Shown here piece by piece: positions 1 through 64,000 of a DNA stretch of 64,000 nucleotides (the first letter of the stretch is position 1; every line of letters starts with the position of its first letter). This DNA is from Lepidurus packardi (lineage: Eukaryota > Arthropoda > Branchiopoda > Notostraca > Triopsidae). The notes below the pieces were generated by a model. The model saw only the letters and a program-made list of their open reading frames with translations. It had not been told where the DNA came from and made no database searches. The stretch spans positions 4,510,375 through 4,574,374 of the forward strand of contig JAKZAN010000002.1 in NCBI GenBank assembly GCA_023053545.1, in the 5' to 3' direction. The translations under genes and the position numbers were made by a program.

Positions 1-1202
1 TTCTTCTTTTTATTTTTTTCCTCTGGCTCTCTTTCTCTCGTGTGAAATTACAAAGAGAATTAGCTTGGCCTGTTTTAATCACTTGGCATTTAAGGATACC
101 CTACATACAGGTGTGCGTGTTGATTACACGTGTCCATAAATTGCGGGCGTTATTCTCTACTTGAAAGCATATTGCTAGGCGGTTTTCAGGTGTTGATTAC
201 GAGCGTAGCCAATAAAGTACTTATCGAGTCGGGTTTTAGTGTTGAATTGCAAACGCCAGTTGCTACAAACGGGTACACAAACGGAAAAGGGGCCTTTTTA
301 CACAACGAAAATCATGAATCACAACGATGAAGACCACTCAAGGACTTCCGAGGAAATTCAAGGTATTCTAGAGATGTTTACGACAACAAAGATGGGAAAA
401 TACTTTTGCGTAATACCGAAGTTACTAGAAAGCGAAAACCGGCCCCAAACCCCCGAGGTTCCTTACAAATGAAACTCCAATAAAGTAAAATATTGCCAAG
501 GCGATGAACCTGACGGTGAAATTAGGACGCAGCTAAGGCAGGCACGTCAGCCCTCCCCAACCTTTCCTAAACTATGTTTATTCCCGGCTGCTTGACGGAC
601 TTGATAGCTAGGTATTGTTTTAGCACGATGGCATCAAGACAAAAACCAAAAATAAAAGGAAAAAAAGCATCCCATTGTTGGAAAGAGCCGTATGGATGAT
701 TCTGCAGTGTTTTCGAAGCAACTTTCCGTTACATTGAGTCTCTTCAATGTAAAGGGAATGCACGCGCGCATTGAAGCTGCGGGTCTGCACTATTGCACCG
801 GAAAGGAACGGGAATTAACAAAGCAAACACAGCTATTTCCCCGCAAACTGTTGTGTTAGTCAAAGTGTTCAGGCAGGATGTTGCACAAACGTCAAAAGGT
901 CATGTATCAGTTGTCGACACCTCGTAGGAGTCACAACGAGTCGATTTTTGGCCTCTACCGTAGGGCGGGAAATCAACCTAAAATACTTGTTTTCAGTCCA
1001 CCTGTCTTTAAAAGAATTTGTAGCAGTCTATTGTCGAACAACAGCGCGCGGAAGTTTGGGCTGCGGCCAAATTGGACCCTACAGACAAGATGGCGTCCCT
1101 CCACAGGAGTTTTGAACTTGATTTTTATAATAGTAATGCCTTAAAGGGCGATAGGCACCGAACAGACAAACGTTGTCTGAAAACATGGACCTTCAAATAT
1201 AC

Positions 1203-1530
1203 TTTCTAGTCATGTTTTTCTCCATCATGCACAATATAGTGTTCAAACTACTAAATATAGAAATTTCAGATATAGGATCACGCGGCTTTCTGACGTCACA
1301 GAGGTGGTAGATTCTATAGTACCCACAAGCTTTATTGACTTTTTAAAGCATTTAAAGTCAAGTTTTTTTCTAGTCGTGTTTATTTGCCATCATATACGTA
1401 CAAGGTATAGTGATCAAGCTCTTAACAGCAGAAATTTCAAACAGGCTCACGTGGCATCCTGACGTCACAGAGGTGATTGTGTGAGCAGTACCCGCGAGCT
1501 TTATTGAAATTTTTAAAGCATTCTATAAAG
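1203..1530. repeat. Diverged tandem duplication, about 164-bp period, each copy with a TGACGTCA palindrome
   Basis: Two copies start with TTTCTAGTC near 1203 and 1367 and keep the same order of shared blocks: a CATCAT stretch, GAAATTTCA, CTGACGTCACAGAGGTG, then AGCTTTATTGA and TTTTTAAAGCATT. The TGACGTCA core lies at 1291-1298 and 1460-1467. Divergence is considerable between the blocks, so the duplication is not recent. A related stretch occurs near 35.27-35.44 kb, so this may be part of a dispersed repeat family. Confidence 0.6.
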
Positions 1531-4264
1531 AGTAACCATGGTAATAAGGTGCCATACGTCCGTGACATCATAGCGGGGATCGCTTGCCAACAAAACTCGT
1601 GAATGGTTGTTCGAAAACAACTTGCAGTGAGTTTCTACAATTCTTAGAATACTCCAGACAACCAGAAACATTTGGTGGCGTTCGATTTCTTAAGTGGACT
1701 GACCTATTAGCTCCTTTTTGCTGGATTTGCATGTCAATAGTCATGACCTCTTTAGTGGGAGAGAAACGCTTCAATTGTTGTTCACTTCGAAAATCTTGTA
1801 AGGTCACGCCAATGACCTTAATCAGCTCAAAGAGGTCACGTTCTAACAGGTCGCTGAGGTGAAACAGGTCGCATCACATCTATTAGCCTAAGAAGAGACC
1901 CTAACCCGGATCCCTCCGTCACGTAGAACGGTACGTACCGTACACTACAAGTATACGATACAATAATATTCCTTGATCTTTTCGACTCTCTGACCATGGA
2001 CGGCCTTGGATTTTGATTTTTGTAACGGCGGCTCTCCGTAGCGGAATGGAAAGAACATGTTGAAACTTATTGAAACTAGAGTGTAGGTGAAGGGAATAAG
2101 GGCGTCTGCACCGTGCACACCTGGAATGTATACCAGGTCTGACGAAGGAGAACCGTTAGACGTAGGCACCGTTATAGAGGCTTAGGAGATTCTTCACGTT
2201 GAAGGCTTGGGCCGCCTGTCTGTAGGTCGCCTGTATCGTGGGACAATGCCAGTCGTGTCTGTGCGGACGGAATGGTCACTGTGATGTGCTTAGACTTGGA
2301 CGGTCATGTTCCTAAAACTATGGATACTAACATTATTACCCAGAAACACCCCTCTTCAGCTGGTGAGTCTTTATATCCATCACTTTACTGCAATATCGAA
2401 GCTTCAAAACGCTTCCCAGTCTTCGTGTTTGTGCGTTGTGTAGTCGTGTAACAGCAGCCATGTTACCAGGTTCAAAAGGTCACACGTTACACGTATACCA
2501 ACTCTATAGGCCTAATAAAAACACGGAAGTTTGTGCCGAGCCAGGAATGGGGGAAGGGAAACAGCGACGTCCTCGGCCCTGGTGGAAAACCTTGTTAAGA
2601 ACGTCCAGCATGGGTTCGGGAACGCACATGAAACGCAAGCTCCTATTCCCTTCTCGAAACAAAAAACATGAAAAAAATCTATGTCGTGGTGCTTGCGGAT
2701 ACCGTCGTGTCCCTGGCCCTGGCCTCGGCTCCCTGCATGTAGAGGCCCCGGATAGGGGGTGAATTGGATAGAAGAACATTTAGTAGAGTGAGATCATGGA
2801 TCGATTCTAGACGAGCGTCGAGAGCGTCGACCTTTCCTGTCCTGGACGAGTAGATAGTAGTGTAGAAAACAAAAAAGAAATAAAAAAAACGAAATCGACA
2901 GGGATTTGAATGTGATTCTTGTTAGCGGGTTAAAGTAACAGGATCAAGTTCAACCAAATGGTACAGTACGAGTCATGACTTATTTTTGACCTTCTGAAAG
3001 ACAACTAAAACGAGACTGCGGCAGAGAAAACGGTAAAGACGCCTTAAAGAAAAATGTGTTTTTTTTTTTGCTTGAAAAAAAGGAGGAACAACAAAAAAAG
3101 GAGAAGAGAGTAGACAGGGGAAATGGCGGGATGCCAGAGCCGATCCTGGAGTGCAGAGACTACGGAACGACGCCGGAGACGTCTGACGTCACGTTGACTT
3201 TGGAAGGTCATGGCCCCGCGTGGAGTCTCGGGCGTTTCGTAGACTTCTGACCGTAAAGATAGCTATCTTGACTCAGTTTTGGCCTTATCGAGTTGCCTGT
3301 AATCTAGATTAACTGTAACTATACATTTCGAGTTTTCGACTATGAGTCGAGCAAACGTTAGGGAAATAGGGGGGGCGTGAGGCTTAGGATAAGGTTCCCG
3401 CCCCGGCTCAGGTGAACAACCTCCCCTGTAGAAACGCAACGCCGACGTGGAACGGGAGTGCCGAACGCACTAGGCTCGTTTGTTTTACGGCCTTTATTTG
3501 TGTGCGTAGAAAGCCTCCGGTGATGTGTAGGGAACGTTGCATCAGGAATGTACCATGAATCTAAAAATGTTAAAATTTGTAGTGACTATCGCAACTCAAA
3601 TTTCCAATTTCCTATGGACTTTTTCTTCACCCTTGTATAAAAAGTCTTTAAAAAAAAACTCCAAAAACTCCTTGGAAGGAAACCAAATAAATAAAAATAA
3701 AGCCGAGCTATTTCATATTCTTTTTTCAAGAAAAAATAAGCAAAAGAGGGTGGAGGGGTGGGGAGAACGCCGTACACACTCTAGCTAACCGTAATGCAGT
3801 ATCGATCCTGGAAGGAAAAGCAAAAGAGAGAACAAGGAAGACGGGGACCTAAGAGGGTGAAATGCTCTTCGGGGTGAGCTTTTGCAATGTCAAGGGGGTT
3901 GGGGGTAGATGAGGAAGAAGGGGAATATTTCGAAAAGGCGAAAGCAAGCGAAAGGCGTCGGAGGGAGAGGACGTTGACCTATTAGAAAGGAAAAGGGAGT
4001 TGGGAGGAAGAAAAAAGGGTAGCTCCGTATTCGTATTTTCCCCCTTGTGCGATGTTATAAGAAAGGAGGGAAGAGGGTGAATGCGTAAGCAATGTGCGTG
4101 AGTGCGTATACGTGAGTAAAAGCGTGTAATGAGTCCTTGGTAGTCCTATAGAGACCCATAGTAGAGCACAAACGTGGGCACCCATGCTGGGTCTTGGTTA
4201 ATCGATACAACTGGATTAGGTTTTTGCTTCACGACATGAAGCTATCCTTTATTCACAATCTACC

Positions 4265-4690
4265 CCTTGGTGCATAACTTCCCTTTTTTATTTACATAAA
4301 AAGGCATAGAAATCCTACCAATCATTCTGTCTTTTCAAACATATTATACCCGTAATCAAGAGTTTTATTTTAAAATACACAGTAAATAATCTTTAACATT
4401 TAAAGAATCCCCAATTTTCTGAAAACTATTTAAAAACTTCATGTATTTTTTTCAAATTAGCCAGAATTTTCGGCAAACCAAAGTAACTTACCCTTGAAAA
4501 TAAATTCCCTTTTAATTTAAATAAAAATGCACAGAAATACTAGATATCATTTTGTATTTTCGAACATCGTACGCCCTTCATCTTTATCTTTGTAACCAAT
4601 GTAGTTCCACATATTGTTGGTTCAGAATTTTATTTAGATACACAGTAAATAATCCTTAAAATGTAAAGAATGCTTTTGACTTTTCTGAAC
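4265..4690. repeat. Diverged tandem duplication in AT-rich DNA
   Basis: Two roughly 220-bp blocks share ordered segments: a TTCCCTTTT..ATTTA..ATAAAAA start, AGAAAT.CTA, a shared ATACACAGTAAATAATC segment, then TAAAGAAT and TTTTCTGAA. The match is by eye and imperfect. No coding potential is seen. Confidence 0.4.
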
Positions 4691-4696
4691 ACAACA

Positions 4697-4790
4697 TATT
4701 TTGAATATTTATTTATATGTATTATGTATTATTATGTATTTATTATATATTTATTATATATTATTTATTATTAAAAATATATTTCTTTAA
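4697..4790. repeat. AT-only low-complexity tract
   Basis: Repeated TATTTAT/TATTATATA words make up almost the whole stretch. It is followed, up to about 5060, by an A-rich run with degenerate GAAAAATTTGGAAA words. Confidence 0.7.
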
Positions 4791-7559
4791 GAAATCAGCC
4801 TGGTTTCGAAATTTTTCACAATTTTTCGAAATTTTCAATTTTTTCTGCATTTTCGAAATTTAAACCTGCTTCTCTGTTTCTTTCTTTCATTCTCCGTCTC
4901 TAATATTAAGCTGCAGTGATCATATAGATCATTTGGAATTTTTTTAAATGGAAAAATTGGAAGAAAATTAAAAATTTGGAAAACATTGAAAAATCTAGAA
5001 AAGCTGAAAAATTTGGAAAGAATTGAAACCTTGAAAAAATATTGAAATTTCAAAAAATGTGTTTTGTACGAAAAGACTTGTTGCGAATACAACTTCTCCC
5101 ATCCAAGGTTACTGCAGATCATTGAACGAGGCATTCCAAGTCATTGATTTGTTCGATTAAGCGTGAGAGTCGAGTGGAGTTTAGCACGGCGCGGAGACGG
5201 AACTGGAAACTATCCGCTTAAGATTGCTGCATAGTTTGACCGAGCGGTATCTAACGTAATATTTCGGTCCTCTGAAAAGAAAAAGAAAAGAATTCCCGTT
5301 GGTTTTTCTTACCTTGCCGGGAGCAGTAGGTGAGCTGGTGGGTTCTTACCTAGTAAATGACTCGCCAGCATAGTTACCACGCAACGCAGGTATAACGAAA
5401 CGGCGTCAGTCAGCATCTAAAACGCAGGCAGCTCCGAAAAGCAGCAAGCCAACGGAAGTTGTAACGGGATTGCCGATGGGCTTGTTTTGCCTTGTGCCAG
5501 TCCCGGCTATAAACAGCCTTTCCTTTCCGTGCTTTCCATACTTTCCATGCTTTGTGCCTTCCCTTTGCATGCTTTGCGTTTGTCTATTTCACTCTTTCCC
5601 GCAAGGTGTGTTGTGTTTACATGCATCTATGCAGGCGTATAGAAGTACAGCAACTTGTTCGTTCGCTATTCGTTCGGTAGAAGCTTATGGAAGAATCGTG
5701 GAAAGTTTTTCAGAGTCGAGTCTTGGCGTCCTCCTTTCCAAACTACCTTTAGCAGAGTTTGTTGGCCCCTGTCCGTTTATGGCTTGCCCAGAAAGCTTCC
5801 CATCGTTTGCTCCGTGATGCATTTAAATAGCAGGTTGCTGGAAAGGAAACGAAAACTTGCAAAGAGTGAAAGTGGTAGCCAGCATCATGAGCATGAGGTG
5901 TTAGGGGCCAAGAGACAAGGGCATCCATGCTAATGAATGCCGAGTGCTGTTGATGTCATTCGCTCAACGCACGGTTTGTTTTTTATCGGTTCAAACAAAT
6001 GAGTAACACATAATTATTGACCTAATTAGCTGCAGATTGTATTGAATGCTTTTCATATCCTGTCTCGAAATGAAAAAAAAAACTTGGCATTAGGAAGTTG
6101 TAAAAGTAGACTTATGCCAGCGATCTGTAGGGGTGAATGCGCTCGCAATGGGAAATTTTCACAATTCGGAGGGTGAAAGTGACGTACTGTACTAGTACCA
6201 GGCAACCGAGCTAAAAAAGTAAAAGCGATCTGTTTACAAGTGCATTGACAGTTCGGTTCTCGCTAAAGAGTCATTGGCCTATATGAAACTTTGGAATTGA
6301 AGTTAGACAAGCAAACGTTTTTAGTTGCACCGTTCTAAAAGAAAAAGAAGGTTAAAAAAGGGAAAGAGTTTCAAACTTTGGTGTGCAGCACCAGCACCGT
6401 TTTACCCATACTCGTATGCCTCATATAGGTCAATGAGCTATGTTTGTATATGTGTGGTATCTGTCGACTCTATCAAAAAAGGCTCATTTGCATGACGCAT
6501 TCTAGGGCAATGACACCCTCTTCATCTCCCCATCCCCACCCTCTTGTACATACTTTTCCATCCCCATCTCTCCGCGTTAGTGTACGGTTGGGATAGGACC
6601 CGGGAAATCTAGATCACCAAGTGAGTAACACTGCATGATGATAAAGTGTAGCAGTGCCCTATTTACAGAAGACAGTGTTCCGAACCCCTTTTATCTTCGT
6701 AGGGATTTATTGCACCCACCTGATTCGAAAATTACCCTAAAAACACAACGGAAAAATTAATTGAGCGGGTGAACGTTCCTTGGCGTATTAAAATTAAACT
6801 AAATTATCATCGTGTATTCAAATGAAAAGTAGAACTGCAATGTCGCACGTGTGAGTGCGACTTCTTTCCCTATCCGAATATAAATGTATAGTAAAACATT
6901 TCGAGAGTTACTGCAATTGGCATTCGGGGATGGGGATGCAAGGGAAATGGGTCGCTTTTGGAACCACTTTTGGAACGGGCAATGACACCAAATGGAGCAA
7001 GCTTTGGGGGAAGACAAAAAGAGAGAGAAAGTGGATAGTAATATTATGTACTTGATTGTTGGCCGTGGTGGATCGGGCCAGGATCACCGGGATGGCTCTT
7101 ACGGCTGTACAATGGTAATCGTGAGTGGTAGATCCTTGGCTTGTAGTTCGTCGGTGTGCTGTAACCGCTCTCTCTTTCCCTTGGCGGGTTCTCTGGGCGC
7201 CTTTAGTAGGTCTAGTAGCTAAGTTTCTAGGCGCGGGGATTTCCTTCTTGCAGTTTGTTCCACACAGAAAACGTGTTTCACCTGATCGGGCCAACGTAGC
7301 CGGGGCTAAGTTAGCTCCGTAGAGCTAAGCTTAGCTTTCGTTCTAGTTCCGATGGATAGGTCTCCCGTGAGCGGTCGTTGAGTAGGGTGGGTGTCTGTCT
7401 GTCCTGTACTCTCCTGTCCTGTCGGCGTGCCGGTCGTGTAGAGTGCCGGTCCAGGTAGAGTGAATCTAGCTCCAACATACACTTGGAACAGTACCAGTAC
7501 GCGCAGAGCAGGCGAGGGGGAAAGTTGAATTGTCGCAATCCACCCAACTCTTTTATAAA

Positions 7560-7800
7560 TAAATACATCTATCTACATATAGATACATTAACCAATTTAA
7601 GCCCAAGTGATCACAAACCAAGCAAACTAGTGCGTTTATTGAGGAACAAAGTGTGAACGTGAACGATAAAAGAAGCAAATCGAACCGAGTGATAAAAACG
7701 AATCCATTACTTTGAAAGTGACTTTTCGTTTGTTATTGCAGTTGTTTCAAACTCTTAACACCAGCCTAGCTATTGAACGGAGTATTATGTGCAAAGTACC
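7560..7800 (+). other. Possible 5' UTR exon upstream of Hr4
   Basis: A strong donor GTAAGT at 7801 follows A-rich, non-repetitive sequence, and the next clear acceptor on this strand that leads into coding sequence is at 9939-9940. Joining them would place a short upstream ORF (ATG at 7787) that stops soon after the junction, so the exon would be untranslated. The left border is unknown. This is inference from one splice signal only. Confidence 0.2.
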
Positions 7801-9945
7801 GTAAGTGGATTTTCTCTGATACTTTTTTTGTTGAGTTTGAACCACAGAGACGAAATGTAGCACAGTAGGTGTCTTAGAAAGACCGGTTCTATAGGGCTTG
7901 CTATATAGGGAAAGAAACGCGTATGGACGAAACTAACGGTTCGGCTCACGTGGTTTCGACGACTTTTTGCTGGGAGTCTTCGACAAGGGGGTACTCGGTA
8001 CGTATTTAGGCACAGGTATTGGTCTGCTGGTCTTGGCTCAGGTGGGAAAGCGGAAGTTGGAATAGCTTGCAGATGAGAGGATGGGACCAGTGACCTACTC
8101 ACCCAAAATTCCGCACACCTCTCTCCTATCCTTCAATTTAATTTCTTCTCTCTCTCTCTGTATTCCCCTCTTTTTTAAGGTCTTTGTGAAAGAGCCTTTC
8201 TACTCCCTTTGCTGGCCAGGAGATCACTAAAGCGGATTGATGGCTTTTTGGAACTACAATTGACTTTGACCCAGAATCGCGAAACTTGAGCTGGCTACTT
8301 TTTTATTATTATTATGGTTTAGGTCCAACATGCAATGTTTGCATTAGATTGAAGCAACCCTAAACAAGAGTTCGTTTTGAAAAATGTGGAGCATATGCGT
8401 AAGGGTTCATGGAAGTGGAAGTAGGACGTTTAGCAACGAAAATGCCTCATTGTTCTTTGGGGTTTCATGGCTTTTTCCTCCTTTTTGCGGTCTTGTCGCT
8501 CTCGGATTCGCTTCACTTTCGACGTCGCAGACGCTCCTGCTCCGTTTTTTGTTTCGGCTGCCGTCGAAAAGAAATCGGGACGTTGAACTGGCTCTTTCAC
8601 TTGGCCTCATTACTGAACGTTCAACCCAGCCAAACCGCCCAGTTATTGCTTCCATACTTGCAACTTTTCTAGATTTCAGCTTAGCTTTCCATCAAACTTT
8701 CAATCAATGAAGCCCATATTCACTTTTCGTTGACGTTTCTGGCGAATAAATTACTCAAGGAAAAGAAATTAAACAATAAAACGAAAGCACAAAGAGAACA
8801 AAAGTGGGAAACACTATATCTATCTAATACCAGTAGACAGCAGCAAAAATTATACCAGAGATAACTTTTGTTTTAAGTTACGGAGTTACGGTAAAAGCTG
8901 ATGATGGCTGACCTAATTTGGCTTCCTTCCTGTATTTCCTGTTTCGCTAAAGACTAGGCCCAAGTAATGCCGGACTTAAGCTATGTCCTAGTTGGGCAAA
9001 AGCCACCCTTCTCTCTGACGCAATTCCCTGTAACTCACCCTTCAAGTCACCCTTCAAGGAGGGGTGGCTTAGCCTATTTACGTCTTGCTAAGGAAAGGCT
9101 GAAAGAAAATGGCAACACTATTGCGTGTAAGAGAAGAAGAAGAAAAAAAGAGAAAACTCTAATAAGCCTATGATAGAAAAAGGTCCTGGGAACCGTGACC
9201 TCGACAATTCTTGTTTACCGTAACGGACTTTCTACGGTTTGGACTATTGTTGCCCAAAATGGCTGCCGTTGCACACAAACAAAAACGTTCGAAAATAGGC
9301 TAATAGGACCCGTTTCTGGCAATGAAGAACCGCTTCTTGTGTATTTTGGACCGCATGGACTTTTGAAAGGTCCTCGTCCGTCTTCTTGTTAAGATAGGAA
9401 TAGAAAATAACTTGAATATAAGGAGTGGGTGGAATTGCGTCGGGAGGGTAAGAATGAGATGAAACAGCAACCTTACCCCCCTTGCTGGGGTTATGCATCA
9501 TGTTGTGTATTATGTTCGGCCTACTGAGCGTAGCCTTGGCAGTATGCATCTTTGTATAGTACTGTAATGTACTAGAAGAGCGCGAGGGAGGGGGGGGGAG
9601 GCAAGAGTGGGCCGTTTTTACGCAATCGTTCGCTTTTACCACGCAACAGCCCTCCCCGCATCCCCCTCGCATTCATTATGAAAGAGATTGGCAAAACCCA
9701 AGGCCTCCTTTTCTCTTCCCAACTTGTTTACGACGAAAAGCCTCGGTTTCCTCCCCCCACCCCACTTTTGCCAGCTTTTGTTATCGAATTTTAGGCCTAC
9801 TTTTGATTGGGTTGCCAGTATACACATTCGTTCAGTGTTTATTTAGTCATATGAAGATAAGGCGAACACGCTTTTGCCCCAATTAACATGAAAATCATTT
9901 GGAGCTAAACAACTTTTTATTTTTGGTGCGTGTTTTACAGGCAGC

Positions 9946-12900
9946 ATGACTGTTACGGTATTGGTGTCTGATAGCGGTAACGAAGGAAACATGAGTCTTT
10001 TCCAAGACTTGAAGCTCAAGCGCCGGAAGGTTGACTCGAGATGCAGCAGTGATGGTAAGTGATCTCATTAGTCATTTCATTTTCATAATTAAGAGATTTT
10101 TAGTATTGATAAAGCTAAAGATTTTCTTTCTTTTTTTAATCGTGTTGTAGGTGAAAGCGTAGTGGATACGAGTACGGCTTCTTCCTCACCCGATTCCGTC
10201 AACGAGGTTGGTTTAGCCGAGGCAGCCACACCGTCACCTAAGACGATGGACACGCCCCATTCACCAGCTTTAGTCATCGCGTTGCCCGATGAGGAAAACC
10301 TACGAGACAGGTAAAAAAAGGGAAAAAACTGCAATAATACAATAAAAGTGAAAATAAAATGGAGGAAAAAACGCTAACAGAAAAAAGTACAGTAGATGCT
10401 GCTTTTGTGATCACTAGGTTATTAGAATCAGCCGCTTTATGGAATCAAACTTTAAAGCAAAGATACAAAATAATATATCTCATAGCTTTTTAATCGGTTA
10501 TTAGAAGCACACTTTCGGATATTGTAATCAACTTCAAAAGAATCTTCACATGCACAGTAACGAAACTGCAGTAGTGATTGCTACATGGACTTTGCGTATT
10601 GACCGATGACATTGCTTTTACGTCGTTTTGACCAATCTTGACATTTCCAGCCTACTACTATACGCATAGGGGGGAATCCCTCCTAAATTCGCAGTAAACG
10701 TTAAAATATTACGGCTCAAAAATTTTTTAGCCGAAAGAATTTAGAAGATACCTATGAATGTTAAATTGAAGAAGCCACGAGCCTTATTGATGTCAATAAA
10801 TAATAATATGCACTTAACAAACGTGATCACAATAAGCGGGGTCTACTATAATAATACAATAAAAAATAAAATGAAAGAGATAGGGAAATTTATAGATAAA
10901 ATTCTAATAAATTAGAAGGTAATTGTAAAATCAATTAAACGATTACGCACATTCAGAACCCGGGGCCAGGGAGTACGGTGGTACGTTGAACTACACGAGG
11001 GAAATGAATACTATAGTACTATTGCAGCTTTTCGTCGTTGAGTCATCTAGATTTCCCCCCTTATTCATCCCCTTTTGGTGTTCTTACTAGTACTCGTGTG
11101 CAAAAGCGATGATAAATGAAGGACGAAGAGGGGGTGGGAGTTAGGGATATAGTACTAGCTACGGGGGGAGAAAAACACTATTAATCAATAGAATTCTTAG
11201 CTGAGCTAAGGAGTAAAGGGCTAGGGCAATGGCCCCGTGAAAAAGTGTGTTTGGATCGAACGCTGACAGAAATGACGCGCCAATTTCGTGTTTATTAGTC
11301 TTAAGCGATTACCGTTTGTTTTCCTTTTTTCTTGTAGATCGTCCCCAGATTCCATGATGAAGGAAATAGAACGACCTTCAAGCATTTCATCACCCCCATT
11401 CGTAGCAGTTAAAAGAGAACGTTGCGAAGATGATGAGCCCAGTTTTTTGCCCCACCCGCAATTAAGGGAAGCGCAAGGCAACAACATATTCGATGGAGGT
11501 GGCCTCAGCAGACGTTACGAAAGTAATAACATGAATGGCGATAGTGTCATCGTGCGACGAACTTTTCCTACCTGGAAAACGCCCAGTCTAGCCCCGTCAC
11601 CGTCGCTGCTCACGTCGAGTAACAGCAAGACCGAACCGGACATGTTGACGTTCTCGGTAACGCGCGAAAGTCCTTCGCCTCGACGACCGCCGTCGATGCC
11701 GTCTGTGAGCAGTTCGGACACGCCTTCTTTTTCTCCGCCCCGCCCTTCAACTATCAATTGGCCGACCAACATGGAGAACAATCCTGCGAGTCAGGAGCGG
11801 GAGAAAGACATGACCACTTCTCACATTCAAGCGTACAAGAACGGAATGCGTCCCGATGTGATCTACAGCAGCCATTTGAAAAACCCCACCTCGGCGTTAA
11901 GGAAGTCGCCGCCTGTGGTGATAAACCCCGCCCAAGAGGGTCCAGCCGGCAGTCCGCACTCGGTGAACTCGGTGATGATTCAGCCGGGCGAGCCCAAACC
12001 TCGCGTTCCTACAGTAATTCTAGGAGAGTCCGGGGGTGTGAAAACGATGGTGTGGGCGGGTCACTGGGCGGATAACAAGTCCCAAACTCCGCCTTCTACT
12101 CCTCCTTCTCGACCAAGATCGCTGCCTACACAGCAACACCAATCCTCCGGTCACTCACACGAATCGGGGCAGAATCATCCCAGTCCTCATTATCACCACC
12201 ATCGAGAGCGTGGTCATAGCACGGGCAGTCGAATGGAAACGGATCCCTCGTTTCGTTTGTCCGTTGATGGGTTGCTAAGTCTAGCCCAAGCCCAACAACA
12301 GCAACTGCAGCAGCAAGGAACTTCCCGGAATCTCAATCAACACTCGCCAGCGCAGGTACTTGAGCACTTTTTCTTAACTTAGTTTCTTTTCGTACAAATT
12401 GATTCGAAAAACTTACTTTCACAATATTAACAATAAATACTAATAGTAGCGTAGTAACAAGAGCAATTTCATACTGAGAAGAAATAACAATTAGAAGTAA
12501 AAGAATTTATGTTTATATAGATTTAAAATGAGAATTTCTTATAGCAATAAATCTTAAAAAATATTTATAATTAAGGCCACGCTGTAGTTCAAGTGCTAAA
12601 TCTTTTTAGTCAAAAGATGGCGCTGGTGTCAAACGTTTGAAACAAAACAACACATAGAAACACAACGAAACGACAACGTTGAAATAATTTGGAACAAAAA
12701 TTAAAAAGAAATGTAACGAGATAAATGAAAAATTCTTTTTTAAAAGATATATTAATAGAAATATATTGAAACGCTGGTCAAAAGATCTTTATATAGGATT
12801 TATTTAAACTTATTCAAGTTATGAAAATTTAAAATAAATCATATATCTAAATGTATTGAACTTGGCGTTTGAAGACATTTACATTAAGATATTCAAAAAG

Positions 12901-15378
12901 AGTTTTTCAACTGTGTTGTTAAATTTCTTTTAAATCTCTATTTCAATCTTTGTTTCAAGTTGCATAATCTCATGAAATAGAGGTAGGTCATCAGTGCCAT
13001 CTTTTGACGACAAACATCAACTATTTTAACTACACCATTGGCTTATAATAATAAATTCTAATACGTTATGTATCGTAAAAATCACAATTTCATGATAATA
13101 ATAAAAGAAAATTGATAGCATTGACAAAATTTGTTTACATAGACTTAAAATAAATTTCCTAACACTTTGGATGGATTCAATATGAGAATTTCGTATAGGT
13201 GAGTCCCAGTAGCAGTACGGTGAGCCCAGGAGACAAGTCTGGTGGCATGGTGCAGCAACGAAGTCCGACGCATGTTTTCGCGACGCCTTTACGAGTCCAT
13301 ACATCTTCCCATTCAGTGCCACCAACGCCCATGTCTTTAGGCGGGCTATTAACGCTCGCCCCGAGATCCACTTACATCACAACGCCCAGCCACGGTCACC
13401 ACGCTGGTCTTCCGCCCGCCGTTTCTCGTCCTTCTTCCTCCTCATTTTCGCGCCCTCCGCCGGCGTCTTTGTCTTCAACCTTGTCATCTTCCTCTTCGAC
13501 CCCCAATGTCATGCCTCTTAGCATGGAGAAGTTGTGGGAGTACGAAAGATTAGCTGCTAATAAACCTCCCCATACCGGCCATGCCGATTCGCAGGCGTTG
13601 GACTATTCGGTGTGTCCGTCGAGACCGCATGGGTCGGCTGAGCTGGAAACGAGCACGCCCTTAGCGCCTGGGCGAGCGGACGTCCATGAAGAGGAAGAGG
13701 ACGATACACCCATGGTGTGCATGATCTGCGAGGACAAAGCCACGGGGCTGCATTACGGTATCATCACCTGTGAAGGCTGCAAAGGCTTTTTCAAACGGAC
13801 AGTGCAAAACAAACGGGTGTATACGTGTGTGGCAGAAGGGAACTGTGAAATTACAAAAGCGCAAAGGAACCGGTGTCAGTACTGTCGATTTCAAAAGTGT
13901 CTGAGGCAAGGCATGGTTCTCGCTGGTATATTAATTTACTAAAATAAAAATAAAACCAAAAAATCAGAATTTTTTGTTTCTTCCTATTGCAGCGGTGAGA
14001 GAAGACCGAATGCCTGGAGGACGAAATTCGGGAGCGGTTTACAATTTGTACAAAGTCAAATACCGGAAACATAAAAAAGCAACGAAAACTGTGGGTAGTT
14101 CAGCTTCGCAGACGGCTGTTAATGGGTACACGAACGGCCACCATCAGAGTAATTTGAGTTCCACCAAGTTATCGCCTGAGAAACCCAGCCAAGATCCGTC
14201 TCCTTATACCAGTGGGCAAATTTTAAAGACGGCGTTAACAAATCCTTCGGAAGTAAGATATTTAAAAAAAAATTATTTAGTAAATTATTGTGGGGGATTG
14301 TGGCTAAAAGATGGTTCATTTATAGGTAGTGCATTTGCGTCGGAGGCTGGAAAGTGCGGTCAGTTCCTCGCGGGATGGCCCAATGTCGTATGATAGTGCT
14401 ATGTCCATGATTTGCAGTTTGGTGTACTGCGACGAGTTTGAAGATATTGCTACACTCAGACACTTGGATGACCTGTTGGACACCAAAGCCGATCTCTCTG
14501 AAAAATTATGTCAAATAGGCGACTCAATTGTGTATAAGTTGGTGCAATGGACCAAGAGACTTCCCTTCTACTCTGAACTTCCTGTGGAAGTAAGTTTTAT
14601 TGGTCTTTTTTGTTTTCTTTTTAGTATCGTAATCGAAATAGAGGTACAGTGATATTAAATCATTGTTTACTTTTTATGTGTAGGTTCATACTCGCTTATT
14701 GACCCATAAATGGCATGAACTGCTGGTCTTGACCACATCAGCGTACCAAGCCATTCATGGACCACGCCCTTTCAAAACTAGCCACCGGAACGAAGGAGAT
14801 AATATGGATATCACGGAATCCGAGTTCCTAAGCCAAGTATCGGGCAATTTGATGACGTTACAAGCCTGTTTAGCAGCCATGATGGGTAGGCCTTTAACTT
14901 TGGACCAATTACGTCAAGACGTGGGATTGATGGTCGAGCGCATCACCCATGTCACCATGATGCTGCAAAAGTGCGAGTTGCGAATGGAAGAGTACGTTTG
15001 CCTTAAAGTCATTGCCATGTTATCTCAACGTAAGTTCCCACCGCTTTCTCCCTTATTACATGTCTGAGCTAATCATTCGTACGTTCTTGTCCTTCAACAG
15101 CCAAAGGTTCCGTATGTGCAGAATTGGAATCAATACAAGAAAGATACATGTCCTGCCTCCAGACGTACGTCGAACATCATTACCCTCAGCATCCTGGGAG
15201 ATTTTCGGACTTGTTGCTCCGACTTCCTGAGGTAAATTTCTTCAAAACAAGTTCTATTTTTAGTTTTCAGTTGTATTAACTATTCTTTTGTGAACAGGTC
15301 CAATCAGCAGCCACATTACTCCTTGAGAGCAAGATGTTCTACGTACCCTTCCTTCTCAATTCAGCAATTCAAAGATAG
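9946..15378 (+). CDS. Hr4: Nuclear hormone receptor HR4 (NR6A type)
   Basis: Nine coding exons: 9946-10054, 10151-10310, 11338-12355, 13199-13925, 13993-14252, 14326-14589, 14684-15029, 15101-15231, 15298-15378; all GT-AG, phases consistent, 1,031 residues. The N-terminus contains [20 protein letters not shown], matching the conserved HR4 start region. [15 protein letters not shown] near residue 315 is another HR4 block. The DNA-binding domain (about 602-670) has two C4 zinc modules ([20 protein letters not shown]) followed by the A-box region [20 protein letters not shown]. The ligand-binding domain fills about 759-1031 and ends [17 protein letters not shown]. In insects HR4 is an ecdysone-pathway transcription factor; that role here is from family knowledge. 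The first ATG after the acceptor is used; MSLFQD lies 16 codons in and could be an alternative start. Serine/proline-rich linkers fill exons 3 and 4. Confidence 0.95.
10390..10848. mobile_element. pogo-like MITE in Hr4 intron 2
   Basis: The ends are imperfect inverted repeats: left CAGTAGATGCTGCTT then TTGTGATCAC; right, read on the opposite strand, TAGTAGACCCCGCTTA then TTGTGATCAC. TA lies at both borders (10388-10389 and 10849-10850), as expected for Tc1/mariner-pogo target duplication. There is no transposase ORF, so it is non-autonomous. A shorter relative in the opposite orientation is at 25103-25405. Confidence 0.75.
12609..13008. repeat. Foldback element in Hr4 intron 3
   Basis: GTCAAAAGATGGCGCTG at 12609-12625 is repeated inverted at 12992-13008 with one mismatch. 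A second inverted match (TTGAAACAAA) lies just inside both ends. The 400-bp span is AT-rich and non-coding. This resembles a MITE or other foldback element, but I could not define a target-site duplication. Confidence 0.5.
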
Positions 15379-16775
15379 CCCATATAATATATCGTACCGT
15401 AATGCTAGAGCTAGAGGCGGAATTAGAAGAAAAAGAGCCATAGCGAGGGGGCGCCCTTTTCCCCAGTGCAATAGTGCGTTTGAGGACCAGTTTTCGTTCA
15501 TGAACAAAGACCATCGCAAGTGAAAGAGGTGTTGTCAAACAGCGCCTTTTCTTTAGCAGTGCGTTTATATATGCTTAGTGCAATCCGAATGCAAAGTGAA
15601 AGTCGGGGTAAATGTTTGACGCATGGGCGAAAATTGTTTTAGACCTCACAACGTCACATCATTTTTGATTAGATATAAACATCGGACACAATCTTGGTTC
15701 TTTATTTATTTATTTTTGGGACACTTTTTTGTACCTTACGTCCGTTTACTTTTGTATTTTTTTTGTTTGTGTACAGTGCAGAGGTTTATCGTGTTCTCAC
15801 GCTACCCACCTACGATTTTGCTTTGGTCTTAATGATTTAGCTTTATGTATTGAAAATCGCTATCTGTTTCTTTCGGTTTTCGAAAGATTCCTATTTATGT
15901 TTTGGTCTCCAGCATCTCATTTCGATTCGAGTGGCTTATTGGAAAGGCAGTGTAGGGAAAGAAGAAGTTGTAAAAACAAAGAAAGACAAACTGGTTTGGC
16001 TAGAAGATAAAGTAAGTTCGAGCAGATAGGCATTGTGTTACTACGGTTTTTCGCTCCGTGCTGGTCTCGGTGTGTTCAATTGCATTGCTACGTCCCGTGA
16101 TCGTCTTTTTAACTTTTTTTCTGCCCTTGTCTGTTGTCAGATGTGTGATCACCGCCACCTCTAATTTTTTGCAACGTTTTTGATAAAAAGTCCATTAACT
16201 CCGCTACAAACTGGATCGAATTTATTTTTGCCACTGTTACCCAATTGTAAACCCTCATAGTTTTCGGTTAATCCACTTATAAACTCTACGTTCCCCCAAC
16301 CCATCCCCTTCGTAAAACAGAAATCATAACAAAACACACAACAAACGAACATTTTTAAAATTAGTCTGCGTAGTTTTACGTATGTATGGTGACAAAAGTT
16401 TACTGTGACTGTGGTGTGTGTTATAGCGAAAAAGAAATTTTGGATGAGATGAGCAAAAAATGCGGGGAGTGGCCTTTTTTCAAGGGCCAAGCCCGCTATT
16501 ACAGAATCTTGCCTAAAAGCTTTTCAAGTTTATTTTCTGTGTTTTTCCATGTTCCTATTCTTTTATTCCTTTTCAAGTATCTCGAATAGAGGTAGATTTA
16601 CCCTAAGCTCGGATTTCAGGGTGAGGATGTCAAGGCAGAGAAGGTTCGACGCTTTCCTTGGGCTGTCAATAGAAAATACCCTTCCAGTCCACTTCAGTTC
16701 AACATGTGGTTCCACGGGGTAGTTTCGAGCAGCTATTGAGCAATCTCCCTCTGTTGTACACGTGGTAGAGCAGGC
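15379..16775. other. Hr4 3' UTR and intergenic spacer before alpha-tubulin
   Basis: No coding region is recognised. The left part is expected to be Hr4 3' UTR. I did not find an unambiguous AATAAA close to the stop, so the Hr4 transcript end is unplaced. Confidence 0.5.
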
Positions 16776-16810
16776 TATAAAGGCACTGAGAATAGAACAA
16801 TCTTGCAGTC
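16776..16810 (+). promoter_or_regulatory. TATA box and initiator of the alpha-tubulin gene
   Basis: TATAAAG at 16776-16782 is followed 31 bases later by an arthropod initiator-like GCAGTC (A at 16807). This is the expected TATA-to-start spacing and puts the start codon about 66 bases downstream of transcription start. Confidence 0.65.
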
Positions 16811-16872
16811 TTTAGAAACGTTGTACGTGGGAAGGGTTGTTTTATACGGCTCAAACTTGCCTTTTAAGCGTC

Positions 16873-18328
16873 ATGGTAAGCCTAAAACATGACTAATTTT
16901 AAGAATTGCGAAGTAAAAAACCTCTTATATAGCGTGAATGTATTTCCCTTCATGTCGGACAAGCCGGTGTCCAGATTGGAAACTCGTGCTGGGAGTTATA
17001 TTGCCACGAACATGGAATCAGCCCAGACGGAACCATGAGCAGCGCTAAAGCACCTAAGGATGAGTCCTTCACTACATTTTTCCAGGAGGTTGGAAGCAAC
17101 CGTTTCGTACCACGTTCAATCTTTGTGGACTTGGAACCCAGTGTTATTGGTAAACCGTAAAATATATGTAGGAAACCAAAAAAAAATATGGTTGGTACAT
17201 GTAGATTCTGTTCGCACCGGGCCTTACCGCCAGTTGTTCCATCCGGATCAGCTGATCACTGGCAAGGAGGATGCCGCCAACAATTATGCACGAGGGCACT
17301 ATACAATTGGCAAGGAGACCATCGACTCGGTAATGGACCGCATTCGCAAGCTAGCTGATCAATGCACTGGACTTCAAGGCTTTTTGGTCTTCCATTCTTT
17401 CGGTGGTGGTACCGGATCCGGATTTACCTCTCTGTTGGCAGAACGGCTGTCTGTGGATTACGGCAAGAAGTCCAAGCTACAATTTGCGGTCTACCCAGCT
17501 CCTCAAGTCTCGACTGCGGTTGTGGAACCCTACAATGCAGTCCTTACCACGCATTCCACCCTGGAGCATTCGGATTGCGCCTTTATGGTGGATAACGAAG
17601 CCATCTACGATATTTGTCGCCGCAATTTGCAAGTGGAGCGCCCTACATACTACAACTTGAATCGGCTCATCGGACAAGTTGTGTCTTCGATTACAGCTTC
17701 CCTTCGCTTCGACGGAGCGTTGAACGTTGACCTCGTGGAGTTCCAGACCAACTTGGTACCGTATCCACGAATTCATTTCCCTTTGGTGACATACGCGCCC
17801 ATTATCTCTGCTGAGCGAGCATTCCATGAGCAATTGTCCGTGGGGGAGATTACGAACGCCGTTTTTGATCCTGCTAATCAGATGGTTAAGTGCGACCCTC
17901 GTCATGGTAAGTACATGGCCTGTTGTATGTTGTATCGCGGAGACGTCGTACCCAAAGATGTCAACGCCGCCATTGCTGCCATCAAGACCAAGCGTACGAT
18001 TCAGTTTGTCGATTGGTGTCCTACGGGCTTCAAAGTCGGGATTAACTACCAACCACCCACCGTTGTACCTGGAGGAGATTTGGCCAAAGTGGAGCGCGCT
18101 GTGTGTATGTTGTCTAATACCACGGCCATTGCTGAAGCCTGGGCGCGGCTGAACCACAAGTTCGATTTGATGTACGGAAAGCGAGCCTTTGTTCATTGGT
18201 ACGTGGGCGAAGGAATGGAAGAAGGCGAATTCTCGGAAGCTCGCGAAGACTTGGCTGCCTTGGAGAAGGATTACGAAGAAGTTGGTATGGATTCCGGCCC
18301 TGCTGAAAATGATGGAGAAGAGTTTTGA
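16873..18328 (+). CDS. Alpha-tubulin
   Basis: Three exons: 16873-16875 (ATG alone, a common alpha-tubulin layout), 16933-17149 and 17205-18328; 447 residues. The protein starts [18 protein letters not shown] and keeps the GTP-binding glycine loop GGGTGSG, the H8-region [17 protein letters not shown] and the C-terminal [10 protein letters not shown]. It forms the microtubule heterodimer with beta-tubulin in the cytoplasm. Lys40, the lumenal acetylation site, is present, but the loop around it (AKAPKDES) is about two residues shorter than the usual form. The last residue is Phe after Glu-Glu instead of Tyr. Intron 2 is only 55 bp and open in one frame, so a naive single ORF starting at 17060 gives a false N-terminus. 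This looks like a divergent, possibly tissue-specific alpha isotype. Confidence 0.97.
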
Positions 18329-18391
18329 GTTAAAGTCATGTGAATTTAATTTCATTTACACTCGTTTTTAAATTGTTTGTTTTTAAATTGA

Positions 18392-18397
18392 AATAAA
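18392..18397 (+). terminator. Polyadenylation signal AATAAA of alpha-tubulin
   Basis: AATAAA lies 64 bases after the tubulin stop codon, in AT-rich sequence. Confidence 0.6.
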
Positions 18398-19061
18398 TTT
18401 GTTGCCGTAAAATTATTTCGTAATAACAAGCTTGGCCCTTATTTCGTAAAGTCACCAGTTTGCGTTTATCATGGATCACGTGTTTATTTGCAGTTTGGTG
18501 CCTCATCGTCATGTCACGTGACTTACTCTATACGTTCATCAATGCATATTAGGATCTGTTACCGTTTAACTAGGTTATTATCCAATGCTACTTGGAGATT
18601 AGCGGGCTGAAGTATGTTCTTTGGGTTATATTTCTGAAAATAGCGCCCAAAAGAAAGACGATTCGCAGCTCAGTCGTTACAAGACGAGCGGCACTCGGAG
18701 TTCGGAAGTGAGAATAATCAGTCAGGGTCAGGCGCTTTAATATCCAAGACGATTGTGATAGAACAATTGTGCTCTGGTAATATCGTTCCACTCTCAGGAA
18801 TAATTCCGGTGATAAATAGTGTATATACAATCGTATTCTTTGGTGTGAATATATAAAGTAAGCTGATTCGTAATTAATAGAACGAAGAAGGAGCGATTTC
18901 CCCCAAAACACTCACATAACATGTTAACTTTTTGACCTTTCCTTCCTACTTCTGAACTTCAGCATGTAACCATTAATTTGGCTAAAAGTGTATTTGCTTT
19001 CTAGAGAGTACAAGAGCACAGTTATTCAGGCAAATTTACCTGAAAACAGCTAAATCGTACG
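18398..19061. other. Intergenic spacer
   Basis: Between the tubulin poly(A) signal and the SCaMC start codon. I see no gene; the right part should hold the SCaMC promoter and 5' UTR. Confidence 0.5.
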
Positions 19062-21519
19062 ATGGTCGTTTCCAAAACCAAGAAAATGGAAACCCCTCTA
19101 TCCCACTATTCATACGACCTGCCTTCAGAGGAAGAAGAACGACTTGGAAAGCTATTTGGTGACTTGGATTTTAACGGCGATGGAATTGTCGACATTCACG
19201 ATCTATCTGAAGGCTTGAAACGTCTAGGAGTTCCCGGAAACTTTCAACACGGCTATGCTCAGGTGAGTTTAGGCTCTTGAGACACACATGCTAAACTTTC
19301 TCTTTTTCAGAAATTTTTGGAACAATCTGACCAAAATCAAAGCGGTGATATAACCTTGGCCGAGTTCATCCATTATGTAAAAGAGCATGAAAAGCGGCTT
19401 AAGCTCCTCTTCTCCCATGTTGACAAAAACAAGGACGGTAGGTGTTCTTTTCCTGTTGCATAACTGAACTTCAAGTTTTATTATAGGTCGGATCGACTCT
19501 TCCGAAATTATGAGTGCCTTCAAAGATCTGGGAATTCATATAGACCGTAAAGAAGCCCTAAGTTTACTCAAACGGTAAGATTACTCTGTCCTTGAGCATT
19601 GTAACCTGCCATTAGGATGTGCGCGTGGCACATTTAGTTCAAGTATCAGTGTTTCGTTTAGCTTCTCATAATGCTTTTTGCTATGGTTGTTGTTATATGG
19701 CCTTTTCCTATTGCAGCATGGAAAATTCACAGAAATATCAAACAGGACGGAGAAAAAGTGCGAACGGCCGATGGTGGGTAAAAAATGTGTCAGCTTAACC
19801 TGTGTTTTAGATTTTAAATACTCAGGATACACCTTTAGTTCCGTGTTACATAAGTCTCTTATCCCGCTAATGATCGTACCCTTGAATCCCACGTGTAATC
19901 GTAGCTTGACTGTCTTTCTTTACCTCCCTGTTGGGTCCTTAGATATAATTACCTCGACTCAATACTAATTAGCTCAAATTTGCGCCTGTGTTTCTAGCAT
20001 GGACCGACAAGGAACACTCGAAATCAGCTTTGATGAATGGCGAGACTATTTATTATTCCATCCCACGGCTGACCTACAAAGCATTATCCAGTATTGGCGA
20101 CATTCCACGGTAAAGAAAAAATAAATAAAAAATCTTCCTTCAGCTACTTTTTTTGTACGGGATCTAGTTTGTACTTTGCTTTACTCTTGCTGCACTTTCT
20201 ATGCCTTCCTTTTAGTTACGGATTCCGTATACGGTAAATGATTAGGTGTAAGGTGTCGTGGCAAATTCTGGGATTGGCTTACCACTTTTACTCTCATGTC
20301 TGTGTTTTATAAGGCTCCTTATATGTTGCAGTATATGGACGTCGGTGAAACAACCGCGGTGCCCGATGATTTTACCCTGCAAGAAATGCTATCTGGCATG
20401 TGGTGGCGACACCTGGTAGCGGGGGGCGTCGCCGGGGCTGTTTCACGTACTGCAACTGCACCGTTGGATCGTCTCAAAGTGTTCCTGCAAGTCCATGGCC
20501 TGAACCACTTTGGATCGCTCAAAGCCTGTTTACGTCATATGTACCAGGAAGGAGGCATGCGCAGTTTATGGCGAGGTAACGGTATCAACGTTCTAAAAAT
20601 CGCTCCGGAATCGGCTCTGAAGTTCATGGCGTACGAGCAAGCCAAACTAGCAATCCGAGGCAGTACCGCACGAGATCTATTGTTATACGAACGGTTTGTG
20701 GCAGGGTCTCTAGCGGGTTGTTTCTCACAAACGTTAATCTACCCCTTGGAAGTCCTCAAAACGCGATTAGCCTTGCGGACAACGGGGCAATACAAGGGGA
20801 TTTGGGATGCGGCAACCAAGCTTTACGCTAGAGAAGGATTCGGGGTGTTTTTTCGAGGGTACGTGCCGAATCTGCTGGGTATCATACCCTACGCAGGCAT
20901 TGATTTGGCTGTATACGAGGTAAAAGATCGCAAGATCCATTTTCAACCAATTTTAAATTAAATTTTTTAAAAAATTGATGGATTCGAAATCGATTGATTA
21001 AAAAGCGAACGATAAAAAGTAAAAGATCGATTTTAATTATTATTATTATTTAAATAGACATTGAAGAAATCATGGCTGGACAATCACTCTGGAGGAGATA
21101 AACCTACGGTTTGGGTTTTACTGGGTTGCGGTACCGTGTCTTCCACCTGTGGGCAAATCGCCTCGTACCCACTCGCGCTAGTGCGAACGCGTTTGCAAGC
21201 TGCGGGTAAGTTTTTTGTTGGCTTGGTTTGAATTTTTTTTTTAGTAATAGCCTTGGTTGTGAATATAGCTCAGTTAAAAACTTCTATTCCTGCCACGGCA
21301 GCTATTGCGACGGGTCCCACGCCCACGGGAACAACCTCGGCCTCGCAACAAGTACCTTTGACGATGACGTCGGTATTTCGAAATATTATAGCGACGGAGG
21401 GACTGCCCGGACTGTACCGAGGCATCACACCGAACTTTATGAAAGTGGCGCCCGCGGTTTCCATCAGCTACGTAGTCTATGAGCATTGTCGGCAAGCCTT
21501 GGGAGTCACAATGACGTGA
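19062..21519 (+). CDS. Calcium-binding mitochondrial ATP-Mg/phosphate carrier (SCaMC, SLC25A24/25/23 type)
   Basis: Seven exons: 19062-19262, 19311-19437, 19487-19574, 19998-20109, 20332-20919, 21058-21205, 21269-21519; 504 residues, phases consistent. The N-terminal third has EF-hands: [36 protein letters not shown] and a degenerate fourth ([17 protein letters not shown]). The C-terminal part is a six-helix mitochondrial carrier with the three signature motifs PLDRLK, PLEVLK and PLALVR. In this family the EF-hands sense cytosolic calcium and gate exchange of ATP-Mg for phosphate across the inner mitochondrial membrane. ATG at 19062 is the first in frame; a second at 19086 would remove eight residues. 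The last acceptor is the one at 21267-21268, which continues the frame as AQLKTS. Confidence 0.95.
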
Positions 21520-24500
21520 TAGCTGTTATTTTAGCCCTATGAAGAATAATTTAAGCGCGTTTTTTTTTTTCGTTTTACCATTTATGCAAAAATCCTAGCC
21601 GTGTTATTTAAAATGAATCCATTTGTTCGTGTCTTCTTTAACACGTGGGACTTCCTTCTATGCTGGAATATTTTGCCACGCTTATTCTATTTCTGCCAGG
21701 CTTGCAAGACAAGTGAAATAGCTGTATATTACTTAGCCCGGTCTGGTCTTTTTTTCTCTCCTGTAAATTTTGCAGTAACTGCGCATGGAGGAAAAGGCGC
21801 AAGGGAAGTGCGCCTGGCGAAAGTTGGGTTGTGATGGGAAAGTTAGGGGGAACGAAAGCAATGAAACATGCAAGAATACAATTTGGTACTATTGCTAGGT
21901 CTCTGCAATTCAATTATAATCTCTTAAGTTTGCTTAACCTACAAAGTTAGAGATAGAAAAGGTCCAAAGTTCGGTGGGTCATGGAAAAACCTGTTCGTAA
22001 CGTTTAGGCGCCTTTTTCATCGTGAATGTTAATAACTAGGTGGCATAGGCTGTCTCAGTTTGGTAAGTAGCATTTTCTAGTGGCAGTCTGTGAAGTGTCA
22101 GTGGATTGGAATGTGGTCATTTTCTCTTCATAATAACGGAAATACCCTTTGTAACAAGTGTCTTTAAGCTAGTTTTTATTCTAATGTGGACATTATACAC
22201 AGTAGGGAGGTAAGCTTTTCAATTTATTGATCATACCATGGGAGTTTGGTTTCTTATTATGGAGTGTCACAACACAAAGAGATTCACCTATACGCTATAA
22301 AGCCAACCCGAATGGCTTGGTTGTTTTGTTTGTGAAGTTTATGATAGCATACCCTGTCCAAACCAAGTAATTAGGATTACAATGATAAGGTAATCCATAA
22401 TATTCTTGCATTGAGTGTTTAGATCTCTGCATCACATCAGTTTAAAGCCAGTGATAGACCGGCATTAGTTTAAATTGTGCAACACTGAGGGTATTGAAAC
22501 ATTAAGTGTTATTTTTCAGGTATTATGCGACCACTTGTGGACACATCCTTCCTAAAAAAGAGTGCCGCGTCAAAACCGTCTAACACACATTTCTTATTCC
22601 ATAAAAAGCATGGGCGAAAGAACGAAAAAACAGCTTCAAGTCCAGGTGCCAACTTAGCTTAAGGGAAATAGCGTAATTTCTATGCACATGAAACTACAGG
22701 TTGTGCAAACTTCATTATTTATTTGCCTCAGAAACTACTTTCTACTGCAACTTTCAGTTGTTCTTTGTTAAGCGCTGTGTTCCTATAACAAGTCCGCGAA
22801 TGACAGGAGGTCTTTGAACAAAAGCTCGAGTCATAGCTTGTAGTTATGCTTGAGAGAGGTGGAAAAGGTTAAGCATGCAGGGAATATGATCTGGCACGTT
22901 GCTTAGAACGTTAGAACCTTATAGGCAGGACTGTTGTTTCCTTTTTCTTTCTTTCTTAATATTCCAACCATTTCGTTGCTCAATTTCAAGTTACTTAGCA
23001 CTGACCACTGTTCCCAGAAAGAAACGCGAGCGTGCTACCTAGAAATCTTGTTTCCGGTTACGGCACCACACCAATTAGATAGACTTGCAGAAAATTTTGA
23101 GCTAGGAGCATCCGTTATATATTTTTTTTCTGGCCTTTCAAGTCCAAATTTTAACATTAAAGCCGACCAGACAAGAAATTCGGGATCCCGTGTCATATCC
23201 TTATTGAGCTTTGTCGGCAGAAGCTTCCTGATAGTTTTGCTCCCGTCTTCTTTTCCGTTTTTTAATCGTAGCTGTGGAATTCCTTACTTGAGTTGTCGGC
23301 AATTTAATATAACGAAGACGGTCATAGTGGCAAGTAAGCTCACATGTTACCGATAGTCTTATTAAACGCCAGCTCCTCCCGGGAACCTGTTGGGTTTTAT
23401 ACACATTTTTAAATGTTTTTTATGCTTTTTTGTCTTAGGTGAGTATGAAGCAAATGCATAGATCCGGATTGGGGTATTAGATATTAGCTGCAACCTCAAA
23501 AGTGATTACCCGGATGGCTTCTGGTCACAATCTCTTTGGTTGTTGACGTCAGTCCAGCCAGACGTCAGTAGAAAAGGTGAAAAATGAAAAAAGGATCTCC
23601 ATTCTTTCATGTGTACGAGTTTAGAAAGGATGCTATACGACGTGTTCTTATAGGCAGGGCAGGAAATGCATTAAATAGTTCGTAAAACGCTCGACAAGTG
23701 TCCGCAAGAAGTCATCTCTATCGCTGCAACCGTTCCCATTGTTGCAGGTAGCTCCGTATGACTCATTCCCCCCTTCTCGTCCTTAGTCTGGTTCACCTTG
23801 TCGCCTCATCTGCATTAAATTCCCTCTTGACGTCATGTCTGGAGCGCACAAAAAGTAATTTTTTTTAATTCAAGGTGAAAACCAGACTGATAGATAGAAA
23901 ACTCACATGTGTTTGTTGAAAATATTCGTACCAAGCGCATTGGTTATACATTTGGTATGGTAGACTCTTTATAGTAGTATTTTAGATTTTTAGGCTATTT
24001 AATCCTTTTAAACGTTACTTTTATAATCCTCATTATCTAACAGGAAATTAATTGATCGGTGCTATAAAAACCTTCACTGGGTGGCTGGCAAACAAGAGCC
24101 TTAAGAAGTCATCCCCCCTTTTGGTGATGCGTGTTGGGATCAGAAAAACTCATTATAGACCTTACGCATTCCTGTTTGGAACTTTTGGGCGTGGCTTGGG
24201 TAAACTGCGGCTCGCAGATAACAGATTGGCAAGGAATGGGGAAAAAGATAGAAGGCTACTAATTACTGGATGCTAGGCAACAGGTTGTTACGCGTGGAAT
24301 GGGGCCCCGCACGACCCCCTTCAATGTAACACATACGCTATTGTACCGCATCAAAGAAAAGAAACCTTTTCCCCATCACACGAATGTTTCGTCATTATAA
24401 GGTTTTATCGTTTACGTCTTATAATTAAAGGAGGGTACCTTAGCGTCGCAAATTGTAAGAGATTAGCGTTAGTTTCGACCTCACTTTGACCTTTTTGCGG

Positions 24501-24542
24501 TTCTAGAGTAAAGAACCGTAAAGTGAAGTGCCACCACTAATG

Positions 24543-24570
24543 CAATACTCCCCACTACTGGGGAGTATTG
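24543..24570. repeat. Perfect hairpin, 12-bp stem, 4-base loop
   Basis: CAATACTCCCCA and its exact reverse complement flank the loop CTAC. A weaker 7-bp hairpin (CGGTTCT/AGAACCG) lies just upstream at 24498-24518. No T-run follows, and no gene boundary is close by. Confidence 0.7.
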
Positions 24571-25102
24571 GCGGAAGTTGTGGGGGGATGGGGAGGAGGT
24601 GAGGTCAGCTGTGTAGAGGGAATAAATTAGAAATTAGGGAGCTTAGGCAAGGCCAGAAGGAAGGAAGGACTGCGAAATTGACCTTGCCTTTTACCCAAAC
24701 GACGTTTTCTTCGAGAAAGCACCCACCCCTCCCATTTTGGGGTATGAGAGGAGAGAGAGCGAGCGTCTTTGGCACCTTTCGTAGAACGAACGACCTTCCG
24801 ACGTCCTTTATGCCGTCAGACCAGACCCCGAGCCGCCACACATGCTGTCAGAATATGGGCGTTTCCCCCCAGAACACTAAAAGGGATTCTTGCGTTCCTG
24901 TCGCTATGAGTAGCCCATTTTGGGTTATCATAACCAGACAAAGCCGATCTCCGCTATCTCTAAATCCGTAATAAGCCTCTGATGCTCTGAACGCTCTGAA
25001 CAGCGCTGCTTTGGGATGTTCAAAAGATTTGCTTGTTTTCATGTGTTATGTGATGTTTAACTGCTCGTGTACCGTAAACAGAGGCTTTTCCTCCTTCAAG
25101 CA

Positions 25103-25405
25103 CAGTAGGTGCGCTTATTATGATCACGTTTGTCGAGTGAATATTGATTCTATTAAGCGGAGATTCAAATAACCAAAAATCGGAAATATGCAACGGAATG
25201 CTACGATTAATTGGCGCGTGAAACGAACTGGCTTGTTTAAACCAAAGAAACAAAGGATCGTCTACGTGTTGACACTTTCCCACACGTTTCCTTTTTCTAG
25301 ATTAACTTTGTCATTTGAATCGATCTTTTAAAATTCAGTAAAAAAATTAATTCCGTAAAACGGCTGATTCTAATAACCAGTGATCACAATAAGGGGGATA
25401 TACTG
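25103..25405. mobile_element. Shorter copy of the pogo-like MITE family
   Basis: The ends are inverted: left CAGTAGGTGCGCTTATTA then TGATCAC; right, on the other strand, CAGTATATCCCCCTTATTG then TGATCAC. A TA follows the right end (25406-25407), while the left flank is CA, a likely mutated TA. Read from its right end, about 50 bases, including GGTTATTAGAATCAGCCG, match the left end of the 10390-10848 element. That makes them family members in opposite orientation. Confidence 0.75.
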
Positions 25406-25527
25406 TAAAAGCTCGAGTTCCTTTTTTCGAAGATTTGGTGCTAAAAAGTTCTCTAGCGTTCAGCATTCTTACAGCGTTGGCAGTGGCGTTACCTCATTCC
25501 TCATCATAATGAGAAGCCAGGTTCAAT

Positions 25528-28098
25528 GGGGGGGGGGGGGGGGGGGGATTGGGATCATCATTCCCGAAGAAGCTCTGACAATAAGGCTAGGCAAGAAGAG
25601 ATGATGATGAGATGGGCCTTATTTTCCCGGTGGCTGTTCACGTCCTCGCTACGTCCTTGTCAAGGTTCTGGTTTTTTGGCCCAAGCCCAAGCATATTTTA
25701 TTCAAGCCAAACCTTTTCGTTTTTTACCTAAAGCCATGCTGAACTGAACCTGCTTTCTTTTTTTCTTGGCTCCCAGCGCTGCGGCTTTCGGGACTTTCGG
25801 GACAAGGCAAGACGGGGAATCGTGCTGCTCAGCTCCTGCTGTTGTTGTTGCAGTTGCAGCAGCTTGCTTTTTGGCTGTCCCTCCGGCGGCTCGAACCACC
25901 ACCGCCGTCTCTTCTACCTGCCAAAACCGAGGCCAGTGGGCGGGTCTTGACGCTTTTTCATTTTTAAGCTTCGGTTTATAAACGCAGAAGAGAGGGAGAG
26001 ACAGAACAGAAGAGAGAGAAACTAACTTGACTTGATGGAGGAAACGTTCGATTTAGATTGGAGCAAAAGCTACTAAGTATCCAGACGTTGGAAAAACGTT
26101 CACCTCAATGACACACAAGTCGACCTCGGCGTTGACAAAACGGGTTTCAGTAGATATTAACAGTTTTGGCACAGCCTCACCACAGACTTGGCTTCTTTGG
26201 CAGGCGCTTAAAACACTGTTCAAGTCGAAGCCAAAAATGTCCCTTTTTTTTTCTTAAACTTATTGTTATTTTTAATTGTTTTGTTTTTTAAGAAGTTTTT
26301 TTAAAAAATATTCTTGAGGTATGGTAAAGCGGGAGGGTAGATTCTTTTGGCTAGTTTTCCTATTTCAGTAAATGAAAGATTGAGTTTGGTTAATTTTTAC
26401 CCGAAGAGACATTAACCCAAAGCAAAATCGTGGGTTTTGGAGAAAAATAGCTTTAATAGGTTTGTCTACGTGAGAAACAAGGAAGGAAAAGGGAAGGAGA
26501 TGAAGAAAGAAAGGTCGCCGCCAAAATGTCAGGTTGTATATCATGTAAGAGCATATGCAAATGAGAAGAACCAAGAGGGAGAGGGAGGTTTAGGTATGGG
26601 AGTATGGATGTGGAAAGAATGAAATGAGGTATGAAACGAGAAACTGGTTTGGGTTTGCATCCCACCTCCCACCTGCCGAGGTGGGATACAAGGCAGGTTA
26701 AGATTTGGGGAAGGAAATTAAAACATTTTCGTGAACAAAAAACATCCTTTAACTTTTAAATGCAAAGGCCTGTTGCACTATACTCATTCGAAAAGTTTTG
26801 AAACGTCCCCCCCCCCCCCCCTTTTTTCGACTTTTTGGAGTCCTGTAATGAAAATCTCGGAACAAAAGTTTGTTTAGTTGTTGGAGTTGGAAGTAACGAA
26901 AGTATGAAAGGTGGCTATTTTCCGTTGGGGCGAAACTTTTTGGCAATGTTGGCCGATTTATATGAATGAACACCTTTGGCCCTAGTGCGTCGGAGTTGTT
27001 GGCATGATTAGCATAAAATTTTTCTTCCTTCCTGTTCTTCGCCCTCTCCTTTATGTAAACCTTTCGTAGACGCTAGTCGTGCTCCTTCTCGGCTTTCGAG
27101 TTTTTTTCCTTTGCTTTGGAAGCTTTACCTTGATGGAGTGTACATTTTTACCTTACCTGGGCGCCGTGCAACCTGCCTGATGGCCTGGAGGTGAGCCAAA
27201 CTCTCGCCTTCCCTTCCCTATTGCTAGGAGTCCGCCCCTTAAAAGGTGTATTGCCTTCTTGCTATGCTAGAGTGCTTGGAACTTTGCGAGGCTGGCGTTG
27301 GCCCTTCATTGGAGGGGGGGGGGGGGGGATTGGAAGGAAACCAAACTTACCGCAGCACCACCAACAGCGAGTTACCAGCGAAACCAAGCGCTGAACAGTC
27401 CTGAAATCAACGTCCAGGCAACAACTTGCTGTTATAATAATAAGTTCTTGTGTGTGTTTCCTTGGGTTTCCCAGCCTCCCCATTAGGATTAACTTGGTTT
27501 TGGTTTGTCTCCCAGTGCCGCCAAACTTTCCTCAAATCGGATTTTACTTGCAATCCAGAGTGGAAATTTGAAAGTTAAATTGCTGTTGCGTGCTAGACGT
27601 TACGTTCGAAAAAGATTCAAGGAATAAGACATTGTAAAGGAAAGGAAAGAAGAAAAAAACATACAAGGTTTGTTACAAAGTTTTAACATTGTTTTGGATT
27701 GCGAAAGAGAGCAAAAGGATTGTTCTGTAAGTTTTTGCTCATATTACGGTGAGCGACGAAAAGGAAAACGAATGGACAAGGTGATACTGATGGAGTCATT
27801 GTTATAATTAGGTTTTAGGGAGTCGGGGACCGAGTGTGACGTGAACGGTGCGGGGCGTGGAAGCTTCCCAAGCTGTGTAGTATAGCTGAGGTTAGGGAGG
27901 GCGAGGGAGGACGTAAAGGCGTGGAAAAATAAAATAAAAAAAGAGTGGACACAAACTGAAATAATAAGGCGGCAAATGTTGAGTAGAAAGTGTAACAAAC
28001 ATCAAGGCCAGCACCACTTTGACTTGGGTGCATGTGTGTTTTTATCAATTTTTTTTTTATTTATTAATTTAGTGGAGGGGGAGGGGGGGGGGGGGGGG
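25528..28098. repeat. Cluster of four homopolymer G/C tracts
   Basis: G runs at 25528-25547 (20), 27314-27328 (15) and 28083-28098 (16), and a C run at 26807-26821 (15). They are spaced 0.5 to 1.3 kb apart in the non-coding interval before Hr39. Run lengths may vary with sequencing error or between individuals. Confidence 0.8.
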
Positions 28099-28649
28099 CT
28101 TGTTCCCATCTTGGTGTTGGACATTTGTAGTCAGAACCCGATGTAGCCATTCCAAAGTCTCAGTCGATACAATCCTGTGATTAATCCCAAAAAGAGTCAT
28201 TTCAGAAGGCACAACCACACAACGTAGCTTGGATATCTCGTGTTTAATAAATGAACACACCTGGTTGTATTATGTCCTATTTCTTTCTTTCTGGGGAGAA
28301 TAAAAGGCAAAATAAATGCACAAAAATGTAAAGAAAACGCTGCTGTGCTGGAGGAAAGACCAGAAATTTGAGATAACGCAGAAGGACGGAGGAACTTAGA
28401 GCAAAGCAAGAGCAAACACGGAAGTTTCGAGAAACGTTCACCGGGCCGATTTCTTGGAAATTGTTTGTTGATTAATACCACAAGGGATCTTGTCCCTTAC
28501 CGCAAACTTACTTCGCTTTTAGCGTCAGCGATGGCAGATATGTTACCTAAATGGGAAGCATGAAAGGTTTTGGTTGGACAAAAAGAAAAATCTTGTATTT
28601 GATCCAGTATCTGCGTTTGGTTTAATATCTTTTATTTTTCTTTCCACAG

Positions 28650-28965
28650 AATGACGAGAAACTAACAAGCGCTGGGGAAGTTGGAGTGGTACCTCCGAAG
28701 AAACCACGGATTACGTGCCTATGCATATAAAGTATGCAAGTGAAGGAGGAAGAACAGCGTGTCGTTTTTTTCGTTGACTTGTAGCCCTCACAAGCCATCA
28801 AGCTGGCTCTCGTGCCGTGTGTGAAATTCAAGCCCCTGTGATACAGCAACCATGCATTCTTCTTCGCCTCGCGTTGGGGGTCGTAGTAAAGAAGTGATTG
28901 TAGATTGACCCTTGCTTATACTGACCTGACTTTTACAAAGAAAACGAAAAGAAAGAGAACCTGGG
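28650..28965 (+). other. Probable 5' UTR part of the Hr39 start exon
   Basis: A pyrimidine-rich tract ending CCACAG at 28644-28649 is a good acceptor. Sequence from there runs without another splice signal into the Hr39 ATG at 28966. It contains short upstream ORFs, for example at 28651. The matching upstream donor is not identified. Confidence 0.35.
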
Positions 28966-31900
28966 ATGAATGCCAGTGTTGTGGATGATATCTCTCCGGA
29001 GCAGTCGCAACACTTCCAGCCAGGGAATAATCAAGTAGTGGAAGGCTGGCTCAGGGCCTTTCCATTATTGCCAGCGCCAGCAGCTCAGCATCAGCTTCCA
29101 TTCCTTCCTATGCATATGGGGCCGGAAGGAGATGGAGGAGGAGGCGGAGCCACAGAGGGAGGAAGCGCCCATCTCGGGACTGAAGACCCGTCCTCTATGC
29201 TTCATAAACATCACACGAATCAGCGAACACGGAAAGGTAATGTTTTGTTTGTATTTTCTTTTTCTCCCGTTTCTTGCTTATTATTATTTTATTTTTTTTG
29301 AGATTTCATGACTTTTTTCTGTGTCAAACGCGTTGGGCACGAGGGGAATAATTGTAGCACGAAATGTTCTTTTGACTTTGGTGGAATACCTTAATTTATT
29401 CCGGTTTAACCGGACCCTAGGAACATTAACATCGAACTTATTTTGTGCGATGCCATGCTTTATGTAAAGGTAAACAAAGTGGTTTTTGCCGGCCAGTGAG
29501 TGCTATACATTGTTGATATTCAATTTTCTAAAGCTAAATGTGGTAGGTTTGAACATTTCTCAGTTGAAAGTGCCTCCATTGTCGGCTAAAGACGCTAAAG
29601 TTTGGCTTCTCACATGTGATGTGATGCTTGAGCAGTTCAGGAGTAGGCAGGGGAGGGTTGTGCGTGCAATGGCCCATTGTGGATGCAACGGCCTCAATGT
29701 GGATCAGGGACTTGCTGCCCTACTCGCTCCCAACACACAAGAAAGTCACAAACTTCTCTTTTAGTCTTGTGAGGCTTATTTTACCAATAAAACCTGTTGT
29801 ATACAGTGTCCAGACATGCCTCTCCTAGATCGCGCAGGTTCAAACTCCCTAAACTCCTTGACTCTCGCCATTCTTGTAGAGGAACCACACTACCATGCCT
29901 TCATTCATACTGAAAGGACTTGTTGCAGCTTAAGCATAAGCACTGCCTTCTTTGTAGACATATCCATAAAACAAATTCCAAGAAATTCCCCATGTGGAAG
30001 CTAAAAGGTATAGACAGCGAAAGACGGTTCCTTTTTAGCAGGTGAGCGGGATTTTTGGGCTGTTGACCCATGTTTTCTTTACTGGGAAAAAGGACAAGCA
30101 AGTGTCCTTGCCTGAATTCACGCACTACTGGCGATGCCGTCGACGCCGACCACTCACTATCAAAATGCTTACCCTTTTTTTTATTTACTTTTCATTTTTA
30201 GTGTACTTTAGCACCAACAACTCCCTAACGTAATCCTCCTTGGTCCTGTTCAAGTGAAAGGCAAACGCATTAATGAAGGCTGGACACGATACCAATCGTG
30301 CTACGCTTTTGCTTTTTCAACGCGAAAAAAAAATAAATAAAAAGTTCTTTCAACTCTCTTCGTGGCTACTTTCTGGGCGTAGGCGCAAGATTCTAGTTTA
30401 AAGCTGATTGATTTTCGACAATTTGAGCATTTCTTTTGATTGATATAACCCGATAGTTTTCAGTTAACCAGGAAATTCATTTATTTTTTTGTTTTATGTT
30501 CGATTCTGTGGAATCGAACATAAAATATCAGCCATTCGCAGTTCAAAACTTGTTTCTTGTTGGGCTCGCATCTTATTAGGGAAAACCTTGAGAGGAATCG
30601 TTTGGAACTGGTATTGGGGATCATTCTGGGCTAATTAGGTATCTTGTGCATGTGTGGCCCAGCTAGTCTATATTTAAAGCTTTTTTACAACTCGAAAGTT
30701 CAGAACAGTGTTAAAATTATGTTTAAAAAATCAGAAAGATAAAAAAGAAAACGTGTTTTAAAAAGCACTATTAAAGTCTTCCTCACTAAGAATTTACATT
30801 GTAACCCTTTTCATGAAAACTTCCAAATGGATATATTATAATATTCCACGATTATGGCTGAAGATTTTTAAGGAGTATTTCATGTCTTTTCTTTTATGTA
30901 TCTTGTGTATTCTCCCTGCTTTTTTATCTTTTGGAAGGTTTTCTTTATTCTTTCTTCTGTAGGCTTCCCGCCAGCCCTGTGAACAGCGAAACAACACAAG
31001 AAGGGAGAAAGAGAGGGAAAGAGAGAGGGAGAAATGAGAGAACCACACAAATGGCGGTGTTCGGCGTGAGGTCGTTATACCTTGCCGTTTTAGGTTTGGT
31101 TTGCTAGCTTGCTGCTTTGGGTTTCGTTCTGGCTTCTTTGGGCGCCGTGAAACAGCCGCCAGGCGTTTTGCTTTGGGTCTATCTTGGAAGCCCGCGAGTC
31201 TCTCGAGCTCCTCCTGCTCTCTTGGTGATGGTGGTGGTCGTGGTGGTGCTTTGGCTAGTTGCACAACCACCGCTACTTACCATGTTACCTGTTATACCTA
31301 CCTGTTCCTACCATGAGTATGTTTGGTCGTTGTTCGCTCACTGAGAGCCAAGAGGCTAAAGGAATTAGAAAACAAGATAAGAAATAGAGAGGGAGCAACG
31401 AGAAAAAAAGTCCGGATTTTTGTTGCATTTTTATAAGAGGGTGTGCTCAGCAAGAGTTGCGAAAGAAGAGAGACTGAATTCAGGCTTCAAGGCGAACTTG
31501 AAACTCTTGAAACTAGCAGTAAATTACAAGTTACGAAAAGTTGTTAATAATGTGTTGTAATTTTGCAATTCCAGATGCCATGACTAACGGCGAAGACGTG
31601 GCAGTTGACACTGAAAGAAGTGACGGTGAATCCGATGCTGATGAAGAAGTCCGGAGCTTAGATTTACCTCGTAAATAAGATTTTCTTATATTTTTTCTTT
31701 GCGTTTTATATTCTTGGGAGGGGAAATGGAAATGAACTTAATTGTTAATGGATTTTTTTTTTGCATTTTGGTGAATTTTAGTGCACGTCGGCGTGGATTT
31801 ACGGAGTAAACGGACGTTAGGGCGTGGCCAACGTAGTACTGTCCATGCTCAACCAGAGGAGGATGACCGAGAACCGCTTTCACTCCAGCCCGAACGGCCT

Positions 31901-34900
31901 ATGTCATGGGAAGGCGAGTTATCAGACCACGAATTCCATCCTGTGGCTGTCGCGAATGGAAACCACGTCCATTTGAATCAAAACGGGATCAAAATGGAGC
32001 CCCTGGACATTGACGTGGCGGCGGAAGAAAAAAGCGCCGAACCGGGAGATGACCAAGTGGTCGACATGGAAGGCGTCCAGTCTGTGGGTCCTTGTAGTCC
32101 GCAGCCACTATCATCCGTTCATCCGACGCATCATGCTTTGCACAATAACCTCGTCAATGGACACATCTTGCCCCCTGGCGTTCTCGCGTACACGGCGCCA
32201 ACCACACCGCAGACGTCTCGACATGAATGGGAGCATAGCAATAATAACAAGTATTATGATAACAAGGTAATACTTTACGCATTCCATGTTTCTAGATTTT
32301 ATTCTTTTTTTCCCACAAATCCAACGTCTTTTTTAATACTGTATTTAATAGCTCATTGCTACACCAAGTCTACATTTAAGGCTCCCGTGTACCCTACCTT
32401 TAGCTTATTGATGGAAAGAATCACAGATGGCGCTGACGTTTGTCCTTTTTTTTTTCCCGAAAGCTTTGGGTAAAAAAAAAGAAGAAAATAAATAGATAGC
32501 TAATTGCCGGCACAGTTTCTACGCTTGTCTTGCTTCTGAAAAGTACAATTTGTTATCACAGTTTGCAGTAGTAGCACAATGTTCCAAATCAACTCGTCAA
32601 ACTTTCTCGAAAACGGCTTGTCATATTTGATAGCAATCTAAAACAAAAGTTTTCTTTGGGTACTAGCTAGTGCACAATCAAAGGAGATTTTTAGGTAACG
32701 TATTTCTCATAGTTGCAAACTTCATTTGCATATTGCTAAGTTATTACTTATTGGAAAGAAATGTGCATTGGTTGTGTACTACCTGTTAGCAAACTCAAGC
32801 TTACTGTCAAAGACTTTTTTCATTAAATGTACTGGTTTTTTCAAAAAGGTGTTCCGTAATACCCCGTGCTAACCCCCTATAGCGAGCCTTCAGCTGTTTT
32901 CTCTTTGAAAGAAAAACGTTAGGAAGTATGAATGAATTCTAATTTTTAATGTATTAATTTTTAGGGTGAATTACGCCGTCCTTCTTGCCGTAGCCCTGTC
33001 AATATCGTCCCAACGCCTCGACTGCCGTGTCCGCAGTACACATCGGAAGTATTAGGCGGTCCCACCCCGCTGCCCAGTCCGCTACCCACGCGTCATCCTA
33101 CCCGGTTACCTTTAGCTCATCATCCTCCCACTCCGTCACCCGATTCCGCCATTCACTCCGCCTACTACTCGCCTACTGCGTCACCAGGCCAATCCCGGCA
33201 TCGCTCTTCCTCGGGTTTATCGTCCCCATACTCGCATAGAGCTTCGCCGTCCTTGTCTCGAAACAACTCGGATGCTTCGCAATACTCACAATACGGCGGC
33301 TCGGGGTCGCAGTACAGCTACAGTTCGGCGCCCTCGCCCTTGTCCCCCTCGCCAGCTCAGTCGCCAGTACAACCCCGGCACATGGCCATCTTAGCTGCCG
33401 CCAATGGGTTTCCTTCACCAGTCATGGGACGAGCAGGAGCGGGTCTTCATGTCGAGTACCCACCCTCGCCTTTACTGCTTCGACACCATGGGAATTATCC
33501 TGGGGCTTCTTCAGCTAGCCGCGAAATGGAAATCAAGGCAGAAGCGGGAGTTACCTTAAGTGGTAACGGTAATCCTGGTGCCAGTTCATTGTCCAATGAC
33601 ACAGGTGCGTGTCTTTTGAGCCCAATCATCCATCGTTTTCATAAATTCACGCTGCATTAGCTTACAGTTGGAAAGTTTTGGCTTCCTTTTTATTCTTATT
33701 TATTATGAACATAGAAGATGGTTTTTGATCACTTGATTGATTTTGTCATACATTCCTTTTCCCGTAGAAGACAGCAGTCGCGAAGGGTTGATATTGGACG
33801 ACAAAGGTTGTCCAACGGCTTCGGATTTATCCCAGCATTCAGCCATGTCTGCTCAAGCGGGGATTTCCAGGCAGCAGTTGATAAACAGTCCGTGTCCCAT
33901 TTGTGGTGACAAAATCTCCGGCTTTCACTACGGCATCTTCTCTTGTGAGTCCTGCAAGGGCTTCTTCAAACGCACCGTCCAGAACAAGAAAAATTACGTA
34001 TGCTTAAGAGGAGCGGCGTGTCCCGTTACCATTGCCACGCGGAAAAAGTGTCCCGCTTGTCGATTTGACAAATGCTTGACGACAGGCATGAAGTTGGAAG
34101 CGATCCGAGAAGATCGCACCCGTGGAGGCAGAAGTACTTACCAGTGCACGTACGCACTGCCACCGTCAGTCCTCAGTCCCAATGACACGAGTTCCAGTAG
34201 CAAAAGTGGTTGTGCTGAAGCCAGTGGCAGTGGACGATCCATGGATGACTGGGGACCTGGCAGTGCCATCGCTGGCGCTCTTAAAGAAGACACCAAACGC
34301 CCAATTCCTATCCCACCTTTATTACTAGTAAGGACATTGTTAACCTAATCTCAAGTTTTCCTTCGTTCGTCCATTTTTTCCCAGGAAATAACCATAGATT
34401 TCATTGATTTTAGAAGAGAAAATCTCGTTTAATTTTTTTTATAAATTAATTTTTAACGTTTGTTTCAGGAAATAATCGGTGTAGAGCACTTGTGGAATAC
34501 GCAAGAAGGCGAAGGCCGCTCTGAACGACGTCCAGCGCCGGTTTTACCTCCCAATCTTCCCTCCAACGATCCCGAGTACCTGGCTTCTCTCTGCAGTATG
34601 GCTGACCATAGACTTTACAAAATTGTCAAATGGTGTAAAAGTTTGCCGTTATTCAAACACATCCACGTGAGTATAAGCATAATTTTGTTTGAAGAAGATA
34701 GCAGAGAATTAACTGGGATTTCTTTCTACCTAGATTGACGATCAAATCTCGTTGCTCATCAATACGTGGTGTGAATTGCTCTTGTTTGCGTGCTGTTTTA
34801 GGTCGATTCCCACACCTGGTGAAATTCGTGTTTCTTTAGGTAAAATGGGTAGCATCTACTCGTAAACGCTTAATAGATTGGGATCAATCCAAGTAAAATA

Positions 34901-35806
34901 AACGAATATTTGTACAGGAAAGACATTGAGTTTGGAACAAGGACGAGCCTTCGGGATCGGCGCTTGTATTGAACGCATGCTTCACTTGACGGAACACTTG
35001 AGACGATTAAAACTTGACCAGTATGAATATGCGGCCATGAAAGTGATAATTCTGTTGTCGTCGGATACGAGTGGTCTCAAGGAGCCAGAAAGCGTGCGAG
35101 CCTCGCAGGAAAGCGTGCTGCAAGCGTTGCAGCAATACACGCTCACTCATTATCCCGAGATGACTTCCAAGTTTGGCGAACTTTTGCTGAGAATACCTGA
35201 ACTTGAACGAACCTGCCAGGTGTGTTATTCTCTTTTAATTCTTAATATCCACCTTGTTTAATTCATATCTTAAAGGTATTAACCACCAAGACAAACAGCC
35301 GTGTCTCAAAAATTGAGCAAAAATTACAATTTCTCGTTATATATCTCTTCTATCATGCATGAAGTAGTGATTAAGTTATTAAAGAAAACAATAAGATGAA
35401 ATAGGATCACCTGTTCATTCTGACGTATCACGGACGTATCATTGTACTGCCATCTTTCAGTTTACCTTTTCAAGCATGGACTAAGCCACACCCTGACACG
35501 ACCGTGACGTCATTGAGAAACGTTTGCATACTAATTAAGTCGTGAAGGGCTATTCGCGTTCGCGTTTATTACAGTGATGTAGATTATCAGGGTCTATCAA
35601 ACTTTTGGCATATGGTTTTGGTGGTTGATTGCTCGTTTAATAACACTTCTTTATGTTTGGATGACTGTAACTAAGTTTTATGCAAGTACTGTGTAGTAAC
35701 TAAAGGAATCTTTTATTAGGTCGGGAAAGAAATGCTGACGCTAAAACGTGAAGGCGATGGCCAAGGCTTTAATTTGCTCATGGAATTGTTGCGAGGAGAT
35801 TACTGA
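28966..35806 (+). CDS. Hr39: Nuclear hormone receptor HR39 (NR5B, FTZ-F1 family)
   Basis: Nine coding exons: 28966-29236, 31575-31670, 31782-32266, 32965-33604, 33768-34327, 34469-34666, 34734-34839, 34918-35219, 35720-35806; 914 residues with consistent phases. The DNA-binding domain (about 541-610) reads [18 protein letters not shown] then [17 protein letters not shown]. It is followed at once by the FTZ-F1 box [19 protein letters not shown], diagnostic of NR5 receptors that bind as monomers to extended half-sites. The ligand-binding domain runs from [10 protein letters not shown] to the end and closes with an AF-2-like helix [10 protein letters not shown]. Residues 90-500 are a proline- and serine-rich, low-complexity activation or linker region. 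In Drosophila, Hr39 acts in ecdysone response and reproductive gland development; the role here is by family. Intron 1 is 2.3 kb and carries a 15-bp perfect hairpin. Confidence 0.95.
30492..30525. repeat. Perfect 15-bp inverted repeat with 4-base loop in Hr39 intron 1
   Basis: TTTTATGTTCGATTC and its exact reverse complement surround TGTG. The match stops abruptly on both sides. The outer half is AT-rich; the core TTCGATTC/GAATCGAA could be a palindromic binding site or a cruciform-prone insertion. Confidence 0.75.
35274..35440. repeat. Segment related to the repeat near 1.14-1.31 kb
   Basis: It lies in the last Hr39 intron. It begins TTAAAGG, then AGACAAAC..GTGTCT.AAAA, and later ATAGGATCAC and TTCTGACGT. 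The same blocks appear in the same order from 1141 to 1300. Similarity is partial and judged by eye; it may be an old dispersed element. Confidence 0.35.
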
Positions 35807-37921
35807 GTGACTTAACTTACTGTTTGCAGCTCAAAGCTATACCATGGAAGAGTTTTTTTAATGATAGGGGAGGGGAAAGCTGATAGAAGGCACCTTTACT
35901 CGACTTGCGTGCCCAAAGTGCAACTCCTAGCGTCTGTTTTTTGCACTATTGAACAACATGGCAATGTCGCCAATGGCTTCTACGTTTCCTCGTTGTGGAC
36001 TTGTTCTTTATGTGCGCAGATTCTTTTATATTAAACGTCCATGTGTTGGGTGACAAAAAATGTGCCTAAAATAAGTTAGGAAGGCAAGTTGTGGGATACT
36101 TTCAAACTGGCCGCCATACGTCCCCTCCTTTTTAAGTTTTGGACGATTGCCTTTTTTTGTGGCTAATTTTTTGAAAGTTTGTGGGTGCTGGGATTTCCAT
36201 GGTTCAACAAGTGTGACAAACCAACTACCCCGCTCCAATGTTGATTTATTCCTTCCGTCATGAGGCTATATGAATTGTACACCGAGAGGAAGTATTATTT
36301 AAGCCCGTAAGTTTAGCTTTGATTTTTCCTTCGTTTCCTGTTGAAATCCGTTGGCAAGTATATAGACTTGTTGACTCTTTACAAGGTTGAAATCGTTTTA
36401 GTTTTCTATCGATTCTTGTCTCCCGGATTTCTTTTTAACCCTCTTTCATAACTTTTCGCTTTGGAACCGGTGAGCAGGTAGACATAAAAAATTCTTTCCT
36501 TTTTTCCTAGTAAATAACCAACCCCACGGGCTTTTATCTGGCGTGGTTTAAAGGGGAGATGATAAAGGGGCTGCAGTTAACTTAGTTTGCGTCAACTCTC
36601 GCATTTCTGTTTGTATAAGCATGAAAGGGAAGCAGGGAATGATTTAAAAAGTGTATGGTGCTTTACTTATACCCCTGTAGATACACACATAGATTCGCCA
36701 CTTAAAAGCCCAGTGAGTGTTACAAAAAAATTCAAGGATTAAGCTAAGCTAGATTTAAAAACGAAAAGATTGCGAATCTCTTCCTTGCGATGATTGCTGC
36801 CATATTAATTGCTTACGCAAAAAATAGGAAACAAAAAAAGAGAAAGGCCAATTTATATCATGACCAGAAAAATTTAATTATGTGGGATTTTTTTAATCCT
36901 TGAGAAGGCGTGTAAGTTTAGGAAATGTGTGTCATGTAGTGTTTTCTTATTTTTTGACTTAGGTAAAAGGGGTTTTACATTTTTGTGGTGGGAAAGGGTT
37001 GCGTGATAGGTTTGCAATATTTCTATGCCCCTCTGTATGCTCTATGAAATATTGTAGATAGATTTTTTACTGAAAATCCTCCCTCTCTCCCATTTCTTTT
37101 TTAGCCCTTGTTTCTGTTACCATTTTACCATTCCAAAGACAAAAAAGTGTATGTGGTCATGGTATGCCCTTGGCAGATGTGTATAACAAACGATTAGCAT
37201 CGTATTGCAACCTCCTGCTCCCGTCATCTTGCCCTTCTAAAGAAGAGTATATTTCCCGTTTCTTTTTTAAGATTCGATCGTTCATTAACTTATCTTCCAA
37301 AGTGCTTCTTAAGATGCTGAAAATATAGCCCCAAGTCCTTAAAAGGCAGATTTCTTATACTTCCTAATCATTGGATGTGTGCCTTGTTGCATACGGGGAG
37401 TATTTTTGTTACTTTGTGTGTAGCAGAAGCTCCCCATTCTCTAAGCTATGCAAGAAAATACTTGTTTTGCACGATTTTCCGTTTCGTTTATTTATTTACC
37501 ATCCTGCGATGCTCGTCGTTTTTACATGGTCTGCGTTGCGAGGCAAAATTTCATGTTCGAATCCTGTGCTCTGTGCTGTGTTGGTGGTTGTGCTTTTTTG
37601 TTACTTTTGATTCTTCCAAAAACATGGTCCCGATTTTATATATTCAACATAACTAAGTATCGTCCCCGTTATCTATTCGATTTATTGACAATTAAAAAAA
37701 AAAACTTGAAAGCAAACTGAGCGGAAATAAAACTATGAAAACAGTGCTAAGGAGTCTTGATGTTGCGTTACGGTTAATTGGATCCTTTTCATAGTAATGT
37801 TTTATTTTACATTTTTAATTGTTCCAAGCTAGTCTATCAAAGAGGAAATCGCTTTACCACGGTAGCAATCACTTGAATTAGACATGATTGGCGGAAGCAG
37901 GTGAATTTGTTTGTAATCAGT
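35807..37921. other. Hr39 3' UTR candidate and convergent spacer
   Basis: Hr39 ends on the plus strand, and the first acetyltransferase gene ends here from the minus strand. No coding region is recognised. An AATAAA at 37726-37731 could end a long Hr39 3' UTR of about 1.9 kb, but nearer cryptic signals cannot be excluded. Confidence 0.4.
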
Positions 37922-38578
37922 TCAAATAATTTTGACTAGGAATTGGGCTTTTTCTTCGAGCGTTGAAGCCGGGAGAAGGGTCGCACCCCGGACAGTTATG
38001 TCTAGGTGCCTAATTTCCTTTTTGACGACGAAACCATTCGTGAGCATGGCCTTGCACGAGTAAGGGCTGGTAGCAATGCTGGCGGCTAGCTTGATACCGA
38101 GGCTTTCCGCTACTTCTATGGAATGGGACACTAATCGAGTCGAAATGCCGCGACGACTGTAAGCGGCGGCCACTCCCAGGAAAGAGAGCTCGAATATTTT
38201 GTCTACACCGTACCGTTCAAACATATTGCCCTCGTCGGCTGCCATGGCCTCCCCATGTTCCACATTAGCCAGTCGTGCTAGGCTCATGTGTGGCCATTGC
38301 TGTTGTTCACTCAAGGAATCCGGTTTAGCGATGTAATTAAGGCAAGCACCTGCGATAGCACCGTTGCTTAGATCTAAAGCCACTATGGAAATGCTTTCTT
38401 CCATCCAAGACTGGTATATCTGAGCGTCCAAGTTTCGCTGCAAGGCAATGTCACCGTTCTCGCCTGATCCGACGTAGATCGATTCACGAGGTATAAAGTC
38501 CGCGAACAGAAAGTCCAGCACTGACTGATAGTGCTTGGGCTCTAATTTCGTATAACTTATTCCATTTGATTCACCCAT
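37922..38578 (-). CDS. AANAT-like N-acetyltransferase (divergent copy)
   Basis: Single-exon ORF of 218 residues from the first in-frame ATG (38576-38578; the frame is open further upstream but without an ATG). It has the GNAT fold pattern of arthropod arylalkylamine N-acetyltransferases: an N-terminal YQSVLDFLFADFIPRES helix, a central strand ALDLSNGAIAGACLN, and the acetyl-CoA loop region LSFLGVAAAYSRRGISTRLV. Such enzymes transfer acetyl from acetyl-CoA to amines such as dopamine, serotonin or other substrates in cuticle and amine metabolism. The substrate cannot be told from sequence. It is clearly more divergent than the three tandem copies at 40.1-42.9 kb, which lie on the same strand. 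Confidence 0.85.
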   Translation of the reverse strand: MGESNGISYTKLEPKHYQSVLDFLFADFIPRESIYVGSGENGDIALQRNLDAQIYQSWMEESISIVALDLSNGAIAGACLNYIAKPDSLSEQQQWPHMSLARLANVEHGEAMAADEGNMFERYGVDKIFELSFLGVAAAYSRRGISTRLVSHSIEVAESLGIKLAASIATSPYSCKAMLTNGFVVKKEIRHLDITVRGATLLPASTLEEKAQFLVKII

Positions 38579-40067
38579 GGCAAATAGGAACAGAGAGAAG
38601 GAGTCCTGAGTTCCATGCACTACACAGCGTGCTACTGGCTTAATTCGTTCTGCAGGATGGTTTAATTCAGCCGAGTTCAGATTCTAGCAAAGAAACAATG
38701 ACCTTGGCGTTTGCACATGCGCCAAGTCCTACAGGACGGACGTTCTAAGCACATATAATTACAATCAGATGAAAGCCTATTCTTTCACAACTTTCCTACA
38801 ATTGAGTACTATTTCGAGATGAGGTAAAGTAAACTTTTACTAGATTTTAAATCAATGATGTATTCATAAACTCGTCTGTAGGAAAGTCTTGAAGACTGGA
38901 ACGACATTACGTATGGATGTCTGGGCTTTTATCTTTGACAGGCTGGTTAAAACCCAGCTTTTTTAGGAGGTGGATTTAGCAAGGATGTGACCTTATCAAG
39001 GCACAGAAGCCACTTTCTATCGCGTGGGTAATTCTAAGGAGAGCAAGTATTTTGGGAGATCAAGGGCTCGGCCTTGATCAGATACTTTCGCCCCTAGAAC
39101 ATATATATGACCTCTTTTCTAGTTCGCCAAGTTGTGATGCAGCATAGAATTCTGCTAGAACTCTGAGCCCATTCCGGAACAATTGCAGAGCTGTTCATGG
39201 CAATAAGTAGGTCAATTAATGCAGATTCCAACCAAGTCATTGGCTTCGCGTAATGCTACTCGCGGTAATCCTTTGGCCGTGTGATTATAATCCAGTTTGG
39301 GAGCTGGTTTGGCATCAATCCAAGTGTTTAGATAAGTGGTCCTGATAAATTATTAAACTATTAAATATATTAATATAATATTAGGGATTCACTGGTGTTT
39401 ATAATACACTGAAGAGGAACCTGTAAGAATTTTTTCCATAGCTGCAGAAATGTTTAAGCTGCCGGACCAGTGGTGTGTCGTAACCAGGTTAAGTTCTAAT
39501 GGCAATTCGTAAGTGAAAGTTCTATTGGACCTTAGTCTGTAAGTAAAGAATACGACAAAGAAATGGAAATTAATGCCTACGAAAAGATTTAGCACGTTTC
39601 TGAACACAGTTTCTCGAAGTGCAGGTAGTATTGAGAGCTAAAACGTATTAGATCTCTAGAGAGAAATAGCAATGGTCGTCAGGTTTAGCTTTTGGTAAAT
39701 CGAGGGAACCTAATATCCTTTGTTTCTTAGGAAGTTTTCAGTGAAGATTTGTGAAAAATGTGCTTAAACTAAAAACTTCAAAACCTAAAACCAACTCAAA
39801 CACTTTACCCAGTCCCTGTAATTCGGAAATATCTTATCCCGCTTCTAAACTTGTTAGGAACTGCATAGTGAAATAACATAAGAAAACCCGATGATTTGCG
39901 AAGTGTCCCTAAATTTAACACGACTTGAGTTGACTGATTGTATTATCAAGGACACATTGCTCGAAGTGTGTGCTAGGAAGTTTTATTTTATACCTCACGT
40001 AAACTTATTAAAACGAAGTCTGGAATGGAACTGTATTTTCAAGCTATTTCCAACATTCAAGCTGTAT
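38579..40067. other. Spacer between acetyltransferase genes 1 and 2
   Basis: Apart from the acetyltransferase relic at 39669-39878, I see no gene. Sequence around 39.55-39.63 and 39.90-40.06 kb resembles the flanks at 41.96-42.03 and 42.10-42.23 kb. Duplication in this cluster therefore carried flanking DNA along with the genes. Confidence 0.5.
39669..39878 (-). pseudogene. Relic of an AANAT-like gene
   Basis: Minus-strand remnants match two parts of the neighbouring genes. 39669-39735 resembles their last 22 or so codons, and 39784-39878 resembles the segment around GHDIFKLHGVDKVFE. The roughly 150 bases that should separate them are mostly missing, and the frame is broken. Confidence 0.6.
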
Positions 40068-40703
40068 TTACAGTACTTTCACAAAAAACTGGCAATGGTC
40101 CTCAGGTTTAGCTTTCGGTAGACCGGGGAAGCCCAATACTTGTTGTTCCTTGATAAGGGTATATTGGAGTTTTTTAAAGATGTGCGTAGTAGCAGGATTT
40201 GTAGCTATAGTTTTGATCACCCGGAATCCATTTTCATGAGCTAATTCTTCCGAGTGTTTGCTCAGTTCTGCAGCAATACCTCTCTTGCCATAACTTTCTA
40301 AAACACCCAAGAACAACAGCTCAAACACTTTGTCCACTCCGTGTAACTTGAATATATCATGTCCTTCTCCTAAACTTGATAGGAACTTCATCATGGGGAA
40401 ATAACTAGGATCGACCCTTTTAGTAACATCCTCGTCTTGGTCTTCAGGTTTGCTCAGCGCGTTGACACAAATTCCTACCAATTTTCTGTTACTAGAGTCG
40501 ATAGCCACGTAAGATAGTCCTTTGTTTAGTTGGTCGTGGAAGTATTTAATTTCGCTGTTATTAGTCCCTGATGTAGGTTCACATCCAAGGGAACGATTTA
40601 CGGATTCCCTAACAAAGAAATCATTGTACAGGAAGTACAGTATAGAATCGTGGTATTCTGCACTTGCACGGATATATTCAATTTTTCCTCCTGCTGGGGA
40701 CAT
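40068..40703 (-). CDS. AANAT-like N-acetyltransferase, tandem copy A
   Basis: Single-exon gene of 211 residues starting MSPAGGKIEYIRAS. The acetyl-CoA binding region LFLGVLESYGKRGIAAELS lies at about residues 130-148, with the RGIA turn replacing the classical Q/RxxGxG/A. YVAIDSSNRKLVGICVNA forms the central beta hairpin. The C-terminus ends CQFFVKVL, shared by all three tandem copies. The start was chosen because the three copies align exactly at this ATG; the open frame extends a little further without an ATG. Activity and substrate are inferred from family only. Confidence 0.88.
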   Translation of the reverse strand: MSPAGGKIEYIRASAEYHDSILYFLYNDFFVRESVNRSLGCEPTSGTNNSEIKYFHDQLNKGLSYVAIDSSNRKLVGICVNALSKPEDQDEDVTKRVDPSYFPMMKFLSSLGEGHDIFKLHGVDKVFELLFLGVLESYGKRGIAAELSKHSEELAHENGFRVIKTIATNPATTHIFKKLQYTLIKEQQVLGFPGLPKAKPEDHCQFFVKVL

Positions 40704-41151
40704 GATTACCAATGAACTGTTCCTGGTTGCAACGGACTTTACTTCGACAATCTCAGCTCACTGCGTTGGCAAGACTGTTACGTAGGGCTGACGTGCTCGC
40801 TCTACAAAATGGTGTAAGGCGAGACCTTGGGATATTTTTCATAACCATTGACTGCGTATAACTTCTATTTAGCCGAACTTTGATGTAAATCTTAGAATGT
40901 CGTAGAGAAAAATCTCTACATACGGTTTCATATGAAACCCCATCGAATTTGAATTCAGTGAGTTGGAAACTTTTCCATAATTAACGATTGAGCTAATTGC
41001 AAGAATGACTTTTCTGATCAACAATACAAACTATTATGTGAAGAAAGTTTGGTGGACGCTTTTGAACTTGTATGTTAGTCTTATTAAATGTTTGTAGGGT
41101 CAAAATGAAGTTTGGAATGCAAGCTGTATTGTCAAGCAAGAACATTTACAT
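40704..41151. other. Spacer between acetyltransferase copies A and B
   Basis: No gene seen. It contains the 5' flank of copy A and the 3' end of copy B. Its right part resembles sequence near 43.2-43.27 kb, consistent with duplication of gene plus flank. Confidence 0.5.
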
Positions 41152-41790
41152 TTACAGTACTTTCACAAAAAACTGGCAGTGGTCTTCGAATTTAGCTTTC
41201 GGTAGACCGGGGAAGCCAAATACCTGTTGTTCCTTGATAAGAGTATATTGGAGTTTTTTAAAGATGTGCGCAGTAACAGGAGTTGTAGCTATAGTTTTAA
41301 TCACCCGGAATCCCTTTTCACGAGCTAATTCTTCCGAGTGTTTGCTCAGTTTTGCAGCAATACCTCTGTTTCCACAACTTTCTAATACACCCAAGAACAT
41401 CAGCTCAAACACCTTTTCCACACCGTGTAACTTGAAGATATCATATCCTTCTTCTAAATCTGATAGGAACTTCAGAATGGGGTAATAAGTAGAACCAACC
41501 ATACGAGTAGCGTCGCCGTCTTGGACTTCTGGTGTGCTCAGCACGTTGATACAAATTCCTACTAATTTTCCGTTGTTAGTGTTAATAGCCACATAAGATA
41601 GTCCTTGGTTTAGTTGACTGCGAAGTTGTTCCTTTAATTCACTGTCGTTAGTCTTCGATTCAGGTTCCCAATCAAAGGAAAGAGTTAAAGCCTCCCTAAC
41701 AAAGTAGTCGTTGTACAAGAAGTCTAGTATCAAATTGTGGTATTCTGCACTTACACGGATATACTCAATTTTTTCTTTTGCTAGGGACAT
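41152..41790 (-). CDS. AANAT-like N-acetyltransferase, tandem copy B
   Basis: Single exon, 212 residues, aligned with copies A and C over the whole length (MSLAKEKIEYIRVS at the start, CQFFVKVL at the end). The acetyl-CoA loop reads LFLGVLESCGNRGIAAKLS. It differs from the others in the variable segment around residues 35-60, which is the region expected to help shape the amine pocket. Head-to-tail arrangement on the minus strand suggests origin by unequal crossing-over. Confidence 0.88.
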   Translation of the reverse strand: MSLAKEKIEYIRVSAEYHNLILDFLYNDYFVREALTLSFDWEPESKTNDSELKEQLRSQLNQGLSYVAINTNNGKLVGICINVLSTPEVQDGDATRMVGSTYYPILKFLSDLEEGYDIFKLHGVEKVFELMFLGVLESCGNRGIAAKLSKHSEELAREKGFRVIKTIATTPVTAHIFKKLQYTLIKEQQVFGFPGLPKAKFEDHCQFFVKVL

Positions 41791-42232
41791 GATTTCCAAT
41801 GTAGGCCTATTGGTCCTGGTTGTAATGAAAGGCTTTACTTCGACAATCTCAGCTTACTGCTTTGGCAAGACTGTTTAGTAGGAGTGACAGGCCCGTTCTC
41901 AGGAACGGTGTAAGGAGAGACCTTGAAATTTTTTTTTTAGAAAATCGACTGCGGAACTTTAGTTGTTTAAAACAAAAAGTTGAAATTAATGCCTGTGAGA
42001 AGACTGAGCATGTTTCTGCACACAGCCTCTCGAAATGCAACAACTTTATCCACTCCCTGGAAATCGAAAATATCGTATCCCGCTTTTAACCTTGATAGGA
42101 ACATAAGTTGACTGATTGTATTTTCAAGGATCCATTGCTCGAAGCTTAAGTTAGGCAGTTTTATCGTAGGCCTATTAAAGTTTATTAAAAGGAAGTTTGA
42201 AATACAAGCTGTATTTTCAAGCTAGAACACAT
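41791..42232. other. Spacer between acetyltransferase copies B and C
   Basis: Apart from the relic at 42040-42103, no gene is seen. Its parts resemble the spacer upstream of copy A (39.55-40.06 kb), supporting repeated segmental duplication. Confidence 0.5.
42040..42103 (-). pseudogene. Short AANAT-like relic
   Basis: Minus-strand similarity to the segment of the neighbouring genes around GHDIFKLHGVDKVFE and the upstream FLS.LEE stretch. It is only about 60 bases long, with no surrounding coding sequence. It corresponds to the right part of the relic at 39784-39878. Confidence 0.5.
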
Positions 42233-42871
42233 TTACAGAACTTTCACAAAAAACTGGCAATGGTCCTCAAGTTTAGCTTTCGGTAGACCGGGGAAGCCAA
42301 ATACTTGTTGTTCCTTGATAAGAGTATATTGGAGTTTTGTAAAGATGTGCGCAGTAACAGGACTTGTAGCTATAGTTTTAATCACCCGGAATCCCTTTTC
42401 ACGAGCTAATTCTTCCGAGTGTTTGCTCAGTTCTGCAGCAATACCTCTGTTTCCATAACTTTCTAATACACCCAAGAACAACAGCTCAAACACTTCGTCC
42501 ACTCTGTGTAACTTGAAAATGTCATGCCCTTCTTCTAATCCTGATAGGAACTTCATTATAGGGTAATAAGTTGAACGGACCATTTCAGTAATATCCTCAG
42601 CTTGGTCTTCAGGTTTGCACAGCACGTTGAGACAAATTCCTACCAATTTTCCGTTGCTAGAATCAATAGCCACGTAAGATAGTCCTTTGTTTAGTTGGTC
42701 GTAGAAGTATTCATTAACTTCGCTGTCTTTAGTCTCCGATGTAGGTTTACATTCAAGGGAACGATTTAAAGTCTCCCTTGGAAAGTAGTCATTGTCCAAG
42801 AAATCCACTACGGAATCGTGATATTCTGCACTTGCGCGGATATATTCAATATTTCTACCTGCTGGCGACAT
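42233..42871 (-). CDS. AANAT-like N-acetyltransferase, tandem copy C
   Basis: Single exon, 212 residues from the ATG that aligns with copies A and B (MSPAGRNIEYIRAS). The acetyl-CoA loop reads LFLGVLESYGNRGIAAELS; the end is CQFFVKVL. Copies B and C share long identical stretches in the second half of the gene, so they separated late or have undergone conversion. The open frame continues upstream to 42913 but only to a GTG; I did not use it. Confidence 0.88.
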   Translation of the reverse strand: MSPAGRNIEYIRASAEYHDSVVDFLDNDYFPRETLNRSLECKPTSETKDSEVNEYFYDQLNKGLSYVAIDSSNGKLVGICLNVLCKPEDQAEDITEMVRSTYYPIMKFLSGLEEGHDIFKLHRVDEVFELLFLGVLESYGNRGIAAELSKHSEELAREKGFRVIKTIATSPVTAHIFTKLQYTLIKEQQVFGFPGLPKAKLEDHCQFFVKVL

Positions 42872-43322
42872 AATTCCAAATGAATTGTTCCTCGTTTTAA
42901 CGAAGGACTTCACTTCGACAGTCGCCGCTCACTGTGTTGGCAAGACTGTTGTGCAGGGCGTGATTTGTTCGTTCTGTGAAACAGGATAAAGGGGAGACCT
43001 TGAGATTTTATAAGAGTCGTTGACAGCGTAAGTTTGGTTTAGCAAAACCTTTGATGCATATCCTAGAGTGGCGTAGAGAAAAATTCGTGCATTCGATTTC
43101 ATATGAAAACGCGTCATAATTTAGGCTTTGAATTCGGTGGTTTGGAAACTTGTTTTAGATTTAACGATTGCATTTATTGCCAGAACGAGTTTTTGATCAA
43201 GAATACAATCTATTATGCAACGAAAGTTTGGTAAACGCTTTTGAACTTGTGTGTTAATCTTACACGTTTTTAGGATCAAAACGGAAACCTAGAGAACGAG
43301 AATGTATAATTTGTTAACCTTT
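42872..43322. other. Spacer between HEI10 and acetyltransferase copy C
   Basis: Both neighbours are transcribed from the minus strand. No gene is recognised. It should contain the HEI10 3' end and the copy C promoter. Confidence 0.45.
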
Positions 43323-44295
43323 TTAATTACATGATTTACTTTGCAAATTGTATTGCGAAGACTGAAGGGAAACGCGGTTTCTAGAAGGTGAATCCTGATA
43401 CAATTGTTGAGGCGCAGGCTCGATTGACATTGGACGATAAGCGAGTAACTGGGATGCCTCCAATACAACCGGAGAAGGAACTCCTCGCCGTGGAGCATTA
43501 TATGGATGTAGGAATGGAGATTCCACAGTTTTATGGTCTGTTTTCTCCAACATTGACACATCAAACTTCTTCGGCGCCTTTTCAGTGACAGTCTGACGAC
43601 GGAAGCTGTCGTACATGGCCTATGAGAATTACTGAAAGAAAATGTACGATATAGAACATCAAGGCTACTTGGAGCTTGATACATTGGCGAGATTTTTCAG
43701 CCAGGTTTTGAGTCAGCTCATCTATCTTTTCAATGTGCTTTTGCATTTGCGACTTCAAGTCTACGGAAGAAAAATTAAAGCCTCAAAGAGTTACAAGATG
43801 CTAACCCGCATATACCGTCAGAACGTTGTTGCGCAGTTTTGATTTCCTCTTGAAAGGTAGCGACCATTGACTCGTAATAGTTTTCAACGAGTTTAACAGA
43901 ATCCTTGGCTCGTTGATTCGCTCCTTTTTCGTACGCGCGCTCTTCGCATACTTGGCGACCCCAAAATATAATTGCACGTGTTGCGATATCCAGGACGGTT
44001 TCGGGAGGGTAGCCCAGCAGCATCATCTACGGTAGTCATTATTAGTAGTCGAAAAGACTTTTTCATTTTTCGATACCGTTCTATACTGGTCACTCATATC
44101 CAAGTCGATACGAAGGACGTCTAACTTGTCAAGCAAAGCAGAATCGCAAACGGGGCAATGAGCAGATGCGCGAACAAGTTCACGTTCGCCGTCCTCGTGA
44201 CAAAAGATGTGGCTGCATGATGTAACCCACGCACGCCCGGAAATTGATTTACGGCATTGTTGGTAATTGCAGTGCAAACCATTCGATGATTCCAT
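43323..44295 (-). CDS. CCNB1IP1: E3 ligase HEI10 / CCNB1IP1, meiotic crossover factor
   Basis: Four exons on the minus strand: 44077-44295, 43816-44026, 43669-43760, 43323-43619, with introns of about 50 bp; 272 residues against about 277 in human. An N-terminal RING (CNYQQCRKSISGRAWVTSC, SHIFC, CPVC) is followed by the family block PPETVLDIATRAIIFWGRQV. A coiled-coil region (residues 95-175) includes IKTAQQRSDDLKSQMQKH and CIKLQAMYDSFRR. In yeast, plants and mammals this family of SUMO/ubiquitin ligases marks and matures crossover sites on meiotic chromosomes. The acceptor of the last exon is the second AG (CATAG), since only this restores KLQ-AMYDS. It is divergently arranged with GORAB, 266 bp apart. 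Confidence 0.9.
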
Positions 44296-44561
44296 AATTA
44301 TAGAACTAATTAGATTTCAGTTGTAGATTATCACCGAATTTGTTCATCGCCACTTTTCCCCGTATGTAGAAAAACGTTCGATTCTCTACGAAGGAAAACT
44401 TGTCTGTAGGCGCGGTTACTGAAACGTGGGCGCGAGTCGATCGTAGGCGTCGCTGATGACGCACCACGGTGTTTACGTGTTGTGTTATTTTTGTTCAATT
44501 TTATTTAAGTTTGTGTTAGTTTTCTTGTGTTTGCTAAATAATTTTTTCACTTACTTAAACA
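44296..44561. promoter_or_regulatory. Short divergent interval, likely bidirectional promoter of HEI10 and GORAB
   Basis: Only 266 bases separate the two start codons on opposite strands, so both 5' UTRs and promoters must fit here unless upstream introns exist. A GATGACGCA motif, close to a CRE half-site, lies near the middle (about 44454). No TATA box is obvious. Confidence 0.55.
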
Positions 44562-45743
44562 ATGGCATGGACTGGTTTTACGGACGAAGATTTAGCTCAG
44601 ATGCGCACTCGCACATCTGCTGAAAGTTTGTCAAGTAAATTTATGTTTTTTTAACATGCCCATTTTTTGGCTGGTTTTAATTTTAAAATTCATGCTTGTT
44701 TGTTTTTGTTGTACCTTTTTACAGATAGTGAAATGAACAACGGCCTTAATCAAAATATATCAAAGCTTGCATTTACAAAGAAACCCGGTAACTATAAGGC
44801 TCCCAAATCTGTAAATATGACTGGATCGGATACTGTTGAACAAGTGCCAAAAGAAGCGTACCTTTCATCCCCAATAAAAGTAATGAAGTTTATTTGTTTC
44901 GAAACAAGTCAAGTTATTCTTCTTTGGTTTTTAGAGTAGTACAAGTCCGACACATGCTGTTGTAAAAATTACAGACGACACAAGCTATGAAGTAATGGAA
45001 ACTAAAGAAATCCCTACAATACAAAATTCCGTGGAAAACCCAAGTCATGCAAGTGAAGGTGACACTCATCCGGTGACCAAGCCAGCATCATTGCCTCTCT
45101 GTACGTATAACTTAGACTCGTCAGGGAGGAGCAAGATAGATCTAGATGAATTTGAAAAGAGACAAAAACTTATTGAGGAACAAAACAGGATTAAGAAGCA
45201 AATGCTCTCCAAAGCATTAATCTTAAAGTAAGTTGTTGACATTAGAAAGATATGACAGCGGCTATATCTGTGTTTTATTTTTTTACAGGAAACAGAAAAC
45301 TGCAGCGGAAGCAAAGAAACTACATTTGATTCAAGAGGAACTTAATAAACTGGATGCGTTGTTGATGTCAGATGTGTTCATTCTTCGGGAACAAATTGAA
45401 GTGGCCAGCACAGAGTTATCAGATGCCCAGTAAATATAAGCTCTTAAATCTTGTTTAGCTTATCATTGGTTTATGGAATGTTTGTAGGAAGCGGTTTAAT
45501 AAAGCGGAAAAAGAGTTTATTGAAGCGAAGAAACTGCACTTCAACAAGCAAGAAAGGAAGGATATGCTAACGGAGCATCTTTGTACAATTATTGAACAAA
45601 ACGAACTGAGAAAAGCCCACAGATTAACGGAACTTATGATACAGTTAGAAGCTGAAGGTCAAGTTTACGAGGCAGCGGCTGCCCAAGTATTTGTATATAG
45701 TTACGCTCGATTCTGGGAATTCACGGTACTTTTAGGTATTTGA
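44562..45743 (+). CDS. GORAB: RAB6-interacting golgin (GORAB / SCYL1BP1)
   Basis: Five exons: 44562-44634, 44725-44879, 44935-45227, 45289-45429, 45488-45743; 305 residues. The N-terminus [13 protein letters not shown] matches the family's AGFSEEEL motif. The C-terminal half is coiled coil with [40 protein letters not shown] and the signature [23 protein letters not shown] binds RAB6 and the COPI scaffold SCYL1 at the trans-Golgi. After LMIQLEAEG the reading frame runs on about 30 codons without family similarity to a stop at 45743. An alternative donor at 45687 could join the exon-like segment at 46141, so the C-terminus is uncertain. Confidence 0.85.
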
Positions 45744-46140
45744 TGGTCTTGATTCGACTGGTGGAGTAGTACCACAGACCGTGAATGGAAACTACGTGTA
45801 GCGCAAGGATGGTCTCTAAAATACGTTTGGATTTGGGCCTGCATGTGTAGCTTTAGCTTTGCATTAACGAAGTAAGCAGTGAAATGGGCGTGACCAAGCA
45901 TTTCGGCTGCTGTATTATTGTGGACATGTACATATACATTATGGTCAATTTGAGAAGAATGGTTGCAAAATGTAAAACATTTTTGCTATTCAGCGTTATT
46001 GGGAAATCCAGAGAAATTGACGCAGCTAGTCATCCAAGAATCGCATGTGAAATAGATATTGAACTCTCCTGGCAGAGACGTAATTTTTAGTCACTCCTAC
46101 GTTTTATTACATTTAAAACAGACGATTTTATTAATTCAGG

Positions 46141-47735
46141 CTGGACTAGTCCATTTAGACAAGCCCAAAGAAGATGCCGCTGCTGCTATTCATTGTCATC
46201 TTTGTCAGCTCCACTTCGCAATTATTTTTATTTAATTTTTTTCAAGGGAGACATCGAACAGATTACGGAGAATAACGAACGTAACAAAAATAATGCTTAC
46301 AAACGCAAATCTGGACAAGTTCTATCAAGTTCTGGACAAGTATCGTTTTTATACGTTTTCTGTTTTCACACTTGTTTTGGGAGCCTTCCTCTGCGGATGT
46401 TTTTGTGGGCCTTCACACATTTTTTTGTAAGTTTTAAACATTTTGTTAATGAACTGATTTCATGCCTATTGATATTTTTTCTCTGTTCTTCTAGTTTTCG
46501 GTGGCGAAATGAAGTTGAAGAGGAACACGCAACCCTGCGCACAGGAGTTCAACATCTCTTACGAAGCCGATTTCAGTTTAAAGGTTATGGGGAGCTTCGG
46601 CGTGATGGTAGTAACACTTAAAATTTTACATGTGTAAGTTTTTAACACTCGTTATTTCTCTTTCAGACAAGCAACTAAAAGCCTATTTTGAAGTCAACAA
46701 GATCCATCACAAGATTTCGTAGCCATTTTCAAGATCACTCCAATGGATGTCAAGAAGCAGATTTACATGTAGTTTGGATTGTTGAGTTTTCTTTTAAGAT
46801 TGAATTTTCGTCACTTCTCCCCAATTCAGACTTTTGAACAGCCGCTTCTTCATTCGCCGTTCTCCTAGTACTTCAGGATAGCAGCATGCAACTAACAAGA
46901 AATATTATTTATTTTTGTGTGATTTTAAGATTTAGGTCAATATGGTAAAGTCCAGTAGAAGTACAGTGAAGTCTGGCGATGGCTAAACTTATACAGAACT
47001 GGCGATCTTCGGTGGGCAATTCACGTTGAAGACATCTTCGGAGGTTTTGATTGTGACTGGCGATCTTTGCGGACAATTCACGTTGAAAACATCTTTCAAG
47101 GTATTCTTTGTGAGGGGAGAATCAACCTTAGAGAGCACTGGCAGTCTTTGGCTGGAAAATCAAATTAAATAAATCAATAAACTCCTTAAATCCAGAATCC
47201 ATAAAATTATCGGATCTTTGAACGGATCTGATCCTTAATCGGAACTGATCTATGCGCGGAACTTTGAACAGAACTATTTTTTAAAAAATTTTGCCCATTT
47301 GAACATAACTGAAAGATAGAAGTTGACGAACGATAAGAAACTAAGCTCAGAAAAAAACGAAGTTCCGGAACACAGCTGTTAAGCAAAAGAAGCAAAGTGA
47401 AAACATAGCATGCCACGTTGCAGAGTTATGTACGGGATGAGGAACGATTGATAAACATTTTTATTTAATAGTTTAGAAGAATAGATTCGTAGTAATAAAA
47501 GGAATAAAATGGGTCCGAGCAGACAATTCCACGGAAGTTGGAGGTGACTGCGTTGTTTTTTTTTTTTCTTAATCTTCACTCAATGTTCTATGTGCTACTC
47601 AATATTCTTCGTTTTTTTAAGTCATTGACGGAGGATATTAAACGGCAAGCTGAGCAATAGAAACAACTTCAGCAACGTTTTGACCAATTGCGTTTCCAGC
47701 TGGAAGACTTAAAAGGACCCGGAGGGATGCAAGTG
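46141..47735 (+). pseudogene. Exon-like fragments of an unidentified, probably decayed gene
   Basis: Several plus-strand segments have plausible acceptors and coding-like content: 46141 onwards (AGLVHLDKPKEDAAAAIHC), 46243 onwards (GDIEQITENNERNKNNAYKR), about 46498-46608 (EEEHATLRTGVQHLL then FQFKGYGELRRD), 46668-46722 (ending KAYFEVNKIHHKIS, stop) and 47622-47740 (LTEDIKRQAEQ, in-frame TAG, then KQLQQRFDQLRFQLEDLK). The spacing of RKSG, EEE..LR, QFKG..EL and EIK..LEDIK-like blocks faintly recalls the C-terminal coiled coil of nucleoporin p54, but this is weak. At least one in-frame stop is present. It could instead include true 3' exons of GORAB. Confidence 0.25.
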
Positions 47736-48240
47736 TGGGCTCGTAGTTCTAAAATTATGCAAACTATGTTTTGCTTCCGCCTTAAAATCCTTGCTTGTTG
47801 TACCAAACCGTTCCCCGTAAAATATATTTTTCAAAATTGTCCTTTGTTGACTTGTAATTTTTGCAATAAAAGCGAAAATTCTGAAAATTGGGGCGTGGTT
47901 TTTAAAAAATCCGCTAATTGGGTGTGGCCTCTGAAGCCGACGAATCCTATTGGTGGATTCGATCAAAAAGTGGGTGTGGCTCCTTTTCGAGCTCAAGAAG
48001 CGTTTTCTGGGCTTTTCTCCATAAGGAATAATGCTGTATCAAGGGGGTCCCCTTCAAAAATCGTGAAAAATTGAGAGCCTCGCCCCTTTTCCCTGTTCCC
48101 AACTCCTGCTCGGTTTCCTATCCACGATATTCTAGCTCGTGATGCCGAAGCTTCACAATTTCGCGTATAGGAACCTTGCAGAGAAGGCATGAGGTACAGA
48201 GAAGAGAGCCACTTAATATTTAGTTTTTTTACGAAATAAA

Positions 48241-48312
48241 ATGCCGCGACCGGGTTTCGAACCCACGACCTTCCGATCACAAGGCTTGTGTCTTATCCAC
48301 TGTGCCGTACGC
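48241..48312 (-). repeat. tRNA-derived sequence (SINE head or tRNA pseudogene)
   Basis: On the minus strand, ACGGCACAGTGG fits a pol III A box and GGTTCGAAACC a B box, at tRNA-like spacing, and the 3' part ends GGTCGCGGCA. The acceptor and anticodon stems do not pair, so it is not a functional tRNA. The AT-rich and pyrimidine-rich sequence down to about 48000 may be the body of a SINE. Confidence 0.55.
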
Positions 48313-49130
48313 TTATATTTAATTGTGTGTTGAACTTCTATAAATACAAATACGAACTGAGATGGTGTACAGGAAGTGGAGGTAGCATCCATTTTTTGTT
48401 CGATTTATAAGAATTTTACGGTTCGCTTATAGCCATACCTTTTATTATCTAGAAATTTGCATTATACTTTGTACTTATTTGCATGCATTTCAAAAGGTAA
48501 TACAAAACTATTTTTTTCTTTACGAGTCAAAATTATTCGAAATAATTACAAGGCAATGTGTTTGATTTAAATTATTTTTATTAAAAGCTCATACATACAA
48601 TACACTTTTCAAATGACAACCATATGGGCGCTAAGGACCGCCAACTGAACTGTCAGTCACGTCCAATTAGTTACGTCTTGAAGTCAACTCAAAAATGTGT
48701 GGTTATTTCACTAGGTTTTGTTGGAGTTTTTATTTTGGGATAAAAAGCCAAGTATTGGATCAAGCCAATTTGTTCCAAGAATCCCGACATCCTTGTCACT
48801 TAGTCAACAATAGCACTGATTGCCATGGCTATTCTTTCGACCCCGATTCCGCCCCCGGTCATGATCACACCGCCGGAGAACGTTTCCGTTTCCGGTATCT
48901 ATATCTACATTTCATATGAGGACTTCGATCATGAATTGAGTACGAAAAACACTGAATTTTGGTCTATTGGCAAAGTTTCGTTTCTTATCAACAATTTAAT
49001 GGCGTTTCAAATGACACGCCACAACGCATTGCAATTACCGTTATTAAAAGGAACCTACTAGAATAAAAGCACAATCAAAAATACATATTAAATATATAAA
49101 AGGACTTTTGACTGGTTTCGATACCAGTTA

Positions 49131-52100
49131 CTAATTGACGACAGCCGACGTAGCCATCATGTTTACACCACACGTTCCATCACCTCGGAAAACCCGGTAA
49201 TAACCCTAAGAAAATACACGTTCCAGTATTTTCTCAATGAAAACCTTTCTTATGAAGAAAAAACTTACTTGCTCACCCCAGCTACTACCCCACGAGTTTT
49301 TGACAATCCAATACGGTAGAGTCTTCTTAAAGAGTGGATATTCTTTTGAAAAAAAGAAATTTAACAATTAGACATAACTTCTTGCATACTTCTTAAGGTA
49401 TTACCTTTGACTCCATACCCAACGATCAATACTCCATGGTCAATACTCTTAGCATTACAAAGGAACTTCCATGGGTGAGAAACGCCCCCATTGTAGAACT
49501 ACAAATAATTAAAAAATACTTAATACCTCAGCTTCATATGCTTTGCTTGCGATAGCATACTTGCATGGCATTTGCATTGATACCAATCGAAATGGGCCCA
49601 TTAGCCACCAGCCATTTCGCCATTTCAGTTTCATCCTGAGAAATTTCCACGGAGCCAGTAACTTGAACAGTCGCCGTTTCTGGTTTGATGCGACATTGGT
49701 CATCTTTGCCTTCGTACGGATAGTCTTCTTCAGTTTCTAAACCGCCTAACTCTTGAATGGCTTTGTATGCATTCTCGGGCAATCCGCCGTTGCAGCCCTG
49801 GTCCAATTTATCGCAATCCACCAGTTCTGATAAGGATACAAACAAAACTTGTTAGTACTACGAATGGCAAACAGAAGAAAATTGCAAACTTCACCTTGCT
49901 CGGATAGCGAGTATAACTTATTGTGCTTCACCGCATAAAGTCCTTCCACATTTCCCGTAACAGAGTAGGCCCAGCAGCTGCCGCACATGCCTTGGTTCTT
50001 CACAGGTGTGACGACGTTGTATGTTCGCCAATCAAACTCGTCAGGCAGAGTAATATTCGGAATAACAGCCTGATCCACAATATGATTTCCCTTCAGATCA
50101 GGACGGAAACCCGTGTAAAACGTACGAAACTCCTCCTCTACACCATAAAAAAACAACCCTAGTGAGTGAACGGAACTCCACTTGACACAAACTGAATTAT
50201 ACCTGTCAAATCCGAAAATTCAGTGTCACCGTACTGAGCAGTGCCTTGTTCATTCTCTTGCATGTATTGGATCCTTTCTTGGTTGACCCTATAGACATGG
50301 TATCTGTGCTCGAACTCTTCCATTGTAGCGTAAACTTTCCTAAACTTGGCCAAAAAAACCCGGAAGGCCTCCATGTAGTACAAATGACCCGTATCCTCCT
50401 CGACCGCTTCCTACAAAGAATTAAGCTGGATAATTTACCAGACCCATGTATGTATTTAAATGCGTGCTGTAGTAAATACGTAACAAATAATATGCCCAAT
50501 GCTAAAAAAGACAAAACAGGACAGGACTCAACGTGCAGAAGCGAATAAACACACACATAACAAAACAAAAAGTGTTTAAATACGCAGACAACGTCACAAG
50601 TAAATAAATACTAGACAACGTCACAAGTAATAACACGGGCTGCAGAAAGCCAACGGACTAAACAAGCTGAAAGGGACAATAACGCAAATAACAAAACGAA
50701 ATGTCTTTAAATAAGAAAAGTAACAGTTTAAGGGCTTACACGTTTACGACGAACTGGTGCACAAGATACACTCGTCACCTTACGAATTCCGGTCCATGGC
50801 TGGTCATAAACTGTGATGTCACACTCTTCAACAGGCTATAAAGAGTACTTGTTATTACTGTGCATCCTTTTGTATAAAAAAGAAATCGACTTACGCAGGA
50901 TTTATCACAACTTGTGGGGCTGACAAGCAGAATCATTTTGTAGTTTATTCCAGAGACAAGCTATATTGAAATATTGAAGAGAATGATTTAGTTGTACGCT
51001 CAAGGTTACAATTGATTGATTTACTTGTGTTTGTACGGATTTAACCTCAACCACTCTAACGCCTACGTTCCCGTTCCATCGCAAAAATCTTACAGCGAAA
51101 TCAGCCATGGTTTTCACTTCGGGATCTTTGGGATTACCTGCAGATAATCCGCCAAATATCTGACGAGCTACTCTCGAGGGTTTCTTTTTCTCGCCGTGTC
51201 GTCTCTACAAAAACATAAATGTTACAATGTTAATCCAATATAAATATGGAAGAAATGCTATCATTTCTTAATACCGCTGTAGGTTCTTCGCATTTCAAGC
51301 TAGTAACTCGGCGATCGTTCAACCAAGGACGGTCCCAGATTTTGACACGGCAAACTTGTTTGGTTCGAGTGCGATCTACTTCGCAATTGGCGTTCGCGCT
51401 TCCTTTGGTGCAATTGCTGTAACCCACCTCTAACGTAAGTCCAATATTCTTTCCCGAAACCACCTTAAATAGACAGTTTAAGAGGAATGAATTAGCAGTT
51501 TAGAGCGAAGTTTACCTGAGAAGTTGCTTCCCTGATTTGGGTAAGCACTAAATGTTGCTGATCATTGGATTGCGCGTTAATTTCATTCAAAGCAAATGTG
51601 GCGTATTCCTGGATGTCTGGCGTTGCAACACCAACCGAACTGGCCGCTCCTGCTCGAGCGCCGCCTTTGCGGGCAGGATTCTTCTTCCCCTTGTTCTGAT
51701 GTCAAAAACAATATACAAGCAAATCTCTTACAATGAATGTTTTTTCCGCATTTTTCTATTTACCTTGGGGTTGTGCCTGGCTTTCGGTTTAGTCGAAGCG
51801 CAGCTAAGATCCGTCACTTCTTTCTTGTTAAGCCACGCTTGCTCCCAAACAACAACTTGACAGTACTGGCCTCCTCTTCTGTGCTCTGCTTTGCAGTCGT
51901 TAGTGTCGCTAGGAGTGCAATTGGAAGTGCTGACTTCGATTAGCAAGTAATATTTCAAACCAGAAACAACCTTTACAGAATAGACGAGAAAAACTGTTAA
52001 AAATGCCGAAAGAATGTTACGAAAATGCCGAAATTTTTACCCGGGTAAAGGCTGTGTGGGTTTTAACCAAATGGAGAGGATTGGGGGCATTTGAGCGCTG

Positions 52101-55100
52101 GTTGATGACCGGAACAGCGAACGCAGACATTTCTTGAACTTTGGGGTCATCGATAGCAATTGACTTCAAGGAAGTATTGGGGGGAGTTGACTCTGAAGAG
52201 CGGATCGGTTCTACGTTCTAACAATCCAAAAATTCGTTAATTATTTCTCAATATTTCCCCATTTTTTTCGCACCCTTTTTTTCCTGCTGCCTGAAGCCGA
52301 GCACTTGACTTCAGAAACTTTGCGCGTCTTAGTCCATACTTGATCAAAAACGACAACTTCACACACTTGATTAGGCTAGGTAAGATTAAAGGGAATTAAA
52401 GACAATTGGAAAATTAGTAATTATTAACGTACTCCTTTGCCATTAACTGAGCCCAATTCTAAAGTCAGATAGTAATTCGTGCCAGCAACGACTTGTGTTC
52501 TAGCTTGTTTAATATTGACCAGCTTCAGACCACCTGCTTGGTTTTGCTGCGCAGCGATGGCCGAAGTAGCAAATTGAGCAATTTCCCGAACAGCTGGATC
52601 TGCAGGGTTAGCTGGCGAAAGACCGCCCACTAGACGCTGTGGGACTGATACGGGTGACGGGCCAGCTCCAGAACGGGCGTTTTTGGCAATCTACAAACAG
52701 TAAACTGTAATTATATATGTTCAATACAATGTATTATACATACCCTAGCTCCAGTTCTGGCAACCGAGCACTTTATATCGGAAACGTTACGTGTCTTAGT
52801 CCATACTTGATCAAAAACGACAACTTCACACACTTGATTAGGCTAGGTAAGATTAAAGGGAATTAAAGACAATTGGAAAATTAGTAATTATTAACGTACT
52901 CCTTTGCCATTAACTGAGCCCAATTCTAAAGTCAGATAGTAATTCGTGCCAGCAACGACTTGTGTTCTAGCTTGTTTAATATTGACCAGCTTCAGACCAC
53001 CTGCTTGGTTTTGCTGCGCAGCGATGGCCGAAGTAGCAAATTGAGCAATTTCCCGAACAGCTGGATCTGCAGGGTTAGCTGGCGAAAGACCGCCCACTAG
53101 ACGCTGTGGGACTGATACGGGTGACGGGCCAGCTCCAGAACGGGCGTTTTTGGCAATCTACAAACAGTAAACTGTAATTATATATGTTCAATACAATGTA
53201 TTATACATACCCTAGCTCCAGTTCTGGCAACCGAGCACTTTATATCGGAAACGTTACGTGTCTTAGTCCATACTTGATCAAAAACGACAACTTCACACAC
53301 TTGATTAGGCTAGGTAAGATTAAAGGGAATTAAAGACAATTGGAAAATTAGTAATTATTAACGTACTCCTTTGCCATTAACTGAGCCCAATTCTAAAGTC
53401 AGATAGTAATTCGTGCCAGCAACGACTTGTGTTCTAGCTTGTTTAATATTGACCAGCTTCAGACCACCGGCTTGATTTTGCTGCGCAGCGATGGCCGAAG
53501 TAGCAAATTGGGCAATTTCCCGAACAGCTGGATCTGCAGGGTTAGCTGGCGAAAGACCGCCCACTAGACGCTGTGGGACTGATACGGGTGACGGGCCAGC
53601 TCCAGAACGGGCGTTTTTGGCAATCTACAAACAGTAAACTATAATTATATATGTTCAATACAATGTATTATACATACCCTAGCTCCAGTTCTGGCAACCG
53701 AGCACTTTATATCGGAAACGTTACGTGTCTTAGTCCATACTTGATCAAAAACGACAACTTCACACACTTGATTAGCCTAGGTAAGATTAAAGGGAATTAT
53801 AGACAATTGGAAAGTAAGTTAGTAATTATAAACGTACTCCTTGGCCATTAACTGAACCCAATTCTAAAGTTAGATAGTAATTCGTGCCAGCAACGACTTG
53901 TGTTCTAGCTTGTTTAATATTGATCAGCTTCAGACCGCCTGCTTGGTTTTGCTGCGCAGCAATGGCCGAAGTAGCAAATTGGGCAATTTCCCGAACAGTT
54001 GGATCTGCAGGGCTAGCTGGCGAAAGACCGCCCGCATAATTATCGATGGTTGTAGGTGATAAGTGAACAATTTCAACATATGGTGGACCAGCAGGTTTAA
54101 TACCGTCAAGCAAATCAAGGCGCTTCGAGCACTTCACATCGGAAAGATCGCGTGTTTGAGTCCACGGTCGATGAAACACGACAACTTCGCAAACTTGATT
54201 GTCCTAAAACAACGCAAAAACAAATTGTAGAGTAAGATCTTAGCTGAAATTGTAGATAATGAAACATACATCGTTGCCATTAACGGAGCCTAATTCTAGG
54301 GTCAGAAAGTACTTCCAGCCGGCCACAACTTGCTTTCTAGCTTTTTGGATCTTGATCAGCTGCAGACCGCCCTTTTGGTTTTGCTGAGCTGCAATCGTTG
54401 AAGTGGCAAACTGAGCTATCTCCTTAACACTTTCATCATCTACGGCAACTGCGTGAATACCACCCAAGAATGGTGGAGAAGACACCACCTACAAAATCAA
54501 AATCTTTTGAACTTGGTTTTTAATCATTTTCGCGTTTACTAATTCCGCTGCAATCGCATCAGCACGTCCCTGACGTCCGTATTGGTGAGCTACACCTGGG
54601 ATGGCATGGCACTCTACCTCCTGGACTTCACGAGTTGACGTCCCTGGCTGCTCAAGTACTTTTACGTCGCAGATTTGCCGGGGCTATTCGATAGATGATA
54701 TCATTTAAGTTAGCTCCTACGATTCAGTTGCAATTTACTTTGTCAGGATTCACTTCACACGAATCAACTTCTGCACCCTTGGCACACGAGGTAACGCCTA
54801 CTTCGAGATTCAAACGATAAAGTATCCCTGACACAACCTAAACAAGAAATGTATTATAATATAGGATGTAACGTGGAATTAAGTCTTTACTTGTTTGGAA
54901 GCGTGGTGGACACGAATAACTTTCAACACTTGCGCATCATTCGACTGCTGGTTGATTCCGTTAATTGCTACTGGCAACAAGGTCTGAATTTCCTCGGCAT
55001 CAACGTCAATCGGTACAGGTGAACCAGGAGGAGCGTTTCTATAGTCAACACTGGCTACCTCTAGTGCTGCCTTTACAAGAGGTATACCAACAGATTCGCA

Positions 55101-58100
55101 GCTCATCTGCGTAATTTCACGGGAGTTTAACCACGGCCTGTCCCAAATTTGGACTGTACATGTTTGACGAGGCTAAAAACAGAAAAAAATAAACAGAAAA
55201 AGAAGATTTTTTGGGTAAGCAATAGAAGAACAGGCGGTAAGTTCAAGTACCTTATTGTTATCGATTTCACACGGACCATTTGCAGCTTCTTCAGATCCGA
55301 TTGTACAATTTGTTTGTCCCAAGACCATCTTTAACGTCACAAGCTGTCCTTCAACAACCTACAGGCAATTTCCAATTCAAATTAAAACATTACAACTAAA
55401 TATAAATCTAAATTAAACATTTTCTAGAACATACTTGAGTCGTGGCTGAAAGCACTTCAACCAACTTCAACGTATAACCGGAATTCGTACCAGCTTCTAT
55501 GCTAGGAAGCGTGAATTGGGCATATTCTTGAATTTCCGGTGACTGGACATCGGCTTCTGTAATTCCGCCATTGCCCGTTTCACCGACAATCTCCTTAACT
55601 TCTTCTTTGTTGAAAACGAGAGGTACAGTACCACCGACAATCTCCCTAACTTCTTCACTGGCCACCCCTAGTGCCGCCTTTACAAGAGGTATACCAACAG
55701 ATTCGCAGCTCATCTGCGTAATTTCACGGGAGTTTAACCACGGCCTGTCCCAAATTTGGACTGTACATGTTTGAAGAGGCTAAAAACAGAAAAAAGAAGA
55801 TTCTTTGGGTAAAAAACAGAAGAATAGGCGGTAAGTTCAAGTACCTTATTGTTATCGATTTCACACGGACCATTTGCAGCTTCTTCAGATCCGATTGTAC
55901 AATTTGTTTGTCCCAAGACCATCTTTAACGTCACAAGCTGTCCTTCAACAACCTACAGGCAATTTCCAATTCAAATTAAAACATTACAACTAAATATAAA
56001 TCTAAATTAAACATTTTCTAGAACATACTTGAGTCGTGGCTGAAAGCACTTCAACCAACTTCAACGTATAACCGGAATTCGTACCAGCTTCTATGCTAGG
56101 AAGCGTAAATTGGGCATATTCTTGAATTTCCGGTGACTGGACATCGGCTTCTGTAATTCCGCCACTGGCCGTTTCAATCTCCGTAACTTCTTCTATGTTG
56201 AAAAAGAGAGGGACCCCAACAGCCTGACAGTCTATTTTGGTAATCTCCCGCAATTTCAACCACGGCCGATCCCAGATCGTGACAGTGCAAGTTTGGCGAT
56301 GCTGAAATTTTTTTTATTTTTATTTTTCGAAGTCAACCTTGGCAAGTTATAATAGATTTAGATACCTTGTCGCCATCCAAATCACACGGTCCATTTACAG
56401 CTTCTTCGGAAGCAATCGCACAATTCGTTTGACCCAAGACCATTTCTATGGTAACGCTCTTACCAGCAACAACCTGGAGCCAAATTTCAAAAACTGCATA
56501 AAAAAATTTAAACAAATCTTCTAGAGAAATACTTGGGTTGTTGAAGATAGGATTTCCACCAACTTCAATACGTAACCAAAATTGTACTCAGCTTGTACGT
56601 GGGGTACAGCAAATTCAGCATATTCCTGAACTTCAGCTGATTCCGAGTTCGTTTCTTGGATTCCACCAGTAACAATAGCTTTAACTTCCTTTGGAAAGAC
56701 TTCGCGAAACAAATTGGGAGTCGCATACTCAGCAGGTGCTTCTCCCACAAACGGGGATTGGTCAATGTCCTCACTTAGGCTGGATGCGCTCACTTCTAAC
56801 TCTTCGGTCTGCAAAACAGGGTAAAAGTAGTTATTACTAGCTCCACGTTCGTTTTTAATTAGCTTACCATCACAGTTTTGCAATTTAAAGATGTGACTGT
56901 AGAACTACCCTCTAAATTCTCGAAAATCCTGACATCGCAAATCTCATGGTTTTGCTTTTCATCCAAATAGCAGTTTTCTTGAGAATCTTCTCCCTTTTTG
57001 CAACCGGTGAAACCCACTTCGAGCTGTAAATCCACATTCGTACCCGCAACCACCTAGAACAACCAAAATATGCCAAATATAAATATCTAATAACATTTAA
57101 TATTAGAAATCTATAAATAGAAATATCTAGTAATTCTTAATATCAGAGTTAAACATAAATATAAAATCAAACTTCAATGCTAGGAAAGTCTAAAATGAAA
57201 TAATAATATGAATGTCACAAATTTTTTCCATAAATAAAAATATTACTTCAAAATTAAATTTAAAAAAAAAAAACAATTATTACAAAAGTATTAATTATAA
57301 ACTTTTAGTTTTCTTAACGTTAAACACACCAGGCAACAGGCGAAAGCCTACGCCTTAACACACTGAAAAAACATTAATTAAGTATATCAAAGATGGCGAA
57401 ATCTAAGAAAGCAGCATTTATACTTGTGTTTTGGCCGATATGATTTTGACCAGTATGCCAGCTGATTCGCTGTTGCTTTGGATGTTAAAATGCTCTAAAG
57501 CGATCTTGGCATAACTTTGGATTGATTCTGACTCAGGGTCGACCACTTTCCAGCCTCCCAAAGTAGGACGAATAGGTTTCGGTGGGAGGATGGCAGAAAC
57601 ACTAAGCGAGACTGGCTTTTCCTGGACAGGAAGATCACTTAAACGCGCTTCTCTCACAGGAGCTTCATTCGAATCCAGGACAGGTGGTACGGAAGTCTGC
57701 ATGCATTCTACGCCCAAAACTTGGGTTAAATTGCGCCAAGACTGCTCCAAAACTTCCACGACGCATACTTTGCTGGTGTCCAAGTTAGGAACGCATTGCT
57801 CCTCAGCTTCGCCTTTCTTGCAATTAGTTTGGGCAATCTGAAGAGTCAGTTCGTACTTGATGCCTGCTACCACTTGGGCAGTTGCTTTCTTGACTTCGAC
57901 AATAGCTTGTTTGGTGGGTTCGTTGGATGTTGCTTCCATGAAACTGAGCGCAAATCGGGCCAATTTTTGGATCTTGGGGTCTTGTACGTTGGCTTCCTGA
58001 GGGCAACCAGTGCAAGGCCCGGTATTCGCGGTAATTTCAGACTTGCCTTCGGCTCCTTCATCTTCGAGGCCGTTGCCTTGAACTTCTCCAGAATCTTCAG

Positions 58101-59523
58101 TAGATTCCTCTGCCTCGGGCTCGAATAGCGGTTCTAGTTGTGCGACAATGGAAGTTACATTGGTGGGCTGGCAGGTCAAGTCCGAAAATAGAAAGGCATC
58201 GGCAACCCAAGGCCACTGGATCACGGTAACATCACATACAAATGTATCGCGATCCGGATCCAAGTTGCATGTTTTGGGTTCGTCCTGCTCTTCTTGCTCC
58301 AAATCCGGTCGCTTGATGCAAAAACTGGATCCCAAACCCAACCGTAGACGGCTATCTCGGGTCCCAGAGTCCAATGACACCTTTGAACCAATAGGAATGA
58401 GTGGCAGGTTAACTTTTTGGCTTAATAACTTACCACAGTTCGAAGAACTTTCGATCCCAAGAGCTTGAGCTTGAAATTGGACTGGAATTCGACATCAATT
58501 TGACCATAGGCAGCTAACACTGCCGTTCTTACGTGGGGAGCTGAAAGATCTTCCTGAAGGAACTTTTGCAAGCCCAATCTCTCTGCCTCGTCTTCATCGC
58601 CGGTGCTAAAACAACGCAAAGACCGCAAAATTGGCTCCACTTTGGTTGGAACGTCAGTTGAACCGGCTTCTGTAAAAACAGGAACTTCTTCCATGCTCAC
58701 TTCGCATATTTCATGCGAAACCTGACTCGTGGCTGAGCCAGACGTTTGGGTAGTAATATTCAAAGCCAGATAGTAAGTCACAGTATCCGAGTCCTATAAC
58801 AAGAAGAGAGAAACCAAGTTATCAAACTGCACATTTACAGATATAGAAACTTACCGATAGCCTTTTCGCACTTTCTATTCTGATCAGGTTATGTTGACCG
58901 CTGGTTTTATTCATCATTTGCGCTAAAGCTTCCTGGGCTACAGCGACCAACGCCGGGTCATCAAGAGGCACGCTGTTGGCGATTGTCGTCCCCACGAATG
59001 CGAGTTCATTGCTACTTTCTTGGCTAGCACATGCAATTTTGCCTGGAACGAGGCTACGACGTTTAGCCCATGGTTCGTCGGCCACAGCTACTTCGCAGAG
59101 CCTTACGTATGTGGAATTGGTTTCATCACAAGCCAGAACGTGACTTGTGTCATTGTTGCATTCCAAGCTGAGCTCCAATGTCAAAAAATAGAATGCTGGC
59201 TGTAAATACAAACATTTCAAGCGTTACCTACAATGATATGACTTGCGCAAAAAGTACTGCGTTGCAATTAATCATAATCTTACGTGTGCGGGAGGGTTAG
59301 GCGGCACGTACTGCGCATCTAATATTCTCTGTAACATCCAGGCTCCTCCGTCAATCGAAGGATCGACGATATCATTCGAAACAAGAGTGCCAGCTGCAAA
59401 TTCGGCTAAACTTTGCAAATAAGGATCACCTGCTTCCAGATCTGGTTGTTGGCTACTTTCAGCTTTTGTGGCCAAAAACACAACCAACGAAATAAAAGTT
59501 ATAAAAACCGCTTTATGTCCCAT
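49131..59523 (-). CDS. Secreted multicystatin-cathepsin F polyprotein (17 cystatin-like domains plus papain-family protease)
   Basis: 36 minus-strand exons from 59284-59523 to 49131-49205; all junctions GT-AG and in phase; 2,547 residues. A signal peptide ([17 protein letters not shown]) is followed by 17 cystatin-like domains, each with EYA.F-type helix, QVVAG loop and C.V.V.D..W..C end. Domains 1-3 have degenerate QxVxG loops; 4-16 mostly keep QVV[AS]G or VVEG. Domain 17 ends VRRKR. Then come a cathepsin F propeptide ([28 protein letters not shown]; exon 50203-50410 into 49895-50137) and a peptidase with [13 protein letters not shown] (Cys25), [17 protein letters not shown] (His) and [11 protein letters not shown] (Asn), ending [13 protein letters not shown]. 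All catalytic residues are present. Protease exons: 49895-50137, 49561-49826, 49405-49498, 49269-49342, 49131-49205. A tobacco hornworm protein with several cystatins fused to cathepsin F is a known parallel. Processing is inferred. Confidence 0.92.
52328..53728 (-). repeat. Three 467-bp tandem units, each encoding one cystatin domain
   Basis: Each unit holds a 258-bp exon (52433-52690, 52900-53157, 53367-53624) and a 99-bp exon (52744-52842, 53211-53309, 53678-53776), together 119 codons, so the reading frame is kept. By eye units 1 and 2 are identical, introns included, and unit 3 differs by only a few bases. A fourth, more diverged relative continues to about 54080. Together they encode domains 11-14. 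Confidence 0.92.
55071..56310 (-). repeat. Second tandem duplication in the cystatin gene, about 0.6-kb period
   Basis: Exons 55435-55779 and 56029-56301, and the 108-bp exons 55251-55358 and 55845-55952, encode nearly the same domain ([38 protein letters not shown]). The offset is 594 bp for these parts and 607 bp for the exon starting CCTCxTCAAAC, because of a 13-bp intron length difference. The copies correspond to domains 7 and 8 and are older than the 467-bp set. Confidence 0.85.
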
Positions 59524-61587
59524 TTTGGGAGCTGCACTTTATGTTATTGTTATAAAGAACAGCTATGTTTGTTTGGATTATTTTTTTGTCAACAAGTCAC
59601 ACTCTACAACTTATCGTGACGGCTTCTCAACGACGACTGAAGCGAACCAGGCGGATACAAGGACTTTTACGCCCGAGTTCGAATCTCATGCTGTATAGCG
59701 TCTCCTCTTTGGCCAGCGTTTAACCGTATCCTGTAAGAAAAAAATCCCTGCCCTGTATTTATACCATCCTAATGAAAATCAACAAGTTTGTTGGGATTCG
59801 CCCAGAACTCAAAACAAGGGTCCGGTTTTCTCCAGGAAACCCATCATTTAAGTTCTCAGAAAGCAACAAGAATAATAAAACAAACCGAACTACTTGAAGG
59901 AAACTGACATTATTACTCCAGACAAAGCTGCTAAAGGATTCAAACTTACCAGGAAATATATCAGTGGACCCCCTAATGCGAAGATCACCTTGAACCTTCG
60001 CGGCGAACTCCCACGGACAACTCTTCTTTCTTAACACATGAAGATTTTCTCTCATGCACCTATCGGATCTTTTTTGTGCGTTTTCTGCATAATGTAGCGA
60101 ATGACCCTTTTCAAGACGTTGACCTGGGTTAATTTGCATGTTTGGTAGTAAGTGGCGGATTCCTGGCGAAGGGCAAGGTCGGGTTAATGAAGGACCAACG
60201 TTGAAAGAAGCATATTCGCTAAGAAAGGTCACCAAGTGATATAAAAAGATAAGCAAATGTAAATAAAAGGAGTCCAGTTTTGGACAGTAAAGGAAATACA
60301 GCATTTGGAAAAGGCGAACCGCGACAATAACTACATGGCCCTTAGACCTCCCAGGACATGTTTTAGGACAACCAACGCAGACAAGGAAAAAAACAAAAAA
60401 GATGCTGCTGTCATGCTACACGCTATTTTCTTCGGCTGTTGTTGCCAAGGCCTCAGACAAAGTACCAAGGCCTTGTGCTATACTCACAATGTCATACAAA
60501 ATTAGGAAGGGCAATGACAAGTACCTTGAAGACATGAAGAGTATCTCACGTAACTTTTTCCCGCTTTTCAATACTACATAGCTCTTACACTACTGAGGAT
60601 GGTGAGCATGTAGGAACTGCTGAAATAAAAGGGAAATTTAAAGAAAGTACGGCTTTTCGTTTTGACATGAACTCCTTTCAGTTTTATTCAAATATGGCTT
60701 CAAGATGTACTTCCATGTGCCATACACACTGGTCAACGAACATATGCCCAGAGTAAGCTACGTAAACATTTTGGTTCGCGTTGTTTCCCATACGCGTTTA
60801 TGTTATTTCTCGAACATACAGCCATACACACATATGATTAAATCGACAGACGTCAGTCAATGACTCAACGCTTCACGAGTGTTTCTTTTTTTTTCTTAAA
60901 GTGGGACATTTCAAGGATATACTTCCTTTTCGTTGACTTAAGCATTATGAAAATCAGCTTTCCCTTTTACCAGCAAAATGCGGTTCGCTGAGTTATCACT
61001 GACCTCACCTTCCTGTCCATAAAAATCTAGGCGTTTACCACACAAATCGCTTAAGAAAACACTAAAAAAAAATTACCAAATCAGAATAAAAACAAAGGAT
61101 ACATACATGGTAGCAAGAACTCTTGTATCGTCTTCTGGTGAGATTAGTTCACCTTGGCCCTGAATGCGTGTGATCAATGATCCTACCCTGTGGGATCCTC
61201 ATGCTTGCAACTTTCTTCTTTCTTTGCGGTGCAGACTAGATTGTTATCATGTAGAGCTAACACTGGTTTATCTCAAGTGCAGCATTCTGGTGTGAATTTA
61301 TTTGGTTTTATGTGGTCAATGCACCATGCACTTGCTTTTTAAGTACCTCTTGATCTTCGCAACCACACAACCTTGAATTTTTTAAAAGTTCAAATGAACA
61401 TTACATGATAACATCACTATTTCATATTTGTTTTATGATCATGGTAGGGAGGGAGCCATGTGTGAGATGAATATTTTTATTTCGCTTCCAAAGTTGTACA
61501 GTCTACTTCTAGCAAAACTGGAAAGGCTTCCATACATCTAAAATAAAAAAACGAGTCTTAAAAACCACGAAGGGTCGAATGATTAGA
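59524..61587. other. Spacer between the cystatin-cathepsin gene and d4
   Basis: Both neighbours are on the minus strand. No coding region is recognised; a 181-codon open frame at 59759-60304 has no family features. The right end includes the d4 3' UTR, with TTTATT (minus-strand AATAAA) at 61477-61482. Confidence 0.45.
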
Positions 61588-64000
61588 TCAACGATACATA
61601 AACTGAGGCATTTTCTTCAAGGGCAGCAGCTGCTGGAATGAAAACGTGAACTTCATTTTCGGTGAAAAACAACCTGGCAAAGATGGCAAGACCACGACCC
61701 TTCGGGAGGCTCGGACAGTGGCGGTTTGAGGCAATACATGTGATAGCCGCGGTCACAATCGTCACAAAAGAGTAGCTGCTCCTGTCAAAACAGAATACTT
61801 CCTGTGGAACACATTGCACAATGCCACAGTCTTAACATTCGTGCAGAAGAAGGCAGATAGAATACAACAGTCCGATAGGAAACAAAATGTTAACCAGAGA
61901 CGAAGGGAAAGCCCCGAAAAAGAAGGGAAGAAGACATACAAGCCAAGCAGACTCATCCCATCCTTACATGTAACTTCTTTTCAAAGTCGCAAACATCTCT
62001 TTTGTCGGTACTGGCTCCGACCAAGAGGTCAATGGAACCTATTTAGTTGCTGGCATGCGAGTCTTAATCAAGCGTAGGCTTAAAGAATCACTACAAAAAC
62101 AAGATGATGTTGGAAATTTTGCATTGCCGTCCAAGCAAGGACACCATACGCCTTAAGGCAGTTTTCATGCAAATGTACATGAGACGCAAAATCACGAAGG
62201 TGAATGAAAGTGACTTACATCGTTGTCCGAGTTGCCACAAAGGCTGCAACATTTGCACTCGATGCACTGCCAACGATACTTTTTCACGGAAATAATCATA
62301 TTCGGCGTGAACTGCAAACACGATGGATGTCCTATTGAAAAGAGTTAATAGAACCACGCTCGTTTAGTTCGTTTTGTTTTTGGATATACCAGAACGACCA
62401 CAGTCGGAGCAAGAAACTAATTCTTCGGAACAACCCGTTTTCTTGTTTTCGGTCGCGTCTCCCAGGCAGAAATCGCAGTAAGGCGAAGGCATAGCGCGAG
62501 CTTTTTCTTCCATTTCTTGATTAACTACCATACCGCTTGTAGACGCCGCTGGATGGGGTGTCGGTAGAGGAGGCTGTGGTAACAAAGCTGGAGGAGGCGG
62601 GCCATGCTGAGGAGTAGGAGCCGGGTTGGTTCGGCGAACAGCATGAGATTCGGGAGGGGGCGGAGTATGCTGCATTGCCATGGGGGATGGAGCTGCAGGT
62701 GTGTTTACTACGGCTGTTTGGACAGTTTGTCGAGTACTGCGTCCACGTACTAGCCAGCATCATATTTAAAATGCGTCATTACTACATATATATTTAGAAT
62801 ACAGTGGAAACCGCTTAACACTAAATCGAAGGGACCGGAATATTTTTTCGTGTTAAAAGGAATTCGTGCTAACAGATATATGCACAAAAGCTAGTTAATA
62901 AAAAAACTGTCGTGATAACCGAGTTAATATTCAAGTTTATACTCGTACATTGACAGTCTATACATTTTAAAGCACAAGTAATAAATTTTAAAGCATTTAA
63001 ACAGACTAAATAAAATGAAATGTTTGACTGCCAACGGACTGTTGGGGCGAGAAAGACGAAAATTTGAACTTAAGTCAGGGATGTTGCTAAGATTCAACAA
63101 CCCTTCCCATTGGCAGAGGGAGACAGTTGTTAAGTAGATAAAAGTATTTTGTCGTCTAAAAATATTTTTTTGCAACAAAACTATCTTCTCGTTTCTCCAA
63201 GACGCGAAACTTTTTCGTCTTAAGTGGTTCTTGTTTCGTGTTAAAAGGAAACAAATGCATAACATTTTGTCTGGACCGGAATACCATTCTGTGTTAACAG
63301 ATTTTTCGTGTTAAACGGTTTTTCACTGTATGTTGAGAAAATGGTTTAAGAATAATAATCTGTTGACTTGAAATGCAGAGGCAAACAGAGTAGTTCAGCA
63401 TCCAAAAAAGCAATACATAAGGCAAAGCAACATCAAATATTAACCAAAAAGCTAACCTGGTGTTTCTATGCCAGTACTGGATCCGGATGCTGACTGATCT
63501 CTCGAGGATTTGGGCGTTGAAGGAGTCGGACCAGGCTCATCATCATCATCTTCGAGCAAGTTTTTATGAGAATGTGTGTAATGGTACGTTAAGCCAGGTC
63601 TTGTCTTGTAGCGGGCACCACAAGCTGAAATAGAACACATGAATCCCTGAGCATACGAATGTATATTAATATACAAATTTACTTTCACAGGAATAGGGCT
63701 TTTCTGCATCTACTGATGCGTCGTAGTTCACAGGAATTTGTTTTTTCCGCCCACGAGTGCTCTACAAGTGTTCCAAGCTTTATGTATTGCGATGCAGTGG
63801 ATGTACTTGTAATACCTTAGGAGTCTTAGGAGGAATACTCTTCTTCTTCTTCTTTTTGTTGAAGCTCTCTTCATAATCCACATCTGAGTCTGCATCGTGC
63901 TCTTCAAAATCGCCCGTGTCAGGAATATCCAACTCGTCATAGTACCACGCTTCCTAAGAAAGGGAAGATGTTTTAACTCACGGAGAAACTGGCCAAACAA
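61588..64000 (-). CDS. d4: d4 / DPF family chromatin reader, 3' part (5' end outside window)
   Basis: Minus-strand exons: 63816-63953, 63683-63761, 63457-63624, 62390-62749, 62219-62331, 61674-61781 and a short uncertain last exon. The visible order is an acidic region ([16 protein letters not shown]), a lysine run, a C2H2 finger ([20 protein letters not shown]), a proline-rich linker, PHD1 ([17 protein letters not shown] to QCIECKCC) and PHD2 ([33 protein letters not shown]). DPF proteins are subunits of BAF (SWI/SNF) remodellers whose double PHD reads acylated histone H3. The N-terminal Requiem domain must lie beyond 64000. The C-terminus is unclear: a 41-bp intron (61633-61673) gives QLLPLKK to a stop at 61588. 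The neighbouring frame there encodes [12 protein letters not shown], which looks like the normal family tail. Intron 62750-63456 contains a MITE. Confidence 0.9.
62802..63328. mobile_element. pogo-like MITE in a d4 intron
   Basis: Left end CAGTGGAAACCGCTTAACAC; right end on the other strand CAGTGAAAAACCGTTTAACAC. TA is present on both sides (62800-62801 and 63329-63330). The subterminal word GGACCGGAATA occurs near both ends in direct orientation, and CGTGTTAAA recurs several times. There is no transposase. The ends resemble, but differ from, the family at 10390 and 25103. Confidence 0.8.

Follow-up and report, generated by a model that had tools for sequence, protein, structure and literature searches.

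The window, a 64,000-nucleotide stretch of Lepidurus packardi DNA, contains on its minus strand a gene whose coding span runs from an ATG at 59523 to a stop codon ending at 49131. In silico splicing of its 36 exons gives a precursor of 2,547 amino acids with zero internal stops, in which 17 cystatin-like domains (D1 to D17) are followed by a cathepsin propeptide and a papain-family catalytic domain. Residues 1-22 (59458..59523, minus strand) form a hydrophobic leader which, judged by eye from the sequence, is a putative signal peptide. A TATA-like sequence, a pattern match only, lies about 240 bases upstream of the ATG on the same strand (59755..59763, low end approximate). Elsewhere in the window, the plus strand carries a tubulin gene (17039-18328), a mitochondrial carrier gene (20242-20961), and two nuclear-receptor DNA-binding exons of the zf-C4 type (13199-13942 and 33737-34348), which we take to be HR4/NR6-like and HR39-like. 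Four acetyltransferase-like open frames stand in a row on the minus strand at 37922-42928. The three of them that were scanned all touch the GNAT family (PF00583), one just under the curated cut-off, and the four frames are presumably arylalkylamine N-acetyltransferase-like.

Exon boundaries were fixed by the flanking bases, open frames, and splice sites. The 35 introns are 51-370 bp long (median 62) and all of them are GT-AG; this uniformity was a selection criterion of the model builder and carries no independent weight as evidence. Introns 1-30, the last of which lies at the array-protease junction, are all in phase 0, and the five introns within the protease are in phase 1 (three) or phase 0 (two). 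A first dynamic-programming gene model with locus-trained codon usage joined several exons wrongly and lacked the final exons of the protease, and it was replaced. A break between genes at an in-frame stop before D10 was also rejected, since an ordinary 51-bp intron (54539-54489) removes the stop.

Because spliced-frame finders can skip over stops, a homology-free spliced-ORF finder was run as a chance control. It used the same splice scoring, a free choice of start, and codon usage trained on 2,432 codons from nine further open frames in the window. On the gene strand the finder reached a score of 163 with 1,923 aa, whereas it reached 5.3 (30 aa) on the opposite strand and no more than 10.1 (66 aa) among 15 first-order Markov resamples. 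The part of the 2,547 residues that it does not recover rests on domain homology and splice-site reading. The gene model with a cystatin array and a protease is confirmed as real by in silico splicing. The first-pass annotation had described one gene with 36 exons, 2,547 residues, and 17 domains, and our independent model yields the same numbers, the single transcript being a prediction.

In the Pfam scan of the full protein, Cystatin (14 stretches), Inhibitor_I29, and Peptidase_C1 all exceeded their curated cut-offs. A layout of 17 cystatin-like units is possible, and Pfam accounts for 14 of these. When ten of the 17 domains were scanned singly, D4, D5, D6, D8, D9, D15, and D17 scored 32-64 bits to PF00031, and D1, D2, and D3 gave no PF00031 match even at E 1. 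Against a profile of D4-D17, D1, D2, and D3 scored 18.6, 12.9, and 21.8 bits, exceeding 900 of 900 shuffles of their own letters (best shuffle 8.0, from D2). A phase-0 intron directly follows the Q of QxVxG in 8 of the 14 domains D4-D17, and each of D1-D3 has a phase-0 intron at this post-Q position or, by eye, within about 3 residues of it. Vertebrate family-2 cystatin genes also have an intron at that position. Because the profile scores beat the shuffles and the phase-0 intron position is shared, we counted D1 (59029..59442), D2 (58611..59010), and D3 (58171..58583, all minus strand) as cystatin-like. We therefore accept a predicted set of 17 cystatin-like domains in which D1-D3 are degenerate, with D2 the weakest of the 17 putative assignments.

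The QxVxG loop is kept in 13 of the 17 domains (D4-D14, D16, and D17). Some domains had been said to have lost it, and this was borne out: D1-D3 are without any QxVxG-type loop, and D15 reads RVVSG with R in place of Q, so that the loss is concentrated toward the amino end. On the minus strand, the loop is QVVAG in D4 (57703..58017, the entire cystatin domain inside exon 4), D5 (56880..57567), and D6 (56227..56676), QVVEG in D7 (55705..56172, placed by unit comparison) and D8 (55098..55578), and QVVSG in D9 (54609..55034). The next five domains, D10-D14, belong to a short form that has just one Cys pair. D10 (54129..54473) and D11 (53702..54041), both QVVAG, were located by the genome PF00031 search, together with the loop table for D10 and unit comparison for D11. 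D12 (53235..53570), D13 (52768..53103), and D14 (52301..52636) belong to a 467-bp tandem unit and were placed by repeat and unit comparison. The array ends with D15 (51800..52184), D16 (51290..51659, QVVSG, from the loop table and genome search), and D17 (50761..51168, QLVSG). A second-hairpin PW is present in 8 of the 17 domains (D1, D3, D6, D7, D8, D10, D16, and D17). Type-2 cystatins are marked by this PW and by four cysteines that form two disulphides; by cysteine counts, ten domains here have four, D4 has six, and D2 and D10-D14 have two. Three other Pfam matches were set aside. SQAPI (321 bits, nine stretches, over its cut-off) we take to be a relative of the cystatin fold; Porin_7 had 29.9 bits against a cut-off of 26.6, yet no single stretch passes alone; and NTF2_MEX67, with 23.6 bits, was under its cut-off.

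The protease part, also on the minus strand, consists of an I29 cathepsin propeptide (50127..50365, Pfam Inhibitor_I29) and a papain-family (C1) catalytic domain (49143..50048, Pfam Peptidase_C1 and structure match). The closest solved structure to the catalytic domain is human cathepsin F (1m6d) with 280 bits, the next structure having 222, and the catalytic Q, C, H, and N motifs were all found in the alignment to 1m6d. Of the ERFNAQ propeptide motif, a mark of the cathepsin F subfamily, only a relaxed version is matched: the propeptide has Y where F is expected and I in place of A. Judged by its best match to solved structures, the predicted protease is cathepsin F-like, as the first-pass annotation had proposed.

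The array and the C1A peptidase share one open frame in the spliced model. They are joined there by predicted splicing alone, and the joining intron (intron 30, from D17 to the propeptide, between exons 30 and 31) is among the longer ones with 329 bp. These points would suit a gene for a secreted multicystatin and a neighbouring cathepsin F gene that the model wrongly splices together, but we consider such an arrangement highly improbable. The joining splice is GT-AG in phase 0, and the first protease exon is without an upstream coding frame. Both ATGs in the 329-bp intron were examined for a plausible signal-peptide start exon and none was found: for one ATG the phase-0 donors are limited to GTGTTT and GTCCTG, and an exon from the other would require a 28-base intron. 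In addition, a genome survey reports the same type of fusion for Daphnia pulex and insects (PMC3407033). Because intron 30 holds no plausible signal-peptide exon, the sequence favours a single gene for the array and the protease.

Cystatin units in this gene were duplicated recently. Tandem Repeats Finder reported a 467-bp unit with 3.7 copies and 97% matches at 52297-54033. Between the D12 and D13 units there are 3 differences in 467 bases, which are all silent and lie outside the introns, and the first 365 bases of the D13 and D14 units are identical. D7 is a recent duplicate of D8; their proteins are 97% identical and most intron sequence is common to both. By a simple count, Ka/Ks is 0.14-0.48 for the five D10-D14 pairs with protein differences, and the D12-D13 pair has no protein change. 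The D7-D8 value of 0.87 comes from four changes only, and D6-D7 is saturated at silent sites. Exchange between array introns keeps the frame because all 30 are in phase 0. Unequal crossing-over via phase-0 introns within or between units may thus add or remove units in frame, which would account for the length of the array.

The same near-identity of D12 to D13 and of D13 to D14 also speaks for a reading in which D12-D14 and D7/D8 were expanded or collapsed in the assembly and the true number is not 17, as the exact copy number of near-identical units is assembly-based. We regard a wrong unit count as quite unlikely. When the D14 unit was used as a DNA query against the whole assembly, it had four matching places, all inside the array, where the other copies are distinguishable with 98%, 97%, and 93% identity to it. 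Each near-identical copy is in frame with its neighbours. Miscounted units would, moreover, alter the number and not the nature of the gene.

The linkers have a net charge of -12 to 0 before D2-D11 and of +3 to +9 before D12-D17. Two furin-like candidate sites, at which cleavage may occur, were found on the minus strand: RKKR in the linker before D15 (52274..52285) and RRKR between D17 and the propeptide (50740..50751). The linkers that lead into D16 and D17 also contain paired basic residues. In those preceding D12-D14, basic residues occur only singly, with no pair and no RxxR, and the linkers before D2-D11 hold three candidate sites in all (REAR before D5, RQGR before D10, and KR before D11).

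The locus is probably an arthropod multicystatin-cathepsin F precursor gene, whose product with 17 cystatin-like domains would be secreted and cut in basic linkers to release cystatins and a protease zymogen. The product would enter the secretory pathway by its hydrophobic leader, recognized by eye, with the array and then the zymogen following. Trypsin- or furin-like enzymes may cut the basic carboxy-terminal linkers at RKKR, RRKR, and the other basic linkers from D12 on. These cuts would release cystatins of roughly 10-13 kDa and the cathepsin F zymogen. The freed cystatins could restrain their own protease and other papain-family ones, outside the cell or in endosomes. An inhibitor precursor had been suggested as the likely role in the first-pass annotation, and we infer the same; its further suggestion of a part in feeding, moulting or defence stays speculative.

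Release into single domains appears doubtful for most of the array, because there are few candidate sites before D2-D11 and no pair or RxxR before D12-D14. This scarcity of sites would also suit a precursor that keeps its entire array as a long pro-region, a polyvalent inhibitor of its own protease from which no single cystatins are freed. The degenerate D1-D3 suggest a structural, not inhibitory, role at the amino end, which points in the same direction. Such a protein would work like the pro-region of vertebrate cathepsin F on a larger scale, that enzyme having a single cystatin domain as against 17 here. An array that is never cut seems unlikely to us, however. The linkers that precede D15-D17 are strongly basic, and two linkers carry the sites RKKR and RRKR. 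Thirteen separate domains retain QxVxG, a larger number than a single protease requires, and a free 11.5-kDa cystatin has reportedly been purified from Manduca haemolymph. A two-mode precursor is a further possibility, which we put forward tentatively. In it, D12-D17, with their basic linkers and the two RxKR sites, would be released as cystatins together with the protease. D1-D11, whose linkers are acidic or neutral, would be kept as a polyvalent multicystatin capped by three non-inhibitory domains, and the number of active inhibitors per protease would be set by a continuing gain and loss of units at this one locus.

Related loci were searched for in the whole assembly. Nine of 11 matches to the PF00031 profile are in this gene, as are all 16 matches of a D16 query and 13 of the 14 matches of a D4 query, the remaining one having E 0.33 on a small contig. 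The two PF00031 matches outside the gene read as stefins by eye; stefin-like single domains lie at C3:4467776-4467934 (a large contig) and at C181:11048-11263, the latter on a 71-kb contig and within a single open frame. A second type-2 cystatin locus was not found in the whole assembly by an exon-by-exon search with the best candidates scored, which a divergent or finely split gene could escape. The protease query gave 61 papain-family matches, own exons included, with identities elsewhere of at most 56%. The highest-scoring matches elsewhere are on small contigs with 38-39% identity. No second cathepsin F-like locus was seen among the papain-family matches in the assembly, at the level of matches and not of gene models.

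Some of the papain-family matches, on the small contigs C122, C123, C169, C180, C222, and C265, have in-frame TAA or TAG and no TGA, as would be expected of contamination by a ciliate whose stop codons are reassigned. On the large contigs C1, C2, C4, C5, and C6, the COX1 matches contain in-frame TGA and look like mitochondrial insertions. Stop-free COX1 on C43, C52, and C214 looks bacterial.

Water fleas and insects are already known to have a multicystatin joined to cathepsin F, and what is new here is a longer copy and the recent gain of units. The 17 cystatin domains exceed any count that we met in the literature for multicystatin-cathepsin F proteins. Among the papers listed by a literature text search there was no mention in those words of 12, 13, or 17 cystatin domains, a weak result with most subscription papers outside its reach. 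As the genome search turned up no further type-2 cystatin locus, this one locus would provide both a protease and the secreted inhibitors of that protease family. With its recent in-frame duplications, the gene is well suited to the study of how unequal crossing-over between phase-0 introns changes inhibitor dosage. Nothing established is overturned by the gene.

The Manduca precursor is said to have 2,676 aa with nine MsCPI and four cystatin-like domains, from which trypsin-like enzymes release the inhibitor. Trypsin reportedly activated the tandem inhibitor, and the inhibitor blocked its own protease. Unlike the Manduca protein, going by these domain counts, the precursor described here has 17 domains, most of them divergent. 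As the title of Miyaji et al. (2010) indicates, a cysteine protease inhibitor and a cathepsin F-like protease are made in one precursor in Manduca sexta, as in our gene. A moth fusion with fewer cystatins was the precedent named in the first-pass annotation. The architecture is indeed known, but its spread was understated. A 13-arthropod-genome survey describes multicystatin-C1A proteins with 2-12 cystatin domains from D. pulex and, with Rhodnius as the exception, from all the insects that it covers (PMC3407033). Two further papers describe four cystatin domains in the cathepsin F of Rhodnius prolixus (PMC3886914) and of Sycanus bifidus (PMC12653315). These proteins have the cystatin domains amino-terminal to cathepsin F in common with ours, with four domains in theirs and 17 here. 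Vertebrate cathepsin F, whose human form (1m6d) is the closest solved catalytic domain, has an N-terminal cystatin domain as well, according to reference titles. The multicystatin-C1A proteins of D. pulex and insects resemble ours in that a single chain contains both a tandem array of cystatin-lineage domains and a C1A peptidase, and they differ from it in having 2-12 domains instead of 17, a comparison made by description and not by sequence (PMC3407033). In the same survey, a stefin is reported in D. pulex and a mite and none in insects, and no fusion is reported in the two acari (PMC3407033). With both a multicystatin-C1A fusion and a stefin-like gene, a combination that would suit a crustacean, the Lepidurus assembly resembles D. 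pulex as described there.
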